DNA from: Deltaproteobacteria bacterium HGW-Deltaproteobacteria-12
GTDB lineage: Bacteria > Desulfobacterota > Syntrophia > Syntrophales > Smithellaceae
Assembly: GCA_002840565.1 (NCBI GenBank)
Contig: PHBK01000012.1
Location: forward strand, 124,001-188,000
Reading direction: 5' to 3'
DNA: 64,000 nt
In this document: piece after piece, positions 1-64,000 of the stretch
Numbering within the stretch: the first letter of the stretch is position 1
How the letters are laid out: the number at the start of each line of letters is the position of its first letter
Made by a program: the position numbers and the translations under genes
The notes under the pieces: model-generated
What the model saw: only the letters and a program-made list of their open reading frames with translations
The model's database searches: none
What the model was told of the DNA's origin: nothing

Positions 1-1
1 C

Positions 2-148
2 GAAACGGAGATCGCCTGGCTTAATTTCATAGCTTACAAGAATGGCCTTAGTCATTTATTGGTAGAAGAGGTCGAACGATTAAAGCAAACGGGATGCACC
101 GATAATCAAGAAAATAATTTGGAATTGCAGCATCTTAAATGGGAATAA
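2..148 (+). CDS. C-terminal fragment of an ORF cut by the window edge; tail loosely resembles sugar-1-phosphate nucleotidylyltransferase (RfbA-like) C-termini
   Basis: Open frame from base 2 reads ETEIAWLNFIAYKNGLSHLLVEEVERLKQTGC...LKWE*; EIAW-x-NFIAYKNG loosely resembles RfbA-type tails. Confidence 0.3.
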   Translation, partial: ETEIAWLNFIAYKNGLSHLLVEEVERLKQTGCTDNQENNLELQHLKWE

Positions 149-229
149 CCGGCATATTCCAATATTTTTATGGTTCTGCACAAGTATTTACTATAACAGG
201 CAGAATAATTCGACAGAGGAGGTATGACA

Positions 230-1894
230 ATGCGCATAGCAGAAACTCTAACTTCGGAGCTTGTATTTGTTAAAATTAAAGCAAAGGAACGGGTCGAAAC
301 CATTGATCTCCTCCTTTCCGAACTACACAAAATTCGAGGAGTAGACAAGGAAACTGCCCTGCGCGATCTTGCGGCGAATGGACAAGCAGCGACTTTACGC
401 GTCGCAGTCGGAGACAATTATCTTGCAGTCCCGCATGCAGTAACACAAGCGTCCAAACAGCTGGTCATGGCCGTCGCTACAAGTCCGGCAGGCATTCTCT
501 GGGGTGAAGGTCCGGATGAGCTGGCAAATGTGGTTATTCTGCTGTTAGGCCCTCCTCAGACGCACGGTTTATATCTTCGGGTGCTGAGCCGTATCGCCCG
601 CTTCTGCAAAACAGAAGGATTTTTGCCAAGTCTGCTGGATGCGCAATCCTCCCTTGACCTTATTGGATACCTTGAAAGCGCTGAATCATCGATGGAGGAG
701 GTGGCTGAGGAACCGGATTCTCCACGTTTCTGTGTTATTGGGGCAGGACCAGGAGGCATGGCAATGGCGGGGCATCTTGCCCTGATGGGTCGGAAAGTTA
801 ACCTTTATACGCGCAATGCCGATCGTCTTGCACCGGTGCAGGCTCGCGGAGGGATTGACGTAACCGGTGAGATCCAGGGGCTGGCAAAACTGGACGTAGT
901 GACGACGGACCCTGAAAAAGCGGTTGAGCATTCGGAAGTGCTGATGATCGTCGTGCCGGCCACAGCGCATCGCAACATAGCCAAAATCATTGCCCCCTAC
1001 ATTAAAGACGGGCAGATCATTGTGTTGAATCCCGGCCGGACAGGCGGAGCACTGGAATTTGCCCAGGTGCTGCAAACAGTCAATCCCGTGGTGCGGCCTT
1101 ATCTGGCTGAGGCGCAGACACTGTTGTATGCCTCGCGCCTCACAAATCCCGGACAAGTGCATATTTATGGAATTAAAAACTCCGTGGCATTGGCAGCTTT
1201 ACCTGCATACCAGACTGCCGATATTCTCCCGATCATCCGAACCGCACTTCCTCAATTTGTACCAGGAGATAATGTGCTGAAAACAGGTCTCGACAATATC
1301 GGTGCCGTATTCCATCCGGCGATTACACTGCTCAACTCCGCCCGCATCGAGAACACGAACGGCAATTTTCAGTTCTATCTCGAAGGGGTGACGCCGGCTG
1401 TCGCCAGTATACTGGAGGCAATTGATCAGGAGCGTGTCGCTGTGGCTGAGGCATTGGGCATCCGCGCCAACACGGCCCGTGAGTGGCTTTATCTTGCTTA
1501 TAACGCAGCGGGCAAGACATTAATTGAAGCAATGCGTGCTAACCCCGGATATCGCGGTATCAATGCGCCGTCTACCGTTCACCACCGTTATATCTCTGAA
1601 GACGTCCCCGCCAGTCTAGTGCCCATTGCCTCCATTGGGGAAATGCTCGGGGTGCGAACGCCTGCCATGCGATCCATAATTCACCTGGCCTCGGTCATGC
1701 ACGGTATAGATTACTGGGCAATCGGTCGCACTGTTGATAAACTGGGCATTGCGGGGATGTCGGTAAAAGAGATCAGGTTTCTTGTTGTCGGAGCCGAAAT
1801 GAAAGGACCGGAGCAGAAAGCCGGCAATCAGCAGGCCATTGATTATACCGCGCTGGTGGGATTCGGTAAGTATGGATTTGACGGAGGTACATAA
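230..1894 (+). CDS. PTS EIIA type-2-like domain fused to NAD(P)-dependent opine/octopine dehydrogenase family protein
   Basis: N-terminal ~150 aa with EIIA-like VGDNYLAVPHAV...LLLGPPQTHGLYLRVLSRIARF; then Rossmann motif FCVIGAGPGGMAMAGHLALMGRKVNLYTRN and the octopine-DH-like helical C-terminal half (GLDNIGAVFHPAITLLNSARIE). Confidence 0.8.
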   Translation: MRIAETLTSELVFVKIKAKERVETIDLLLSELHKIRGVDKETALRDLAANGQAATLRVAVGDNYLAVPHAVTQASKQLVMAVATSPAGILWGEGPDELANVVILLLGPPQTHGLYLRVLSRIARFCKTEGFLPSLLDAQSSLDLIGYLESAESSMEEVAEEPDSPRFCVIGAGPGGMAMAGHLALMGRKVNLYTRNADRLAPVQARGGIDVTGEIQGLAKLDVVTTDPEKAVEHSEVLMIVVPATAHRNIAKIIAPYIKDGQIIVLNPGRTGGALEFAQVLQTVNPVVRPYLAEAQTLLYASRLTNPGQVHIYGIKNSVALAALPAYQTADILPIIRTALPQFVPGDNVLKTGLDNIGAVFHPAITLLNSARIENTNGNFQFYLEGVTPAVASILEAIDQERVAVAEALGIRANTAREWLYLAYNAAGKTLIEAMRANPGYRGINAPSTVHHRYISEDVPASLVPIASIGEMLGVRTPAMRSIIHLASVMHGIDYWAIGRTVDKLGIAGMSVKEIRFLVVGAEMKGPEQKAGNQQAIDYTALVGFGKYGFDGGT

Positions 1895-3771
1895 TGAGGC
1901 CGGTAAAAACTAATCGATCCGATCGCTTCGGCCTCATACACCCTGCTATGGAGGCCCATACACTCGGAATCAATTCCGTCCAGCAGCTTCTCGAACAATG
2001 CGGTATCGCCGCGGTCATTGCCGATGCGCGTGTCTGTTCAGCCGTTGACCATCTGCATGAACCGCGGTCTATAGCAGAAATCGAACAATGGCTTCGCACA
2101 AATCGCATCACAATGCTTGGTTTCAGTTATCGTCTCGATCCCGATCAAGGGGCTGACCTTTTTGCCAACTGGGTTTATCAACTGAAAAATAAGCGTCTGC
2201 TGAGCGATCAGGGCGGACCACTGCGCGGGATCTATTTTGCCGGACTGCCGCGGGCCTGTGAACTGGTGCTTAAACTTGTTCCCGAGATTTCCGGCGTTTT
2301 TGCCGGCGACGAGACGCCCTCGGAAACACTGGCTATTCTCGGTATCGAAACCACTTGGGCGCCTGTGGAAATTTCCGGAGGCATTGCCTATGATGAGGCT
2401 CGTCTGGCGTTTGGACGGGAGCTGGTCTGCAAGGGCGACTATCTGGCGATCAAACCTGTAGACAGGTCGGGATATGAAAGTATTGGCACAAACCTCGACA
2501 CTCTGGTGGCCCGAATGAATCATTCCCGCCAGCGGAAACTGCCGCCCCTCATTCGGGCGCATGTCGGCCCGTATCTTCCTGATCGGGATGAAGCAGTGCG
2601 CCTTTTCCTCGACTGGGCGCGCCGCCTTGCCGCGTCTGGTTATCTCGATGTGCTATCCATTGGCACGTCCCAGCTCACGCAGTCAAATTTTGGTGACGAC
2701 TGGGGTGGCCGGCCCAATGGCGGTGGTGTTCCCATCAATTCTCCCGAAGAGTATAGGCAGGTATGGAGTGCATCTCGTCCGATGCTTGTACGAACCTATG
2801 CCGGTGCGCGGAATGTCCCGGCGCTGGCAAGAATCCACGAAGACTCCCTCAATATAGCCTGGCACGCTCTTTCCCTCTGGTGGTTCTGCCGGCTCGATGG
2901 GCGAGGACCGAATTCTTTGCGAGAAAATCTGGTCGAACATATCGAAGCGCTGCGCTATATTGCGTCTACGGAAAAGCCTTTTGAGCCCAACGTGCCGCAT
3001 CACTTTGCATTTCGCGGCGCTGACGACGTAACTTACATTGTATCTGCATTTCTTGCGGCCAAGCTTGCCAAAAAACTGGGTATTCGCCACCTGATCCTCC
3101 AGAACATGCTCAATACCCCGCGTTATGTCTGGGGTGTGCAGGATTTAGCCAAATCACGGGCGATGCTGCGGCTTATAAGGAAACTCGAAGATGATCATTT
3201 TACCGTAATTTTGCAGCCCAGGGGAGGGCTCGATTATTTTTCCCACGATCCGGAAAAAGCTAAAGCGCAGTTGGCGGCAGTGACGGCTCTCATGGACGAC
3301 ATCGAACCTCACGATGTTTTCAGTCCGCCCATCATCCATGTGGTCAGTTATTCGGAGGGGTTCCGTCTGGCAGATCCGCCTGTTATTGATGAGAGCATTA
3401 AAATTACGCGTCATGCGCTTGCAGAGTACCGTCGCCTGCGACAAAAAGGCGAAGTGGACGATATGACCGACCACAGGGAAGTACGCTTGCGGATGGAAGA
3501 CTTGCTGGAGCAGGCGCAAACGGTGATTGCGGCAATCGAATCAAATTTTCCCGATCCTTACAGTGCAGATGGCTTATACCGAATCTTCGCCGAAGGATTT
3601 CTGCCTGTTCCCTATTTGTGGGAATGCCGGCAAGAATTTATCAAAGCAATACAATGGCGCACAAAAGCTCTTGGTGGAGCAATTAGAATTGTGGACGAAA
3701 CGGGCGCAGTTATATCTGCCGCCGAACGTGTTCGTTTTCTACTGGACCAAGCCAGAGCAGGCAGCGCGTAA
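1894..3771 (+). CDS. Cobalamin-binding-like domain plus mutase (glutamate mutase E-like) barrel protein
   Basis: N-terminus GLIHPAMEAHTLGINSVQQLLEQCG contains E-x-H-x-x-G, close to the B12-binding DxHxxG motif; downstream RTYAGARNVPALARIHEDSLNIAWHALSLWWFCRLDGRGP resembles B12 mutase catalytic chains; TAATG overlap with the upstream gene. Confidence 0.55.
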   Translation: MRPVKTNRSDRFGLIHPAMEAHTLGINSVQQLLEQCGIAAVIADARVCSAVDHLHEPRSIAEIEQWLRTNRITMLGFSYRLDPDQGADLFANWVYQLKNKRLLSDQGGPLRGIYFAGLPRACELVLKLVPEISGVFAGDETPSETLAILGIETTWAPVEISGGIAYDEARLAFGRELVCKGDYLAIKPVDRSGYESIGTNLDTLVARMNHSRQRKLPPLIRAHVGPYLPDRDEAVRLFLDWARRLAASGYLDVLSIGTSQLTQSNFGDDWGGRPNGGGVPINSPEEYRQVWSASRPMLVRTYAGARNVPALARIHEDSLNIAWHALSLWWFCRLDGRGPNSLRENLVEHIEALRYIASTEKPFEPNVPHHFAFRGADDVTYIVSAFLAAKLAKKLGIRHLILQNMLNTPRYVWGVQDLAKSRAMLRLIRKLEDDHFTVILQPRGGLDYFSHDPEKAKAQLAAVTALMDDIEPHDVFSPPIIHVVSYSEGFRLADPPVIDESIKITRHALAEYRRLRQKGEVDDMTDHREVRLRMEDLLEQAQTVIAAIESNFPDPYSADGLYRIFAEGFLPVPYLWECRQEFIKAIQWRTKALGGAIRIVDETGAVISAAERVRFLLDQARAGSA

Positions 3772-3786
3772 GAAAGGAGAGCTAAG

Positions 3787-5109
3787 ATGACGGCTATTGC
3801 TGGAATATTTGCAACGCAAAGCGGGGATATTGTCGAGCGGATGCTCGCGAGGATGCGGCACCGAGCACAAGGTGAAATAAAGATTCATACGTCAGCCACA
3901 GCGGCCCTGGGTGTGATACACAAAGACGGAATGAAGCCTCCAGCCGATAAAAACAGGGTGGAAGACCGAATCAGCGATCGTCATTACAGTTTTGTCCAAG
4001 AAGTCACGGGTCAGCCCTTCTTCGAGCGCGATTTCCTCGGCATTGTCCCGCTGTATTATGGCCGGCGGGAAGATGGCGCATTGTGCTTTGCTTCGGAAGT
4101 TAAGGGACTGCTGGAGGCAACCGGAGACATTAATGAATTTCCTCCCGGCTGCAGCTACGACGGTAAAACATTTGCGCGCTTTTTTAAATTGAAGCCGTCA
4201 GTCCACCTCTCTGAAAATCCCGACCGGATTGCGGCTGAGTTGCGTGTACGATTGGAAAAAGCTGTGCAAAAGAGAATCTTCTCCGACGAAACCGGCTGCT
4301 ATCTTTCGGGCGGACTTGATTCCAGCATCATGGCCGCTCTTGCACGAAGGCATGTAAGAAAGCTTTGGAGCGTTGCTGCAGGTGTTGCTGGAGCACCTGA
4401 TCTGGAGGCCGCAAGAGAAGTTGCTGATTTTATCAAAGCCGATCATCAGGAGGTCATTGTCACACCGGCAGACATGCTGCGCATTCTCCCGGATGTAATC
4501 TGGCATCTGGAATCATTCGATGCATTGCTGGTGCGTTCCAGTATCATGCAATATTTTGCATCACAGCGGTTGATCCAGCATGCGACCGATGCCTTTTCCG
4601 GTGAAGGCGGAGATGAACTCTTTGCGGGATACGCCTATATGAAAAATATGACGCAAGAGAGATTAAACGACGAATTGATCGAAAGCACCGGCCGGCTTCA
4701 CAACACTGCCCTGCAACGAGTTGATCGCTGTTCAACAGCCCACGGACTGCGAGCGCATGTATGCTTTCTCGATCCGGCGGTTGTGGAATACGCGCTGCAA
4801 ATTCCCACGGAGTTGAAACTGCGTGCCGGCGTTGAAAAGTGGATCGTCCGCCAGGCTTTTGCCAATCTTTTGCCCGAGCGGATTATTAAGCGAGCCAAGG
4901 TTAAATTCTGGGAAGGGGCGGGTGTGCAGGATCTTCTTGCTCAACATGCGCAAACGGTCATTTCGGACGGTGACTTCAGCCGCGAGCGAACCCTCCCGAA
5001 CGGTTGGGTACTGGGCAGCAAAGAAGAATTAATGTATTATCGCATCTTTTGTGAACGTCTGGGGCCAATCCCGAAACTTGACTGGATGGGGCGTACGCCT
5101 TCTTCTTAA
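3787..5109 (+). CDS. Asparagine synthetase-like amidotransferase with degenerate glutaminase domain (no Cys2)
   Basis: Starts MTAIAGIF (no Cys at position 2); RDFLGIVPLYYGRREDGALCFASEVKGLL; PP-loop GCYLSGGLDSSIMAAL; FSGEGGDELFAGY. Confidence 0.8.
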   Translation: MTAIAGIFATQSGDIVERMLARMRHRAQGEIKIHTSATAALGVIHKDGMKPPADKNRVEDRISDRHYSFVQEVTGQPFFERDFLGIVPLYYGRREDGALCFASEVKGLLEATGDINEFPPGCSYDGKTFARFFKLKPSVHLSENPDRIAAELRVRLEKAVQKRIFSDETGCYLSGGLDSSIMAALARRHVRKLWSVAAGVAGAPDLEAAREVADFIKADHQEVIVTPADMLRILPDVIWHLESFDALLVRSSIMQYFASQRLIQHATDAFSGEGGDELFAGYAYMKNMTQERLNDELIESTGRLHNTALQRVDRCSTAHGLRAHVCFLDPAVVEYALQIPTELKLRAGVEKWIVRQAFANLLPERIIKRAKVKFWEGAGVQDLLAQHAQTVISDGDFSRERTLPNGWVLGSKEELMYYRIFCERLGPIPKLDWMGRTPSS

Positions 5110-5187
5110 AAGCACGGAGAAATTATACCGGCGCCGGGCATTGTTGAAAAAACAACATAAAGCTAATTTTTGAGGGCTGCGGAAGGC

Positions 5188-5742
5188 ATGGCAGATATAG
5201 CTGCTATCTATCATTCGGAAATATTTAAAATTGTTATTTTAACACTGGTCATTTTTTTTGCCCGCATTTGTGATGTGTCTCTCAGTACACTCAGAATTAT
5301 ATATACATCTCGCGGCTTAAAATTTTTGGCGCCGCTGATTGGATTTTTTGAGGTCCTGATCTGGCTTATTGCCATGTCGCAGATTATCAATAATCTGACG
5401 AATTTTGTTCTTTATATTGCTTACGCAGGAGGTTTTGCCGCCGGAAATTTCATCGGCATATTAATAGAGGAAAAAATGGCTATCGGCACCGTCATTATTC
5501 GGATCATTACACAAAAAGAGGGGAGCGAATTGATTGAATCTCTTAAATGCGGGGGCTACGGAGTTACATACACGCCGGCGCAAGGAGCAATGGGGCCGGT
5601 AAAAATCATTTTTACTATTGTGAAAAGAAAAGACATTAATCATGTGCTGGAGATCGTCCGTCACTGCAATCCCCTGGCTTTCTTCACAATTGAAGACGTT
5701 CGTTCCGTCCGTAAGGGGTTATTCCCGTTGACAAAAAAATAG
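5188..5742 (+). CDS. DUF2179/DUF5698 (UPF0316) family membrane protein
   Basis: Three N-terminal hydrophobic segments (RICDVSLSTLRIIYTSRGLKFLAPLIGFFEVLIWLIAMSQI) then a small soluble domain. Confidence 0.7.
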   Translation: MADIAAIYHSEIFKIVILTLVIFFARICDVSLSTLRIIYTSRGLKFLAPLIGFFEVLIWLIAMSQIINNLTNFVLYIAYAGGFAAGNFIGILIEEKMAIGTVIIRIITQKEGSELIESLKCGGYGVTYTPAQGAMGPVKIIFTIVKRKDINHVLEIVRHCNPLAFFTIEDVRSVRKGLFPLTKK

Positions 5743-5970
5743 CAAGAGGAAAATTATAGATCAGATGCTGTAAGATGATGCGGTTTACTGCTTCGCCGGC
5801 AACTGATCAGTGAGGACATGTTGTCTTGAATTAAAATTAGCAGTCAAACCCAATCGGTTTTGGGCAACATTATTTCGAAAAAATACAAAAACAGTCTATT
5901 GTCAAGACACGAAATACTGTAGAAATCAGAAGGCTGAAAAAATGTATCAAAATGTTGTGCAAGGAAGCCT

Positions 5971-6954
5971 ATGAAAGCTCAGAAATATATCGAAAATGCC
6001 AAAGGACACATCGTTTTATATAAAAACAAAATAGAAGTTCGTTTGGTAGAAGATACCGTCTGGTTGACGCAGAAACAGATGGCCGACTTGTTTGACACGG
6101 AAAGGAGCGTTATAACAAAGCATTTAAAAAATATATTTAATTCTAATGAGTTAAATGAAAAAAGCAATGTGCAAAAAATGCACATTGCAAATTCTGACAA
6201 GCCTGTTGCTTTTTATAATCTGGACATCATTATTTCAGTTGGCTATCGCGTCAATTCGCTTCGTGGCACGCAGTTCCGCATCTGGGCGACCAATGTTTTA
6301 CGCACGCATCTGGTGGACGGCTACACCATCAACGAAAAACGACTGAAAGCCCAGCAAAACAAAATCACTGAATTGCAGAATGCCTTGCGCCTGCTGGGCA
6401 ATGTCGCTCTTCTGGAAGGTGTCTCCGATGAAGCGAAGGGAATAGTTCAGATCATTTCTGAATACTCACGAGCATTAAATATTCTTGACGACTATGACCA
6501 TCAGCGTCTTGCGTCACCCAAAGGCACTAAAAAATCAAAATTTAAACTGACGCATGAAGAAGCTAGAAATATCATTGAACAGATGAAAAAGAAATTCAAG
6601 GATTCCGCTCTTGTCGGCCAGGAAAAAGACAAAAGCTTTCAGGGTTCCATCGGCGCAATTTACCAGACATTTGATGGTAAAGACGTCTATCCCACCACAG
6701 AAGACAAAGCGGCTCATTTGCTTTACTTCGTAACAAAGAATCACAGTTTTGTGGACGGCAATAAACGCATAGCGGCTGCGCTGTTCATATGCTTCCTTCA
6801 AAGAAACGGCATCTTGCTAGATAAAGACGGAAACAAACGCATTGACGACAATGCACTTGTCGCTTTGACACTAATGATCGCCGCCAGCAAGCCAGCGGAA
6901 AAAGACATCATGATAAAAGTTATCTTGAATCTGTTAATGGAGAACAAGCGTTAA
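5971..6954 (+). CDS. RhuM-family N-terminal domain fused to Fic/Doc-type domain
   Basis: VRLVEDTVWLTQKQMADLFDTERSVITKHLKNIF (RhuM-like); C-terminal HSFVDGNKRIAAALF Fic/Doc motif. Confidence 0.85.
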   Translation: MKAQKYIENAKGHIVLYKNKIEVRLVEDTVWLTQKQMADLFDTERSVITKHLKNIFNSNELNEKSNVQKMHIANSDKPVAFYNLDIIISVGYRVNSLRGTQFRIWATNVLRTHLVDGYTINEKRLKAQQNKITELQNALRLLGNVALLEGVSDEAKGIVQIISEYSRALNILDDYDHQRLASPKGTKKSKFKLTHEEARNIIEQMKKKFKDSALVGQEKDKSFQGSIGAIYQTFDGKDVYPTTEDKAAHLLYFVTKNHSFVDGNKRIAAALFICFLQRNGILLDKDGNKRIDDNALVALTLMIAASKPAEKDIMIKVILNLLMENKR

Positions 6955-7271
6955 AAGAGTAATGTCCAACTGTATCACATCGATTCCAACATACTTGCGC
7001 CTGGCGGCCTGGAGCGGATGACTGCTTGGTGCTGATTGTGGCAGCGTTGGAAATGGCGGGGTGTTGAAAAGATGATATTACACGACCTGAATCTATTCGT
7101 ACCTTGATCTATTCACGATCTACAATCCAATATTTACCTTTTTTCTTGCAAAGTCATTTCAAAGTTGTAAGATAACGCGCTATTAAGTTCTTTTTAAAAC
7201 CAAAAAATGAAAAGATACTTGGGGCATGATAGCTGATACCGGGGGTTTTTAGAAATGGATAAGAATCGATA

Positions 7272-9572
7272 ATGGACCAAGCCACGCATAACAAGATCGT
7301 ATCATTCATCTGGGGAATTGCCGATGATGTGCTACGTGATTTATTCAAACGTGGAAAATATCCGGATGTTATTTTGCCCATGTGCGTCATCCGGCGTATG
7401 GACGCCGTGCTGGAACCCACCAAGCAAGCAGTTCTCGACACCAAAAAAATGCTGGACGAAGCGCGTATTACCGAGCAACGTTCAGCACTTGCCGATGCCG
7501 CAGGCCAGGCCTTTTATAATACATCACGATTCACATTGCGCGATTTGAAATCCCGTGGCAGCCAGCAACAGCTTCTTGCTGATTTCAAAGACTATCTCAA
7601 TGGCTTTTCGCAAAACGTCCAAGACATTCTGGAAAACTTCAAGTTTCGCAATCAGCTTTCGACACTTTCCAAAGCCGATGCTCTAGGCACATTAATCAAT
7701 AAGTTTCTCGATCCCGAAATTGATCTGACACCAAATGGCATCGACAACCATGCAATGGGAACAGTCTTTGAGGAATTAGTTCGCAAGTTCAATGAAGACA
7801 ACAACGAAGAAGCGGGCGAGCACTGGACGCCGCGTGATGCGGTGCGGCTTATGGCCAACCTTGTATTTCTGCCGATTAGAGACAAGCTAAAGTCCGGCAC
7901 ATATCTGCTCTATGATTGCGCGTGCGGCACAGGCGGCATGCTTACTGTGGCGGAGGAAACACTCAAAGAAATTGCAAAGAAGCGTGGCCTTCAAATTGAC
8001 AGCCGCCTGTTCGGGCAGGAAATAAATCCGGAAACCTACGCTATCTGCAAGGCGGATATGTTGCTTAAAGGTGAAGGTGAAAATGCTAACCGCATCACTG
8101 GTGGCGCGGAATGGTCAACTTTGTCCAACGATGCCTTCCCAGCGTATGAGTTCGATTTCATGCTTTCCAATCCGCCTTATGGAAAAAGCTGGAAGAAAGA
8201 CCTCGAAGCAATGGGCGGTAAGGACGGCATACGCGATCCTCGCTTCAAGGTAATGCACAACGGTGAAGAACTTTCGCTTATCACGCGCTCAAGCGACGGC
8301 CAGATGCTTTTTCTTGCCAACATGGTTTCGAAGATGAACGATAAATCGCAGCTGGGCAGTCGTATTGCAGAGGTAAATAACGGCTCATCACTATTCACCG
8401 GTGATGCCGGGCAAGGCGAGAGCAATATCCGCCGCTGGCTTATAGAAAACGATTGGCTTGAAGCCATTGTCGCACTGCCGCTCAACTTATTTTACAACAC
8501 CGGCATTGCCACCTATATCTGGGTACTGTCGAATAGAAAACCAGAGCACCGTAAGGGCAAAGTGCAACTCATCGACGCAACTCAATGGTATAAACCGCTT
8601 CGCAAAAATCTTGGCAAGAAAAACTGTGAACTTTCACCTGAAGATATCGAACGCATCAGCACAACATTTCTCGATTTCCAGGAAACGCCGGAGTCGAAGA
8701 TATTCACCAATGATGCTTTCGGATATTGGAAAGTGACAGTTGAGCGCCCGCTTCGCCTCCACAGTCAGCTTACACTAAAAAACATCGAAATACTGCGCTT
8801 AGCTTCGGGTGATGAAACTATCCGCACCGATTTGTATGATGAATTTGGCGAAGACCTTTTTACGGATTTCGCAAAGGTATATGAAAAACTGGAAAAGCGG
8901 CTTGCCGAATGGGTTAAAGATGATGAAGAAGAGAGTGATGAAAATGTTGACAAACCTAAAGGCTTATCGGATAAAAAGAAAAAGAAGTTGCTCGATGCAA
9001 AAACATGGGAACGTGATGGGCGCCTTTTAGAAATTACCACTAAGCTGCGTAAGACTCTTGGTGATAAGCTCTATGAAGATCATAATGTTTTCCGTGTAGA
9101 AGTTGATAATGCTCTAAAAAATGCAAACATCAAGATATCCGCATCCGATCTTAAGGCTATTCTTAAAGCAGTGAGCTGGAGGGTGGATACAGCGCCGCAA
9201 GTGATTTCTAAAATACATAAGCCTAGCAAGGTTAAGGTCAATCCTATGTATGGCTTATATGAAGCAGTTGTGGACGGCAAGCCTGCAATCGTCGAATATG
9301 AACCTGATTCTGAACTGCGCGATACCGAACAGGTGCCGCTTCTTGAAGATGGCGGCATAGAAGCTTTTATCAAACGTGAAGTTCTGCCATACACACCCGA
9401 TGCATGGATCAAGAAAGATGCAACAAAGATAGGCTACGAAATCAGCTTTACCCGCCACTTTTATAAACCTCAACCATTGCGCACGTTGGAGGAAATTCGA
9501 AAAGATATTCTTGCCATTGAAAAAGAGGCCGAAGGTTTGTTGGATGATCTGCTGCAAGGTAAAGAAAAATGA
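7272..9572 (+). CDS. hsdM: Type I restriction-modification system methyltransferase subunit HsdM
   Basis: HWTPRDAVRLMANL; CACGTGGML SAM-binding motif; DFMLSNPPYGKSW (NPPY N6-adenine MTase); 4-bp ATGA overlap with the next gene. Confidence 0.95.
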   Translation: MDQATHNKIVSFIWGIADDVLRDLFKRGKYPDVILPMCVIRRMDAVLEPTKQAVLDTKKMLDEARITEQRSALADAAGQAFYNTSRFTLRDLKSRGSQQQLLADFKDYLNGFSQNVQDILENFKFRNQLSTLSKADALGTLINKFLDPEIDLTPNGIDNHAMGTVFEELVRKFNEDNNEEAGEHWTPRDAVRLMANLVFLPIRDKLKSGTYLLYDCACGTGGMLTVAEETLKEIAKKRGLQIDSRLFGQEINPETYAICKADMLLKGEGENANRITGGAEWSTLSNDAFPAYEFDFMLSNPPYGKSWKKDLEAMGGKDGIRDPRFKVMHNGEELSLITRSSDGQMLFLANMVSKMNDKSQLGSRIAEVNNGSSLFTGDAGQGESNIRRWLIENDWLEAIVALPLNLFYNTGIATYIWVLSNRKPEHRKGKVQLIDATQWYKPLRKNLGKKNCELSPEDIERISTTFLDFQETPESKIFTNDAFGYWKVTVERPLRLHSQLTLKNIEILRLASGDETIRTDLYDEFGEDLFTDFAKVYEKLEKRLAEWVKDDEEESDENVDKPKGLSDKKKKKLLDAKTWERDGRLLEITTKLRKTLGDKLYEDHNVFRVEVDNALKNANIKISASDLKAILKAVSWRVDTAPQVISKIHKPSKVKVNPMYGLYEAVVDGKPAIVEYEPDSELRDTEQVPLLEDGGIEAFIKREVLPYTPDAWIKKDATKIGYEISFTRHFYKPQPLRTLEEIRKDILAIEKEAEGLLDDLLQGKEK

Positions 9573-10939
9573 TCGCTGATCTCCAGCCATATAAAGAATA
9601 TAAAGAATCAGGTTCAAGGTGGCTGGGGAATGTGCCGTCCCATTGGGGCGTGCACAATCTTCGCACACTCATACGTCGCAGAAATGAACGACATAGAACT
9701 GACTTATCCTTGCTTTCCGTTGCCCGTGAAAAGGGAGTGTTTGTCCGTTCTCTCACTGATGACAGTGAAAACCATAATGTCATACCGGAAGACTTGAGTA
9801 ATTATAAAGTCGCCCGCGCGGGAAATCTCGTTATCAACAAGATGAAAGCGTGGCAGGGTTCGATGGGGATTGCGCCATGTGATGGGATCGTTAGCCCTGC
9901 ATACTATGTGTTTGATTTTGATATTGCACACCGATCTTTCGGGCAGGTTCTACTGCGCAGCAAACCTTATGTTGCGCACTTTGCACAAGCTTCCGATGGT
10001 GTACGCATAGGCCAGTGGGATTTGACCATTGCCGGCATGCGCCAAATTCCCGTGCTTGTACCAAAAGAAGAAGAGCAGACGGCGATTGTGCGGTTTTTGA
10101 ATTGGACTAATAATAGGTTGGGGCGGGCTGTCAAAGCGAAGCAAAAGCAAATTGCTCTACTCAATGAGCAAAAGCAGGCCATCATAAACCGTGCTGTGAC
10201 TCGTGGCCTCAATCCTTCTGTGCCTCTTAAGCCATCCGGCATTCCTTGGGTCGGCGATATTCCGAAACATTGGAAGATGCGTAAACTGCGACAAATCCTT
10301 ACACGTGTGACAGAACGAAATCGTCCAGATTTACCACTGCTTTCTGTTGTGCGAGAAAAAGGCGTAATTAAACGCGACACTGAAAATTTTGAAGAGAACC
10401 ATAACTATATTCCTGCTGATTTAAGTAACTACAAGATAGTAAAAGCCGGGCAGTTTGCGATGAATAAAATGAAAGCATGGCAGGGGTCCTATGGTTTATC
10501 CGAGTTTGATGGCATTGTTAGTCCAGCATATTTTGTCTTCAGTTTAAGTGGCGTAAATGGTGATTTCTTTCATACTGCACTTCGCTCAAGAGCATACGTG
10601 CCATTTTTTACTCAAGCATCGGATGGTGTTCGTGTAGGGCAGTGGGATCTTGCAGAAGCGCGAATGAAGGAAATTCCATTTTTCTTTCCATCATCCGGTG
10701 AACAAATTGATGTAGTTAAATTTGTTAATGATGCTACGGCAGAAATTACTAGTGCCATATCGCGCCTCAAAACCGAAATAGCACTGCTCCTCGAATACCG
10801 TACGCGCCTTGTTTCTGATGTGGTAACAGGTAAACTAGATGTCCGTGAGGCCGCGGCAAAGTTGCCAGAGGAAGAAATAGAAGAAATCACCGAGGCAAGT
10901 GAAGATATGGAATCTGCTGATGAGGAGATTGCTGTATGA
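9569..10939 (+). CDS. hsdS: Type I R-M specificity subunit HsdS with two similar TRDs
   Basis: Two tandem TRD repeats (SRWLGNVPSHWG... and IPWVGDIPKHWK...) each followed by a helical spacer. Confidence 0.93.
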   Translation: MIADLQPYKEYKESGSRWLGNVPSHWGVHNLRTLIRRRNERHRTDLSLLSVAREKGVFVRSLTDDSENHNVIPEDLSNYKVARAGNLVINKMKAWQGSMGIAPCDGIVSPAYYVFDFDIAHRSFGQVLLRSKPYVAHFAQASDGVRIGQWDLTIAGMRQIPVLVPKEEEQTAIVRFLNWTNNRLGRAVKAKQKQIALLNEQKQAIINRAVTRGLNPSVPLKPSGIPWVGDIPKHWKMRKLRQILTRVTERNRPDLPLLSVVREKGVIKRDTENFEENHNYIPADLSNYKIVKAGQFAMNKMKAWQGSYGLSEFDGIVSPAYFVFSLSGVNGDFFHTALRSRAYVPFFTQASDGVRVGQWDLAEARMKEIPFFFPSSGEQIDVVKFVNDATAEITSAISRLKTEIALLLEYRTRLVSDVVTGKLDVREAAAKLPEEEIEEITEASEDMESADEEIAV

Positions 10940-13900
10940 CCACTGATATTTCCGAAAAAGGGCTGGAGACGATTATCGTGCGTTACATGACCGGCACTGA
11001 CGGTCTGGATGTCGCTGCAAGTATGGTGGCCGAAACACAGGATGAAATTGCCCTGCAAAAAGCGGAAGGCATAGGATACTGGGCAGGAAACGCAAAGGAA
11101 TTTGACCGCGCTCACGCGATCGATGTACCACAGTTGTTTGCATTCTTGAAATCGACGCAGCTCGAGGCCTTTAAAAAACTTGGGCCCGCCAGTTTTGATT
11201 CCAAAGACATCAACCGTCTGAAATTTCTTACCCGTCTTTCGTCGGAAATCGGCAAACGCGGCGTCATTGATGTTTTGCGCAAAGGGATTGACTTTCATCC
11301 TGCTGGTCACTTTGATTTGTTTTACGGCACGCCCTCGGAAGGTAACGTAAAAGCGGAACAACTTAATGCCTTAAACCGCTTTTCTATCACTCGTCAGCTT
11401 GCCTACAGTACCGATGAGACGCGACGAGCATTAGACCTATGTTTGTTTATCAATGGTCTGCCGATTGCGACCTTTGAATTGAAAAACAGTCTTACCAAAC
11501 AGACAGTGGAAGACGCAATTGAGCAATACCGACGCGACCGCAACCCTCGCGAGAAGCTCTTTGAACTTGGTCGTTGCATTGTGCACTTTGCAGTTGATGA
11601 CAGCGAGGTGCGCATGTGCACGCAGCTTGCGGGCAAGGCTTCCTGGTTTTTACCATTAAATAAAGGGTTCAACGATGGCGCGGGCAATCCCCCCAATCCC
11701 CTCGGACTAAAGACCGATTATCTCTGGAAAGAAATACTTACACCGGCAAGCTTAACTAATATTTTGGAAAACTACGCCCAGATTGTCGAAGTTAAAAACA
11801 AGAAGACAGGCAAGAAGAAACGCAATCAAGTTTTCCCGCGTTATCATCAACTCGATGTTGTCAGAAAAACGCTGGCAGATGTGCAAGAGCATGGCGTGGG
11901 CAAGAAGTATCTTATTCAGCATTCAGCGGGAAGCGGAAAATCCAACTCCATTGCGTGGCTGGCCCATCAACTCATCGGTGTCAAGCGAACGGGTAAGGAA
12001 ATTTTCGACTCGGTCATCGTGGTAACAGACCGGCGAATTCTGGACGATCAAATTCAAAACACAATCAAACAATTCTTGCAGGTAAAGGCGACAGTCGGCC
12101 ATGCCGAAAACTCCGGCGATTTGCGCAAGTATATTGAGCAGGGTAAGAAAATCATCGTTTCAACAGTGCAAAAGTTTCCTTTCATTCTTGATGAAATAGC
12201 GAATGAAGGCGGCAAAACATTCGCCATCGTGATTGACGAGGCTCATTCCAGTCAGGGCGGCAAGACTTCCGCGGCCATGAGCAAGGCGCTGGGGAAAAAG
12301 ACAGACAAAACAGAGGAAGAACCTGATCCCGAAGATACGGTCAATGAAGCATTAGAGCAGCGCATGGCGGCACGTAAGATGTTGACCAATGCAAGTTACT
12401 TCGCTTTTACCGCCACACCCAAGAACAAAACGCTGGAATTGTTCGGCGAAGCGCTGCCGCCAGACGCCGAGGGCAAGATCAAGCACCGGCCTTTCCATTT
12501 CTACACGATGAAGCAGGCAATTGAAGAACGCTTTATCCTTGATGTTCTTAAAAGCTACACACCGGTAAACAGTTACTACAAGTTGGTTAAAAGGATAGAA
12601 GGCGACCCGGAATACGATACCCAAAAAGCGCAGAAAAAATTACGCCGCTACGTGGAAAGTCACGAGCACGCCATCCGGCTGAAGGCCGAGATCATGGTTG
12701 ATCACTTCCATGAGCAGGTTCTTGCAGCAGGAAAGATCGGCGGGCAGGCGCGGGCGATGGTGGTGACAAGCGGCATCGAAAGAGCAATTCAATATTATCA
12801 AGCGATTAAAAATTATCTGGTTGAGCGAAAGAGTCCATATCAGGCTATTGTTGCGTTTTCGGGCGAGCATGAATATGACAGCGTAAAAGTCAGCGAGACA
12901 TCTCTCAATGGTTTTTCAAGCGGCGACATTGCCGAAAAGATACAGACTGATCCGTATCGTTTTCTGATTTGTGCCGATAAGTTCCAGACGGGTTATGATG
13001 AACCGCTTCTGCATACGATGTATGTGGATAAGCCGCTTTCCGGAATCAAAGCGGTGCAAACGTTGTCAAGACTGAATCGCGCCCATCCGCAGAAGTACGA
13101 CTGCTTTGTGCTGGACTTTCAAAACAGCAGCGAAACAATAACTTATGCTTTTCAGGATTATTACCGCACGACGCTGCTTGCGGAAGAAACCGATCCGAAC
13201 AAGCTCAACGATCTGAAAACGGCACTCGACAGTGCACAGGTATATTCTCCGGCGCAGGTTCAAGAAATAGTTGAATTATTCCTGAGCAATGCTGAACGCG
13301 ATAAGCTTGATCCCATCCTTGATGATTGTGTAGCGGTATACAATGAAGCGTTGGATGAAGATCAACAGGTGGAATTCAAAGGCAAGGCAAAAGCGTTTTG
13401 CCGTACTTATGATTTTCTCGCTTCAATCATGATGTACACGAACCGCGAATGGGAAAAACTTTCCATCATGCTCAATTTGTTGACGCCGAAACTGCCGGCA
13501 CCCAAGGAAGAGGATTTGTCCAGAGGCATCCTTGAAGTTATTGATATGGATAGCTATCGCGTTGAGAAGAAAGCGGCAATGAAGATTGCATTGGCAGATC
13601 AGGATGCGGAAATTGAACCAGTGCCAACGGATATTGAGGGAAGAAAAAGAGAACCGGAACTGGATCGTCTCAGTAATATCCTGAAAACATTTAATGAACA
13701 ATTCGGCACGCTTTTCAGCGATGCCGATCGTGTTGTCAAACGCATACGGGAAGATATCGCGCCCAAAGTTGCTGCTGATAATGCCTATCGGAATGCCAAA
13801 GAGAATACACCACATACAGCGCGCATGGCCCATGATCAGGCGCTCGGCAAAGTGATGCAGCTTTTACTCAAGGACGACACACACGTCTATAAACAGTTCG

Positions 13901-13962
13901 TCGAAAATGAATCATTCCGGCGCTTTGTCGGTGACATGGTGTACACGCTGACGAATCAATAA
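10936..13962 (+). CDS. hsdR: Type I restriction endonuclease subunit HsdR
   Basis: Nuclease-like PIATFELKNSLTKQTVEDAIEQY; Walker A HSAGSGKSNSIAWLAHQL; IDEAHSSQGG; FAFTATPKNKTLELFG. Confidence 0.95.
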   Translation: MTTDISEKGLETIIVRYMTGTDGLDVAASMVAETQDEIALQKAEGIGYWAGNAKEFDRAHAIDVPQLFAFLKSTQLEAFKKLGPASFDSKDINRLKFLTRLSSEIGKRGVIDVLRKGIDFHPAGHFDLFYGTPSEGNVKAEQLNALNRFSITRQLAYSTDETRRALDLCLFINGLPIATFELKNSLTKQTVEDAIEQYRRDRNPREKLFELGRCIVHFAVDDSEVRMCTQLAGKASWFLPLNKGFNDGAGNPPNPLGLKTDYLWKEILTPASLTNILENYAQIVEVKNKKTGKKKRNQVFPRYHQLDVVRKTLADVQEHGVGKKYLIQHSAGSGKSNSIAWLAHQLIGVKRTGKEIFDSVIVVTDRRILDDQIQNTIKQFLQVKATVGHAENSGDLRKYIEQGKKIIVSTVQKFPFILDEIANEGGKTFAIVIDEAHSSQGGKTSAAMSKALGKKTDKTEEEPDPEDTVNEALEQRMAARKMLTNASYFAFTATPKNKTLELFGEALPPDAEGKIKHRPFHFYTMKQAIEERFILDVLKSYTPVNSYYKLVKRIEGDPEYDTQKAQKKLRRYVESHEHAIRLKAEIMVDHFHEQVLAAGKIGGQARAMVVTSGIERAIQYYQAIKNYLVERKSPYQAIVAFSGEHEYDSVKVSETSLNGFSSGDIAEKIQTDPYRFLICADKFQTGYDEPLLHTMYVDKPLSGIKAVQTLSRLNRAHPQKYDCFVLDFQNSSETITYAFQDYYRTTLLAEETDPNKLNDLKTALDSAQVYSPAQVQEIVELFLSNAERDKLDPILDDCVAVYNEALDEDQQVEFKGKAKAFCRTYDFLASIMMYTNREWEKLSIMLNLLTPKLPAPKEEDLSRGILEVIDMDSYRVEKKAAMKIALADQDAEIEPVPTDIEGRKREPELDRLSNILKTFNEQFGTLFSDADRVVKRIREDIAPKVAADNAYRNAKENTPHTARMAHDQALGKVMQLLLKDDTHVYKQFVENESFRRFVGDMVYTLTNQ

Positions 13963-13969
13963 TTAAGAC

Positions 13970-15127
13970 TTGCATAGGTTGAGACAAACAGTGGAAGGTA
14001 TTTTCTACGCATTTGCAGAGAGTATCGAGTATGTCCGTGGTGAAGTTCTGGCGCTGTTTGACGCACTCCACGAATCAGAATTAGACCGCCTTCAAAGACA
14101 AGAGCGTAAGATTGATGCAGAATCAATGGACTCAATAGAATCAGTCCTTATCGAGTTATCATCATCGAACGAACGACTCACTAAAGCAATGTACGGTCGT
14201 CGATTGACAAAAGGCCGATGGTATCGGTTTCATCTCTACGAAAAAGGACTAACTAAAGCTCGTATTTTTTCTGCCCCGATGAACCATGAAGGTTTGTCTA
14301 CTGCCGCAGATTATCCTCAATGGTTAGATCGGCGCACGCCAGAAGTTCGGTGGTTGGAACACAATCTTTCACTTGACGCGTTTCCAGATGCCACTCCCGA
14401 GCAAATATTGAAGTCTCTAAATGTTGGCGATATGGCGAGTATCGTTTGCTACAACGTTGGCCAAGGAATGTGCGCTGCCGGATGTTCTTCTCTTGGAAAT
14501 CCAGTCATTTATTATGACTTTGGTGGCGGCTTTGGTTCTAATTCACATACATATCCATCGGGCTTGAAATTTTGCTTTAACCAGCAACCTGTTGTGCTCT
14601 CACATTGGGATATGGATCACTGGATTTCTGCGGTTAAGTATCCCGCCATTACGCAAGGTGTCTGGCTTGTGCCGCGTCAAGGACCGCTTGGGGTCAAAGC
14701 TACTCAACTTGCTTATAAAATTAGTCAGAATGGCACTCTTCTCATATGGCCGAGAAATCTGAACGCGCTGCATATGTCCTTTGGCAATGTTCTAAAACTT
14801 AGGCCGCATTCAAACCGCAACCACAGCGGTTTAGTTGGAATTGTGCAAGTATCTACAAACGGCCATATCGATACAGTGTTGTTGCCTGGAGATGCGCCTT
14901 ATAAGAAGATACCCCTGACCGGACGGAACTTTACAGGGCTTGTAGCAACGCATCATGGTGGTTGGCATAAAGGCGATAAGATACCAGTGCCCTCAAATCA
15001 CACGCGCGTTGCATTTTCCTATGGCATGGGTAACACATACGGCCATCCTGTCGCAATTGCTTTGGGGCGATACGCTCAAGCAGGGTGGCTGTCAAGATTT
15101 GACACCCCCAAGGGCACATATGTATGA
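13970..15127 (+). CDS. ComEC-like metallo-beta-lactamase-fold protein
   Basis: VCYNVGQGMCAAG; VLSHWDMDHW (HxDxDH); LLPGDAPY; LVATHHGG; starts 8 bp after hsdR stop. Confidence 0.65.
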   Translation: MHRLRQTVEGIFYAFAESIEYVRGEVLALFDALHESELDRLQRQERKIDAESMDSIESVLIELSSSNERLTKAMYGRRLTKGRWYRFHLYEKGLTKARIFSAPMNHEGLSTAADYPQWLDRRTPEVRWLEHNLSLDAFPDATPEQILKSLNVGDMASIVCYNVGQGMCAAGCSSLGNPVIYYDFGGGFGSNSHTYPSGLKFCFNQQPVVLSHWDMDHWISAVKYPAITQGVWLVPRQGPLGVKATQLAYKISQNGTLLIWPRNLNALHMSFGNVLKLRPHSNRNHSGLVGIVQVSTNGHIDTVLLPGDAPYKKIPLTGRNFTGLVATHHGGWHKGDKIPVPSNHTRVAFSYGMGNTYGHPVAIALGRYAQAGWLSRFDTPKGTYV

Positions 15128-15693
15128 CATGTGGCAATAAGCCATTGCCATCATTGCCATGTGGTGGCAATTGTACCCTTGAACCCGTTCAGCCTTAAAG
15201 GATGGGAAAAATCAGGAATGGCATTAAAGAATATTCAAGACGGGAAATAATCGGAAACGGGTCTATTTAATTGACAGCGTACGCACTGTATAACTATTTT
15301 CTATGTTTACGGTGATTGATATTTTATGATTAAATTGTATTTTAAGAAGAGATGTAACAATGCCCACTTTTCCCAACTTCAAATTAAGCACATTGAACGG
15401 TCCAACGGATCAGGAACTGAATGTTCCCGGGTACGAGCATATGGACATCAATAGAATCAAGGAAACTGCCCGAAGTAGATGGGACGATAAACTATGGTGC
15501 GCTTCATTTATTCATGATTGATCCGTATAAGAAGAGATACCGCCATTTGTAATTTCGCTACATACAGCGGTAATAGCAGAAGGGGATGATCTAGGAGCAT
15601 GTCGGGATCGCATCTTTAACCTTGACAATTCAATAATAGGTTTGTTTTCAACAAACGTTGAAAATGGCAAATCTTGCACCATCTGCTACTATA

Positions 15694-17415
15694 TTATTTA
15701 GCTATCTTATTATCCGTAAAGATTCGCTGGAGTTTGCTGTTAAAATCGCTTTCGCGGTAAATTTTAAACCACCGGTTAACGATTGCCCCCGCGTATGTCT
15801 TGACAAACAGATTTCTCCATATTTTTTTTACATCTCCCCAGGCATTCGCCAGCGGCACGGTGAAAACCGCATGCAATGTCCAAACATTACGCATCTGTTT
15901 TCTTGCTCTTAGTCTTTCGAGTAAATTACGCATAAACCGCCGGACATAAAACTCGACAATCTGAATGGGAAATCCAATAGTGGCAATATACGCCCAGTTG
16001 AGCCAATTGCCGTAATTTAAATTCCTTCTGATGAATCCTCCAAGATACATTTTCTTCATAATCAGAGTGGGCATGTTTTGCAGATCAAATGCATCCAGCC
16101 CGTCCGGTCGGGGATCGTAGCAAAGAAAAAGTCCATCATATTTATCCCAGCCAACCAGCGAAAGAGGCAGAAGGCGGCCTTCGCTCTCCAGCCTTGCTCG
16201 GAGTTCGGAACCGGGAAGCGGGACTGCATTGAGCACCTGGATTGTGTCTATGCCTGATTTTTTAAAAAACTCTTTGTAAAATTCAGCCCGCTGTTTGATG
16301 GTGTAAAAAGAGCTTCGCGGTGTGTTCTTGTTTAATGGATAGCCGAAAATGAACATGCCATGCAGATAAAAATAGTCGGATAGTTTTTTGGAACGGGCAA
16401 TTAATTTTTCCGCCGTTACGCCTTTACGCATTGCCAGAAGTTCTTCGTTAATCGGACTTTCGTAGCCGATGGCCAGCATGGAAACACCGGCATAGCGCAT
16501 GGCCTCGATCAATTCGTCGTTTTCCGCAACTTCGGAACGTACCTGAACAATGAGATTAAGCTTCTTCAGGAACTGCCTTTTATAATCACCGATCTTTCTG
16601 CACAGAGCGATAGCATCGGCGGGATTCTGTGCGAAATTATCGTCGGTGAAAAAGAATTTATTGTAACCCAGGTCAGTATATTTAATCAGCTGTCGCAGGG
16701 TTGTATCAGCCGAAGTGCATTTATATTTTCCATATCTCTTATTGACGACACAGAATTCGCAATTCCAGTTGCAGCCGCGTCCACGGTTGAGTGGAATATA
16801 ACTCCATCTATTTTTCAGGAATTTAATTAAAGTCAGATCGGGATCAACCAATTCATTAAGATCATTAATCGGCTGGCGCTTGCCGGTAAAAACATATGCT
16901 CCGGTTTCGTCCAGAAAACTGATGCCCTTTACTTGAGTCAATCCGGTCCGGTTCAGCAAAACGCCGCTGTCGGATATTAAGACTGTCAGCAATTCCAGGA
17001 TGGTTTCTTCACCTTCACCATGAACGACAATATCCACGCCTGAGCGGAGCGCTTCCTGCGGCAGGGCATCCACATGGCTGCCGCCGGCTATGGTTATGGC
17101 GCCATAGTCTTTGTATTGGGCGGCTACGGCATATAAACGGGGTATGGAGTTACTCATGCCGCCGTAAAACAAAGCCAGTTGGGCGGGTTGCTTGGCCTGT
17201 AAAAAAGAATGATCCGGCTGCCCCGTAAAATCCTGCGGCCCGTTATAATTATTTTCATCAATCGCATAAACTTCTTTCAAACGGGGATGATGATTGATCT
17301 GGCTCAGAACAGACAGGATACCCACCGGAGGCATTTTTATCTTGGCGTATATATTTTGCTGCGAATGCTTCGGATATTGCGGAATGATGCCGATAATGGT
17401 CAATTCTCTTTTCAT
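15694..17415 (-). CDS. B12-binding-domain radical SAM protein
   Basis: RGRGCNWNCEFCVVNKRYG (CxxxCxxC); N-terminal domain with GGSHVDALPQEALRSGVDIVVHGEGEETILELL. Confidence 0.88.
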   Translation of the reverse strand: MKRELTIIGIIPQYPKHSQQNIYAKIKMPPVGILSVLSQINHHPRLKEVYAIDENNYNGPQDFTGQPDHSFLQAKQPAQLALFYGGMSNSIPRLYAVAAQYKDYGAITIAGGSHVDALPQEALRSGVDIVVHGEGEETILELLTVLISDSGVLLNRTGLTQVKGISFLDETGAYVFTGKRQPINDLNELVDPDLTLIKFLKNRWSYIPLNRGRGCNWNCEFCVVNKRYGKYKCTSADTTLRQLIKYTDLGYNKFFFTDDNFAQNPADAIALCRKIGDYKRQFLKKLNLIVQVRSEVAENDELIEAMRYAGVSMLAIGYESPINEELLAMRKGVTAEKLIARSKKLSDYFYLHGMFIFGYPLNKNTPRSSFYTIKQRAEFYKEFFKKSGIDTIQVLNAVPLPGSELRARLESEGRLLPLSLVGWDKYDGLFLCYDPRPDGLDAFDLQNMPTLIMKKMYLGGFIRRNLNYGNWLNWAYIATIGFPIQIVEFYVRRFMRNLLERLRARKQMRNVWTLHAVFTVPLANAWGDVKKIWRNLFVKTYAGAIVNRWFKIYRESDFNSKLQRIFTDNKIAK

Positions 17416-17949
17416 GATTAAAACCCTAATGTGAACTATTAATCAGAAAAGGTTCGCTGGCTGGTAAACGTTTATGACAATTAGCTCTTATTAAGAAAGT
17501 AATTCCTGAGATAGGAAAAGTCAATGAAATAAATGTAAGCAAAAACGCAGCCTTTTTGAGTAAATGAAGAAGAAATACGGCAAATTTATCATGACATTCA
17601 GATTGATATGTTTTATCCTTATGATATGACAATGCCGGTTTAGATCCACTGGGATCATACATCCGACCGGTATCCGGCGATCCCATCCATGGTCCCCCGG
17701 TAGTTGAACTCACCGGGATGTTTGAAGTATTCGGTTGGCTGGGTCATGATGCGCCCCTGAAGAACGAACTGATGGACCCGCTGGTTTAGCAAGAGATAAA
17801 GAAAAACAGGTGAATAAAGGTTGCGCCGACGACAGGGGAATTGCTTGTCTAATATTCCGCCGTTCAAAAGTAATGACTTTTTCATATTCATATGGATTTT
17901 GATGCAGAGGATGATCAAACTTGATTTCGTTTAGTTGGGAGCTGGGTGG

Positions 17950-18639
17950 ATGAAAACTCGATTGGTTGTGCAGGTTAGCGCGTTAGGTTTCCTGGTTGCA
18001 GTGCTTATGTTTATCTGTCTCGGAGGAATTTGGTGGTCGTTTGATTTTGTTGATCCGATCGAGTCGCTGCTGGAAGGGCAGGTGGCTCCCGGAACCGATC
18101 TCTTTAAGCGATACTTAAACATTCTTCCGGTATATTATGCCTTGGACAACATACTCGTTCTGGGATGGATCACCGGATGGGTTGGTATCATGCTGCTGAT
18201 TCGCAAGCAGAATCATTTTTACGGGAACGTTGTTTCGGTTTTAGGTATTGTCGGTCCCATTCTGGATTTCATGGAGAACGAAATCGCGCGGGCTTTGGTC
18301 AACATTTGCTCGCAGTCCGGTCCGGCGCCGGTAGATTGGCTTGTCGGCTGGCACGTCATTCGGGAATTCAGCTTTCTCATTCCTTACACGGCGGCGACTT
18401 TAGTGGGCGTGGCGCTGTGGAGTTCAAGGACATTGGATCGCCTGACGACGTACATCGGAACCATCGGGGTGGTGATTGCCATCATGGGCGAATTCTTTTT
18501 CCCGGTGGTCTCCATGGTGTGGTGGCCGGTCTGGTTTGCCAATCTCGGCATATTATTGTGGCGGCGGAGAAATGATTTTCCCCTGGAAGAGACGGCGGAG
18601 GAAGTAACTAAACCAAGTTATCATAATACAGCGATATAA
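17950..18639 (+). CDS. Multi-pass membrane protein, unknown function
   Basis: Several hydrophobic segments across ~230 aa; no shadow-ORF competition of similar quality. Confidence 0.55.
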   Translation: MKTRLVVQVSALGFLVAVLMFICLGGIWWSFDFVDPIESLLEGQVAPGTDLFKRYLNILPVYYALDNILVLGWITGWVGIMLLIRKQNHFYGNVVSVLGIVGPILDFMENEIARALVNICSQSGPAPVDWLVGWHVIREFSFLIPYTAATLVGVALWSSRTLDRLTTYIGTIGVVIAIMGEFFFPVVSMVWWPVWFANLGILLWRRRNDFPLEETAEEVTKPSYHNTAI

Positions 18640-18694
18640 CAGGAGATATTGTTAAAAGATTTATGTGCCGCCTGATTAAAGGCATATATTATTT

Positions 18695-19078
18695 CTATTT
18701 ATCCCCTTTAAAAATTCTCCTGATGCTTCGGCCCAGGTCTTTGAAAATATCGCCGGTCTTTTTTCCGGTATCCTTAAACCAATCGCGGATGGAATGGCCG
18801 GTTTTCTTTGCTTCCCGGCCGGCTTCTTTTGTTTCTTTTTTAAATTTTTCGACTTCTTCCTTACTGGTTTCCCTGATATTCCTGCTCAGCTCCTTAAAGT
18901 CCTGAGTTACCTTTTGAGAAACTTCCTGGAGGCTCTGTCCGACCGTTTTAGTTCCTTCCCGGGAATCTTTATCGGCCCAACCCGGCAAAGCAAGCCAAAA
19001 AAAAATCATTATGGCAACCACGACAATGCGCATTGCAGTCTCCTTTTTTCGACGTCCGTAATATACCATAAAATCCAA
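18695..19078 (-). CDS. Small secreted, highly charged helical protein
   Basis: Signal peptide MRIVVVAIMIFFWLALPGWA then Lys/Glu-rich helix. Confidence 0.5.
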   Translation of the reverse strand: MDFMVYYGRRKKETAMRIVVVAIMIFFWLALPGWADKDSREGTKTVGQSLQEVSQKVTQDFKELSRNIRETSKEEVEKFKKETKEAGREAKKTGHSIRDWFKDTGKKTGDIFKDLGRSIRRIFKGDK

Positions 19079-19364
19079 TTGAGCTGAAATATTCTCGTCC
19101 CGATCATTTCTTCAACGCCAGCTTCCCTAATTGCTGATGGAAAGAGATGTCATTAATATAGCAAAATAATTCGGAGAATATGTCTTTTCCTGGAGCAGAA
19201 AAGGAAAATTATTGACAGATTGAGCAAACAAGTGCGATTGTACCGGTCATATCCATTGATAATAATTGGAACAGCATCATTGAATCAATGAGGTGATATG
19301 TGGGAAAAAAGATAAAAACCCTGTTTCTTAAAAGAGACGGGGTTTTGTATCTTCGGGAATTACT

Positions 19365-21092
19365 ATGAATAAAGAAATGGCGAAATACTATGATGTGCTG
19401 GGGATAACCGCGGAGGCATCCGACCAGGAAGTTTATGACGCCTGCGGCTTCAACCATAAATTCTATATAGATCATCCCAATCTGGCCACGGTAAAAATAA
19501 AATATGTAATGGAAGCCTATAACAGGATTATGGAATATAGGCACCCCCAGGAGCCGGTTCCCGCTGCGAATCCGAATGTCAATTCCGCCATTGAGCCTAA
19601 GCAGGAAAAAGGTGAAGAAACACCGGATGAGGAAACAAAAAAATGCCCATTTTGCGCAGAAACAATAAAACTAGCCGCAATAAGATGCCGCTACTGCCTT
19701 ACCAATTTAAATCCTGATGAATTTGTGAAGGTGGAAGAGTTAAAGCAAAACTTAGCCGAAGAAAAGAGCACGAAATCAAAAAAGCAAGCTGAAGCAATTC
19801 CCCGGGAAGTTCCCAAGATAACGGAGGAAGCATCACCGGCACCGGCGCCAGAACAAAAAATAATTCCCATAGCTTCTGCAAAAAATCCGGGGGAAAGAAG
19901 CGGGCGTCTGTATGAGGCTTATCTGGGAGCCAGGAACCGCATCTATTATATTGTGAAGTTTGAAGAATATGACCGGCAGCCCGCAAAGCTGAAGTTGAGC
20001 TGGAACTGGGCGGCTTTCTTTGGCAACGGAGCCTGGGCGCTCTATAGAAAAATGTACGGCTGGTTTTTTGTTTGTGCGGGAATTGCCTTGCTCGCAGTGA
20101 TCTTGAAAAACAATGGTTTATCTGTCCTCAGCCTCGTTGTATTGCTGCTTCCCTGGTTAGCTTTTTCTGCTTTTGCCAACATTCTTTATTACCGCAATGT
20201 GAAGGAAAAAATCGCCGCCGCTCAGCTTGCGATCACGGATAAATCGAAGCTTCCGGAGTTTCTGCGGTATGAAGGGGGCGTGCACACATGGGTAACCTGG
20301 ATTGGCAGTTCCTTGGCAGTTGCCGGCATTCTTTCGGCAATAATGTTTACAATAATTTCGAACTATAATACGAAGGCGGAAAAGAGAACATGGACTGAAC
20401 CCCCGAGAATTGAGGTGCCGGCGCCACCGGCAGTATTGGCAGTCCCGGAAACAGCAACGATACCTTCTGCCGCCGCCAATAAGCAGGAACGATTAGACAA
20501 GATCAGGAAAGCGCACCCCGATTATGACAAATATCGGGATGACGGGTCGTTTGCGGCATGGATGAAAAAGCAGCCGGGTCATTTAAGCAATTTCCTGCAG
20601 AAGACTTATAAAGATGGCGATGCTGATTCCGTTATCGCCATTTTAATTCTGTTTAAAAATGACAAGAACAGACTTGTTGGTGCAAAACCTCTACCGGCGC
20701 CTTCTCGAGTGGGAAAGGATTCAGGTCAGACTGCAGCGTATCGGCCCACAAATAAAATCAAAACCTCACCTCCCAAGCAGGAAAGGGAAAACAAGTCACC
20801 GCAAGAGCTCAATACGCCTCCCATTGAGGATTTGGCAAAAATCTCCAGGGAAAGTGCAGAGGTCGCAAAGAGCCCACCCCCAACACCTCCAATTCCGAAA
20901 GAGAAAGTAAAAACGACACTGGACATAGATAAGCGTTTTAAAGGAATAAAGGGCATCGCCCTGAATAACGGGAAGGTCATAGAAGGGCAGGTAATCAGTA
21001 TGGGTGCGGAGCTGTTAAAAATTCGCACTAAGGAGGGGAAAGTTTTATCATATTCTTTCGAGCATGAAGTTCAGCGATTTCTAAAAGAATAA
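19365..21092 (+). CDS. Degenerate J-domain / zinc-ribbon / DUF2628-like membrane protein
   Basis: KYYDVLGITAEASDQEVYDACGFNHKFYIDHPN (J-like, no HPD); KKCPFCAETIKLAAIRCRYC; NWAAFFGNGAWALYRKMYGWFF. Confidence 0.75.
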   Translation: MNKEMAKYYDVLGITAEASDQEVYDACGFNHKFYIDHPNLATVKIKYVMEAYNRIMEYRHPQEPVPAANPNVNSAIEPKQEKGEETPDEETKKCPFCAETIKLAAIRCRYCLTNLNPDEFVKVEELKQNLAEEKSTKSKKQAEAIPREVPKITEEASPAPAPEQKIIPIASAKNPGERSGRLYEAYLGARNRIYYIVKFEEYDRQPAKLKLSWNWAAFFGNGAWALYRKMYGWFFVCAGIALLAVILKNNGLSVLSLVVLLLPWLAFSAFANILYYRNVKEKIAAAQLAITDKSKLPEFLRYEGGVHTWVTWIGSSLAVAGILSAIMFTIISNYNTKAEKRTWTEPPRIEVPAPPAVLAVPETATIPSAAANKQERLDKIRKAHPDYDKYRDDGSFAAWMKKQPGHLSNFLQKTYKDGDADSVIAILILFKNDKNRLVGAKPLPAPSRVGKDSGQTAAYRPTNKIKTSPPKQERENKSPQELNTPPIEDLAKISRESAEVAKSPPPTPPIPKEKVKTTLDIDKRFKGIKGIALNNGKVIEGQVISMGAELLKIRTKEGKVLSYSFEHEVQRFLKE

Positions 21093-21320
21093 CAAATGCG
21101 AATTTTCCGGCGTCGGCTTAATTCAAATTGTTCTCCCGCCATCCTTAGTGTATTTACCGGTTGGAGTGACAGTCGGGGAAGCATTTTCCACAGCGCCTTC
21201 ATGTTTCCCTTTATATTTCTTGACAGAGGAGACTGAATTACCCTATAATTTCGCAAAAGAAATGCAGTAAATGACTGGAAACAAAGATTCGGGATTATAA
21301 AAAGCCAGGGGTGAATACTT

Positions 21321-21686
21321 ATGGTGGAGAAAAGGAGATCGAAACGTCTCAGGGATGTTAATGAGATCAACGTGACGGTTATTCCCGGGAAAAATATCAC
21401 GAAAGAAAAAACCTTCTCCAGCTACAGCAAGGATATCTCCGCCAGCGGCACCAAAATTCAGTCCAATATTTTTCTGCCCATCGATACACTCCTCAAAATG
21501 GAAATCAGCTTGATGCAGCTGCAGCAAATTATAACCGCCATGGGGAAAGTCAAGTGGATCGAAATCGTCGTTGAGCATGAATCATATGATGCCGGAGTGG
21601 AATTCGTCAACATAACCAGAGACTCAATCAAAAAACTGGCGGGTAACATTTCATTGAAAAGAAAGTATACGCCAAATATCGCTTAA
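21321..21686 (+). CDS. PilZ domain protein
   Basis: VEKRRSKRLRDVNEINV...YSKDISASGTKIQSN...YDAGVEFVNI. Confidence 0.8.
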   Translation: MVEKRRSKRLRDVNEINVTVIPGKNITKEKTFSSYSKDISASGTKIQSNIFLPIDTLLKMEISLMQLQQIITAMGKVKWIEIVVEHESYDAGVEFVNITRDSIKKLAGNISLKRKYTPNIA

Positions 21687-21788
21687 GCATTTCCTGCAAT
21701 ATCAATTCTCTCGGCAACGGCCTTTTCGGCTGCCTGCTTTCATTATCTCCTGAGCAATATCTTTTATCCGGGTTGTTGGGGTGAAGCG

Positions 21789-22286
21789 ATGAATTACAAT
21801 ATCCGTCCTTGTAAAAAAGAAGATAGCGAAGTTCTGGCGATGACCATCCGCAAATCATTTCAGAACGTAGCAGAACGTTTCGGTCTGACTGCAGAGAATG
21901 CTCCGCGCCACTCATCCAATTGCACGGTGGAATGGATTCAAAAGGATATGGCGCGGGGCGCTATTTATTTTATTATTGAAAATGAAGGGTCCGCGGCGGG
22001 TTGTGCTGCTCTGGAACAGGCAAGCTCAGAGGTATGCTATCTGGAGCGCCTCGCTGTTCTTCCTGAATATCGGCAGCGCGGTTTTGGGAAAGCACTTGTG
22101 ACACATTTATTATTGCAGGCCGAATTATTGGGCGTTCATTTTGTGAAAATAGCCATCATTGCCGGGCATACAGAATTAAAAACCTGGTACGAGAGAATCG
22201 GGTTCGTTGAGGAAGAGAGCAAAGAATTTTCGCATTTGCCTTTCCGGGTCACTTTTTTGTCCTGCAAGCTGGAGAATGTATGCTGA
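21789..22286 (+). CDS. GNAT family N-acetyltransferase
   Basis: YNIRPCKKEDSE...LERLAVLPEYRQRGFGKALVTHLLLQA. Confidence 0.9.
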   Translation: MNYNIRPCKKEDSEVLAMTIRKSFQNVAERFGLTAENAPRHSSNCTVEWIQKDMARGAIYFIIENEGSAAGCAALEQASSEVCYLERLAVLPEYRQRGFGKALVTHLLLQAELLGVHFVKIAIIAGHTELKTWYERIGFVEEESKEFSHLPFRVTFLSCKLENVC

Positions 22287-22538
22287 GATGCACTTTACCG
22301 AAATAGTTCCTCAGCTTTTTGGAATTTTAATAGATATGCGTTCTTTTCAGTGGTATAATCCACAATACGAAATAGTCAATCAGCCGTCATAAGCTAATTT
22401 GTCTCAGATACTCCGGCGGACGCTTAGAATGCGGCACAATATAATTTGACAGATAAATTGATATTACCATTGCCGGACGAAAATCCGGCGTCTAACGTTA
22501 ATAAGATTTCAACCAGTTAAAAAGAGAGGAGAAAGATT

Positions 22539-22745
22539 ATGAGCGTTTATAAAGTTATCGAGCTTATCGGTTCCAGCGAAAAATCATGGGAAGACGCAGC
22601 AAGAAAAGCTGTGGAAAATGCCGCGAAAGGTCTGAAGGAAATCCGGGTTGCGGAGGTCAAGGAACTGGATCTCCGTATTGAAGACGGCAAAGTGGCTGAA
22701 TACCGTGCCAAAATGAGTGTATCGTTCAAGTATATACCTACGTAG
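22539..22745 (+). CDS. Dodecin family flavin-binding protein
   Basis: 68 aa, SVYKVIELIGSSEKSWEDAARKAVENAAKGLKEIRVAEVKELDLRIEDGKVAEYRAKMSVSFKY; RBS gagaggagaaag. Confidence 0.95.
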   Translation: MSVYKVIELIGSSEKSWEDAARKAVENAAKGLKEIRVAEVKELDLRIEDGKVAEYRAKMSVSFKYIPT

Positions 22746-22812
22746 TATTTTCAGTGAGCAAGTGCTGATGCCGCATCCCATGCGGAAAAGAAGATGAGAA
22801 TTAACCCTTTTG

Positions 22813-22838
22813 CGGCGGCGGAAATATTTCCGCCGCCG
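22813..22838. terminator. 26-bp perfect palindrome downstream of dodecin gene; possible transcript end
   Basis: CGGCGGCGGAAAT/ATTTCCGCCGCCG; no clear T-tract. Confidence 0.4.
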
Positions 22839-23033
22839 GCCTTAAGAGAGAACCTATTTTATTATTGACACTTGCAATTGCTTGACTTATTATAAATTTA
22901 TAAAAAAATATCCTGCCAAAAAATTTGATTCACAAAACGTTCCAACAGAATAGGGCAAGTCAGAGTATAAAACATCCGGATTGAAACCGGAGGCGTAAAT
23001 GATCAAACGGGCTTTTCACGAAAGGAGTTCTTT

Positions 23034-24428
23034 ATGAAAAGAAAAACGGTTGAAAAAAATGACGCCGTCAAAAGCGTCAAAGCCTCAAAGGGAAAACGCG
23101 GTATCTCGGGCACATCCAAGGAATCAACTCACCTTTTGCACAGCATCGTTCAAGGCTTTTCCATTCCCGCCTTCGTTATCGGAAAAGACCATAAGGTAAT
23201 CTACTGGAACCGCGCCCTGGAGCGGCTGACCGGTATACCGATGAGCGAGGTAGTTGGCACAAACCAGCATTGGCGCAGCTTTTATGCCGAGGCCAGGCCT
23301 TGTATGGCGGACCTCCTTATCGACGGGGTGGAGAACCGTATCCCTAAATGGTATGCCGGGAAATACCGCAAATCCGATCTTCTGGATGAGGCTTATGAAG
23401 CAACCGACTTCTTTCCGGCTCTCGGGGAAAAAGGGCGCTGGCTTCATTTTACCGCTGCATTGATCCGGGGAGCAGACGGTAAAATTATCGGCGCCATTGA
23501 AACCCTGGAGGACATTACGGAACGCAAAACAGCAGAACTGACGCAGCGTGAGAGCGATCAGCAGGTTTTCAGCATCATCGAAGGTTCACCCATTCCGACC
23601 TTTGTCATCGGTCTTGACCACAACGTGCTTTACTGGAACCGCGCTTTGGAAAAATTAAGCAAAATTTCTGCTAAAGATATGATCGGTACGAATAAGCACT
23701 GGCGGGCTTTTTATGCCAAGGAAAGACCCTGCCTGTCCGATCTGGTTGTTGATCAGACCTTGGAGACTATTCCGGAATGGTACGGGAGTATTGCCAAGTC
23801 CAAGCTTCTGGAAGACACCTACGAAGCAGAAGGGTTTTTCCCCGACCTGGGACACAGCGGCCGCTGGTTGCGGTTCAACGTTTCGCCTCTCCGCAGCTCC
23901 CGCGGCGCCCTTGTCGGCTGTATAGAGACCCTGGAAGACATAACGGAGCGAAAAAAGGCAGACCAGCTAATAATCGACAGCGAAAGGATTCTGCACAGCA
24001 TCATGGAGGGATTCTCCATTGCCACCTTCGTCATCGACAAAAACCATAAAATACTTTACTGGAACCGGGCATTGGAAAAGCTGACAAAAGTGAAGGCCGC
24101 CGATGTCGTCGGGACTAATCAACAATGGCGCGCATTCTATGCAAAAGAAAGACCTTGCATGGCTGACCTGCTCGTCGACAGTGCCATGGAGAGGGTTGCC
24201 AAGTGGTATTCCGGAAAATATCAAAAATCCGATCTTATCGAACACGCTTACGAGGCGACTGATTTCTTTCCCGATCTGGGAGACAGCGGACGCTGGCTGA
24301 GATTTACAGCCGCCCTTATCAGGGATTCTCATGGAGATCTGGTCGGGGCCCTGGAAACGCTGGAAGATATAACGGAGCAAAGGCTGGCGGAGGATACCCT
24401 GAAACGAAAGAGCAAGAGCCCGACTTAG
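23034..24428 (+). CDS. Triple tandem PAS-domain protein without recognised output domain
   Basis: Three ~130-aa repeats each with (S/H)SI-x-(E/Q)G-S/F-xI-x-FVIG/D-xxHxxxYWNRALE...GALETLEDIT. Confidence 0.88.
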   Translation: MKRKTVEKNDAVKSVKASKGKRGISGTSKESTHLLHSIVQGFSIPAFVIGKDHKVIYWNRALERLTGIPMSEVVGTNQHWRSFYAEARPCMADLLIDGVENRIPKWYAGKYRKSDLLDEAYEATDFFPALGEKGRWLHFTAALIRGADGKIIGAIETLEDITERKTAELTQRESDQQVFSIIEGSPIPTFVIGLDHNVLYWNRALEKLSKISAKDMIGTNKHWRAFYAKERPCLSDLVVDQTLETIPEWYGSIAKSKLLEDTYEAEGFFPDLGHSGRWLRFNVSPLRSSRGALVGCIETLEDITERKKADQLIIDSERILHSIMEGFSIATFVIDKNHKILYWNRALEKLTKVKAADVVGTNQQWRAFYAKERPCMADLLVDSAMERVAKWYSGKYQKSDLIEHAYEATDFFPDLGDSGRWLRFTAALIRDSHGDLVGALETLEDITEQRLAEDTLKRKSKSPT

Positions 24429-24499
24429 CAAAACACGGTGATTATGTGCGGCGCCGTTAACAAGTCCCCCATTATGTTTGAAAGGAAGGAGGTCAAACC

Positions 24500-25030
24500 A
24501 TGACAGCAACACATACAGCAAAGCTGATTGAGACGATCGAATATAAGGCCCGGGAGATTGCCGAACAATGGTACAAGAACGTTAAGATCAATCCAAAGAC
24601 ACCTATATTTCATAAAATGCACCAGGACGATGCGGTAGATCTGGCCCTGAAATTCTACACAAACTACCGAAAACTCTTCGATACCGATAACCCGTTCGAA
24701 GAGGCCCACGTCCTTTTCTCCAAATATGCCGCGGATTGCTATAAAAAGCAAATTCCACTCCCTGAGGCCATTTATTCGATCATTCTGATGAGACGCCATA
24801 TGTGGCTGTTCGTCGAGTATCAGGCGGTGTTTGAAACGGCAGTCGAGCAGCGGCATGCCCTGGAAAGCCAGAGCCGGATGATTCTGATGTTCGATTATGC
24901 CGAATACGTCGTAATTCTGACTTATGACGATTTGGTCAGGAATGAAGTTGAAGACAAATTTAAGGGGTTAAAAGTCAAAACCCCGTTTTTTGTTCTCTGG
25001 CCGGGCGGTGGGAAAGAAAAGGCAAAATAG
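24500..25030 (+). CDS. RsbRD-N-like all-helical sensor domain protein
   Basis: 176-aa helical protein: LIETIEYKAREIAEQWYKNVKINPKTPIFHK...ALKFYTNYRKLF. Confidence 0.5.
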   Translation: MTATHTAKLIETIEYKAREIAEQWYKNVKINPKTPIFHKMHQDDAVDLALKFYTNYRKLFDTDNPFEEAHVLFSKYAADCYKKQIPLPEAIYSIILMRRHMWLFVEYQAVFETAVEQRHALESQSRMILMFDYAEYVVILTYDDLVRNEVEDKFKGLKVKTPFFVLWPGGGKEKAK

Positions 25031-25060
25031 CCGGAGCGCCATCATAAATAATGTTTATTC

Positions 25061-25095
25061 GGAAAGGCAGAGTCTGTCAGACCCTGCCTTTTTGC
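25061..25095 (+). terminator. Rho-independent terminator
   Basis: aaaGGCAGagtctgtcagacccCTGCCttttt hairpin plus T-run. Confidence 0.7.
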
Positions 25096-25258
25096 ATGAA
25101 AACCGAAGATTTTCCGAAGATTTTCTTGACATCGAAAACTGCGTTTCCTATACTTTTTGCTCATTAAAGGAGATCACGTTAAGAAAGTCCGAGAAGGGAA
25201 AAAGCAGTTTAATCAAACTGCCAAAGAACTCCTATTTTGAGAGAGGAAGGCTGAACAA

Positions 25259-26413
25259 ATGAAGCCCGGACGACGCGGCTTGTTTTACGAATTAATTTTA
25301 TTCGGCTTTTTCCTCGCCTCCAAGCTGATGCGTCATAAGGCTCATCTGATGGGGCGAGAGAACCTCTCTCAGATACCCACTCCGATCATGTTCACCGTCA
25401 CCCACGACAGTTATTTCGAAGTTCCGTCCCTGTCACAAATCTATTATGCGCTTAAGCCCAGGCCGGATTTTATGGTTATGGTCAAGAACGATTTTCTCAG
25501 CGGTCGTTATCTTTCCACTAATTATGGCAAAAATAACAAATTGCTCTGGAGTTTCCTGCTGATGATTGATAAAACGGGGCTTCCCCTGGCGATATTCCGC
25601 AAATTGAAGGTGGCGGCAATTGACCGTCCGTTTGTCGAAACTATCAGCAAGAAGAAAGAGGAATTGCGTAATGAAATATCTGATCAGTTCAGCCGTTTCA
25701 AGGAGGGCAGCATACAAGGAATCTCCACTCTGATCTTTCCGGAAGGGACCACGTGGGGGTATGGCGGCTTGAAGAAAATCCGCAGCGCCGTGTATCAGGT
25801 TCTCGAAAACACCTTCCAGAGTGCCGGCCGCAGCGTGTATATCCTGCCAATTAACGTCAAGGTCGACCGTCTGGTGAAAGGTGCCAAGGACGTCTTCATC
25901 CGCATCGGCCCGCCGGTCTTTTTCCGCAAACCCAAGGATGAATTCAACCGGACGCTATATGAACTGCTGCAGCAGTTGCACACGATCACTTTCAGCCAGG
26001 TGGCCGCTTACTATCTGAAACGCCTGGCAGAAATAAAGCGGGAAACCGCCCGGACGGTTATTTTTCAAAAAGAGATTTTTTTAAAGGATCTCGAGGCAAT
26101 ATTAGTGGAGATGAACCGCTTGGCCGGAGACCGGATTCTGCCCGGATTCGACCCCGGTCTGCTTGACCGGCAGTATCTTTCCGACAAGGTGGAACGCTTT
26201 TTAAAGTATTGCCTGAAAAAGCATTACCTGCAGAAAAAGAACTTAAGCGAACGAAAAGAAGATTTATTACTCGATATTGAAAGAACCTTGTCCAGTTATC
26301 CCATCAAGGAGTTTCGGAAGGCTAATCCCGTGGCATTCTGCGCAAACGAGCTGACATCAGTCGGCGAAAAAACCGTTCGCCCAGTATTCGACGCTTGTCT
26401 GCGTTTCCGGTAG
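25259..26413 (+). CDS. 1-acyl-glycerol-3-phosphate acyltransferase (PlsC-like) family protein
   Basis: TVTHDSYFEVPSL (HX4E variant) and LIFPEGTTWGYGG (FPEGT-type) motifs. Confidence 0.7.
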   Translation: MKPGRRGLFYELILFGFFLASKLMRHKAHLMGRENLSQIPTPIMFTVTHDSYFEVPSLSQIYYALKPRPDFMVMVKNDFLSGRYLSTNYGKNNKLLWSFLLMIDKTGLPLAIFRKLKVAAIDRPFVETISKKKEELRNEISDQFSRFKEGSIQGISTLIFPEGTTWGYGGLKKIRSAVYQVLENTFQSAGRSVYILPINVKVDRLVKGAKDVFIRIGPPVFFRKPKDEFNRTLYELLQQLHTITFSQVAAYYLKRLAEIKRETARTVIFQKEIFLKDLEAILVEMNRLAGDRILPGFDPGLLDRQYLSDKVERFLKYCLKKHYLQKKNLSERKEDLLLDIERTLSSYPIKEFRKANPVAFCANELTSVGEKTVRPVFDACLRFR

Positions 26414-26463
26414 GATGATTATTGATCTTAATCGTCCGGATTCATCGGTTATGGAGTAAGAAG

Positions 26464-27123
26464 ATGAAGCTTTTAGGTATTGTTTTTGTCATCGGATTTT
26501 CCCTGCTGACTCTTATTTGCGCTCCAAAGGGTCAAGCAGAAGATATTTACACCTATACTGACAAAGACGGTAATACTGTTTTATCAAACATTCGAGATCC
26601 GCAAAAGCAGAAAGCTAAGAAAAATGAGGCCGGCAAGCGCGGATTGTCCTCCAATATACAACTGCATCAAAAGGAAAGAAAAGAGAGCGAAAAAATATTA
26701 GAAGCTGAACAACGTCGAAAGCAGCAGATGATTAAGGAGCAAAAAGAAGCTGAAGAACGTTCCAAGCAAAAGACCAAACAAGCTCAACAGGTGACTGAAC
26801 AACAGCCAAAAAAGCAGGCCCCACAAGAGCAGGCAAAGACCGGAAGAACCGGCTGCGAAATTGTTGATTTTTCCCAGTATGAAAGGATGATAGGCATCGG
26901 TGATAGTATTGTTGCGCGGACTTGTGTGGATTTAATCATCCGCAATAATGACAGTGTCGAAAGAAATCTCACCAGTACCGGTATCGTTGCCGTTCTTAAA
27001 AATGATCAAAGCCAAAGCCCGGAGAAATTTACGGCTGGCATTAAACCAGGCGGCATTTATAAAGGGACTGCCTGTTTCGGAAAATATTTAACACCGATCA
27101 TCAAGATAGAATGTAAATTTTAG
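26464..27123 (+). CDS. DUF4124-containing exported protein
   Basis: Signal-like N-terminus; DIYTYTDKDGNTVLSNIRDP; Lys/Gln-rich linker. Confidence 0.7.
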   Translation: MKLLGIVFVIGFSLLTLICAPKGQAEDIYTYTDKDGNTVLSNIRDPQKQKAKKNEAGKRGLSSNIQLHQKERKESEKILEAEQRRKQQMIKEQKEAEERSKQKTKQAQQVTEQQPKKQAPQEQAKTGRTGCEIVDFSQYERMIGIGDSIVARTCVDLIIRNNDSVERNLTSTGIVAVLKNDQSQSPEKFTAGIKPGGIYKGTACFGKYLTPIIKIECKF

Positions 27124-27140
27124 GGTAAATATTTCAGCTG

Positions 27141-27477
27141 TAATATCCCCCGCTGGCGGGGGCCAGGGGGTGGATGGCTTTAAACACCGATAATACTAGC
27201 AAATTGAAGAGAGGTTCGCTAAAATACACCCCAACCCTCCTTTATCAAAGGAGGGAGCCTTTCGATCATGCGAAAATACACCTCCGTCATGGAGAAAAAC
27301 CCGTCGTATGCCGGGTGGCACCTTCACCAGGAGACTGTGTCACAATATCATTGCGAGGGAACGAAGTGACTGACGCAATCTCATAAGCAGCTGAAGACAT
27401 GAGATTACCATGCCGCCTGAGAGGTGGCTCGTAATGACAGCAGTGGATTACGACACCGTCTCCAGCGGAGGATATTA
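27141..27477. repeat. Dispersed repeat, family B (terminal inverted CCCCGCTGGCGGGG-type), with a nested family A element
   Basis: Ends taatatCCCCCGCTGGcggggg and ccgtctCCAGCGGaggatatta are inverted repeats; related element at 42134-42262. Confidence 0.6.
27348..27438. repeat. REP/MITE-like repeat, family A, copy 1
   Basis: tcattgcgagggaacgaagtgactgacgcaatctcat ... atgagattaccatgccgcctgagaggtggctcgtaatga, imperfect inverted structure; cf. 37296 and 38377. Confidence 0.65.
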
Positions 27478-27577
27478 GATGCCTATTGATTATTCTATGG
27501 CGACACAATCTAATGCGGCGGGGAAGCTAATTTAAAGGGGACTTTTTATTGCAGACATTTTCAGGAGGAAGTTATAA

Positions 27578-28021
27578 ATGATTGAAGAAAAGTATCAGGC
27601 GCATGTCGGAATGCTGGAGGGCACGATCAAGATTATCGAAAAAATGGGCATCCGCATTGTGGAGATGAGGGATCGCCACGTTAAAGTGCTTTTGCCGCTG
27701 GAACCCAATACTAACCATATCGGAACCATATATGCCGGTTCTCTCTTTACTGCGGGAGAGTTTGTTGGCGGCCCGATATTTGTTGCTTCTTTTGATTACA
27801 CAAAATTCTATCCCATCGTCAAGTCCCTGAACATCCAATTCCGCCGACCGGCAACAACAGATGTGACGGTGGAAGCCACGCTGAGCGAAGAAGATGTTAA
27901 TGCCATCCAGCGGGAGGCTGAGGAAAAAGGAAAGGCCGATTGGAAAATGGATCTGGAAATCAAGGATCAGGCAGGGGAGGTATGCTGTCTTCTGCAAGGG
28001 GTCTGGCAACTGAGAAAATAA
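27578..28021 (+). CDS. Hotdog-fold thioesterase (DUF4442/YiiD-like)
   Basis: NTNHIGTIYAGSLFTAGEFVGGPIF...FRRPATTDVTVEATLSEE. Confidence 0.75.
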   Translation: MIEEKYQAHVGMLEGTIKIIEKMGIRIVEMRDRHVKVLLPLEPNTNHIGTIYAGSLFTAGEFVGGPIFVASFDYTKFYPIVKSLNIQFRRPATTDVTVEATLSEEDVNAIQREAEEKGKADWKMDLEIKDQAGEVCCLLQGVWQLRK

Positions 28022-28058
28022 AGTAAATCCTGCAGAAGAAAAAATTAAGGAGAAATTA

Positions 28059-29033
28059 ATGTTTAAAACAAGAATGACAGAAGTGTTGAACATCGAATAT
28101 CCCATCATGCAGGGTGGAATGATGTGGATTTCCCGTGCGGAATTGACCAGCGCCGTATCCAATGCCGGCGGCTTGGGTACTATGACTGCTCTGACATTTT
28201 CCGCTCCGCAGGATCTCGCCGCCGAGATCAGGAAAGCAAAACAACTGACGAAAAACACTTTTGCCGTCAATGTGACAATTCTGCCTACCTTCCGGGAGGT
28301 TAATTACGATGGTTATATCGATGTAATCATCGGTGAGGGCGTTCAGGCTGTGGAAACAGCGGGCAACAATCCGGAGCGCGTCATCGGCAGGCTGAAGAAT
28401 GCGGGCATAAAGATCATCCATAAGTGCACAACCGTGCGGCACGCTCTGAAAGCTGTAGAATTAGGCTGCGATATTATCAGCATAGACGGTTTTGAGTGCG
28501 CCGGGCATCCCGGTGAAGATGATGTCGGCGGTCTCGTTCTGATACCCGTAGCTGTCAATGCCCTGAAGGTTCCCGTCATTGCGTCCGGCGGCATCGGCAA
28601 TGCCCGAGGGTTTGTGGCTGCTCTGGCCCTGGGTGCAGAGGGGGTCAACATGGGAACACGTTTTTTGCTGACGAAAGAATCGCCCATACATCAAAATGTG
28701 AAAGACTGGCTGCTGAAGTTTACGGAAAGAGACACCATGCTTCTGCTGCGGGCGTTCCACAATACGGAAAGAGTCGTGAGAACGGAGCGTTCCGAAAAAG
28801 CCCTGGAAATCGAGCTCAGCGGCGCCGGAATTGAGGCGCTGCAGCCGATCATATCGGGAGTTAAGGGGTTGGAGATGATAGAGCAGGGCATCGTCGACAA
28901 TGGCATCATGACAGTAGGTCAGTGCATCGGCTTGATCAACGAGATTCCGACAGTCAAAGAGGTCATTGATAATATGATCAGTGAAGCGGATCAAATCATC
29001 AAAGGGAGGCTGCTCTCGATTGCCCAAAAATAA
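28059..29033 (+). CDS. Nitronate monooxygenase / 2-nitropropane dioxygenase-like flavoprotein
   Basis: EYPIMQGGMMWISRAELTSAVSNAGGLG; GFECAGHPGEDDVGGLVL; VIASGGIGNARGFVAALALGAEGVNMGTRF. Confidence 0.92.
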   Translation: MFKTRMTEVLNIEYPIMQGGMMWISRAELTSAVSNAGGLGTMTALTFSAPQDLAAEIRKAKQLTKNTFAVNVTILPTFREVNYDGYIDVIIGEGVQAVETAGNNPERVIGRLKNAGIKIIHKCTTVRHALKAVELGCDIISIDGFECAGHPGEDDVGGLVLIPVAVNALKVPVIASGGIGNARGFVAALALGAEGVNMGTRFLLTKESPIHQNVKDWLLKFTERDTMLLLRAFHNTERVVRTERSEKALEIELSGAGIEALQPIISGVKGLEMIEQGIVDNGIMTVGQCIGLINEIPTVKEVIDNMISEADQIIKGRLLSIAQK

Positions 29034-29145
29034 GCTTTGTGCTGCGACGAAGTTTTCTGGACAGCGAGTCTAAAGATCGAAGGAAAGGCTTTGTTACTCA
29101 AAGCAATAAAACATCAGCGTATACGGGACTGAGGCTGCCATTAAA

Positions 29146-29913
29146 ATGAAAGTATTAGCAATCAATTCCAGTTCCAGGGGAAAAGACGGGTATACGTCTT
29201 TTCTGCTCAATAAAATTGCCACCGGAGCCATCACTGCCGGAGCAGAGTTCGAAACCATTGAGTTATCGAAGCTGAAAATAAATCGTTGTATAGCCTGCTC
29301 GAAATGCCAAACAGCCGAACATTACAAACAGTGTATTTTTGACGGCAAGGATGATGCTCTTGAAGTCATAAACAAAATTGAAGAGGCCGATGTGCTCATT
29401 CTGGCATCGCCTATCTATGTGTTTAATGTATCGGCTTTGCTCAAAATCATTCTGGAACGTTATTACTCCAAAGGCGCCAGCGACAAATTAGAAGTTACCC
29501 GCAGTGGCCTCATGTTTCACGATGTCAGCGAAAAGCTCAAAGGAAAGAAATTCCTGGGCTTGCTGGTAAGCAATAATATGGAACATGCTACAACTGAGGC
29601 AGCGGAAATATTCTTTCGAAATTTTGCCCTATTTATGGACCTGGACCATTTGGGTACAATCAAGCGCTCCAGTGGTAAACTGATTGGATACGGAAAAGAG
29701 CCGGAAAAAGAAGCTCTATATCCACTTATCAAAGATGTGTACAAAGAACTTGAATCCATAGGACGTCAAATTGTTACAGGAAAGGTTCGCAAAAGTTCTA
29801 TTCGGAAAGCCAGTCGTTTGATTATACCGGTGCCTTTTCTTCGTCAACTCATGAAATTCTCTTTCTTCAAAAGAAAAATGGTGAAAGTAGCGGCTAAACG
29901 ATATATTGATTAG
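29146..29913 (+). CDS. NAD(P)H-dependent FMN reductase / iron-sulfur flavoprotein family
   Basis: INSSSRGKDGYTSFLL; INRCIACSKCQTAEHYKQC; ADVLILASPIYVFNVSALLK. Confidence 0.88.
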   Translation: MKVLAINSSSRGKDGYTSFLLNKIATGAITAGAEFETIELSKLKINRCIACSKCQTAEHYKQCIFDGKDDALEVINKIEEADVLILASPIYVFNVSALLKIILERYYSKGASDKLEVTRSGLMFHDVSEKLKGKKFLGLLVSNNMEHATTEAAEIFFRNFALFMDLDHLGTIKRSSGKLIGYGKEPEKEALYPLIKDVYKELESIGRQIVTGKVRKSSIRKASRLIIPVPFLRQLMKFSFFKRKMVKVAAKRYID

Positions 29914-30117
29914 TAATAAAAACGCGGACGGTGCACTATCTCCTTTTGTTCAGCGATTTGATAGAAAACAGTGATAGATTATTTTTCGTTAGTGCTTCCT
30001 ATACGTCCTTAACCTGCCGGTAATAAAATCCAAGACTACGATTGGTAATGCTTACCTCACGCATTCTATTCCAAACAGAATCGCTAGGTACTTGAATGCA
30101 TGTCGAAAAGAGGCAAG

Positions 30118-30134
30118 TGTCGGATATCCTTACA
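30118..30134 (+). promoter_or_regulatory. Putative enhancer-type site, copy 1 (TGTCGGATATCCTTACA)
   Basis: Same 17-mer pattern recurs at 30217, 33136, 44351(-), 44601(-), all upstream of PEP-CTERM genes. Confidence 0.65.
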
Positions 30135-30216
30135 AATCAAAAAAATGTATAATACGATTAATTACAAGGGGTTAAATTAATTAGTTGACCATGCACCATT
30201 TTGTAACATCATTTAG

Positions 30217-30233
30217 TGTCGGATATTTTTACA
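30217..30233 (+). promoter_or_regulatory. Putative enhancer-type site, copy 2 (TGTCGGATATTTTTACA)
   Basis: 99 bp after copy 1; same pattern. Confidence 0.65.
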
Positions 30234-30363
30234 ATTATGGATTTTATCTCAGGCAGCAGAGACTTCATTAAATAAGGAAGATAATATTATTCATACTTGC
30301 AAATCCTTTTCTATCAAGAGATGGCGAAGAACGGACAAGAGTATCAGATAGATAGAAAATATT

Positions 30364-30381
30364 AAGGAATGATTTTTGCAT
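30364..30381 (+). promoter_or_regulatory. Sigma-54-type -24/-12 promoter candidate (aaGGaatgatttttGCat)
   Basis: GG-N10-GC with TTGC at -12; conserved in the duplicated region at 33384. Confidence 0.6.
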
Positions 30382-30430
30382 ATGTAATATACTATTCCTA
30401 ACTATTTTTCGCACGAAAAAGGAGGTTGAA

Positions 30431-31234
30431 ATGAAATCCCGCTATTTAATTATTTTGTCGCTGGCTTTATTGGCTCTAATAACGACGCACCCTGCTAATG
30501 CTCTCCAATCGGCAGCTTCGATCAACTTGAATGCTCCAACGATCACTCTCACTGATTTGAATTCCGCAGACGGGATTACGCCTCAGATTATCTGGTCTAA
30601 CTGGAAGTCTCAAGTGGGATGGACGTTGACAAAGCAACCAGCTGTCGGTCAATACTTCACTCAAATGGTGGATAATCGTCAAACAGTATTGACGGGTTGG
30701 GGTATCGCTGGGAGCGAAACATATACGATTCCCGGGGCGGCAACCAGCACTGCTACTTTAACAACGGGCAGCTTGGGAACAACCAATGTAACTGGTTATG
30801 ACGATGGATATGCCCTGTGGGCAAATTCCAGTTTTAGCGCCGACTTTCTCCTAACCGACAATACCCAGTTGGATATCTGGATACCTACATCTTTAACGGT
30901 TGATCCTACAGGCTCCTCTCCGGGCCCCAGTGGGTCTGGTCGAGAGGCTTACGCACGTACCAGTTTACGGCTTTCCTCGTTAACTTATGAAGTTTTGGCT
31001 CTCGATGAAACGTTTTGGCGTGATCACTGGACATCGGGAAGCCTTAGCGGCAACCTTCATGTGATCTTCAAAAACGAGACTGGTTCGGACTACAGTGGTT
31101 ACATGGATGTTGGTGCGGGAAGCGTGAATATGTCCTACGGATCCTCGGCGTCCATTCCCGAACCCGCCACCATGCTGCTGCTTGGACTTGGCCTGATGGG
31201 ATTGGCAGGAATGAAGAGAAAGTATAAAAAGTAA
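30431..31234 (+). CDS. PEP-CTERM sorting domain protein
   Basis: Signal peptide; C-terminus SIPEPATMLLLGLGLMGLAGMKRKYKK. Confidence 0.93.
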   Translation: MKSRYLIILSLALLALITTHPANALQSAASINLNAPTITLTDLNSADGITPQIIWSNWKSQVGWTLTKQPAVGQYFTQMVDNRQTVLTGWGIAGSETYTIPGAATSTATLTTGSLGTTNVTGYDDGYALWANSSFSADFLLTDNTQLDIWIPTSLTVDPTGSSPGPSGSGREAYARTSLRLSSLTYEVLALDETFWRDHWTSGSLSGNLHVIFKNETGSDYSGYMDVGAGSVNMSYGSSASIPEPATMLLLGLGLMGLAGMKRKYKK

Positions 31235-31310
31235 CGAAGCACATATAATACAAAATCGCATGGGCCGGATGATGGTTTATATTGGAATCAAATGAAAGGG
31301 TGGTGAAAAA

Positions 31311-31976
31311 ATGATAAAAAAGCTTCTGATTAGCGGTTATATCTTGGCTATGGTGCTACTGATGAACGGAGTGGTGAATGCAACTACCTACACAGATAAC
31401 TTCGATTCCGGTACGCAACTTACTTGGGAGAATCAGCGGGGCAATTGGGGTGCTAGCGGAGGGGTATACTATGCCGGTTCGCCAGGGAACGTGCCCGTGA
31501 CAGCCTCACTACTGCCATACAACCTTACCAACTTCAGTGCCGAGGTAGACATCTCTGGGTTGGGTGACGGAGGCCTATGGGCCCGTGCCAATTCAACAGC
31601 CACTGCCGGCGTTATGCTGATTCTGCATTCTTACGACATATATTGGCACGTGATCACAGATCCATCTAACGGTCCCTGGGCGTCATATGGCTCGCAGGCT
31701 TGGTCAGGAACGAACGTGCACGTCAGATTGACCGGAATTGGAAACATCCTGAGCGCTTACCTCAATGGTGCTACCACCCCGATAACGACTCTGGACCTAT
31801 CCACTTTTTCAGGCTATTCGATTGGACGCTTTGGGTTGTACTCTAACTCTGGCATGACTTTTGATAACGTGTCCTTGACCGACTTTGCCTCTCCAGTTCC
31901 CGAACCCGCCACCATGTTGCTCCTTGGTCTTGGCTTGGTCGGTTTAGCAGGGGTGAGGAGAAAGTTTAAGAAATAA
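31311..31976 (+). CDS. PEP-CTERM sorting domain protein (jelly-roll/LamG-like body)
   Basis: Signal peptide; body with YTDNFDSGTQLTWENQRGNWGASGG; C-terminus VPEPATMLLLGLGLVGLAGVRRKFKK. Confidence 0.93.
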   Translation: MIKKLLISGYILAMVLLMNGVVNATTYTDNFDSGTQLTWENQRGNWGASGGVYYAGSPGNVPVTASLLPYNLTNFSAEVDISGLGDGGLWARANSTATAGVMLILHSYDIYWHVITDPSNGPWASYGSQAWSGTNVHVRLTGIGNILSAYLNGATTPITTLDLSTFSGYSIGRFGLYSNSGMTFDNVSLTDFASPVPEPATMLLLGLGLVGLAGVRRKFKK

Positions 31977-32003
31977 CAAAACTCTTTTAGGTTTGTTTGT
32001 AGA

Positions 32004-32035
32004 AATGCAGGGTCAGAAATGGTCCTGCATTTTTT
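32004..32035 (+). terminator. Rho-independent terminator
   Basis: AATGCAGG...CCTGCATT followed by T-run. Confidence 0.8.
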
Positions 32036-32193
32036 GTGTCTTTCTTGCCTTAATTAGCAGACAGCAATGGTACCTCATCAAAACTTTCCATTTTGGGTCG
32101 TTGCTGAGACGCGCAAGTCTGGTTTTGTTTGATGCACAGGGTGATTTTTTTCTCCATGTGCAGCTTGATTAACAATTGTGCAATAGCTGCCCA

Positions 32194-33009
32194 TTAGAGG
32201 TTGGAGACTATGCCGCCGTCGACAGGAAGTACGATGCCGGTGATGTAAGCTCCCGCCCTTGATGCCAGGAAAATCGAGGCGCCGGCCATGTCCTCTGGTT
32301 TGCCGATACGATGGAGCGGAACAGTTGATTTAATCAAGTCGCCGAAGGCCTCAATTGTTGCGGCCATCATCTTGGATTCAAATGGGCCAGGTGCGATGGC
32401 GTTGACTGTTATGTGCTGCGGAGCAAGCTTGCGCGAAAGTACACGCGTGAGGTGGTGCACTGCCGCCTTTGATGCAGAATATGAGTATGTTTCGAGCTTC
32501 GGCACACACAGCCCATCCACAGAGCCGATGTTGATGACGCGGGACGGATCTTCAGGCGTTGCCGCCGCGGCTAAAGCCGGCGTGAGATAACGTGTTAAAT
32601 GAAAGACGCTCTTAACGTTGAGGTTGAGTACACGATCCCAGGCTTTATCGGGGAATTTTTCATAAGCCTCACCCCAGTTCGCACCGGAATTGTTAACGAG
32701 GATGTTCAGCTTACCTTCTGCTTTGGTCAATTCGGCGGCGACGCGCTCACATTCTTCAGCGAAAGAAAGATCTGCCTGGATAGGAATGCAGCCGGCGCTT
32801 TCAGGAAGGGCGGATAGTTCTTTGGCCACGGATGTGATAACATCGAGTTTGCGAGATGAAATATACACCTTGACCCCGGCCTCGATATAAGCGCGTGTAA
32901 TCATCAGGCCGATGCCTGATCCTCCGCCGGTGACGAGTGCTGTTTTTCCCTTAATCGAAAACAAATTAGTAAGAATTTCATTTTTGATGGGGAAACCTAT
33001 ATAGAGCAA
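32194..33009 (-). CDS. SDR family oxidoreductase
   Basis: ALVTGGGSGIGLMITRAYIEAG; NNSG; YSASKAAVHHLTR. Confidence 0.93.
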   Translation of the reverse strand: MLYIGFPIKNEILTNLFSIKGKTALVTGGGSGIGLMITRAYIEAGVKVYISSRKLDVITSVAKELSALPESAGCIPIQADLSFAEECERVAAELTKAEGKLNILVNNSGANWGEAYEKFPDKAWDRVLNLNVKSVFHLTRYLTPALAAAATPEDPSRVINIGSVDGLCVPKLETYSYSASKAAVHHLTRVLSRKLAPQHITVNAIAPGPFESKMMAATIEAFGDLIKSTVPLHRIGKPEDMAGASIFLASRAGAYITGIVLPVDGGIVSNL

Positions 33010-33135
33010 GTATGTTATGTGTCAAGAAAATATTTATACACGCCCTGAAAGCGCCAATTTTTTGCCTCCAGTTAGGTCAACGCTATTTATTCAAAATAGC
33101 TAAGCATCTGAAGACATGACGGAAAAAAAGGCGAG

Positions 33136-33152
33136 TGTCGGATATTCTTACA
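33136..33152 (+). promoter_or_regulatory. Putative enhancer-type site (TGTCGGATATTCTTACA)
   Basis: Matches 30118 copy; degenerate partner TGTAAAATTTCTTTACA at 33237-33253. Confidence 0.65.
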
Positions 33153-33383
33153 AAAAACAAAAAATGTATAATACAATTAATTACAGGGGTTTAAGTTAAT
33201 TAAGTTGACCAGACACCATTTTGCACCATCATTTACTGTAAAATTTCTTTACAATTCAAGATTATATCTCAAGAAGCAATAGATTCGGTTTATCAGGCAG
33301 AAAAAATATTTAGTAAGTGCAAATGCTTATCAATCAAGTAGTTGTAAAGAATGTATAAGAGTTACAATCTGATCGATGGGTTT

Positions 33384-33401
33384 AAGGAATGATTTATGCA
33401 T
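33384..33401 (+). promoter_or_regulatory. Sigma-54-type -24/-12 promoter candidate (aaGGaatgatttatGCat)
   Basis: GG-N10-GC, near-identical to 30364-30381. Confidence 0.6.
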
Positions 33402-33579
33402 ATAATATCAACTACATAGGCCATAAAAGATTTGCTCCTCATATTCCTGAACTAGATTCGATATTACGATTTCATTTCTGTCACTCAGTTCTCGCAAGCC
33501 GCTGAATTTTTCCTCGTTCGATCTTGACGCTCTTCTTCCAGATAACACGGATACTGTAAGAGCAATTAGGAGGTGACGT

Positions 33580-34574
33580 ATGAAAGGGAAAAAGATATCA
33601 GGAAAGTTTGGTGGAATTATTGTGGGACAGCATCTTCTGATTCTATGCTTGGTTGTTTCCATCTTTCTTTTTGCAATAAATCCAGAAAGTACCTTTGCTC
33701 AACGCAAGAACAAGATGCCCGATATTTCACAGAAATCGAGGCCTGAGTGGGGTAATAATTGGTGCGCTCCTACTGCGGTAGGGAATTCTTTTCTTTGGCT
33801 GGCAAAGGAATACCCTTGGCTGGACCCCTTGGTTAAGGTGAACGGTACGGGTCCAAAAATGTCCGGGGAAACTCTTATTGATGTGCTGGGTTCAGTCGAT
33901 ATGCATACCGACCCTAATCGAGGGACAATAGATGCAAACACCAAGGCTGGCAAAGAGAGCTACATTGAAAGACATGGTTTGAAAAATAAAATCAGCGTTG
34001 AAGAGATGGAGTGGCCCACACGGCAGTGGTTGAAAGAACAATATGATAAGGGACAGGATATTGAATTAGGCATTGGATACTACCTGTGGAACGCTGCAAC
34101 AAACAAGTGGGAACGCAAAAATGGTGGCCATGTTCAGACTTACGGGGAATATATAATCCCGGGTAAGAGGCAGGGGGGCATGCTATATCACTGGCTGATA
34201 TCCTATTGATGGATACCACTCTGGACTTCACGCTCACTTTCACAGATCCAGGCAGGGATGATCTGACCGGACATTACGGCGCAATAGCCTCCGAAACCTA
34301 TTGGTGGACAGATCCTCTCGATACAGCTATTTGGAGCACAGCATCGACCTATAATGCATACTATAATCCCGATATAGTCGGTTTGGGTTTTGGAGGATAT
34401 ATGCTGGATGGATACCAGGGTGCGGGTGATTTTCGTGGGGCGGCACCACGAACAAAAATGAGCGTCATAGTGATCGCTTGGGCGGAATCACCAATCCCCG
34501 AACCAGCAACGGCGCTGCTTCTCGGTCTTGGTCTGCTGGGCATTGCAGGGCTTAGGAGAAATTTAAAGAAATAG
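33580..34574 (+). pseudogene. PEP-CTERM protein with cysteine-peptidase-like N-terminal part, split by a frameshift at a G6 tract
   Basis: ORF 33580-34209 (signal peptide, NNWCAPTAVGNSFLWLA) and ORF 34206-34574 (ending IPEPATALLLGLGLLGIAGLRRNLKK) join as ...GKRQGGHAISLADILLMDTTLDFTLTF if one G is added at 34173-34178. Confidence 0.75.
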
Positions 34575-34660
34575 CGAAACGATAGTGTGCATTCGATCCG
34601 TTATACCGAACCAAAGTGAGGCCGCAGCCATGAAAGAGATCTTCTTATTACCCATCTTTA

Positions 34661-34695
34661 GCTCCCGACAGGGCCATATATGTTTTGTCGGGAGC
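34661..34695. terminator. Hairpin gctcccgaca...tgtcgggagc
   Basis: 10-bp perfect inverted repeat with ~15-nt loop, no T-tract. Confidence 0.4.
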
Positions 34696-34825
34696 ATCTA
34701 GGCGCCGGGCATAGTGAATTTCCCTGGCTAATACTCGAGTAATAAGCAGCCGACAATAATTAGTGAAATAAAATTACAAAGTGCATGTGTATTTTTACGA
34801 TGATCAGTCGTAAAGGAGGCTTATC

Positions 34826-35533
34826 ATGGATAGTAGACTCTTAAAACTCTACCTTGCTACTTTGATTACGGTAATATTTTTCACCTTTAGTGCGGGGCTG
34901 TCGTTAGCCAACGAGCTGCGAGAAGGGAGGTTTCAGGTTCAAGTCGAGAGTTTTTTTGACGTATTATTCGTCATCGAAGATAATGATGGTTACGAAAGTA
35001 CTTGGTACCAGTATACTGCTCCCTTTAATGGCTATTTGCCTAATCCAACCCTGACAGGTACTCAACCAATACAAGATCCCGCCGCACCATGGTGGAATGA
35101 GTGGTGGTACAATGATCCTGTTGTCCCTGGAAAGAAATGGGTCAATCTGCAATTTGACTGGGCACCGATTAATGCGGATATTCCAGTCGACTTCTTTGTC
35201 ACAATAAACTGGTCAACGAGAAACTGGCAGACGGGTCCAGGAGGCGCACCTCCATTACCGCAGGATGGTATTTATATTGATCGTATCTATCCATGGGTAT
35301 TTCACTCTGGCCCAGATTCACTCGGCGGCACTTTTAGTACCCCCGGAGGCTTTTACCTGCCAATCGATTACAATCCTGAATGGGTTTCAGTTGATGTGCA
35401 AGGAATGAACGTTCTGATAAGTGATGGTTCCATCCAGCACCAGTGCATTCCCACTCCGGAGCCAACCACCATGCTGCTGCTTGGCCTTGGTCTGCTGGGC
35501 ATTGCAGGGCTTAGGAGAAATTTAAAGAAATAA
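34826..35533 (+). CDS. PEP-CTERM sorting domain protein
   Basis: Signal peptide; C-terminus TPEPTTMLLLGLGLLGIAGLRRNLKK. Confidence 0.92.
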   Translation: MDSRLLKLYLATLITVIFFTFSAGLSLANELREGRFQVQVESFFDVLFVIEDNDGYESTWYQYTAPFNGYLPNPTLTGTQPIQDPAAPWWNEWWYNDPVVPGKKWVNLQFDWAPINADIPVDFFVTINWSTRNWQTGPGGAPPLPQDGIYIDRIYPWVFHSGPDSLGGTFSTPGGFYLPIDYNPEWVSVDVQGMNVLISDGSIQHQCIPTPEPTTMLLLGLGLLGIAGLRRNLKK

Positions 35534-35558
35534 GGCAACGCATAAGCAGCTTAGTTGC

Positions 35559-35594
35559 AGAAAGGCAGGGTCAGTTGGACCTGCCTTTCTTTCA
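35559..35594 (+). terminator. Rho-independent terminator
   Basis: AGAAAGGCAGG...CCTGCCTTTCT 11-bp stem, T-rich tail. Confidence 0.75.
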
Positions 35595-35656
35595 TTCCCA
35601 TTCCAACCGGTGATGTTTGTTGCATCAATATTTCCGCAGTAACAAAAAGTTTTACC

Positions 35657-36616
35657 CTATTGAAATATCTCAATTACCACCGAAATATTTGCGGCTGCAT
35701 TATCGGCCGGCGGGAATCTTTCTTCGAGCTGACCGATTGATTTTAATTGCACAGTAAGATCATTTATTTGCTGTTTATTCAGTTCAGCGGTGAGAATGAT
35801 TTTATCCGGTTTCCTTATTCTCGTGACAATTTTTGCTTCATATTTTATCAGCAGTTTTTCCACCTCTGCGGCAGCGCTGACCGCATCTGCGACTTTTAAA
35901 AGAACATTCGGGCTGACGGTTACACTTTGCTCCTTCAGAGCCCTGCCAGCCTTCATTGCTGCGCCCAGAACGGGGGCGTCTTTTTTCTTTTCCATTTCGG
36001 CTGCCGGGATTTCAGCAGATTTTACCGCCGGAGGTGGGGGAGTTGCGGATTTGTCGGCTTTCATATCTGCGGCAAATTGCTCCTTGGCGTCCCTGACCGG
36101 AGCAGCCTCTTTCGTCCGGGCTTGTTCCCCGGGTGCTTCTTTTTTCTGGATGAACTGCTCCTTTGGTTGGAGGGATTCATTGGCGGCTGTTTTCGTTTTT
36201 TGTTCCGGCAATTGCTTTTCCTGGACTTCGGCAACAGGTGCCGGCGTTGATAAAGGCACGACTTCTTTCATCTGATCCCCGGACCTGTATATATAAACAG
36301 CCAGCACAGCGATGAATACCGTGGCAAAGATCTGCACGGGTATTTTTATCCGCAACGGGTAAAACCATTTGCGGGCAAAGCTTTTCTTTTCAGCTTCCGC
36401 GCGAACTCCGGTCATAATTTTTTGCTTAAACCAGGCCGGCGGTTCAACTTCGGCAAGATTTTGCACAAGCTTTTCTGTTTTCTGCAGTTGAGAAAGTGCT
36501 TTTGCGCATTGCGGACATGACTTTATGTGTTCCTCAACGAATTGCCTATCGCTGTCGGAAAGCAAATCATCCGGATACAGCGGCAGGTATTTTTCCAGGT
36601 CTTTGCAATTTTTCAT
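35657..36616 (-). CDS. Zinc-finger anti-sigma factor-like membrane protein
   Basis: N-terminal FVEEHIKSCPQCAKAL (HxxxCxxC); one TM; overlaps the ECF sigma gene by 4 bp. Confidence 0.85.
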   Translation of the reverse strand: MKNCKDLEKYLPLYPDDLLSDSDRQFVEEHIKSCPQCAKALSQLQKTEKLVQNLAEVEPPAWFKQKIMTGVRAEAEKKSFARKWFYPLRIKIPVQIFATVFIAVLAVYIYRSGDQMKEVVPLSTPAPVAEVQEKQLPEQKTKTAANESLQPKEQFIQKKEAPGEQARTKEAAPVRDAKEQFAADMKADKSATPPPPAVKSAEIPAAEMEKKKDAPVLGAAMKAGRALKEQSVTVSPNVLLKVADAVSAAAEVEKLLIKYEAKIVTRIRKPDKIILTAELNKQQINDLTVQLKSIGQLEERFPPADNAAANISVVIEIFQ

Positions 36617-37242
36617 AAATCACCAATGAATTTAGTCAGGCAATCTTTCAGAGCGCTGCGGGCGCGGGAAAGGCGCGATTTAACCGTCCCGTCCGGTATT
36701 TGCAGAATATCGCGGATCTCTTCATAAGTTAAGCCCTGTATGTCCCGCAAAATCACAACTTCTTTGTATTCCTCTTCGAGGGAAGTTATACATTGCTGCA
36801 CCCGGGTATCCCTCTCGCGCTTTTCCATCTCCAGGCCGGGATTGACATCGTTTGCCGACAATTGATTCCATATCTCTGCTGCTTTTGCTTCTCCGGCATC
36901 ATCAAGAGAGAGGTTTTTATGTCTGGTTGTGCCGCGCAGCTGCTTCAGGCGATTTTTGCAATGATTGACGACGATTCGATACAGCCACGTGGAATATTTC
37001 GCTTCCGCCTGAAATTTCTTAATCGATTTATACGCCGCTAGAAAAGACTCCTGTGTAGCATCGCAGGCTTCATCGTAATCGTCCAGCATGCGGAAAGCAA
37101 TATTGAGCATTCTCTTTTGATGCCTCTCCACCAGAACTCCAAAAGCTTCGGCATCGCCCTTTTGACAAAGGATTACGTATTGCAGGTCTTCATCCTCAAC
37201 GATCACTCTTTGCCTGTCTGTTATATTAGACACCCACAGCAA
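36613..37242 (-). CDS. RNA polymerase ECF sigma factor (SigE/RpoE-like)
   Basis: DEACDATQESFLAAYKSIKKFQ; GLTYEEIRDILQIPDGTVKSRLSRARSALK. Confidence 0.93.
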   Translation of the reverse strand: MLWVSNITDRQRVIVEDEDLQYVILCQKGDAEAFGVLVERHQKRMLNIAFRMLDDYDEACDATQESFLAAYKSIKKFQAEAKYSTWLYRIVVNHCKNRLKQLRGTTRHKNLSLDDAGEAKAAEIWNQLSANDVNPGLEMEKRERDTRVQQCITSLEEEYKEVVILRDIQGLTYEEIRDILQIPDGTVKSRLSRARSALKDCLTKFIGDL

Positions 37243-37295
37243 CGATTTTGTTCCCCCTGAATATTGACCAGTTTAAGTAAAAAGTACCAAAAACC

Positions 37296-37381
37296 GTCAT
37301 TGCGAGCCAAGCGAAGCAATCCTTTTCTTTTTCGCATATTAAATACTGAGATTGCTTCGTCACTTCATTCCTCGCAATGAC
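37296..37381. repeat. REP/MITE-like repeat, family A, copy 2
   Basis: TCATTGCGAGccaagcGAAGCAATC...GATTGCTTCgtcacttcattcCTCGCAATGA. Confidence 0.75.
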
Positions 37382-37549
37382 AAACAATGCAGCTTTTTAC
37401 GAGTCTTCAGTTATTAGCTAACGTAAACCTGAATTTATCACAGTATGTCGTCATCTTCATAATAAAAAAATCAGGGAACTTTTTCACGATTGCTTTTGTC
37501 TAATCTGTAAAAGGCCGCACAAAGCCGAAAAAAATCAAAGGAGGAAGAT

Positions 37550-38344
37550 ATGAAAACACTTTTATCTGTCTGCGTTATTTTATTGATGTGGGTGAGCAGC
37601 GCCATGGCGGCTGCTATCGGCGATGCCGTGGAGGTCAGGATTATTACCGACAACGGGCGCGCTCTGCAGTTTTATCCGGCGAAAATACGCCACGATCTCA
37701 AGAAAGTGTATGCTGAAGCCGGTAAGGGCGACTATTACCGGATCATCGTCCGTAACAAACTGAATCGCCGGGTTGGAGTTGTTGTTGCAGTTGACGGCAG
37801 GAACATCATCTCCGGTCAGAAATCGTGGCTGAAGAATACGGAAAGAATGTATATTATTGAGGCCAACTCCACCAATGAATATTCGGGCTGGCGGACCGGG
37901 CAGGATAAAATTAACCGCTTCTATTTTACCGATGTTCCCGATTCCTATGCCGCCGCTTTTGGCGACGAATCCGCCATGGGAGTAATTGCCGTCGCGGCAT
38001 ACCCGGAAATTTCCCGCTACATACCGCCCAAAGACTGTTCCCGGTTCAGTTTGGAGAAGAAGAAGGAAGATCAATCCAGGGAAAGGGCGTCATCTCCCTC
38101 TGTCGCGGGCAAAGCCCAGGCCTTGGAAAGCGCCGGCACCGGCTATGGCCGGGAAGAATATTCTCCTTCCTACCAAGTCCAATTCGATCCGGAAAGCAGG
38201 GCAGTGGAATCTATCCTGATCAAATATGAATGGCGCAAAACTCTCTGCAAAATGAACATCATCAACTGCGGCCGGACTTATGAGCAATCGGACAACCGGA
38301 TTTGGGGAAGTGACGGTTACGCACCGCCGCCCTGGCGACGCTGA
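37550..38344 (+). CDS. Secreted protein of unknown function
   Basis: Signal peptide MKTLLSVCVILLMWVSSAMAA; RBS aaaggagg. Confidence 0.6.
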   Translation: MKTLLSVCVILLMWVSSAMAAAIGDAVEVRIITDNGRALQFYPAKIRHDLKKVYAEAGKGDYYRIIVRNKLNRRVGVVVAVDGRNIISGQKSWLKNTERMYIIEANSTNEYSGWRTGQDKINRFYFTDVPDSYAAAFGDESAMGVIAVAAYPEISRYIPPKDCSRFSLEKKKEDQSRERASSPSVAGKAQALESAGTGYGREEYSPSYQVQFDPESRAVESILIKYEWRKTLCKMNIINCGRTYEQSDNRIWGSDGYAPPPWRR

Positions 38345-38376
38345 GAAATTGATTCGGGCAGATACTGTGTAGCAAT

Positions 38377-38467
38377 TTCTTTGCGAGTGAATTTAATTAG
38401 CGAAGCAATCTCATAAATATTATAATATATTAAGATTGCCGCGCCCCCTATGGGGGCTCGCAATGAC
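38377..38467. repeat. REP/MITE-like repeat, family A, copy 3
   Basis: tttgcgagtgaatttaattagcgaagcaatctcat ... agattgccgcgccccctatgggggctcgcaatga. Confidence 0.7.
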
Positions 38468-38781
38468 GAAAAGGTGATTACGGCACAGCCTTGAATGTTA
38501 AAGGCAGGAGAATAGTTCTCCTGCCTGGCCCAATAAAACTTAAAAGATGTAATAATTGACTTTGTTGATGGCGGTGCTCATTTTCACACCGCGCAGATCC
38601 AGCAGATAGTTCTAGCTGTTGTTCAGCGAAGCGGACGTCATCAAAGTTTTTATCCAGTGCTGTTTCCATGCCTTTTAAAATAAATTACTAAATTGAAACA
38701 TTGTTCTCAAAGCCGGTCAGCGAATATTTAATTATAAAATGTTTCAATAAAAAGCCCGCAGCGGAGGCAATGGTAAGGGGC

Positions 38782-40419
38782 TTATTTTTTCTTGCGGTTG
38801 ACCTGATCTTTGAGTCTCTTGATATGGCCCCGTCCCAGGCCCTTGACTTCACAGCCTAATGCCAGATAACGGCAGATGACTGCATCATCGAGAATGCCGA
38901 AGCAGTCGATGACGGCTATCGGATGGCCGGCTGCCTTGACAATCTTCGCGGGATCCAGGTGGAGATAGGCTTCATGACGCACCGCTAAAACCAGGGCGTC
39001 TATATTTTTCAGGGATTTGTTCAAATCCTTTTGCACGCGCAGGGCGGTGAGTTTTTTCTGGTTGCGAAAGAAGACGGATTTGCTGTTGTTGGGATACTCT
39101 TCCTGATTTTCGAACTCAAACCAGTGATCGACGTAGGGGTCATGGATCCGAATTTCAGCGCCCATTTCCGTGAGCCGGCGAATAAGAATTTCGGAGCCGC
39201 TGTATCTTGTATCACCTACATCCTCGCGGTAAGAGGCGCCCAGAATCAGCACTTCCGCGCTGGCAATCGGCATGCTCATATTGCGCAAGGCATCGCGCAC
39301 GAGTTGGGCGGCATGCAGCGACCGGGTGTCATTGATATCAATGGCCAGTGGAGTCATCCGAAATGTGTCGTCTTCAAAACCCAGAATATGCCGGTTGGCC
39401 CACACGCCGAGGCCGCCGTCTTTCGGCAGACAGTAGCCGCCGACGCCCGGTCCGGGGAAAATCATGTTCGAGTGCGTCGGCCGCACTTTTATGGCCTTGA
39501 TGACTTTGATGATATCCACACCGTTTCTTTCGGCAAAAAGGCTCCACTCATCCAGAAAGGCAAGAATAGTGGCGCGGTAGCTGTTCTCGACAACCTTGGC
39601 CGTCTCTGATTCAATTGGCCGATCCAGCACGGTCAGAGGAAACTTTTTGGTGTTGAGCACTTCATTGAGGAATTTGACCACTCTTTGTTTGGCCGCTTCG
39701 TTGACGCCGGAGCAGACGCGCCAGAAATCACGAATGGAGGCGACGTAATCTCTCCCCGGCATAACACGTTCATAGCTGTGGGCAATCAGCGGATCACTTT
39801 TGATTCCTCTCTGACGAAAGACCTTTCTCATGGCCGGCAGGGCCACCTGCTCGGTAGTTCCGGGCGCCACGGTTGTTTCAATGAGCACCAGGCATGAAGC
39901 CGGAATATGATGGGCGATGATGTCAAATGATTCCTCCAGGGCGCTCATATCAACCTGTCCGTTGCGAACATTGCCCAGTTCGTTTTTTACATAATCCAGC
40001 TGAACGTCCACGACCACGACATCAGCCAGGGCCAGAACGTCGTAAACAAAAGTCGCAACCAGTGTCTTCTTCTCCAGGACGCAGCGCCGGATCATGGGGT
40101 CCACTTCGGGATCCTCCGCCTTGACCGGTGAGATTCCCTCGTTGAGTTTTGGTATTTTCCAGTAGCTCCTGGTGCTCGGCCGCTGCATGCCGATGACGAA
40201 CTTGCCGGACTTGCCTTTCTCATTGGTCGTGTCGGCGACAATGGCCGCCATGACGGAACCGACAAAGCCGATACCCATGACAACAACGATCTCCTGCTTC
40301 TTCTTACGGGCCTGGGCTACCAGTTTTTCGATGCGGGCTATTTCCTTTTTGTAGTCTTCGTCCTTTGGTAAGGGATATTTGATGCCGTCCGGACTGATGG
40401 AAATGGGCTGATTCATCAT
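38782..40419 (-). CDS. UDP-glucose/GDP-mannose dehydrogenase family nucleotide-sugar dehydrogenase
   Basis: VVMGIGFVGSVMAAIVAD; ETAKVVENSYRATILAFLDEW; GPGVGGYCLPKDGG. Confidence 0.9.
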   Translation of the reverse strand: MMNQPISISPDGIKYPLPKDEDYKKEIARIEKLVAQARKKKQEIVVVMGIGFVGSVMAAIVADTTNEKGKSGKFVIGMQRPSTRSYWKIPKLNEGISPVKAEDPEVDPMIRRCVLEKKTLVATFVYDVLALADVVVVDVQLDYVKNELGNVRNGQVDMSALEESFDIIAHHIPASCLVLIETTVAPGTTEQVALPAMRKVFRQRGIKSDPLIAHSYERVMPGRDYVASIRDFWRVCSGVNEAAKQRVVKFLNEVLNTKKFPLTVLDRPIESETAKVVENSYRATILAFLDEWSLFAERNGVDIIKVIKAIKVRPTHSNMIFPGPGVGGYCLPKDGGLGVWANRHILGFEDDTFRMTPLAIDINDTRSLHAAQLVRDALRNMSMPIASAEVLILGASYREDVGDTRYSGSEILIRRLTEMGAEIRIHDPYVDHWFEFENQEEYPNNSKSVFFRNQKKLTALRVQKDLNKSLKNIDALVLAVRHEAYLHLDPAKIVKAAGHPIAVIDCFGILDDAVICRYLALGCEVKGLGRGHIKRLKDQVNRKKK

Positions 40420-40584
40420 GGCCTCCGTAAATTTATTTAATAATTTCTGGACAGAAACTCGCTAAGCGGAGTGAAGTATAGGAAAGACGCAGAAGCCTGT
40501 CAATAGATAACTGGTCTTTCGGTGAAATGGTCAGCTGCCAAATTTCCTTTGACAGAATTGCCTTTTTTTGTTTTATGAATTTTC

Positions 40585-41811
40585 ATGAAAAATAAAATTA
40601 TCTTCCTTTGCACTTTATTGGCCCTTGCTTTTCTGATTCTTGCCGGATGCCAGCAAAAGCGAAGCGCTGTTATTACCGACTCCCGGGAACCGGCGCCCGC
40701 CGCCAAAGATTATCTGCGTCAACTGCCGCCGGGCGAACTGGCCTTAAGAAAAATAACCGACCCCGCCCAGATTCCCGACTACACAAAGGCCTGCTCTGAT
40801 CTGGACGGCCTGCAGGAGGCGATCGCCCGCAGCCTCAGCTATCTGGCCAAACCATCCAGCAAGAGGTTCTATCCCTATGGAGACATCACCCATGAGCACG
40901 CGGTAAAGAGCCTGCAGGAACTCCAAAAACTTGTCGCCGCGAAATTATCTCCCGGGCAAATGAACAGCATATTGCGGGAAAAATATGATACGTATATTTC
41001 GGTCGGTTGTGATGATCAGGGAACAGTGCTGTATACTGGGTACTATACTCCGATTTTTAACGGTTCTTTGTTGCGAACGGAGCGCTATAAATATCCTTTA
41101 TACAAAACACCCGCTGATCTGGTGAAAGGACCGGAAGGGAGCATTCTGGGCCAAAAGAGTAAAAACGGACAGATTCGGCAATACACGAGCCGGGAGGATA
41201 TCCAAAAATCAAATATGCTGGCCGGTCTCGAACTGATCTGGCTTGCCGATCCGTTTGAGGTTTATATCGTGCATGTGCAAGGCTCAGCCAAAATACGTCT
41301 ACACGACGGCCGGATTGAAGCGATTGGCTATGACGCCCATAATGGCTGGGAATACAAGAGCATCCGGCATAAACTCATTGCTGACGGCAAGTTTACAGAA
41401 AAAAATATCAACATGAAAGCCATGATTGAATATTTTAAAGCTCATCCGGCGGAAGTTGATACCTACGTCGGTCAAAATCCCCGCTTTGTTTTTTTCCGGC
41501 CGGAACCAGGTGAGCCCAGAGGGTCGCTCAATGAGCCGGTGACTCCGTCCCGAACAATTGCCACCGATAAGACTATTTATCCCCGGGCGATGTTTGCCTT
41601 TGCCGCAGTTGATCTGGACAAACCGGTGGGGTTCGTTTTGGACCAGGACACCGGCGGCGCGATCCGCGCCGCAGGCCGCTGTGATCTTTATCTGGGAATC
41701 GGCGAGCGTGCCGGTGAACTTGCCGGTAAAACATACCGCGAAGGACAGCTTTATTATTTGTTTATCAAGCCGGAGACCGGGCCGATTACCGGTAAGGCGC
41801 AAGGGAATTGA
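40585..41811 (+). CDS. mltA: MltA family membrane-bound lytic murein transglycosylase (lipoprotein)
   Basis: Lipobox LILAGC; TGYYTPIFNGSL; VHVQGSAKIRL; DQDTGGAIRAAGRCDLYLGIGERAGELAG. Confidence 0.9.
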   Translation: MKNKIIFLCTLLALAFLILAGCQQKRSAVITDSREPAPAAKDYLRQLPPGELALRKITDPAQIPDYTKACSDLDGLQEAIARSLSYLAKPSSKRFYPYGDITHEHAVKSLQELQKLVAAKLSPGQMNSILREKYDTYISVGCDDQGTVLYTGYYTPIFNGSLLRTERYKYPLYKTPADLVKGPEGSILGQKSKNGQIRQYTSREDIQKSNMLAGLELIWLADPFEVYIVHVQGSAKIRLHDGRIEAIGYDAHNGWEYKSIRHKLIADGKFTEKNINMKAMIEYFKAHPAEVDTYVGQNPRFVFFRPEPGEPRGSLNEPVTPSRTIATDKTIYPRAMFAFAAVDLDKPVGFVLDQDTGGAIRAAGRCDLYLGIGERAGELAGKTYREGQLYYLFIKPETGPITGKAQGN

Positions 41812-42133
41812 AGACAGAGGAAACCAGGCGATAATTATTTGTTGCTCCGCCTGTCCTCAACATCTCTTCTATCGGCTTTTTTTCGGCGCTCCGGACCGGT
41901 GTAATTGGAGCCGGTATTTTTCCTTCGGTCGGAATATTTTCTACGATCTGCAACAGAACGTTTTTCGTCCATTATATAAGCTCCCTTTCTTAATCATTTT
42001 TGATAACTGGCATTATTTGCGGAGTCTTTTTTATTATACCAATTTGTATACAAACGCAACCTTTGTCGGCTTCAACATGCCCGACGCATGTAGCTTTGTC
42101 GCAATAGCAGATGATGCTTGGATTTTATGAATA

Positions 42134-42262
42134 GTGTCCCCCGCTGGCGGGGGTGCAGGGGGTGGACGTTTTTGATATAGCCGTAATTTTCATCAGTTAC
42201 AGGTTGATAGCCCCCAATCCACCTTCGTCACTGCGTGACACCTCCGCCAGCGGAGGACATTT
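42134..42262. repeat. Dispersed repeat, family B, copy 2
   Basis: tGTCCCCCGCTGGCGGGGG ... CCTCCGCCAGCGGAGGACatt terminal inverted repeats; cf. 27141-27477. Confidence 0.65.
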
Positions 42263-42340
42263 ACGATTGTAACGCAGTATCGCACGTCCGGGGTCGTGGC
42301 ATCTTATCTCCAGATTGATTTTCCGGCCCGGTATAGAAGC

Positions 42341-42754
42341 TTACTTTTGTCCACTTGCTGCGGTTTTACTTTTTTCCTCTTTTATCGACTTGGCTACCTG
42401 CGATTCCGCTCCGATGGATTCAATCAGGGCCACACTGGACAGATTAATATATGTTATGTCGGGTTGCCAGGGCAACCCCGCCCTTTTGGAAATAAAGTTG
42501 GTCACCTGTTTGGTTTCCGGATTGACGGTGCTCTGGGGAATGTACACATCCGTCACGACGATGTAAGATGACGTGACATTTTCAATCTTGCCGAACAGAA
42601 GGTTGCCGTTCTGGAACAAGATTGCCGAGTATTCGGTCTTGATATCCGGCTTCTGCCCTTTATCGCCGCAGGCCTGCAGCAGGACAACCAAGCCGAAGGC
42701 CAGAAGCATCGCAAGTATCATATTTACATTACACATCTTAACTATTTTCTTCAT
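42341..42754 (-). CDS. Small lipoprotein, unknown function
   Basis: Lipobox-like VVLLQACGDKGQ; NGNLLFGKIENVTSSYIVVTDVYIP. Confidence 0.65.
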   Translation of the reverse strand: MKKIVKMCNVNMILAMLLAFGLVVLLQACGDKGQKPDIKTEYSAILFQNGNLLFGKIENVTSSYIVVTDVYIPQSTVNPETKQVTNFISKRAGLPWQPDITYINLSSVALIESIGAESQVAKSIKEEKSKTAASGQK

Positions 42755-42802
42755 ATAATCTCCTTGCAGAATAAATCGTTTTTTTCAGATAACTGATTAG
42801 AA

Positions 42803-42832
42803 CAAAAAAAGGGGGCACGAAGCCCCCTTTTG
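42803..42832 (-). terminator. Rho-independent terminator (bidirectional)
   Basis: AAAAGGGGGCacgaaGCCCCCTTTT. Confidence 0.85.
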
Positions 42833-42848
42833 AATAGAGATTTTGCTG

Positions 42849-44108
42849 TTATTTAAATCTTCTGCGAATTCCGGCCAAACCCAGCAGACCTAAACCGAGA
42901 AGCAGCATACTCGTGGGCTCGGGAACACCGGGAGGAGGAGGAGGAATTTCCGTCGCATTCAGAATATTGATGTACCAGGGGGTAGCCAACACAGGACCCC
43001 AGTACCAGTAGCCACCCCATGAACCATCACCGTTTTGACTATTCACCAGGTAATTAGTGTAATCCTCCCACCAGTTCCACGTGTCACCATCATCCATTAC
43101 ACCGGGAGCATGTAAATTCGCAATTTCCGTTGAGTTTCCCAGACCTATAGTTGTCTGCAAGCCTTTGTAAACACCCCACATGGCATAAGGGTGGCCGAAA
43201 TTCCCATCCCAGCTGTTTGGCCCATTTTGCCACCTGTTATCCAGAAAATCCAGGGCCTGTTGTTTGCCCAACGTGTCGCCTGTTTTGTAACCGTCATACC
43301 CGGCAAAGGCCATTTCCACGAGCAGACCGCCGGTCTTGGATTCATTGGTGTAACTACCGGGAGAATCATAACCGGAACCGCCGGTGGGATGCTGGATGTA
43401 ATCAATCCAGATTTTCAATTCATCCTTGACAAATTGAGGGATCGTAGCTCCGTGTGACTGGGCATACATCATGCCGACTACCGGCCATTGTGCAGTGGAG
43501 TTATCCGAATCCCCGGAATTTGCAGAATAGCGCCAGGCGCCCCGTGCAGTTCCGCTTTCATTCTGCCCCCAGGCAAAATAGTCCACCGTATCCTGGATGA
43601 CGTCACTGTAAGTTCTGCCGATTTGCGAGCCGACTGTGATCACATCACCTAAGTTCCCCCGCACGGCCAGGGCGGGCATCACCAGCCCGGTGACATAAGT
43701 GTCCCGGCTGTTAGCGCCACCGAGGACAAATTTTACCCCGATACCGTTGCCGTTGGTGTCGGGATTCCCGTAGGTTTGCATCCCAATTCCGACAGTTTGT
43801 GCGTTAGCCATTAAATAATCATAGCCTTTGTTAACAACGGTAGTATAATCAACGCCGAACCATCCCCCGGGTTTATTCTTCTGTTCCATAAACGCCGTCA
43901 GGGCGGCGCCTGTGGCAGCCACATCTCCTGAACCGTATTCCCCGTAATTCCACCGGCCGTCAGACAACTGATTAGCCGCCATCCAGGCCAGGCCCTTTTT
44001 GATGGCCTCAGCTTTCTGTGCTTCCGTTGCCGCCCAGGCCGGCGTCATCATCAACGTCAATAGCCCGGCAGCAAGAAGCATTGTAAAAATTCTTTTGAAC
44101 TTCCTCAT
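42849..44108 (-). CDS. PEP-CTERM protein with prenyltransferase/squalene-cyclase-like repeats
   Basis: LAWMAANQLSDGRWNYGEYGSGDVAATGAALTAF; NGDGSWGGYWYWG; C-terminus VPEPTSMLLLGLGLLGLAGIRRRFK. Confidence 0.9.
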   Translation of the reverse strand: MRKFKRIFTMLLAAGLLTLMMTPAWAATEAQKAEAIKKGLAWMAANQLSDGRWNYGEYGSGDVAATGAALTAFMEQKNKPGGWFGVDYTTVVNKGYDYLMANAQTVGIGMQTYGNPDTNGNGIGVKFVLGGANSRDTYVTGLVMPALAVRGNLGDVITVGSQIGRTYSDVIQDTVDYFAWGQNESGTARGAWRYSANSGDSDNSTAQWPVVGMMYAQSHGATIPQFVKDELKIWIDYIQHPTGGSGYDSPGSYTNESKTGGLLVEMAFAGYDGYKTGDTLGKQQALDFLDNRWQNGPNSWDGNFGHPYAMWGVYKGLQTTIGLGNSTEIANLHAPGVMDDGDTWNWWEDYTNYLVNSQNGDGSWGGYWYWGPVLATPWYINILNATEIPPPPPGVPEPTSMLLLGLGLLGLAGIRRRFK

Positions 44109-44271
44109 AATTTACTCCTTTCGTTATGTTGTTAATTATTAAAGATAATTAAAATACTTAACAATGTTTGATCATCAATAACATATCGAAGAACTTCATA
44201 AATTGATCGCTCAGGAGGAAATGTGCATCTACAGGAAAATCAACGAATAGAAGTATCTTTATTTTTATTAC

Positions 44272-44289
44272 AAGCAATATTCTTGCCAG
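44272..44289 (-). promoter_or_regulatory. Sigma-54-type -24/-12 promoter (CTGGCAAGAATATTGCTT)
   Basis: Close to TGGCACG-N4-TTGC consensus on the minus strand, upstream of the 44108 start. Confidence 0.7.
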
Positions 44290-44350
44290 CAATATAACAA
44301 CAAGATTATATTGAAGTTATTATTTCCGGCGTTTTACACTGACTGATAAT

Positions 44351-44367
44351 TGTAAAGTATTCCGACA
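44351..44367 (-). promoter_or_regulatory. Putative enhancer-type site (TGTCGGAATACTTTACA)
   Basis: Same 17-mer pattern as 30118/30217/33136. Confidence 0.65.
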
Positions 44368-44600
44368 CATCGCCAGGAGCAGATGGAGCCATTTTTAAAA
44401 AATATCATAATGATTGCATCTTAGGGACTCGAAAAGAGTCCGTCACACCGGTATAAACCGGTGTCCAGCGCTTCGTAAGTATATGGAATATCTGGATTCC
44501 GACTCGCGTGCCCTTCAGGGTATTCGTCGGAATGACGATTCGGAGGTTTTTCGGACTTTTTACGAGGTCGTAACATCTTAACAGATATTATTTCAGACGA

Positions 44601-44617
44601 TGTAAAGAAATCCGACA
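44601..44617 (-). promoter_or_regulatory. Putative enhancer-type site (TGTCGGATTTCTTTACA)
   Basis: Same pattern, 250 bp farther upstream. Confidence 0.55.
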
Positions 44618-44808
44618 ATATTATTTTTTGCAGTCGGATCAACCGCCACTGTAATACTCAACAGATATTTTTCTTGACATATATAAAATTAATATATAAG
44701 GAAATACCCATACTGTTCATCGTGTCTTGTTTCGGAAGTATTCGGCGCTCTGTAATGTCGAATGATCTACGGTCCAAACCGTTTTTCTGAGCATTTTAGG
44801 ATGAATTC

Positions 44809-45396
44809 ATGTCTGTACGCTTCGCCATACTAGGTTTACTTCATTACCGCAACATGCATGGCTACGAGATCAAACGCCACATTGAGAACCATTTCGGCCA
44901 TATGTGGACGATCAACTATGGCCAGATCTACCCTAATCTGAAATCCCTCGAAGAAGAAGGCTGTGTCACCCTGGCTGATGTCACACCGGCAGAAAGGGGA
45001 GGGCCGCAGAAAAAACTTTATGCGATAACTCCTGAGGGACGAAAAAAATTCCTCCATTGGCTGGAAAGCGAGGAGGATTCGCGGATGTCCCTGCGCGATC
45101 CCTTTCTCATGCGGTTTATCTTTTTTAGTTTCGGCAACCGGGAACAGTCTCTGGCCATCATCGACAAACAAATTAGAATCTATGAAAAACAACTGGATAA
45201 ACGACGACAGCACCTGGAACGTTGGCGGGAGCGCGGCGAGTATGTGCGTCTGGTAGCCGAACTGGGAGAAGAATTCAACCTCATGTATGTTCAGTGGCTG
45301 AATCGGGCCCGGCAGGAAATCCAAAACAATAAGGAACAGGAAGGCATGAAGGAAAACAGTCTGGAAGAGCTGAGCCGGAAAAAACAGGTTCAGTAG
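44809..45396 (+). CDS. PadR family transcriptional regulator
   Basis: RFAILGLLHYRNMHGYEIKRHIENHFGHMWTINYGQIYPNLKSLEEEGCVT. Confidence 0.93.
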   Translation: MSVRFAILGLLHYRNMHGYEIKRHIENHFGHMWTINYGQIYPNLKSLEEEGCVTLADVTPAERGGPQKKLYAITPEGRKKFLHWLESEEDSRMSLRDPFLMRFIFFSFGNREQSLAIIDKQIRIYEKQLDKRRQHLERWRERGEYVRLVAELGEEFNLMYVQWLNRARQEIQNNKEQEGMKENSLEELSRKKQVQ

Positions 45397-45474
45397 ATCC
45401 AAAACAGCCGAGTGATGGATAATGCGGACGGTAAGGGGATTTTTACGGTGTCATATACATAGGAGGACGCAACA

Positions 45475-46449
45475 ATGTATAATGGGATCACACTGGTTAC
45501 CGGCGCTGCCGGCTTTATGGGCAGCCATCTTGTAGAACATCTGGCCTCTTTGGGAGTTCGGGTGCGTGCAACCGCCCGACCGCGCCGGGACACTTCATTC
45601 TTCGATCGACTGGGAGTAGAGTTTGTGCCTGCCGATCTGACCAAACCGGAAACCCTCCCCCCCCTGTTCGCCGGGAACGTGGACAGGATCTTTCATCTGG
45701 GCGCCATCTGCAATTTTTCCACCCCCTATGAGAAACTTTATCCCACCAATGTCGCCGGAGTGGAGAGATTGACCCAACTGGCCGTTGCCTCAGGGATCAA
45801 GCGTTACATCCATGTGGGATCAACGAGTGTCTATGGACCTTACCGGGACATTCCCTTCCGGGAGGACGCTTCCCGCAATCCCCAGGACAGTTACGGCCGA
45901 AGCAAAAGGGATGGCGAAGATGTCATCTGGAAGCTCATTGAAAAAGGATTCCCCGCCGTCATCACCCGGCCCTGCACTGTCTATGGTCCCCGCTGCACGG
46001 ACGGCGCCGGAAAGGCCTTTTCCCGGGCCACATCGATTGCCGCTATTCCCGGCAGCGGACACCAGCGCCTCTCCAACATCAGGGCCGAAGACGTCGCCGC
46101 CGCCGTGGAGCACCTCTCCCGCATGGACGCAGCAATCGGCCAGGCCTACAACATCGCCGAAGACACGAATCCTACATTAGAAGAAGCCCTGACCCTGGCT
46201 GCCGAAACCTTCGGTACGAAGCCCCCAAAGCTGCACCTTCCTCTGGGGCTCCTTAAAATTGTGGCGCAGATCGACGGGCGTCTATCCGCGCGCAAGGGAA
46301 GGATTCCCGACCTCGAATACGACGCCATTGCTTATCTTTACAACGATTACATCGTGGACAACACCAAACTGAAAGCGACAGGGTACAAGCTCCGTTATCC
46401 AGATTTCACAACTTCCATAAAACAGATGAAATACCTGCAAGGTAGTTAG
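45475..46449 (+). CDS. NAD-dependent epimerase/dehydratase (extended SDR)
   Basis: ITLVTGAAGFMGSHLVEHLA; VGSTSVYGPYRD; DSYGRSKRDGE. Confidence 0.92.
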   Translation: MYNGITLVTGAAGFMGSHLVEHLASLGVRVRATARPRRDTSFFDRLGVEFVPADLTKPETLPPLFAGNVDRIFHLGAICNFSTPYEKLYPTNVAGVERLTQLAVASGIKRYIHVGSTSVYGPYRDIPFREDASRNPQDSYGRSKRDGEDVIWKLIEKGFPAVITRPCTVYGPRCTDGAGKAFSRATSIAAIPGSGHQRLSNIRAEDVAAAVEHLSRMDAAIGQAYNIAEDTNPTLEEALTLAAETFGTKPPKLHLPLGLLKIVAQIDGRLSARKGRIPDLEYDAIAYLYNDYIVDNTKLKATGYKLRYPDFTTSIKQMKYLQGS

Positions 46450-46532
46450 AAAGTTTATTTGCAGGCCTGCGCCATTATAGATGCATAACTATAAATAGTT
46501 GAGATCGCAAAGAACGGCAAGGAGGAGACATT

Positions 46533-47372
46533 ATGGGACAGGTGGTGGTCATTACCGGGTTGGCGGATGGAATGGGCCGGGAGACGGCAAAGCTTCTGGC
46601 GGCGGCAGGCGATACAATCGCCGGATTTGACATGGATGAGGCAGGCATCGTTTCACTGCAAAAGGAACTGATGGTTACCCCTCCACCATCCGGCAAAACA
46701 CATCATCTGGTTGCCCTGAACATTATGGACCGGCCGGGGATTCTGCGCTTCCGGGACGAGGTATTGGCCAAGTACGGCCGCGTTGATACGGTTCTCTCCA
46801 ACGTCGGAATAGGTTTTTTCGGACCATTCGAAGAAGTTGATCTGGAGGCTGCCCGGAGATGCCTGGAAATCAATGTTATCGGGGCGGCGGCCATATTTCA
46901 GGCCTTCCTGCCCGCCATGCGCCGCCAGGGCAAGGGCAAGCTCATCGCGATGTCTTCTTTGGTCGGTCAGGTGCCTTTTCCTTTCGAGTCCATTTACTCG
47001 GCCAGCAAATTCGCCATTGAAGGGATGGTCATGTCGCTGCGTTATGAAGTCGCACCGTTCGGCATCAATGTAGCTTTGATTGAACCGGCGCAGGTCTCTA
47101 CGACCTTTGCCGCCAAAATCCACAAGCTGCCGCCGGAGGGATCTCCTTACCGGGAGCGGGCACGACGATTTATCGCCCGCGACGACGAGTTGATCAAGAC
47201 CGCCCCGACACCTTTGCAGGCGGCCCAAAGGATGGTGCAGGTCATCCACCAGGATCGTCCGGCTTTCCATAATCAGGTTGATTTTATGAGCACATTCTTC
47301 CTTTTCCTCAACCGCTATCTGCCGGTCCGGATGCGCGACGCGATTTTGCTCAATCACATGGATATCAAGTAG
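46533..47372 (+). CDS. SDR family oxidoreductase
   Basis: VVITGLADGMGRETAKLLAAAG; SNVG; YSASKFAIEGMVMSL. Confidence 0.92.
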   Translation: MGQVVVITGLADGMGRETAKLLAAAGDTIAGFDMDEAGIVSLQKELMVTPPPSGKTHHLVALNIMDRPGILRFRDEVLAKYGRVDTVLSNVGIGFFGPFEEVDLEAARRCLEINVIGAAAIFQAFLPAMRRQGKGKLIAMSSLVGQVPFPFESIYSASKFAIEGMVMSLRYEVAPFGINVALIEPAQVSTTFAAKIHKLPPEGSPYRERARRFIARDDELIKTAPTPLQAAQRMVQVIHQDRPAFHNQVDFMSTFFLFLNRYLPVRMRDAILLNHMDIK

Positions 47373-47465
47373 GAGTTAGGCATGGGCGTGGTCGAATTCC
47401 CGACGCCTGAAGATGATTAATCACCATTAAAACATAACAGGGAGGTGGAGGGGGGGTAAATAATT

Positions 47466-48980
47466 ATGAGCGAAATCATGGAATATAAGATGTTCATCGA
47501 TGGTCAAGATGTGGATAGCGAATCCGGGGAGAAAATGGATGTTATCAACCCGGCCAACCAGGAAATCGTGGCCCGGGTGCCCCTGGCGGGGCCTGCTGAT
47601 GTGGAAAAGGCTGTTGAGGCATCTCGAAGGGCTTTCGAATCAGGAGTCTGGGCCAACAAGAGCAAAAGTGAGCGAGCCCGCATCTTAGGCAATATCACCA
47701 AACTGATCTTCAAAAACAGCAGCCGATTAGCATATCTGGAATCGCTTACCTGCGGCGCGCCCATAAGGCAAACCAGTTTAATCGATTTAGGAAGCTGTAT
47801 TATGTCATTTCACACGACGGCTCAAATGCTCGATCAACTGCCCGAAGTAGAACATGCTCCTTACCCTCCGTCCGCGCCTCTTCATAGCTTCATGAAACGC
47901 GAACCCATAGGCATCTGTGTCGGCATAGCCCCCTGGAACGTACCCCTTTCGTCGGCAGGCGCAAAAATCGCTCCGGCGCTGGCTATGGGAAACAGCATGA
48001 TTATGAAGCCTGCCAGCATCACCCCGATTACAACCATAGAGTTGGCTCGATTGGCAAAAGAAGCGGGTGTGCCGGATGGCGTATTGAACGTTGTTACAGG
48101 ACCCGGCTCGACAATAGGCGGTGCTCTGGTAAGCCATCCCGACGTCGGCAAAGTATCCTTGACCGGATCGACGGAAGTCGGCCGGGAAATTTTCCGCCTG
48201 TCGGCGAACACCATCAAGAAAATGACTCTCGAACTGGGCGGAAAATCGCCTCTCATCGTTCTCGATGATGCAGACATTGATGTGGCAATTAACACCGGAT
48301 TGTCGGCTTTCCTCTTTCATCAGGGTCAAATTTGTTTATCGGGGACACGATTGTTCGTGCCGAGGAAGATGCAGGATGCACTTGTATCGGGAATGATTGA
48401 GAAGATTAAGTTACTAAAAATTGGAGACCAATTGGATCCTCTTACAGACCAGGGTCCCATCTCCTCCCAGACACAGCTCAACACCATCAGGAGATATGTT
48501 GAGATCGGCAAGAAAGAAGGAGCAGAGGTAGCCTGTGGCGGCAACCGCCTTTCAGGGCCGGAATATGATCGTGGCTTCTTCTTTGAGCCCACTATTTTCA
48601 TGAACTGTAACAATTCAATGACGCAGGTCAGAGAAGAAATATTCGGACCGGTGCAGTGCGTTATCCCCTATGATGATGAGGAAGAGGCTCTGGCCATGGC
48701 CAACGACACAATGTACGGACTGGCGGGGGGCATCGTCAGCACCAATGTTGCCCGTGCGCAAAAATTTGCAACCAGGATACGCACGGGAACAGTTTTTATC
48801 AATATATATCATTTGACACGAGCTGATGCTCCCTTCGGCGGGTACAAGCAGAGCGGTATCGGTACGGAGAAAGCGTTTGAGTCGCTCCGGGAGTATAGTT
48901 ATGTAAAACATATTTGTCAGGACATGACCGCCAATGCCAAGGATAAGTTCTGGAACTATCTATTGGGGATAAAATACTAA
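47466..48980 (+). CDS. Aldehyde dehydrogenase family protein
   Basis: LELGGKSPLIVLDDADID; HQGQICLSGTRLFVPR; EEIFGPVQCVIPYDDEEEAL. Confidence 0.95.
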   Translation: MSEIMEYKMFIDGQDVDSESGEKMDVINPANQEIVARVPLAGPADVEKAVEASRRAFESGVWANKSKSERARILGNITKLIFKNSSRLAYLESLTCGAPIRQTSLIDLGSCIMSFHTTAQMLDQLPEVEHAPYPPSAPLHSFMKREPIGICVGIAPWNVPLSSAGAKIAPALAMGNSMIMKPASITPITTIELARLAKEAGVPDGVLNVVTGPGSTIGGALVSHPDVGKVSLTGSTEVGREIFRLSANTIKKMTLELGGKSPLIVLDDADIDVAINTGLSAFLFHQGQICLSGTRLFVPRKMQDALVSGMIEKIKLLKIGDQLDPLTDQGPISSQTQLNTIRRYVEIGKKEGAEVACGGNRLSGPEYDRGFFFEPTIFMNCNNSMTQVREEIFGPVQCVIPYDDEEEALAMANDTMYGLAGGIVSTNVARAQKFATRIRTGTVFINIYHLTRADAPFGGYKQSGIGTEKAFESLREYSYVKHICQDMTANAKDKFWNYLLGIKY

Positions 48981-49004
48981 TTAAAGCCTAAGGAGGGTTC
49001 TTAA

Positions 49005-50195
49005 ATGAGCATGACGCAATACGTTGCCTGGGAACACCGTGGCGTTTTGGATATAGGCTGTGGAAGTATCAGCCAGATAGGCGCACATTTCAAAGCAATG
49101 GGTTCCAGAAGGATCGGGATCATCACGGATAAGGGTTTGGTCAACGCCGGCGTGGTGGACATGGTAAAAGATGTGATCGAGGTGCAGGGGGCGCCTGTTG
49201 TTGCCGGCGTCTACGACAAAATTGGACAGGATGCAAAATCGTTAATCATTAATGAGTGCCTGCGGTGGTGCGGTGAGAATGGTGTTGAGGGCCTCCTGGC
49301 CATTGGAGGCGGCAGTGTGTTGGACACGGTAAAAGGCGTGAAGATCATGCTGGGCTTCGGGGTTAGGGATATAGCGGAAATCATGCGTGCGACTGCAGGA
49401 ATTCACACAGGCCTGGTGATTCAACCTCTCACATTTCCTCACATTGCCGTACCCACAACAGCCGGAACCGGGGCCGAATCTTCACCGGGAGCCGTTATCC
49501 TGGTCGAAGAGGAAGGTTTGAAGGGCAACATCATGCATCCACACCTTCCGGCACAGGTCGCTGTCCTGGACCCGCAGGTTACGGTGAGTTTGCCGCCCCG
49601 CATGACCGCGGAAACCGGTTGTGACGCCCTGTCACATTGCATTGAAGCTTTCTTTGCCAGGAATGCCAATTCACTGTCCGACGCTTTTGCCATTCATGCC
49701 ATCAAACTGATCAAAAAATATTTGCCGGTAGCCGTCGGTGATGGAAAGAACATAGAAGCACGCATGCAAATGCTTATTGCCAGCAATATGGGCATGCAGG
49801 CCTATTCCAAGGCCAACGGGTCCGCACCCATCCATAACTTCGCCCATGCCATCGGGCCCAAGCTGAATATCCCCCACGGATTGGCTAATGCAGTTCTTAT
49901 GTCCCATGTTATGAGCATCCTTTTCCCACTTTATCTACCTAGAATCTGCGAATTCGCGGATGCTTTTGGTGTCAAGACCGATGGCCTAAGTCCGGAACAG
50001 ACTTATGGGGTCACTGTTGCAGCAATAGAAGACTTCAAAAAACAGCTAGGCATTCCGGCAGTCTTTCCGCACAAACTTACTCCTGAGGATAAGGCAGATC
50101 TGCGATTCCGGGTCAAAACCGACATTGCCGGTTTTAGGTTCCCGCTTCCTGTGGAAGTAGTCGACATCATTTTGGATCTGTCCTTCAGTAAATGA
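49005..50195 (+). CDS. Iron-containing alcohol dehydrogenase
   Basis: LLAIGGGSVLDTVKGVKIML; AVPTTAGTGAESSPGAVI; DALSHCIEAFFA; NFAHAIGPKLNIPHGLANAVLMSHVM. Confidence 0.93.
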   Translation: MSMTQYVAWEHRGVLDIGCGSISQIGAHFKAMGSRRIGIITDKGLVNAGVVDMVKDVIEVQGAPVVAGVYDKIGQDAKSLIINECLRWCGENGVEGLLAIGGGSVLDTVKGVKIMLGFGVRDIAEIMRATAGIHTGLVIQPLTFPHIAVPTTAGTGAESSPGAVILVEEEGLKGNIMHPHLPAQVAVLDPQVTVSLPPRMTAETGCDALSHCIEAFFARNANSLSDAFAIHAIKLIKKYLPVAVGDGKNIEARMQMLIASNMGMQAYSKANGSAPIHNFAHAIGPKLNIPHGLANAVLMSHVMSILFPLYLPRICEFADAFGVKTDGLSPEQTYGVTVAAIEDFKKQLGIPAVFPHKLTPEDKADLRFRVKTDIAGFRFPLPVEVVDIILDLSFSK

Positions 50196-50230
50196 TGAAA
50201 TAAGATTTATTAACGATTAAGGAGAATTCC

Positions 50231-52609
50231 ATGACAACGCAGACAAGTACAATTTATGTCGTTCCGGCAACACGCGTCAACCGGCTGCGGGAACAGATCG
50301 TTCGCGCTCCCCAGGAAGTCTGCATCGAGCGGGCCCGTTATCTGACGCAAGCCATGGCTCTCCACTGGGATAAACACCCCCTGACACGGATGAGTAAGGC
50401 GCTCGATCACATACTACAAAACATTGCGGTCATTATCCGCGAAGATGAACTGATTGTCGGGTGCCGGACTTCCAAGCTTAAGGGCGCGCCGCTCTTTCCA
50501 GAAAACAAGAGCCGCTGGATTGCCGGAGATCTGGAAAATTTCGACAGCCGCATCCTCCAGAGAGCTCTGATTACACAGGAAGAAAAACAGGAACTCCGCG
50601 AGCAAATTCTTCCCTTTTGGGAGGGTAAGACAGCAGAGGAACGCTTTGAGGAGCTTTTGCCGGAAGATGTGGCAGTAGATATGGACAAATACATCTTTAC
50701 CATGATGCTGGAGATCACTTACGGCATCGGTCATTTTACGATGGATCACCCGCGGATTCTCCGGGAAGGAATATCGGGCATCATTGCCGATGCCACGACC
50801 CGCCATGCAGCCCTATCGGCCAGGGAGAAAAAGGGAGAAAAGGGTCTTTTTTATGATGCCGTCATCCGCTCCCTGCAGGGTGCAGTTGCTTTTGCCAGGA
50901 GATATGCGGTATTGGCGCGCACCCTTGCCGATCAGGCTACACCGGAGAGGCGGGCGGAACTGCTGGCAATTGCCGAAGTTTGCGAGCGTGTACCAGAGCA
51001 TCCGGCCCGTACCTTCCACGAGGCCGTCCAGTCCGTTTATTTCATTCATTTGATTGCTCAGATCGAATCGGGGGGCAATTCCATTTCTCTGGGACGGATT
51101 GACCAGATCCTTCACCCGTATTATAAAGCCGACCGGAAAGCGGGGAGGATTACTCCCGACCAGGCCCGGGAGTTGATGTCTCTGCTCTTCATTAAAACCA
51201 ACGAGATCTGGAACGTTCTGGAGGAGGCTTTCATCCCCGGAGGCGAAGGAACGGAAGGGAAAACGACCCAGAATGTCACTGTCGGCGGTATGGACGCGAA
51301 GGGCAAGGATGCAACCAATGACCTCAGCCTGATCGGTCTGCAAGCTTTTGCCGACATTCGGACGGTACAGCCTAACTTTGGTGTTCGCATCTGTGCCCAG
51401 TCGCCCGAACCTTTCGTTGCGCAGGCCGCCCGGTATGCCAAAGAAGCTCTGCCCCTCCATTTTTTCAACGACGAGGCCATCGTTCCCGCCCTCGTCCACG
51501 CCGGCCATAAATGGGAGGACGCCCGCAATTACGGGGTTGTGGGATGCCTGGAACCCAATGCCCAGGGAAAATCCTTCTGTTCGACCTTCGCCGTTCAATT
51601 CAGCGGGATCAAGTGCCTGGAATTGGCGCTGTCCAACGGCATCGACAATATCTTCGGCTATCCTGCCGGTCTGGAAACGGGAGACCCGGCGTCCTTTGCA
51701 TCCTTCGATGACGTCTGGCGTGCCTACGATCAACAGATGAATCATTTCTTGGGCCAGATGATCAAGGGTATGGCTGTCCTCGACCGGGTAATTGCGGCGA
51801 TGGTACCTTCGCCGTTCGCTTCGGCGATGATTGACGGCCCGCTGCAAAAAGGGCTTGATCTCACCCGGGGCGGGGCGGTTTACAACGCCACGGGAGTTCA
51901 GTTAATGGGATTTGCCAACGTTGCGGACAGCCTTTACGCAATCAAGAAAGCAGTCTTCGAGGATAAAAGCTGCACCATGGCCGAGCTCACCTCCTGGCTT
52001 TCCACAGACTGGCAGGATGTGGAACCAAGGCGCCGCTTTTTCCTGGAGAAAATGCCCAAATATGGCAATGATGATGATGCCGTCGATGCTATGGCGGCAA
52101 AAGTTATGGCACATTTTTGCGATTGTCTGAAGCCTCATCGTAATTTCCGCGGCGGCGCCTTTTGGCCCGGAGTATTTTCTGTCGGTTTTCATCTGGCTTT
52201 TGGTTCGTTTACTGGAGCAACGCCGGACGGCCGCAGCGCCGGTGACATCCTGGGCAACGGGATCACTCCGGCTAATGGACGGGCGCTCCAGGGACCCACG
52301 GCAGTCATGAATTCGATATCAAAGCTGCCTCTGTTCATGGCGACCAATGGTGTGAACCTCAACATGCGCTTTTCCGGGAAGAGACTCGATCCGGAGATTC
52401 TGAGCGCCTTGATCCGCGGGTACTTCCGGAACGGTGGTGTTCAGGTGCAGTTCAATATGATCGATTCCGAAATTCTCCGGGATGCCCAGGCGCATCCGGA
52501 GCAGTATCAGGATCTCGTCATCCGGATGAGCGGATACTCCGTGACGTTTGTGGATTTGAGCGATACGGCGCAGAACGAAATTATCAACCGCATGGAGTAT
52601 GTCATTTAA
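50231..52609 (+). CDS. Glycyl radical enzyme (PFL-like family; dehydratase/lyase type)
   Basis: RNYGVVGCLEPNAQGKSFCSTF (Cys439, Glu441) and glycyl-radical motif VIRMSGYSVTFVDLS (Gly768); activase gene at 58772. Confidence 0.95.
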   Translation: MTTQTSTIYVVPATRVNRLREQIVRAPQEVCIERARYLTQAMALHWDKHPLTRMSKALDHILQNIAVIIREDELIVGCRTSKLKGAPLFPENKSRWIAGDLENFDSRILQRALITQEEKQELREQILPFWEGKTAEERFEELLPEDVAVDMDKYIFTMMLEITYGIGHFTMDHPRILREGISGIIADATTRHAALSAREKKGEKGLFYDAVIRSLQGAVAFARRYAVLARTLADQATPERRAELLAIAEVCERVPEHPARTFHEAVQSVYFIHLIAQIESGGNSISLGRIDQILHPYYKADRKAGRITPDQARELMSLLFIKTNEIWNVLEEAFIPGGEGTEGKTTQNVTVGGMDAKGKDATNDLSLIGLQAFADIRTVQPNFGVRICAQSPEPFVAQAARYAKEALPLHFFNDEAIVPALVHAGHKWEDARNYGVVGCLEPNAQGKSFCSTFAVQFSGIKCLELALSNGIDNIFGYPAGLETGDPASFASFDDVWRAYDQQMNHFLGQMIKGMAVLDRVIAAMVPSPFASAMIDGPLQKGLDLTRGGAVYNATGVQLMGFANVADSLYAIKKAVFEDKSCTMAELTSWLSTDWQDVEPRRRFFLEKMPKYGNDDDAVDAMAAKVMAHFCDCLKPHRNFRGGAFWPGVFSVGFHLAFGSFTGATPDGRSAGDILGNGITPANGRALQGPTAVMNSISKLPLFMATNGVNLNMRFSGKRLDPEILSALIRGYFRNGGVQVQFNMIDSEILRDAQAHPEQYQDLVIRMSGYSVTFVDLSDTAQNEIINRMEYVI

Positions 52610-52651
52610 CCGGCTGCTCAGGCCATTATCAATGAGGAGAGGGGAAAGTTC

Positions 52652-53890
52652 ATGAAATCCGGGCAGAAGATTTTCTATGGATGGTGGATAGTTGTCGGTT
52701 CCTGTTTCCTTAACTTCGCGGGTATCGGCATTATTATGAATACCATGGGCGTGTTCATCAAGCCGGTTGCCGAATCTCTTGGGTTTACCCGCGGCGGTTT
52801 TACACTTTATTTCACCATAGCCGCGCTGGCCATGATGGTTATGGCCCCGGTCATGGGCAAACTCCTGGAGCGTTATAATATCCGTCTGATCATGACGATC
52901 TGTACAACTATGATGGCGGCCAGTTTTGCCCTCTTTTCCCAGTGCCGGACGCTGACACAATTTTATATTGTTGCCGTATTTTTGGGAATCGGCAGCGCCG
53001 GGTCGCATATCATTCCCGTCTCCCTGATGATCACCAACTGGTTTATCGATAAGCGGGGGCTGGCCATGGGAATTGTCTTTGCCGCCACGGGAGTGGGCGG
53101 GCTCATCTTCAACCCGCTGGCCAACTGGATCATCATGAATTACAGCTGGCAGGCCACCTACCTGACTTTCGGCCTGATCATCGGCATCTTTTCCATCCCG
53201 ACCGCGATGTTCATTGTTCGAGCCAAACCGGCCGATAAGAAACTGCTCCCCCTGGGCGGGGAAGCGGCGCTGGCGAAGCAATCAGAGCTCGAGCAGGGCG
53301 GACTGAAGGCAACCCAGGCCTTCCGCACCGGAGCATTCTGGCTGCTCGCACTGATCATTCTGCTTATCGCCGTTGCGAACATGGGTGTCCTGCACCACAT
53401 TGTACCCTATCTGACGGACATGGGATTTTCCACCACAACGGCGACAGCGCTTATGTCCCTGCACATGGCCATGCTGGTTTTCGGCAAGGTGCTTGCCGGC
53501 GGGCTTGCAGACAGGTTGGGACTTTTAAAGAGCTATCTCCTGCTTATGGGCGGCCTTATGGTATCCATTGCCCTGCTGTACGGATCGCAGTTGATGTGGG
53601 TAGCCACTATCTTCAGCGTACTTTTCGGCTTCTCGATCGCCGTCCGTACGGTTCTGCCGCCGCTGATGACCGCGAGGGTTCTGGGGCAGAAACATTTTGC
53701 CGTCATCTACGGGTTCCTCAACATTTTTACGACTCTCGGCACGGCCGTGGGTGTGCCGCTTTCCGGCTTCATCTACGACGCAACGAAGAGCTACTACCTC
53801 GCGTTTGCCCTGTATATCCTGCTGTGCCTGATTGCCGCGGGTGCGGGCATCGCCGTTATGATTAAAAGCGCGGGAAATAAGCAGAAATGA
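52652..53890 (+). CDS. MFS transporter (oxalate/formate antiporter-like)
   Basis: 12-TM pattern; YGWWIVVGSCFLNFAGIGIIMNTMGVFIKPV. Confidence 0.88.
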   Translation: MKSGQKIFYGWWIVVGSCFLNFAGIGIIMNTMGVFIKPVAESLGFTRGGFTLYFTIAALAMMVMAPVMGKLLERYNIRLIMTICTTMMAASFALFSQCRTLTQFYIVAVFLGIGSAGSHIIPVSLMITNWFIDKRGLAMGIVFAATGVGGLIFNPLANWIIMNYSWQATYLTFGLIIGIFSIPTAMFIVRAKPADKKLLPLGGEAALAKQSELEQGGLKATQAFRTGAFWLLALIILLIAVANMGVLHHIVPYLTDMGFSTTTATALMSLHMAMLVFGKVLAGGLADRLGLLKSYLLLMGGLMVSIALLYGSQLMWVATIFSVLFGFSIAVRTVLPPLMTARVLGQKHFAVIYGFLNIFTTLGTAVGVPLSGFIYDATKSYYLAFALYILLCLIAAGAGIAVMIKSAGNKQK

Positions 53891-53944
53891 CAAGATTATT
53901 CTCATAATATCGGACAATAGCATGTGGTTCACAGGAGGTTGGAA

Positions 53945-54880
53945 ATGAACAAAGTCATGACGATGAAGGAGGCCATATCAGCCCATGTCCATGACAACGA
54001 TTTTGTCTACATCGGCGGCTATATTTGCCGGACGCCGTTTTCGGCCATTCATGAAATTATCCGCCAGAAAAAGACAGGCCTCACGATCACCCGGGGCAAT
54101 GCCGCCGATGATTTCGATATGATGATCGGGGCAGGTGTGGTCCGGCGCTTTATTTCGACCTTCATCTCGCTGGGTCTATACGGGCTGGCCCGCTGCTACC
54201 GCCGCTCTCTGGAAAAAGGCATTCCCCACAAAATCGAGGTAGAGGAATACACCAATCTGTCGCTGCCGATGATGCTCATGGCGGGGGCGATGGGGATGCC
54301 GTTCGTTCCTGTAAAGGACCTTCTGGGCACGGATCTTTTAAACATCAAGGGTTTCTTAGGCGAGAACAAGTTCAAACTGATCGACTCACCTTTTGACGGG
54401 AAGCCGGTGCTCCTTGTTCCGGCCCTCAATCCTGACGTCGGTATCATCCACGTTCAGCAGGCCGATGAAAACGGCAACGCCCAGATCTGGGGTATCGGAG
54501 GTGATTGTAAGGTCGGAGCCAACGCTGCGAAAAAGGTGATCGTTTCCTGTGAGCGCATCGTCAGCCGGGAGGTGATCGGCAAGGATCCCTCCCGGACCAT
54601 CGTACCGGACTTCAAGGTTGTCGCTGTGGTGGAGGAGCCTTTTGCCTCGCATCCCGGTTACACGCCCGGTTTCTATGACATCGATTTTGGTTTCGGCTAC
54701 CTTTACAAAGAGGCCTCGGGCACGGTGGATGGATTTCAGGACTTCCTGAAGGAGTGGGTCTTCGATATCCCGGACCGCGCGGCCTATACCCAGCATTACA
54801 TCGAAAGGTTCGGGTATGCCGGTTACCGGAAACTGCAGGCCAAATTTGATTATGGATATCCCGTGAGTTATGAATATTAA
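53945..54880 (+). CDS. CoA-transferase family I, subunit A (GctA/IpdA-like)
   Basis: MNKVMTMKEAISAHVHDNDFVYIGGY...LTITRGNAADDFDMMIGAGVVRRF; followed by partner subunit B. Confidence 0.82.
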   Translation: MNKVMTMKEAISAHVHDNDFVYIGGYICRTPFSAIHEIIRQKKTGLTITRGNAADDFDMMIGAGVVRRFISTFISLGLYGLARCYRRSLEKGIPHKIEVEEYTNLSLPMMLMAGAMGMPFVPVKDLLGTDLLNIKGFLGENKFKLIDSPFDGKPVLLVPALNPDVGIIHVQQADENGNAQIWGIGGDCKVGANAAKKVIVSCERIVSREVIGKDPSRTIVPDFKVVAVVEEPFASHPGYTPGFYDIDFGFGYLYKEASGTVDGFQDFLKEWVFDIPDRAAYTQHYIERFGYAGYRKLQAKFDYGYPVSYEY

Positions 54881-54894
54881 GAGGAGAAGATAAA

Positions 54895-55695
54895 ATGAGC
54901 GAACACCCTAATGACTATATCAAACCGGAACTCATGGCCTGCTGCGGATCCCGGGAGATCCGCGACGGCGACGTCGTGGTTGTCGGTACGGGATTTCCGA
55001 CCATGTCGGCCAATATCGCCAAACATACTCATGCACCCCGGGCGGTCATGATGCAGGAATCGGGCGTTTATGATGCCCGGCCCCGGCGGCCCGCCCTGTC
55101 GGTCGGTGACGCCTGTCTCAATCCCGGCGCAGCCATGATCGGCGGGCTGATTGACGTCATGGGAATGTTCCTCCAGGGTGGTTGGGTCGATGTGGGCTTT
55201 CTCTCCGGTTCGCAGGTAGATCGCTACGGCAACATCAATACGACATGCATCGGTCCGTATGAGCAGCCCAGGAGCCGATTGCCCGGAAGCGGCGGAGCCA
55301 ATCCGATCGGTGCCCTGGCGAAAAGAGGGCTCATCATTGTCCAGCACGATGCGCGGCGGCTTACCGATAAAGTCGATTTTATAACGACTCCGGGATATAT
55401 CGACGGCCCCGGCGCCCGGGAGAAGCGCAATCTGCCGCCGGATACCGGGCCATACATCATTGTGACTAACAAGGGCATCCTCCGCTTTGATCCGGAAACA
55501 AAGGAGGCTTTTCTGGCGAGTTATCATCCCGGAAATACAATCGAGGAGATCAGGCGTTCTACCGGATGGGATTTGCGGGTGGCTGATGATGTCCATGAAA
55601 CGGAACCGCCCCGGGCGGAAGAACTGCGGGTGATCCGCGAGGTTCTCGATCCGCACCGGATGATTAAAATATATGAAGGGAAAGGATACATTTAA
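54895..55695 (+). CDS. CoA-transferase family I, subunit B (GctB/IpdB-like)
   Basis: IRDGDVVVVGTGFPTMSANIAKHTHAPRAVMMQESGVYDARP; VDVGFLSGSQVDRYGNINTTCIG. Confidence 0.85.
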   Translation: MSEHPNDYIKPELMACCGSREIRDGDVVVVGTGFPTMSANIAKHTHAPRAVMMQESGVYDARPRRPALSVGDACLNPGAAMIGGLIDVMGMFLQGGWVDVGFLSGSQVDRYGNINTTCIGPYEQPRSRLPGSGGANPIGALAKRGLIIVQHDARRLTDKVDFITTPGYIDGPGAREKRNLPPDTGPYIIVTNKGILRFDPETKEAFLASYHPGNTIEEIRRSTGWDLRVADDVHETEPPRAEELRVIREVLDPHRMIKIYEGKGYI

Positions 55696-55716
55696 TCAGC
55701 ATTAAGGAGGTCTTTC

Positions 55717-57084
55717 ATGGATTATACGCAACGATTGGCAGCATTTCTGGCGGAAATCTCCTGCAATAATTTACCGCCCGCAGTTATTCATAAGGCTAAA
55801 CTTTGCCTTCTGGATTACGTGGCCAATGTTTACGGATCACTGGAACTGGACGCTGTCGCCGGCGTGGCAGGCTATATCCGCGCGCTGGCCGGCCCGCCCT
55901 CGGCCACCGTTCTCGGCTGCGGTTTTAAGACGGATATTCATCACGCCGCGTTTATGAACGGAACAACGGCGGAGGCGATCGAGGCTCAGGATGGCCTGCG
56001 CTTTGGCGGGAATCATCCAGGAACAGCCGTCATTCCCGCCGCTTTAGCCGTCGCAGAGACTATGGAGCAAAGCGGCAGGGAGGTTATTGAAGCCGTCGTC
56101 GCCGGGTACGAGGCGGCCAACAGACCGGCTGCCGCTATGCACCCCTGGCATACCCTGGGGGGGTTTCTTCCCACGGGCACCTGCGGTACCTTCGGCGCAG
56201 CGGCCGCGGTGGCGCGCCTGAGGGGATATGATGCGGCAAGAATGGAAAGCGCGCTAGGATGCGCCGGTTATCTGGCTCCGATTTCTATGGCCGAGCAGCT
56301 CATGGGCGGATTTACAATTAAAATCGTGCAGGGCGGCCAGGCCGCTTTATCCGGGCTGATGGCGGCGGGTCTGGCTGGGGCGGGGATTACCGGAGACAAT
56401 CAGGTCTTCGAGGGTTCTGAACTCAAAGGCGGGTTCACCCAGATCACGACCAAAGTGGATCCGAAGTTCGAAAAGCTTACCGAAGGCCTCGGCGAACATT
56501 ATACGATAATGGACATCTACTTCAAGCCATACACGGCTTGCCGTCATACCCACGGCTCCGCTCAGGCGACGCTCGCCCTGATGCAGGAACAGCCGCTGGA
56601 CACTTCGAACATCAAGGCCGTCGAAGTCTACACCTACGGGATGGCCGTAATTGCCGTCGGCAAAGGGGTTGCCCCCGGGAATACCTTCGTAAACGCACAG
56701 TTTTCGATTCCCTATGTTGTTGCCGTCTGTCTTCTGGACGGAGCACTGGGACCGAAACAACTCACGGAAAAACGGCTGGCCGATCAGAAACTCCTGGATC
56801 TGGCGGCAAAAGTAACCGTCGGTATGGACGAAAAGTTAAATGCCATTTACCCGGAGAAGACTTCCAGCCGCGTGGAGATTGTCATCAAAGATGGCCGGCG
56901 GCTCATCAAACAGGTTGATGTTCCGAAAGGCGATCCGCGAGATCCCATGGAAGCCGCTGATCTTGCCGACAAGGTTCGTTATTTCGCCGGAGAGCGAAAT
57001 CGCGACAAAACAGAGCAGATCATCGGGATGATCCTCAACCTGGAAAACATTCCGGATATCCGGGAACTGATTCGACTGATTTGA
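55717..57084 (+). CDS. MmgE/PrpD family protein
   Basis: LCLLDYVANVYGSLE; AFMNGTTAEAIEAQDGLRFGGNHPGTAVIPAALAVAE; YKPYTACRHTHG-like motif. Confidence 0.92.
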   Translation: MDYTQRLAAFLAEISCNNLPPAVIHKAKLCLLDYVANVYGSLELDAVAGVAGYIRALAGPPSATVLGCGFKTDIHHAAFMNGTTAEAIEAQDGLRFGGNHPGTAVIPAALAVAETMEQSGREVIEAVVAGYEAANRPAAAMHPWHTLGGFLPTGTCGTFGAAAAVARLRGYDAARMESALGCAGYLAPISMAEQLMGGFTIKIVQGGQAALSGLMAAGLAGAGITGDNQVFEGSELKGGFTQITTKVDPKFEKLTEGLGEHYTIMDIYFKPYTACRHTHGSAQATLALMQEQPLDTSNIKAVEVYTYGMAVIAVGKGVAPGNTFVNAQFSIPYVVAVCLLDGALGPKQLTEKRLADQKLLDLAAKVTVGMDEKLNAIYPEKTSSRVEIVIKDGRRLIKQVDVPKGDPRDPMEAADLADKVRYFAGERNRDKTEQIIGMILNLENIPDIRELIRLI

Positions 57085-57125
57085 ACGCCGATCGCATTTT
57101 GAAGAAATTATAAGGAGTGTGCAGA

Positions 57126-58292
57126 ATGGATTTTTCGTTGACCGATGAACAGAAAATGCTGGTGGAAACACTGAAAACCATGGGAGAGCGGGAAAAGTTC
57201 AAAGAACGCGCCGTGGAAATCGACCGGACGGGAGAGTTCCCCTATGAACTGCTGACTAAATACGCCCAGATGGGACTTTTGGGCATGACCCTGTCATCGG
57301 CCTACGGCGGCGGCGGACAGCCGGCGCTCAACGCAGTGCTGGCTATTGAAGAGCTGGCCAAGTTCAGCCCCATGATCGCCGCGCCCGTCTTCGAATCCAA
57401 CGTCGGACCGGTGCGGGTGATTGATTTATTCGGGACGGAGGAACAGAAAAGGGCGATCATCCCGGGAGTCTGCGCAGGAGAGCGCAGCGTCTCTGTCTGC
57501 ATGACGGAGACGGAGGCCGGATCGGATCTGACCGCCTTATCCACCAAAGCCGTGGATGACGGGGACTCTTATATTCTCAATGGCCGTAAAATATTCATAA
57601 CCGGCGGCGGCCATGCCAGTCACTACATGGTTTATACACGTTTCGGCGAGAAGGCCGGCTACAAGGCAATCGGCGGTCTGCTGGTGGAAAAGGGGAGCCC
57701 CGGTTTTACCTTCGGCAAGCAGGAAGAGTTTCTCGGACTGCGGGGGATGCCTTCCTGCGAGCTGATTTTTGAGGATGTCCGGGTGCCGAAGAAAAATGTC
57801 GTGATCAAGGCCGGAGATTTCAGCAAACTCATGTGGACGTTTGATATTGAACGCTGCGGCAATGCGGCCATGTGTCTGGGAACAGCGGGCGGAGCTTTGC
57901 GGGAGGCCATCGCCTATGCACAGACCCGCCATGCCTTCGGGAGGCCGATCTGTGAGTTTCAGGCTATTCAGTTCATGACTGTGGATATGGCGATGAAGCT
58001 GGATGCGGCGCGATTACTGGTTTACCGTGCAGTCGCCGGGGCAGGGCAGGGGTTGCCGTCGATCTATGAAGCCTCCATGGGCAAGTGTTTTGCCAACGAG
58101 ATGGTTATTGAGGTGACGAACACAGCCATGCAGATCTTCGGCGGATACGGCTACAGCAAAGAATTTCCGCTGGAGCGGATGCTCCGCGACGCCCGGGCCT
58201 GGGGAGTTGCCGGAGGGACAGTCCAGATGTTGCGCAATACCATGGCGAGCGTCATATTCGGCCGGCGCTTCGATCAGCGTCGGGGAAAGTGA
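57126..58292 (+). CDS. Acyl-CoA dehydrogenase
   Basis: MDFSLTDEQKMLVETLKTM; VCMTETEAGSDLTALSTKA; QIFGGYGYSKEFPLERMLRDARAW. Confidence 0.96.
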   Translation: MDFSLTDEQKMLVETLKTMGEREKFKERAVEIDRTGEFPYELLTKYAQMGLLGMTLSSAYGGGGQPALNAVLAIEELAKFSPMIAAPVFESNVGPVRVIDLFGTEEQKRAIIPGVCAGERSVSVCMTETEAGSDLTALSTKAVDDGDSYILNGRKIFITGGGHASHYMVYTRFGEKAGYKAIGGLLVEKGSPGFTFGKQEEFLGLRGMPSCELIFEDVRVPKKNVVIKAGDFSKLMWTFDIERCGNAAMCLGTAGGALREAIAYAQTRHAFGRPICEFQAIQFMTVDMAMKLDAARLLVYRAVAGAGQGLPSIYEASMGKCFANEMVIEVTNTAMQIFGGYGYSKEFPLERMLRDARAWGVAGGTVQMLRNTMASVIFGRRFDQRRGK

Positions 58293-58320
58293 GCAGAAGT
58301 TCAAAAAAAAAGGAGAATTT

Positions 58321-58761
58321 ATGGCTATATATTATCGGGATGCGGCACATCTGTATGAAATATACGGACACTTTATGGAGCGGGTTCTCACTGATGAAAA
58401 AATCGGCGCCAAGATGGCCAAGGCGGGGATCATCATAAATTTTATTTATACAGACCCGGATTCTGAAATTACCATCGATCTGAAGAACCCTCCGGCGAAG
58501 CCCGGATATTACGGCTCCTATTACCTCGGTCCCTGCGATCTGGTCGCGGATGTCTGGTCGAAGCAGGCGGCGGACTTTTCGCACAGTTTCTGGCACGGTA
58601 TGGAAAACCCTGTCGCCGCCGTCACCCGGGGTAAAGTCAAGCAGGGTGGAAAAATAACCGCCATGCTGAAACTCCTGCCGGTTGTCAAGCCGGCCTTTCA
58701 GATGTTTCCGATAATTCTGCAGGAGATGGGATACGGCGATCTGGTTATCAAGAAGGGCTGA
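58321..58761 (+). CDS. SCP2 sterol-binding domain-like protein
   Basis: 147 aa with RBS aaggag; ITIDLKNPP...CDLVADVWSKQAADFSHSFWHGMENPVAAVTRGKVKQGGKITAMLKLLP. Confidence 0.65.
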   Translation: MAIYYRDAAHLYEIYGHFMERVLTDEKIGAKMAKAGIIINFIYTDPDSEITIDLKNPPAKPGYYGSYYLGPCDLVADVWSKQAADFSHSFWHGMENPVAAVTRGKVKQGGKITAMLKLLPVVKPAFQMFPIILQEMGYGDLVIKKG

Positions 58762-58771
58762 GGAAAACTGA

Positions 58772-59686
58772 GTGACGCAAGGGCAGGCCGAGGGCATTAT
58801 CTTCAATATTCAGCGCTTCTGCATCCACGATGGACCGGGCATTCGCACGACTGTTTTTCTGAAAGGGTGCCCTCTACAATGCGCCTGGTGCGCCAATCCC
58901 GAAGCGCAGAACTCCGAGCCGCAGCTCATGTTGCGGGACAACCGCTGCATGGCTTGCGGAAAATGCCGGGTAGTCTGCACGGAAAAGGCCATCATTATCT
59001 CGAGCGATCGCCGGCGGCGTGTGCTCTGGGAAAAATGCAGTTCCTGTTTCCTGTGTGCGGATGCCTGCCCTCAGGGCGCGCTCACTGTTGTGGGCGGGGC
59101 CGCAAACCTGGATGAGGTGGCAAGGGTTGTAGCAAGGGATCAGGCGTTTTACGCAACATCCGGCGGCGGTGTTACCCTGTCCGGCGGTGAACCTCTGCTG
59201 CAGCCGGAATTGGCAATCGGGCTGCTGGCCCGGTTTAAGGATATGGGAATCCATACTGTCCTTGATACCAGCGGATACGTCTCGCCGGAAGTTATGCACA
59301 GAGCTCTGCACCATGTTGATCTTGTGCTTTATGACATCAAAACTCTGGATGACGATCTGCACAGGAAATACACCGGAGCCGGCAATAAATTGATTTTAGA
59401 AAACGCCAAACTCGCAGCGGGCCTGGTCAGAACCTGGCTGAGAATTCCCTTGATTGCCGGGTTTAATGACAGCCTGGAGAATATCCACAAGATGGCGGCG
59501 CTGGCTTCCCGGCTGGGTGTCGAGAAGATCAGTCTTCTTCCTTACCATGCCGGCGGCAAGGCGAAGAGCCGGCAACTGGGACGAAAAAATATTCCGTTTC
59601 CGGCAAAACCACCAACCGACAAAAACTTGGCCCGACTTGTGGCCGTTATAGCCGCTGCAGGCATATCTGCATCAGTCCGCAGTTGA
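58772..59686 (+). CDS. Glycyl-radical enzyme activating enzyme with ferredoxin-like insert
   Basis: DGPGIRTTVFLKGCPLQCAWCANPEAQ (CxxxCxxC); CMACGKCRVVC and CSSCFLCADACP 4Fe-4S motifs. Confidence 0.95.
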   Translation: MTQGQAEGIIFNIQRFCIHDGPGIRTTVFLKGCPLQCAWCANPEAQNSEPQLMLRDNRCMACGKCRVVCTEKAIIISSDRRRRVLWEKCSSCFLCADACPQGALTVVGGAANLDEVARVVARDQAFYATSGGGVTLSGGEPLLQPELAIGLLARFKDMGIHTVLDTSGYVSPEVMHRALHHVDLVLYDIKTLDDDLHRKYTGAGNKLILENAKLAAGLVRTWLRIPLIAGFNDSLENIHKMAALASRLGVEKISLLPYHAGGKAKSRQLGRKNIPFPAKPPTDKNLARLVAVIAAAGISASVRS

Positions 59687-59781
59687 ATAAATTTAAAAAA
59701 AATTATATTTATCACTATCGCATTATGTGCAGCAACAAAACGATTGCAGCAAGATGCAGTTGAACGGACCGGAGTAGATAA

Positions 59782-60489
59782 TTGTTAAGATATCAGCTGG
59801 CAGCCATAGGCCTCGCACCATTGATAATCGCCCAGGGCCTCTATGTGCGGTGGGTAACTCCCAGGCTGCCGGAGCCGGAAGGGGATAGATCCGGCATTAC
59901 CGGCTCCGGATCGCCGCTGAGCTTGCTGATTCTCGGTGATTCCGCAGCGGCCGGCGTCGGTGTATCCACACAGAGTCAGGCACTGTCCGGTCAACTGGTC
60001 GCTCTGCTGAGGGCAGATTTTCAGGTGTCCTGGAAGTTGCTTGCCCAGACAGGCCGGACGGCGCAGGAAATTGCCCGGCAATTGAATGCTGAAAATCCGG
60101 ATAAATTCGATATTGTCGTCACTTCAATAGGTGTGAATGACGTAACCCATGGAACAAATATTAAAAAATGGCTCGATCAGCAAGGGCGGATCATCGAAGT
60201 GCTCCAGTCGAAATTTCATTCCCGGCATATACTTATGTCGAGCATTCCGCCGATGCATCTTTTCCCGGCTCTGCCCCAGCCGCTGCGTTGGTATCTGGGA
60301 AGAAGAGCAAAAAGGCTCAATGGTGAGTTAAAGAAAATGATCGCCGGGAACAGACAGTGCGAATTTGTTACAGTGGATTTTCCCCTGGAGGCAACCTACA
60401 TGGCCGGGGACGGTTTTCACCCCGGCACAATTGCTTACCGCATCTGGGCCAATCATTTAGCGGGGATAATTCGCCGCCGGCTGGCCTGA
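59782..60489 (+). CDS. SGNH/GDSL hydrolase family protein
   Basis: SLLILGDSAAAGVGVSTQSQALSGQL; IVVTSIGVNDVTHGT; DGFHPGTIAYRIWA. Confidence 0.9.
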   Translation: MLRYQLAAIGLAPLIIAQGLYVRWVTPRLPEPEGDRSGITGSGSPLSLLILGDSAAAGVGVSTQSQALSGQLVALLRADFQVSWKLLAQTGRTAQEIARQLNAENPDKFDIVVTSIGVNDVTHGTNIKKWLDQQGRIIEVLQSKFHSRHILMSSIPPMHLFPALPQPLRWYLGRRAKRLNGELKKMIAGNRQCEFVTVDFPLEATYMAGDGFHPGTIAYRIWANHLAGIIRRRLA

Positions 60490-60578
60490 GAGGACAGCCG
60501 TAGAGGGCGATTTTCCGCAGTGGTTTTAGAAGGTATGACGAACAGAATAAATCATCGCCGCAGAAAGGTAAAACGTAT

Positions 60579-61295
60579 ATGAAAAAGGACCTGTTGGATA
60601 TAGCCAGGCGTGCCAGAGCAGATTATGCCGTGGGCAAGATTCCTTTTTTAGCCGGACTTGGCGACAGGGAAATTGAAGATTTCAAAGGGCTCATCGAGGA
60701 AAGGCAGTTCAAGAAAAACCAGCTCATTCTCCATGAAGAGGACACCGCCAATTATTTCTATTTCGTCTTTTCGGGAAAGGTGAAAATCATCCAGTTGAGC
60801 GCGGAGGGTAAAGAAAAAATACTGGCTATTCACAAAAGAGGCGATTTTTTCGGTGAAATGGCAATTCTGGACGGCGGAACCGCACCGGCTACGGTGGTCG
60901 CTATCGAGAACACCCGGATCGGGCAAATCTCCCGGGAGGTGTTTCACCGGCAGGTGCTCAGTAACAACAATGCTCTCAGGGGACTCATCGCTCTGCTTTG
61001 CGGTCGTTTGAGAAATGCCTGGTCCATGGCGAAGGTCATGAGTTTTGCGGATGCGGAACATCGGGTCCGGGCTGTGCTGAAGTACATGGCCGAGCAGTTT
61101 GGGGTTACCGGCCCGGAAGGAATACGGATTGAGATGAAACTTACCCACGCCGACATTGGAAACTTCGCCTCACTGACACGAGAAACGGTCTCTCGCATGA
61201 TTTCCCGCCTGGAACAGGCAAAGGAAATAGAAATCATTGATCACAAATTTATTCTTCTTAAGCCTGCCTTTCAAAAAAAAAGCGATTCTGTGTGA
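60579..61295 (+). CDS. Crp/Fnr family transcriptional regulator
   Basis: cNMP-like FFGEMAILDGGTAPATVVA; HTH ADIGNFASLTRETVSRMISRLEQ; no N-terminal Cys cluster. Confidence 0.93.
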   Translation: MKKDLLDIARRARADYAVGKIPFLAGLGDREIEDFKGLIEERQFKKNQLILHEEDTANYFYFVFSGKVKIIQLSAEGKEKILAIHKRGDFFGEMAILDGGTAPATVVAIENTRIGQISREVFHRQVLSNNNALRGLIALLCGRLRNAWSMAKVMSFADAEHRVRAVLKYMAEQFGVTGPEGIRIEMKLTHADIGNFASLTRETVSRMISRLEQAKEIEIIDHKFILLKPAFQKKSDSV

Positions 61296-61406
61296 TTTCG
61301 ATCACAGCATTTCCGATTCCTTTGTATTAGTCTGCTAATCAAAAGAGCCGTTTTCTTAGGAAACAGGAGACTAATGCAGGTGGTACGATAAGGAAAGGAG
61401 ATTAAT

Positions 61407-61679
61407 ATGGACACCCTGTTAGCAACACAAACATCAATTCCGATGCTTCAGATAATCGCCGTCCTGATCATGATCACTATAACGGTGATCTTAGGACGCA
61501 TCAAGCTGTCCCTTTTTATCGGGTACAGTGCGATCCTTTGCTGGAGTCACTTCTGGGAGCTGCCGATATTTACGGAAGCGAGCATTTGGAAGATCAGCGC
61601 GCCGACTTTTTTACTGACTGCCGGCATGATCATCATCGTCCTGGTCGCCATGCTCAGCCTTGTTTACCACAAAGAATAA
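61407..61679 (+). CDS. Small membrane protein (90 aa)
   Basis: Three hydrophobic segments; RBS aaaggag. Confidence 0.6.
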   Translation: MDTLLATQTSIPMLQIIAVLIMITITVILGRIKLSLFIGYSAILCWSHFWELPIFTEASIWKISAPTFLLTAGMIIIVLVAMLSLVYHKE

Positions 61680-61686
61680 ATATACG

Positions 61687-63801
61687 TTATTTCGCCCTGT
61701 TGGAAATGTTCAGGGCTGAACCGGGCCTCACCATATCAAGTAAAATGTTAACGCTCTCGTTTATATAGGGGGCATACTGATCCCGGGCTCTTTTCTTCAG
61801 CTCGGTGGGCGTTTCTTTTTTTCTGTTTCCTTCTTCCTTGGCAATCTCCCTGCGCAAGTCGGCCAGCCGGATTATTCCCTTTTTTTCGGCGGATTCTTTC
61901 GTCTTTCTGATAATTTCGGCAAACTTAACATCTTTGGCAATCCGGTTTCCGGATTTTGCGGCGAGTTCAGCCAGCAGAGGAGGTTCCAGAGTCTTCCAGT
62001 ATTGCGCTGTTTTCTCCGGTATACTGAGGAAAGGTTTTATCGACTGGGCGGGCAACGGGTAATCCAACTCCGTTTCACCGATATTCTCGAGAAGGAATAA
62101 TTCCGGTAGTCTTACATCCGCTTCTACGCCTGTCTTCTGGGTGGATTTGCCTCCAGGCAGGAAATAAAGAGCCGTGGTGACTTTCATGCCGCCCATATCC
62201 CAGGGTAAAGGCATCAGAACCTGAACAGACCCCTTGCCAAAAGTATGATCCTGTCCGACGATGACGGCGCGACGATAGTCCCGGAGAGCTCCGGCCACGA
62301 TTTCACTGGCTGAGGCGCTGAACCGGCTTGTCAGCACAACCAGGGGGCCTGTGTATACGGCAAGAGGGTCTTCCACGGGGAAACTGATCACCTTGCGCCG
62401 GTTGCTTTCCTTTTCTGCCGCAGCCGAACCGTTGGCGAGAATAGTCACCTGGCCGCGGTTGTCTTTGGTCGCCACTACTGCGCCCTCGTTAAGAAACAGG
62501 CCGGTCAGACGCACCGCCTCCCTCAGCAGGCCTCCTCCGTTTCGCGACAGGTCCAGCACGATGCCGTCAACTTGTTTTCCCCGCGCCTCGGCAAGCAGTT
62601 TCTTCACATCTTCGTAGCAGGACTTGTTTTCCTTCTCGTCGCCGTAGAAGGACGGCAGATCGATGACACCGAAGCGGTATTGTCTGCCGCCGGCGGATCG
62701 TGTTTCGTATGATATTTTGGCTTCCTGTTCCTTGATATTGATCCGGTCGCGCATAATGGTGACATCAAAGCGGGCTGTGGATTCCGCCTGTCGCAAAATC
62801 GTCAGGGTCACCTGCGTGCCTTTCTTGCCGCGGATCATCTTGATGACTGCAGGGAGATCCATGTCGATTACGTCTACGGGATTCTTCCCGTCCTGGGCCA
62901 CAGCGATAATCTTGTCCTTTGGTTTCAGCAATCCGGAGCGCTCAGCCCCCCCACCCGGGATCAACTCTTCAATAACTGTAAAACCGTTTTCGCTGCTGAG
63001 GGTGGCTCCAATTCCCTCCAGGGAAAGTTGCATCTGAATTCGAATATCCTCTAGATTTTCCGGAGACAGGTAAGTGGTGTGCGGATCCAGAGCCAGGGCA
63101 AAGGATTCGGCGACGTTCTTAATGAGTTTTTCGGGATTGCGTTCGACCACCCGCATTGTCTGTAACTCATAGCGGTGAATCTGCTGCTTTACTGCCTCTG
63201 CCAGATCGATTCCGGCCCGCAGGGCGTTTTCGATCTGAAATTGCACGATCTTTCTCAGAAGATCATGTTTTTCCTCCGCTGTCTTTACATAAGGGCGCTT
63301 TTTGACGTTGATGTTCAGCTCCACCGTGTCGTCGAGCCGATAGCCGGATCCCAGGATTTTTTTGACAATCTCTTCGTTCTCCCGTGACCGGGAGACCAAC
63401 AGGTCGTAAATTTGCTGCAGCGAAGCACAGTCACCCGCCTGCAGGCGAGCAAACAAGTTTTGCAGGATCGGCCTGAGCTTTTCCAGATCGGATTCATACA
63501 GCAGTGTTTTAGAGGGATCAATAATCTTGATCATTTGAGAAACGGCCTGCGTTTGGATCTCGGAGGTCATTTTGTTTTGTGCGTAGTGGTTGTCGAGAAA
63601 CCTTCCTGTCAGCAGGGGCAGGCGGCGGCAGGAGAGATTATCAGCCACGGAGGAAACGGGCAGAAGCAGGATCAACAGTCCGATCAGCAGTATTCTCCGG
63701 AGGCGGAGGTCGCCCTTATTTACCAAGGAGGTTCTCCGTCCGGGCTGATGTTCGCTGATATATCCGGAATAATTTTGTCCATTGCCGTTATTCATGCTCA
63801 T
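61687..63801 (-). CDS. Carboxy-terminal processing protease, S41 family (Prc/tail-specific protease-like)
   Basis: PDZ GIGATLSSENGFTVIEELIPGGGAERSGLLKPKDKIIAV; VDGIVLDLSRNGGGLLREAV; TSRFSASASEIVAGALRDYRRAVIVGQDHTFGKGSVQ. Confidence 0.95.
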   Translation of the reverse strand: MSMNNGNGQNYSGYISEHQPGRRTSLVNKGDLRLRRILLIGLLILLLPVSSVADNLSCRRLPLLTGRFLDNHYAQNKMTSEIQTQAVSQMIKIIDPSKTLLYESDLEKLRPILQNLFARLQAGDCASLQQIYDLLVSRSRENEEIVKKILGSGYRLDDTVELNINVKKRPYVKTAEEKHDLLRKIVQFQIENALRAGIDLAEAVKQQIHRYELQTMRVVERNPEKLIKNVAESFALALDPHTTYLSPENLEDIRIQMQLSLEGIGATLSSENGFTVIEELIPGGGAERSGLLKPKDKIIAVAQDGKNPVDVIDMDLPAVIKMIRGKKGTQVTLTILRQAESTARFDVTIMRDRINIKEQEAKISYETRSAGGRQYRFGVIDLPSFYGDEKENKSCYEDVKKLLAEARGKQVDGIVLDLSRNGGGLLREAVRLTGLFLNEGAVVATKDNRGQVTILANGSAAAEKESNRRKVISFPVEDPLAVYTGPLVVLTSRFSASASEIVAGALRDYRRAVIVGQDHTFGKGSVQVLMPLPWDMGGMKVTTALYFLPGGKSTQKTGVEADVRLPELFLLENIGETELDYPLPAQSIKPFLSIPEKTAQYWKTLEPPLLAELAAKSGNRIAKDVKFAEIIRKTKESAEKKGIIRLADLRREIAKEEGNRKKETPTELKKRARDQYAPYINESVNILLDMVRPGSALNISNRAK

Positions 63802-63879
63802 GTTCTCTATTTATCATGCCGCTTGAGGGCAGTATGATGAAGGTCTGCCGATTGTGAAAGTAGCTAAGTCTTCGCCTGG

Positions 63880-64000
63880 TTATCTTTTCTTGGGCGGAAT
63901 CCGCACTATTCTTTCGCCTTCCCGCATTGATATAGCGTTTTGCGGGCAGAAATGTGCGCATACACCGCACCCGATGCAGAGATCTTCTCTGCGGCCGGCT
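63880..64000 (-). CDS. 4Fe-4S ferredoxin domain protein, partial (N-terminus beyond window)
   Basis: Minus-strand frame EDLCIGCGVCAHFCPQNAISMREGERIVRIPPKKR*. Confidence 0.7.
   Translation of the reverse strand, partial: AGRREDLCIGCGVCAHFCPQNAISMREGERIVRIPPKKR

Follow-up and report, generated by a model that had tools for sequence, protein, structure and literature searches.

A candidate osmolyte-type operon combining an opine dehydrogenase, a predicted cobalamin-dependent mutase and an AsnB-like ligase

Introduction

Near the start of the 64,000-nucleotide stretch of deltaproteobacterial DNA analysed here (the window), genes for an opine dehydrogenase (ODH), a cobalamin-domain protein and a relative of asparagine synthetase lie one directly after another. 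What could such a combination of enzymes be making? A preliminary description, drawn from the sequence of the window, took the trio for a biosynthetic operon and proposed an opine, a metallophore or a lactam as its product. A small modified amino acid does still seem the most natural output. The answer that we favour on balance, with modest confidence, is that the trio forms the enzymatic core of an osmotically controlled module making a small amino-acid-derived compatible solute.

Results

Layout of the operon

The trio comprises three + strand open reading frames of 556, 625 and 440 aa (genes 1, 2 and 3; Table 1). The stop codon of gene 1 overlaps the start codon of gene 2 in a TAATG junction, 15 bp separate genes 2 and 3, and a strong, GGAGG-like ribosome site precedes all three starts. 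These junctions are as described earlier for an operon; the motifs and the arrangement were likewise confirmed, and the original family assignments of all three genes are borne out by Pfam, PDB (1bg6) and AlphaFold2 (AF2)/Foldseek results. The true start of gene 1 is probably the ATG at 230 rather than position 224, because GAGGAGGT abuts 224.

Table 1. Coordinates of the three genes and their parts in the window.
Feature	Position	Strand	Basis
Ribosome-binding site of gene 1, GAGGAGGT	216..223	+	Sequence
Gene 1: EIIA-fused opine (octopine/nopaline-type) dehydrogenase	224..1894	+	Pfam and PDB match
N-terminal PTS EIIA_2 (PtsN/FruA-like) domain of gene 1	248..676	+	
Opine dehydrogenase part of gene 1	719..1780	+	GAGPGG Rossmann motif, FHP motif
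Gene 2: predicted cobalamin-dependent mutase of a family without a name; B12-binding domain and glutamate-mutase-epsilon-like TIM barrel	1894..3771	+	
B12-binding Rossmann domain of gene 2	1921..2343	+	E-x-His22-x-x-Gly25, S78-x-R80-L81, G107-G108
TIM barrel of gene 2	2491..3693	+	Arg300, Arg221/His223, Gln263
Gene 3: AsnB-like ATP-PPi ligase with degenerate, Cys-less glutaminase domain	3787..5109	+	

Gene 1 matches the Pfam families PTS_EIIA_2 (E 5e-15) and Octopine_DH (PF02317; E 9e-50, 169 bits against a cut-off of 30). The EIIA domain keeps a histidine of the phosphorylatable type (His71, in VPHA), and its fusion to an ODH is limited to the window and the loci L005 and L118. The closest solved relative of the ODH part is N-(1-D-carboxylethyl)-L-norvaline dehydrogenase (CENDH; PDB 1bg6, E 6e-81), which aligns with it from end to end and shares its NAD Rossmann motif (GAGPGG, at residue 173 of gene 1) and its HP motif, the latter aligning with His364 in the FHP of gene 1. 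Unlike CENDH, gene 1 carries the N-terminal EIIA domain.

Upstream of the trio is an MscS gene (L015, 10847-11902) whose product has three Pfam MS_channel domains. It ends 98 bp before the window begins, and was therefore missed by the preliminary description. It lies about 322 bp upstream of gene 1, and at this spacing co-transcription of the two is not certain. On the downstream side, a DUF5698/DUF2179 gene (5170-5742) was considered as a fourth member of the operon and rejected, being absent from every other locus listed.

Conservation of the mutase-ODH pair and its neighbours

Co-occurrence in other genomes had been set beforehand as the finding on which the operon reading would stand or fall, and the genes do recur together. 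Among 66 mutase loci gathered from genome collections and spanning several phyla, an ODH gene adjoins the mutase gene in 64 and shares its strand in 63. The two loci without it are L010 and L080, and the contig of the latter ends 127 bp upstream. Within 4 kb of the mutase gene, an amide or peptide ligase gene is present at 25 of the 66 loci (AsnB-like at 15, ATP-grasp at 11, one locus having both) and a gene for an MscS or MS_channel_1st_1 protein at 22, the window locus included. All of these AsnB-like, ATP-grasp and channel neighbours share the strand of the mutase gene. The 321 kb of more distant flank held no AsnB gene, no channel gene and two ATP-grasp genes, figures from which enrichment is inflated for the channel and ATP-grasp genes since those queries came from nearby genes, the strand agreement being less affected. 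MscS genes as such are common. For the examples tested, Pfam bears out that the neighbours are channel and ATP-grasp genes.

Complete sets are found with both subfamilies of the mutase (A and B, see below), lying in a row as channel-ODH-mutase-AsnB at L119 and in the order mutase-AsnB-ODH-channel at L150. More than half of the 66 loci lack an AsnB or ATP-grasp gene, and 37 have neither a channel gene nor a detected riboswitch nearby, several of these being short contigs. At L139 the mutase gene is directly followed by a gene whose product joins a Na+/H+ exchanger to an EIIA_2 domain.

The mutase is found in 2 of 395 genomes in the phylum of the window. Counts for the phyla to which other MAGs belong are 64 of 291 (Armatimonadota MAG), 3 of 343 (Phycisphaerae MAG), and 8 of 388 and 9 of 393 (Spirochaetes MAG); the mutase is also present in Clostridia and Omnitrophota MAGs. 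Plasmid or viral carriage was rejected, as no homologue was found in plasmids or viral contigs.

Riboswitches, channels and osmotic control

Rfam scans, which took in about 796 kb from most of the 66 loci, revealed c-di-AMP (ydaO/yuaA) aptamers at seven loci (L073, L075, L077, L083, L108, L114 and L116). Each of the seven directly precedes the module, about 30-350 bp from its first gene and on the strand of that gene, and they accompany both mutase subfamilies; no other c-di-AMP aptamer occurs in the DNA scanned. At L004 and L140, the module is directly preceded by an aptamer of the nhaA-I (Li+-class) type. The window locus gave no riboswitch match, even with E values of up to 1 allowed. Control of the module by a B12 riboswitch was considered and dropped, since the scanned loci contain no such aptamer. 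The c-di-AMP and cation riboswitches, like the ATP-grasp alternative to AsnB, are visible only in other genomes.

Riboswitches for c-di-AMP govern genes of the osmotic-stress response and of the cell wall; one radical enzyme under c-di-AMP and Na+ riboswitches is a lysine 2,3-aminomutase whose product is an osmolyte precursor (PMC9337991). MscS genes are often found in ectoine clusters (PMC13342039), and export of amino acids by MscS-type channels has been described (PMC6110860, PMC12541555). The MscS channel and the c-di-AMP/cation riboswitches point to osmoadaptation. The osmolyte reading has its main basis in the riboswitches and channels of other genomes; at the window locus it draws on homology and the upstream MscS gene, with the EIIA domain as a weak further sign.

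The channel could instead be an exporter, with osmotic control secondary, for a secreted specialised metabolite such as a signal, an opine-like nutrient or a metallophore. ODHs produce opines and opine-type metallophores, amino acid export via MscS-type channels is possible (PMC6110860), and the distribution of the module is sporadic, as in the phylum of the window. However, c-di-AMP and cation riboswitches are atypical of a metallophore, and no nicotianamine-synthase-like or metal-uptake neighbour recurs in the gene listings. The ODH, moreover, belongs to the octopine-type family PF02317, which is not listed as a staphylopine-type family, and no family of the staphylopine type is among the 15 Pfam matches. 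A secreted product of any kind seems fairly unlikely, and the metallophore of the preliminary description has neither a family nor a neighbour to support it.

A catabolic module, in which the ODH would oxidise an opine while the mutase and the ligase channel the amino acid so freed, is unlikely. Opine dehydrogenases are reversible and glutamate mutase is a classical fermentation enzyme, but an ATP-consuming ligase and osmotic riboswitches are ill-suited to degradation, and no transporter, lyase or deaminase recurs next to the mutase-ODH pair.

A family of putative fused B12 mutases

Gene 2 matches no Pfam family above cut-off, and the same is true throughout subfamily A. The proteins of subfamily B, which a profile search brought up, are shorter (540-560 aa) and about 30% identical to these; their domains are arranged alike, and they match the Pfam B12-binding domain PF02310 significantly (E ~1e-10). 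Near its N-terminal end, an alignment of 14 sequences has the series [DE]xHxxG...SxRL...GG, a pattern shared with B12 domains of the base-off/His-on type. In all 52 homologues the B12 domain is fused and at the N-terminus, and His22 and Gly25 are invariant (52/52); position 1 of DxHxxG is Asp in 27 of the 28 subfamily A proteins and Glu in the window protein.

A PDB sequence search with the mutase profile gave chance matches only, so that a comparison of folds was needed. The AlphaFold2 model of gene 2 (pLDDT 89.5, pTM 0.88) has the epsilon subunit of glutamate mutase as its top Foldseek match (1cb7_B, E 6.5e-13), followed by ornithine and lysine aminomutases and then by hydroxyisobutyryl-CoA mutase. 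At the level of sequence, hhalign matched a combined A+B profile to glutamate mutase epsilon at E 3e-8 and a probability of 94%, the alignment spanning 431 columns; in controls, 20 column shuffles gave a best E of 0.08 and three unrelated families gave nothing. The A-only and B-only profiles had no local match to glutamate mutase in one hhalign setting, and the 14-sequence alignment matched the epsilon subunit at E 7e-4 with a probability of only 27%. Because of these failed single-subfamily searches and the 27% probability, the sequence evidence alone suggests kinship with glutamate mutase with moderate strength; the predicted fold argues for it more strongly.

Glutamate mutase grips the glycyl part of its substrate with R66 and R149 and the acrylate part with R100 (PMC9545868). 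Profile alignment places R300 of gene 2 at R149 and Q263 at R100, while the residue placed at R66 varies between alignments, being either R221 or H223; all four of these residues are invariant in the 52 homologues. At the position of Glu171 of glutamate mutase, subfamily A has His324 and subfamily B mostly Gly. The family therefore appears to be glutamate-mutase-like, with the alpha-carboxylate clamp retained and the side-chain carboxylate clamp lost. An invariant Gln in place of Arg100 implies that the substrate is not plain glutamate, and we infer that it would be some other amino acid or amino acid derivative.

The resemblance to glutamate mutase (GlmES/MutES; 1cb7, 6h9e) takes in the TIM barrel, the B12 Rossmann domain with its HxxG, the equivalent of Arg149, a basic residue at Arg66 and a similar C-terminal segment. 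The B12 domain of glutamate mutase, however, is a separate sigma subunit, whereas that of the gene 2 family is fused N-terminal to the barrel. In addition, the R66/R100/R149 claw is incomplete in gene 2, with Gln263 in the place of Arg100, and gene 2 scores below detection with the glutamate mutase family PF06368.

It is very unlikely that the B12 protein is no radical mutase at all and instead either acts as a cobalamin-dependent methyltransferase or controls the ODH as a B12/light sensor. The low identity to characterised mutases, the failure of subfamily A to match any Pfam family above cut-off and the absence of B12 riboswitches from the scanned loci would all suit such a protein. Yet in the fold comparison AdoCbl isomerases take all the top places, with other TIM barrels ranking below them, and two subfamilies of 30% identity have the substrate-clamp arginine and many residues of the barrel invariantly in common.

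The AsnB-like ligase

Gene 3 belongs to the Asn_synthase family (PF00733, E 6e-62). It begins MTAIAG and so has no Cys2, but it retains the PP-loop SGGLDSS and an SGEGGDE motif. With AsnB (1ct9) it shares the ATP-pyrophosphatase site, the SGEG motif and the C-terminal Lys region; it differs in the missing Cys2 and in a shrunken N-terminal domain, whereas other members of the module retain Cys2. In a tree of 21 AsnB proteins, the Cys-less ones form a single clade with support 100/100 (the window, L002, L004, L006, L102, L119, L140 and L018). Seven of its eight members, from five or so phyla, lie within this module; in the genome of the eighth, L018, the contig that carries the module is broken. 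Cys2 is seen directly in the operon AsnBs of L075 and L143, and the AsnBs of L068, L071, L073, L077 and L150 start with MC in the gene listings.

The preliminary description had also raised the possibility of a lactam product. Gene 3 scores 158 bits with AsnB, against 71 and 54 bits with the beta-lactam and carbapenam synthetases (1jgt/1q15). Formation of an amide is likelier than that of a lactam, because the ligase is nearer to AsnB and Cys2 is kept in the operon homologues of other phyla; a lactam synthetase is not supported.

Searching the complete host genome gave no second AsnB homologue. There is also no AsnRS above cut-off in the host, and GatB is present; Asn-tRNA is therefore expected to arise by transamidation, and free asparagine would not be needed for translation. 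An ordinary role in asparagine supply is thus unlikely, and the sequence evidence argues for gene 3 as a dedicated amide-forming step. That gene 3 is simply the host's housekeeping asparagine synthetase beside two unrelated genes, as its being the sole AsnB homologue might suggest, is highly improbable and was rejected, given GatB, the missing AsnRS, a score of 314.5 bits with the NCBIfam AsnB equivalog (cut-off 499) and the dedicated Cys-less clade.

Discussion

A proposed pathway

The families, their conservation, the order and shared direction of the genes, and the channels and riboswitches next to them at other loci, as read from sequences and models, allow the catalysis, substrates, order of steps, product and osmolyte role of the module to be pictured as follows. 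The fused mutase would use adenosylcobalamin to generate a radical and rearrange the carbon skeleton or the amino group of an amino-acid-like substrate. The AsnB-like ligase would adenylate a carboxylate and convert it to an amide. For the ligases of the Cys-less clade, that of the window included, the nitrogen source may be ammonia or an amine, and for the Cys2 homologues it may be glutamine; in other lineages, the ATP-grasp amino-acid ligase beside the mutase-ODH pair could take this part. The ODH would then join an amine to a 2-keto acid by reductive condensation with NAD(P)H, giving an N-alkylated product. The replacement of side-chain charge by amides and secondary amines would yield a soluble molecule of low net charge. 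The linked MscS-type channel would let this solute out on hypo-osmotic shock, and the c-di-AMP/cation riboswitches, or possibly the EIIA domain at the window locus, would couple its synthesis to the osmotic or ionic state of the cell.

A bolder form of the osmolyte reading falls somewhat short of an even chance and is offered tentatively. The product may represent a new class of compatible solute, an opine that carries an amide or a peptide and has a rearranged amino acid as its scaffold, made by way of a new family of fused cobalamin-dependent mutases, under riboswitch control and with a dedicated MscS-type channel, in many little-studied phyla. No description of a set made up of an opine dehydrogenase, a B12 mutase and a ligase or channel was found in the open-access papers searched. 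The earlier remark that no described pathway is known to contain the trio agrees with this, and the enzyme content of this osmolyte-type biosynthetic operon is, as far as found, without precedent in the open-access papers searched.

If the osmolyte reading is right, an adenosylcobalamin radical mutase joins osmolyte biosynthesis, and an orphan relative of glutamate mutase gains a name, together with a testable change in its active site. The opine dehydrogenases of Armatimonadota, Spirochaetes, Planctomycetes and other little-cultured groups would likewise gain a function, and an abundant intracellular solute not yet identified would be predicted. The riboswitches allow the physiological role to be tested directly, with no need to know the identity of the product.

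Comparison with known osmolyte systems

Three known systems resemble parts of the module. The ablA lysine 2,3-aminomutase system uses a radical mutase, as is predicted for the module, to provide an unusual amino acid as an osmolyte precursor, and is controlled by c-di-AMP/cation riboswitches (PMC9337991), aptamers of which kind lie upstream of the module at some other loci. However, ablA is a radical-SAM enzyme with PLP, whereas the enzyme of the module is predicted to be of the cobalamin type and its partner genes are different. In ectoine clusters, compatible-solute genes adjoin an MscS-type channel gene (PMC13342039), but the module has no ectABC and its chemistry is different. The operon for the NAGGN osmolyte (asnO-ngg) combines an AsnB-type amidating enzyme with a second amide-forming enzyme to produce a small amide osmolyte (PMC8070244). 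In contrast to that operon, the module has an opine dehydrogenase and a B12 mutase instead of a GNAT enzyme, and gene 3 scores 111 bits with the NAGGN amidotransferase family TIGR03104, for which the cut-off is 570.

Genes adjoining the mutase and the dehydrogenase

An opine dehydrogenase (ODH) gene adjoins not only the mutase of the window's subfamily but also the subfamily B mutases (L079-L083, L100-L117, L119 and L150), which are 540-560 aa long and 30% identical, and in which the B12 domain is clearer. Subfamily B is apparently a family without an existing name, found in Armatimonadota.

In the window the fusion partner of the ODH is an EIIA_2 domain, whereas at L139 such a domain forms part of a fusion with a Na+/H+ exchanger, encoded immediately 3' of the mutase gene. 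In L142 the mutase-ODH pair is adjoined by an alanine racemase and by a protein containing two ATP-grasp stretches that resemble D-Ala-D-Ala ligase, and in L118 an alanine-racemase-like gene lies 3' of the pair. A small hydrophobic ORF (~109 aa) is flanked by the nhaA-I riboswitch and the ODH gene in L004.

Other genes of the window

The membrane protein gene that starts 60 bp past the trio showed no link to the module at other loci. Further downstream, a RhuM-Fic fusion precedes the type I restriction-modification genes, which comprise a 766-aa methylase-like ORF, a 456-aa ORF and HsdR. The gene cluster containing a PFL-like glycyl-radical enzyme (792 aa) also encodes an aldehyde dehydrogenase, an iron alcohol dehydrogenase, an MFS transporter, MmgE/PrpD and an acyl-CoA dehydrogenase, and looks like a putative anaerobic degradation pathway.

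Locations of the genes and clusters discussed
Feature	Sequence	Position	Strand
Na+/H+ exchanger-EIIA_2 fusion	L139	3651-5354	
ATP-grasp protein and alanine racemase	L142	3667-6786	
Small hydrophobic ORF	L004	7790-8119	
DUF5698/DUF2179 membrane protein	window	5170-5742	as trio (+)
RhuM-Fic fusion	window	5971-6954	
Type I restriction-modification genes	window	7272-13962	
Radical SAM protein with B12-binding domain	window	15694-17415	-
UDP-glucose/GDP-mannose dehydrogenase	window	38782-40419	
PEP-CTERM protein	window	42849-44108	
Glycyl-radical enzyme cluster	window	45475-60489
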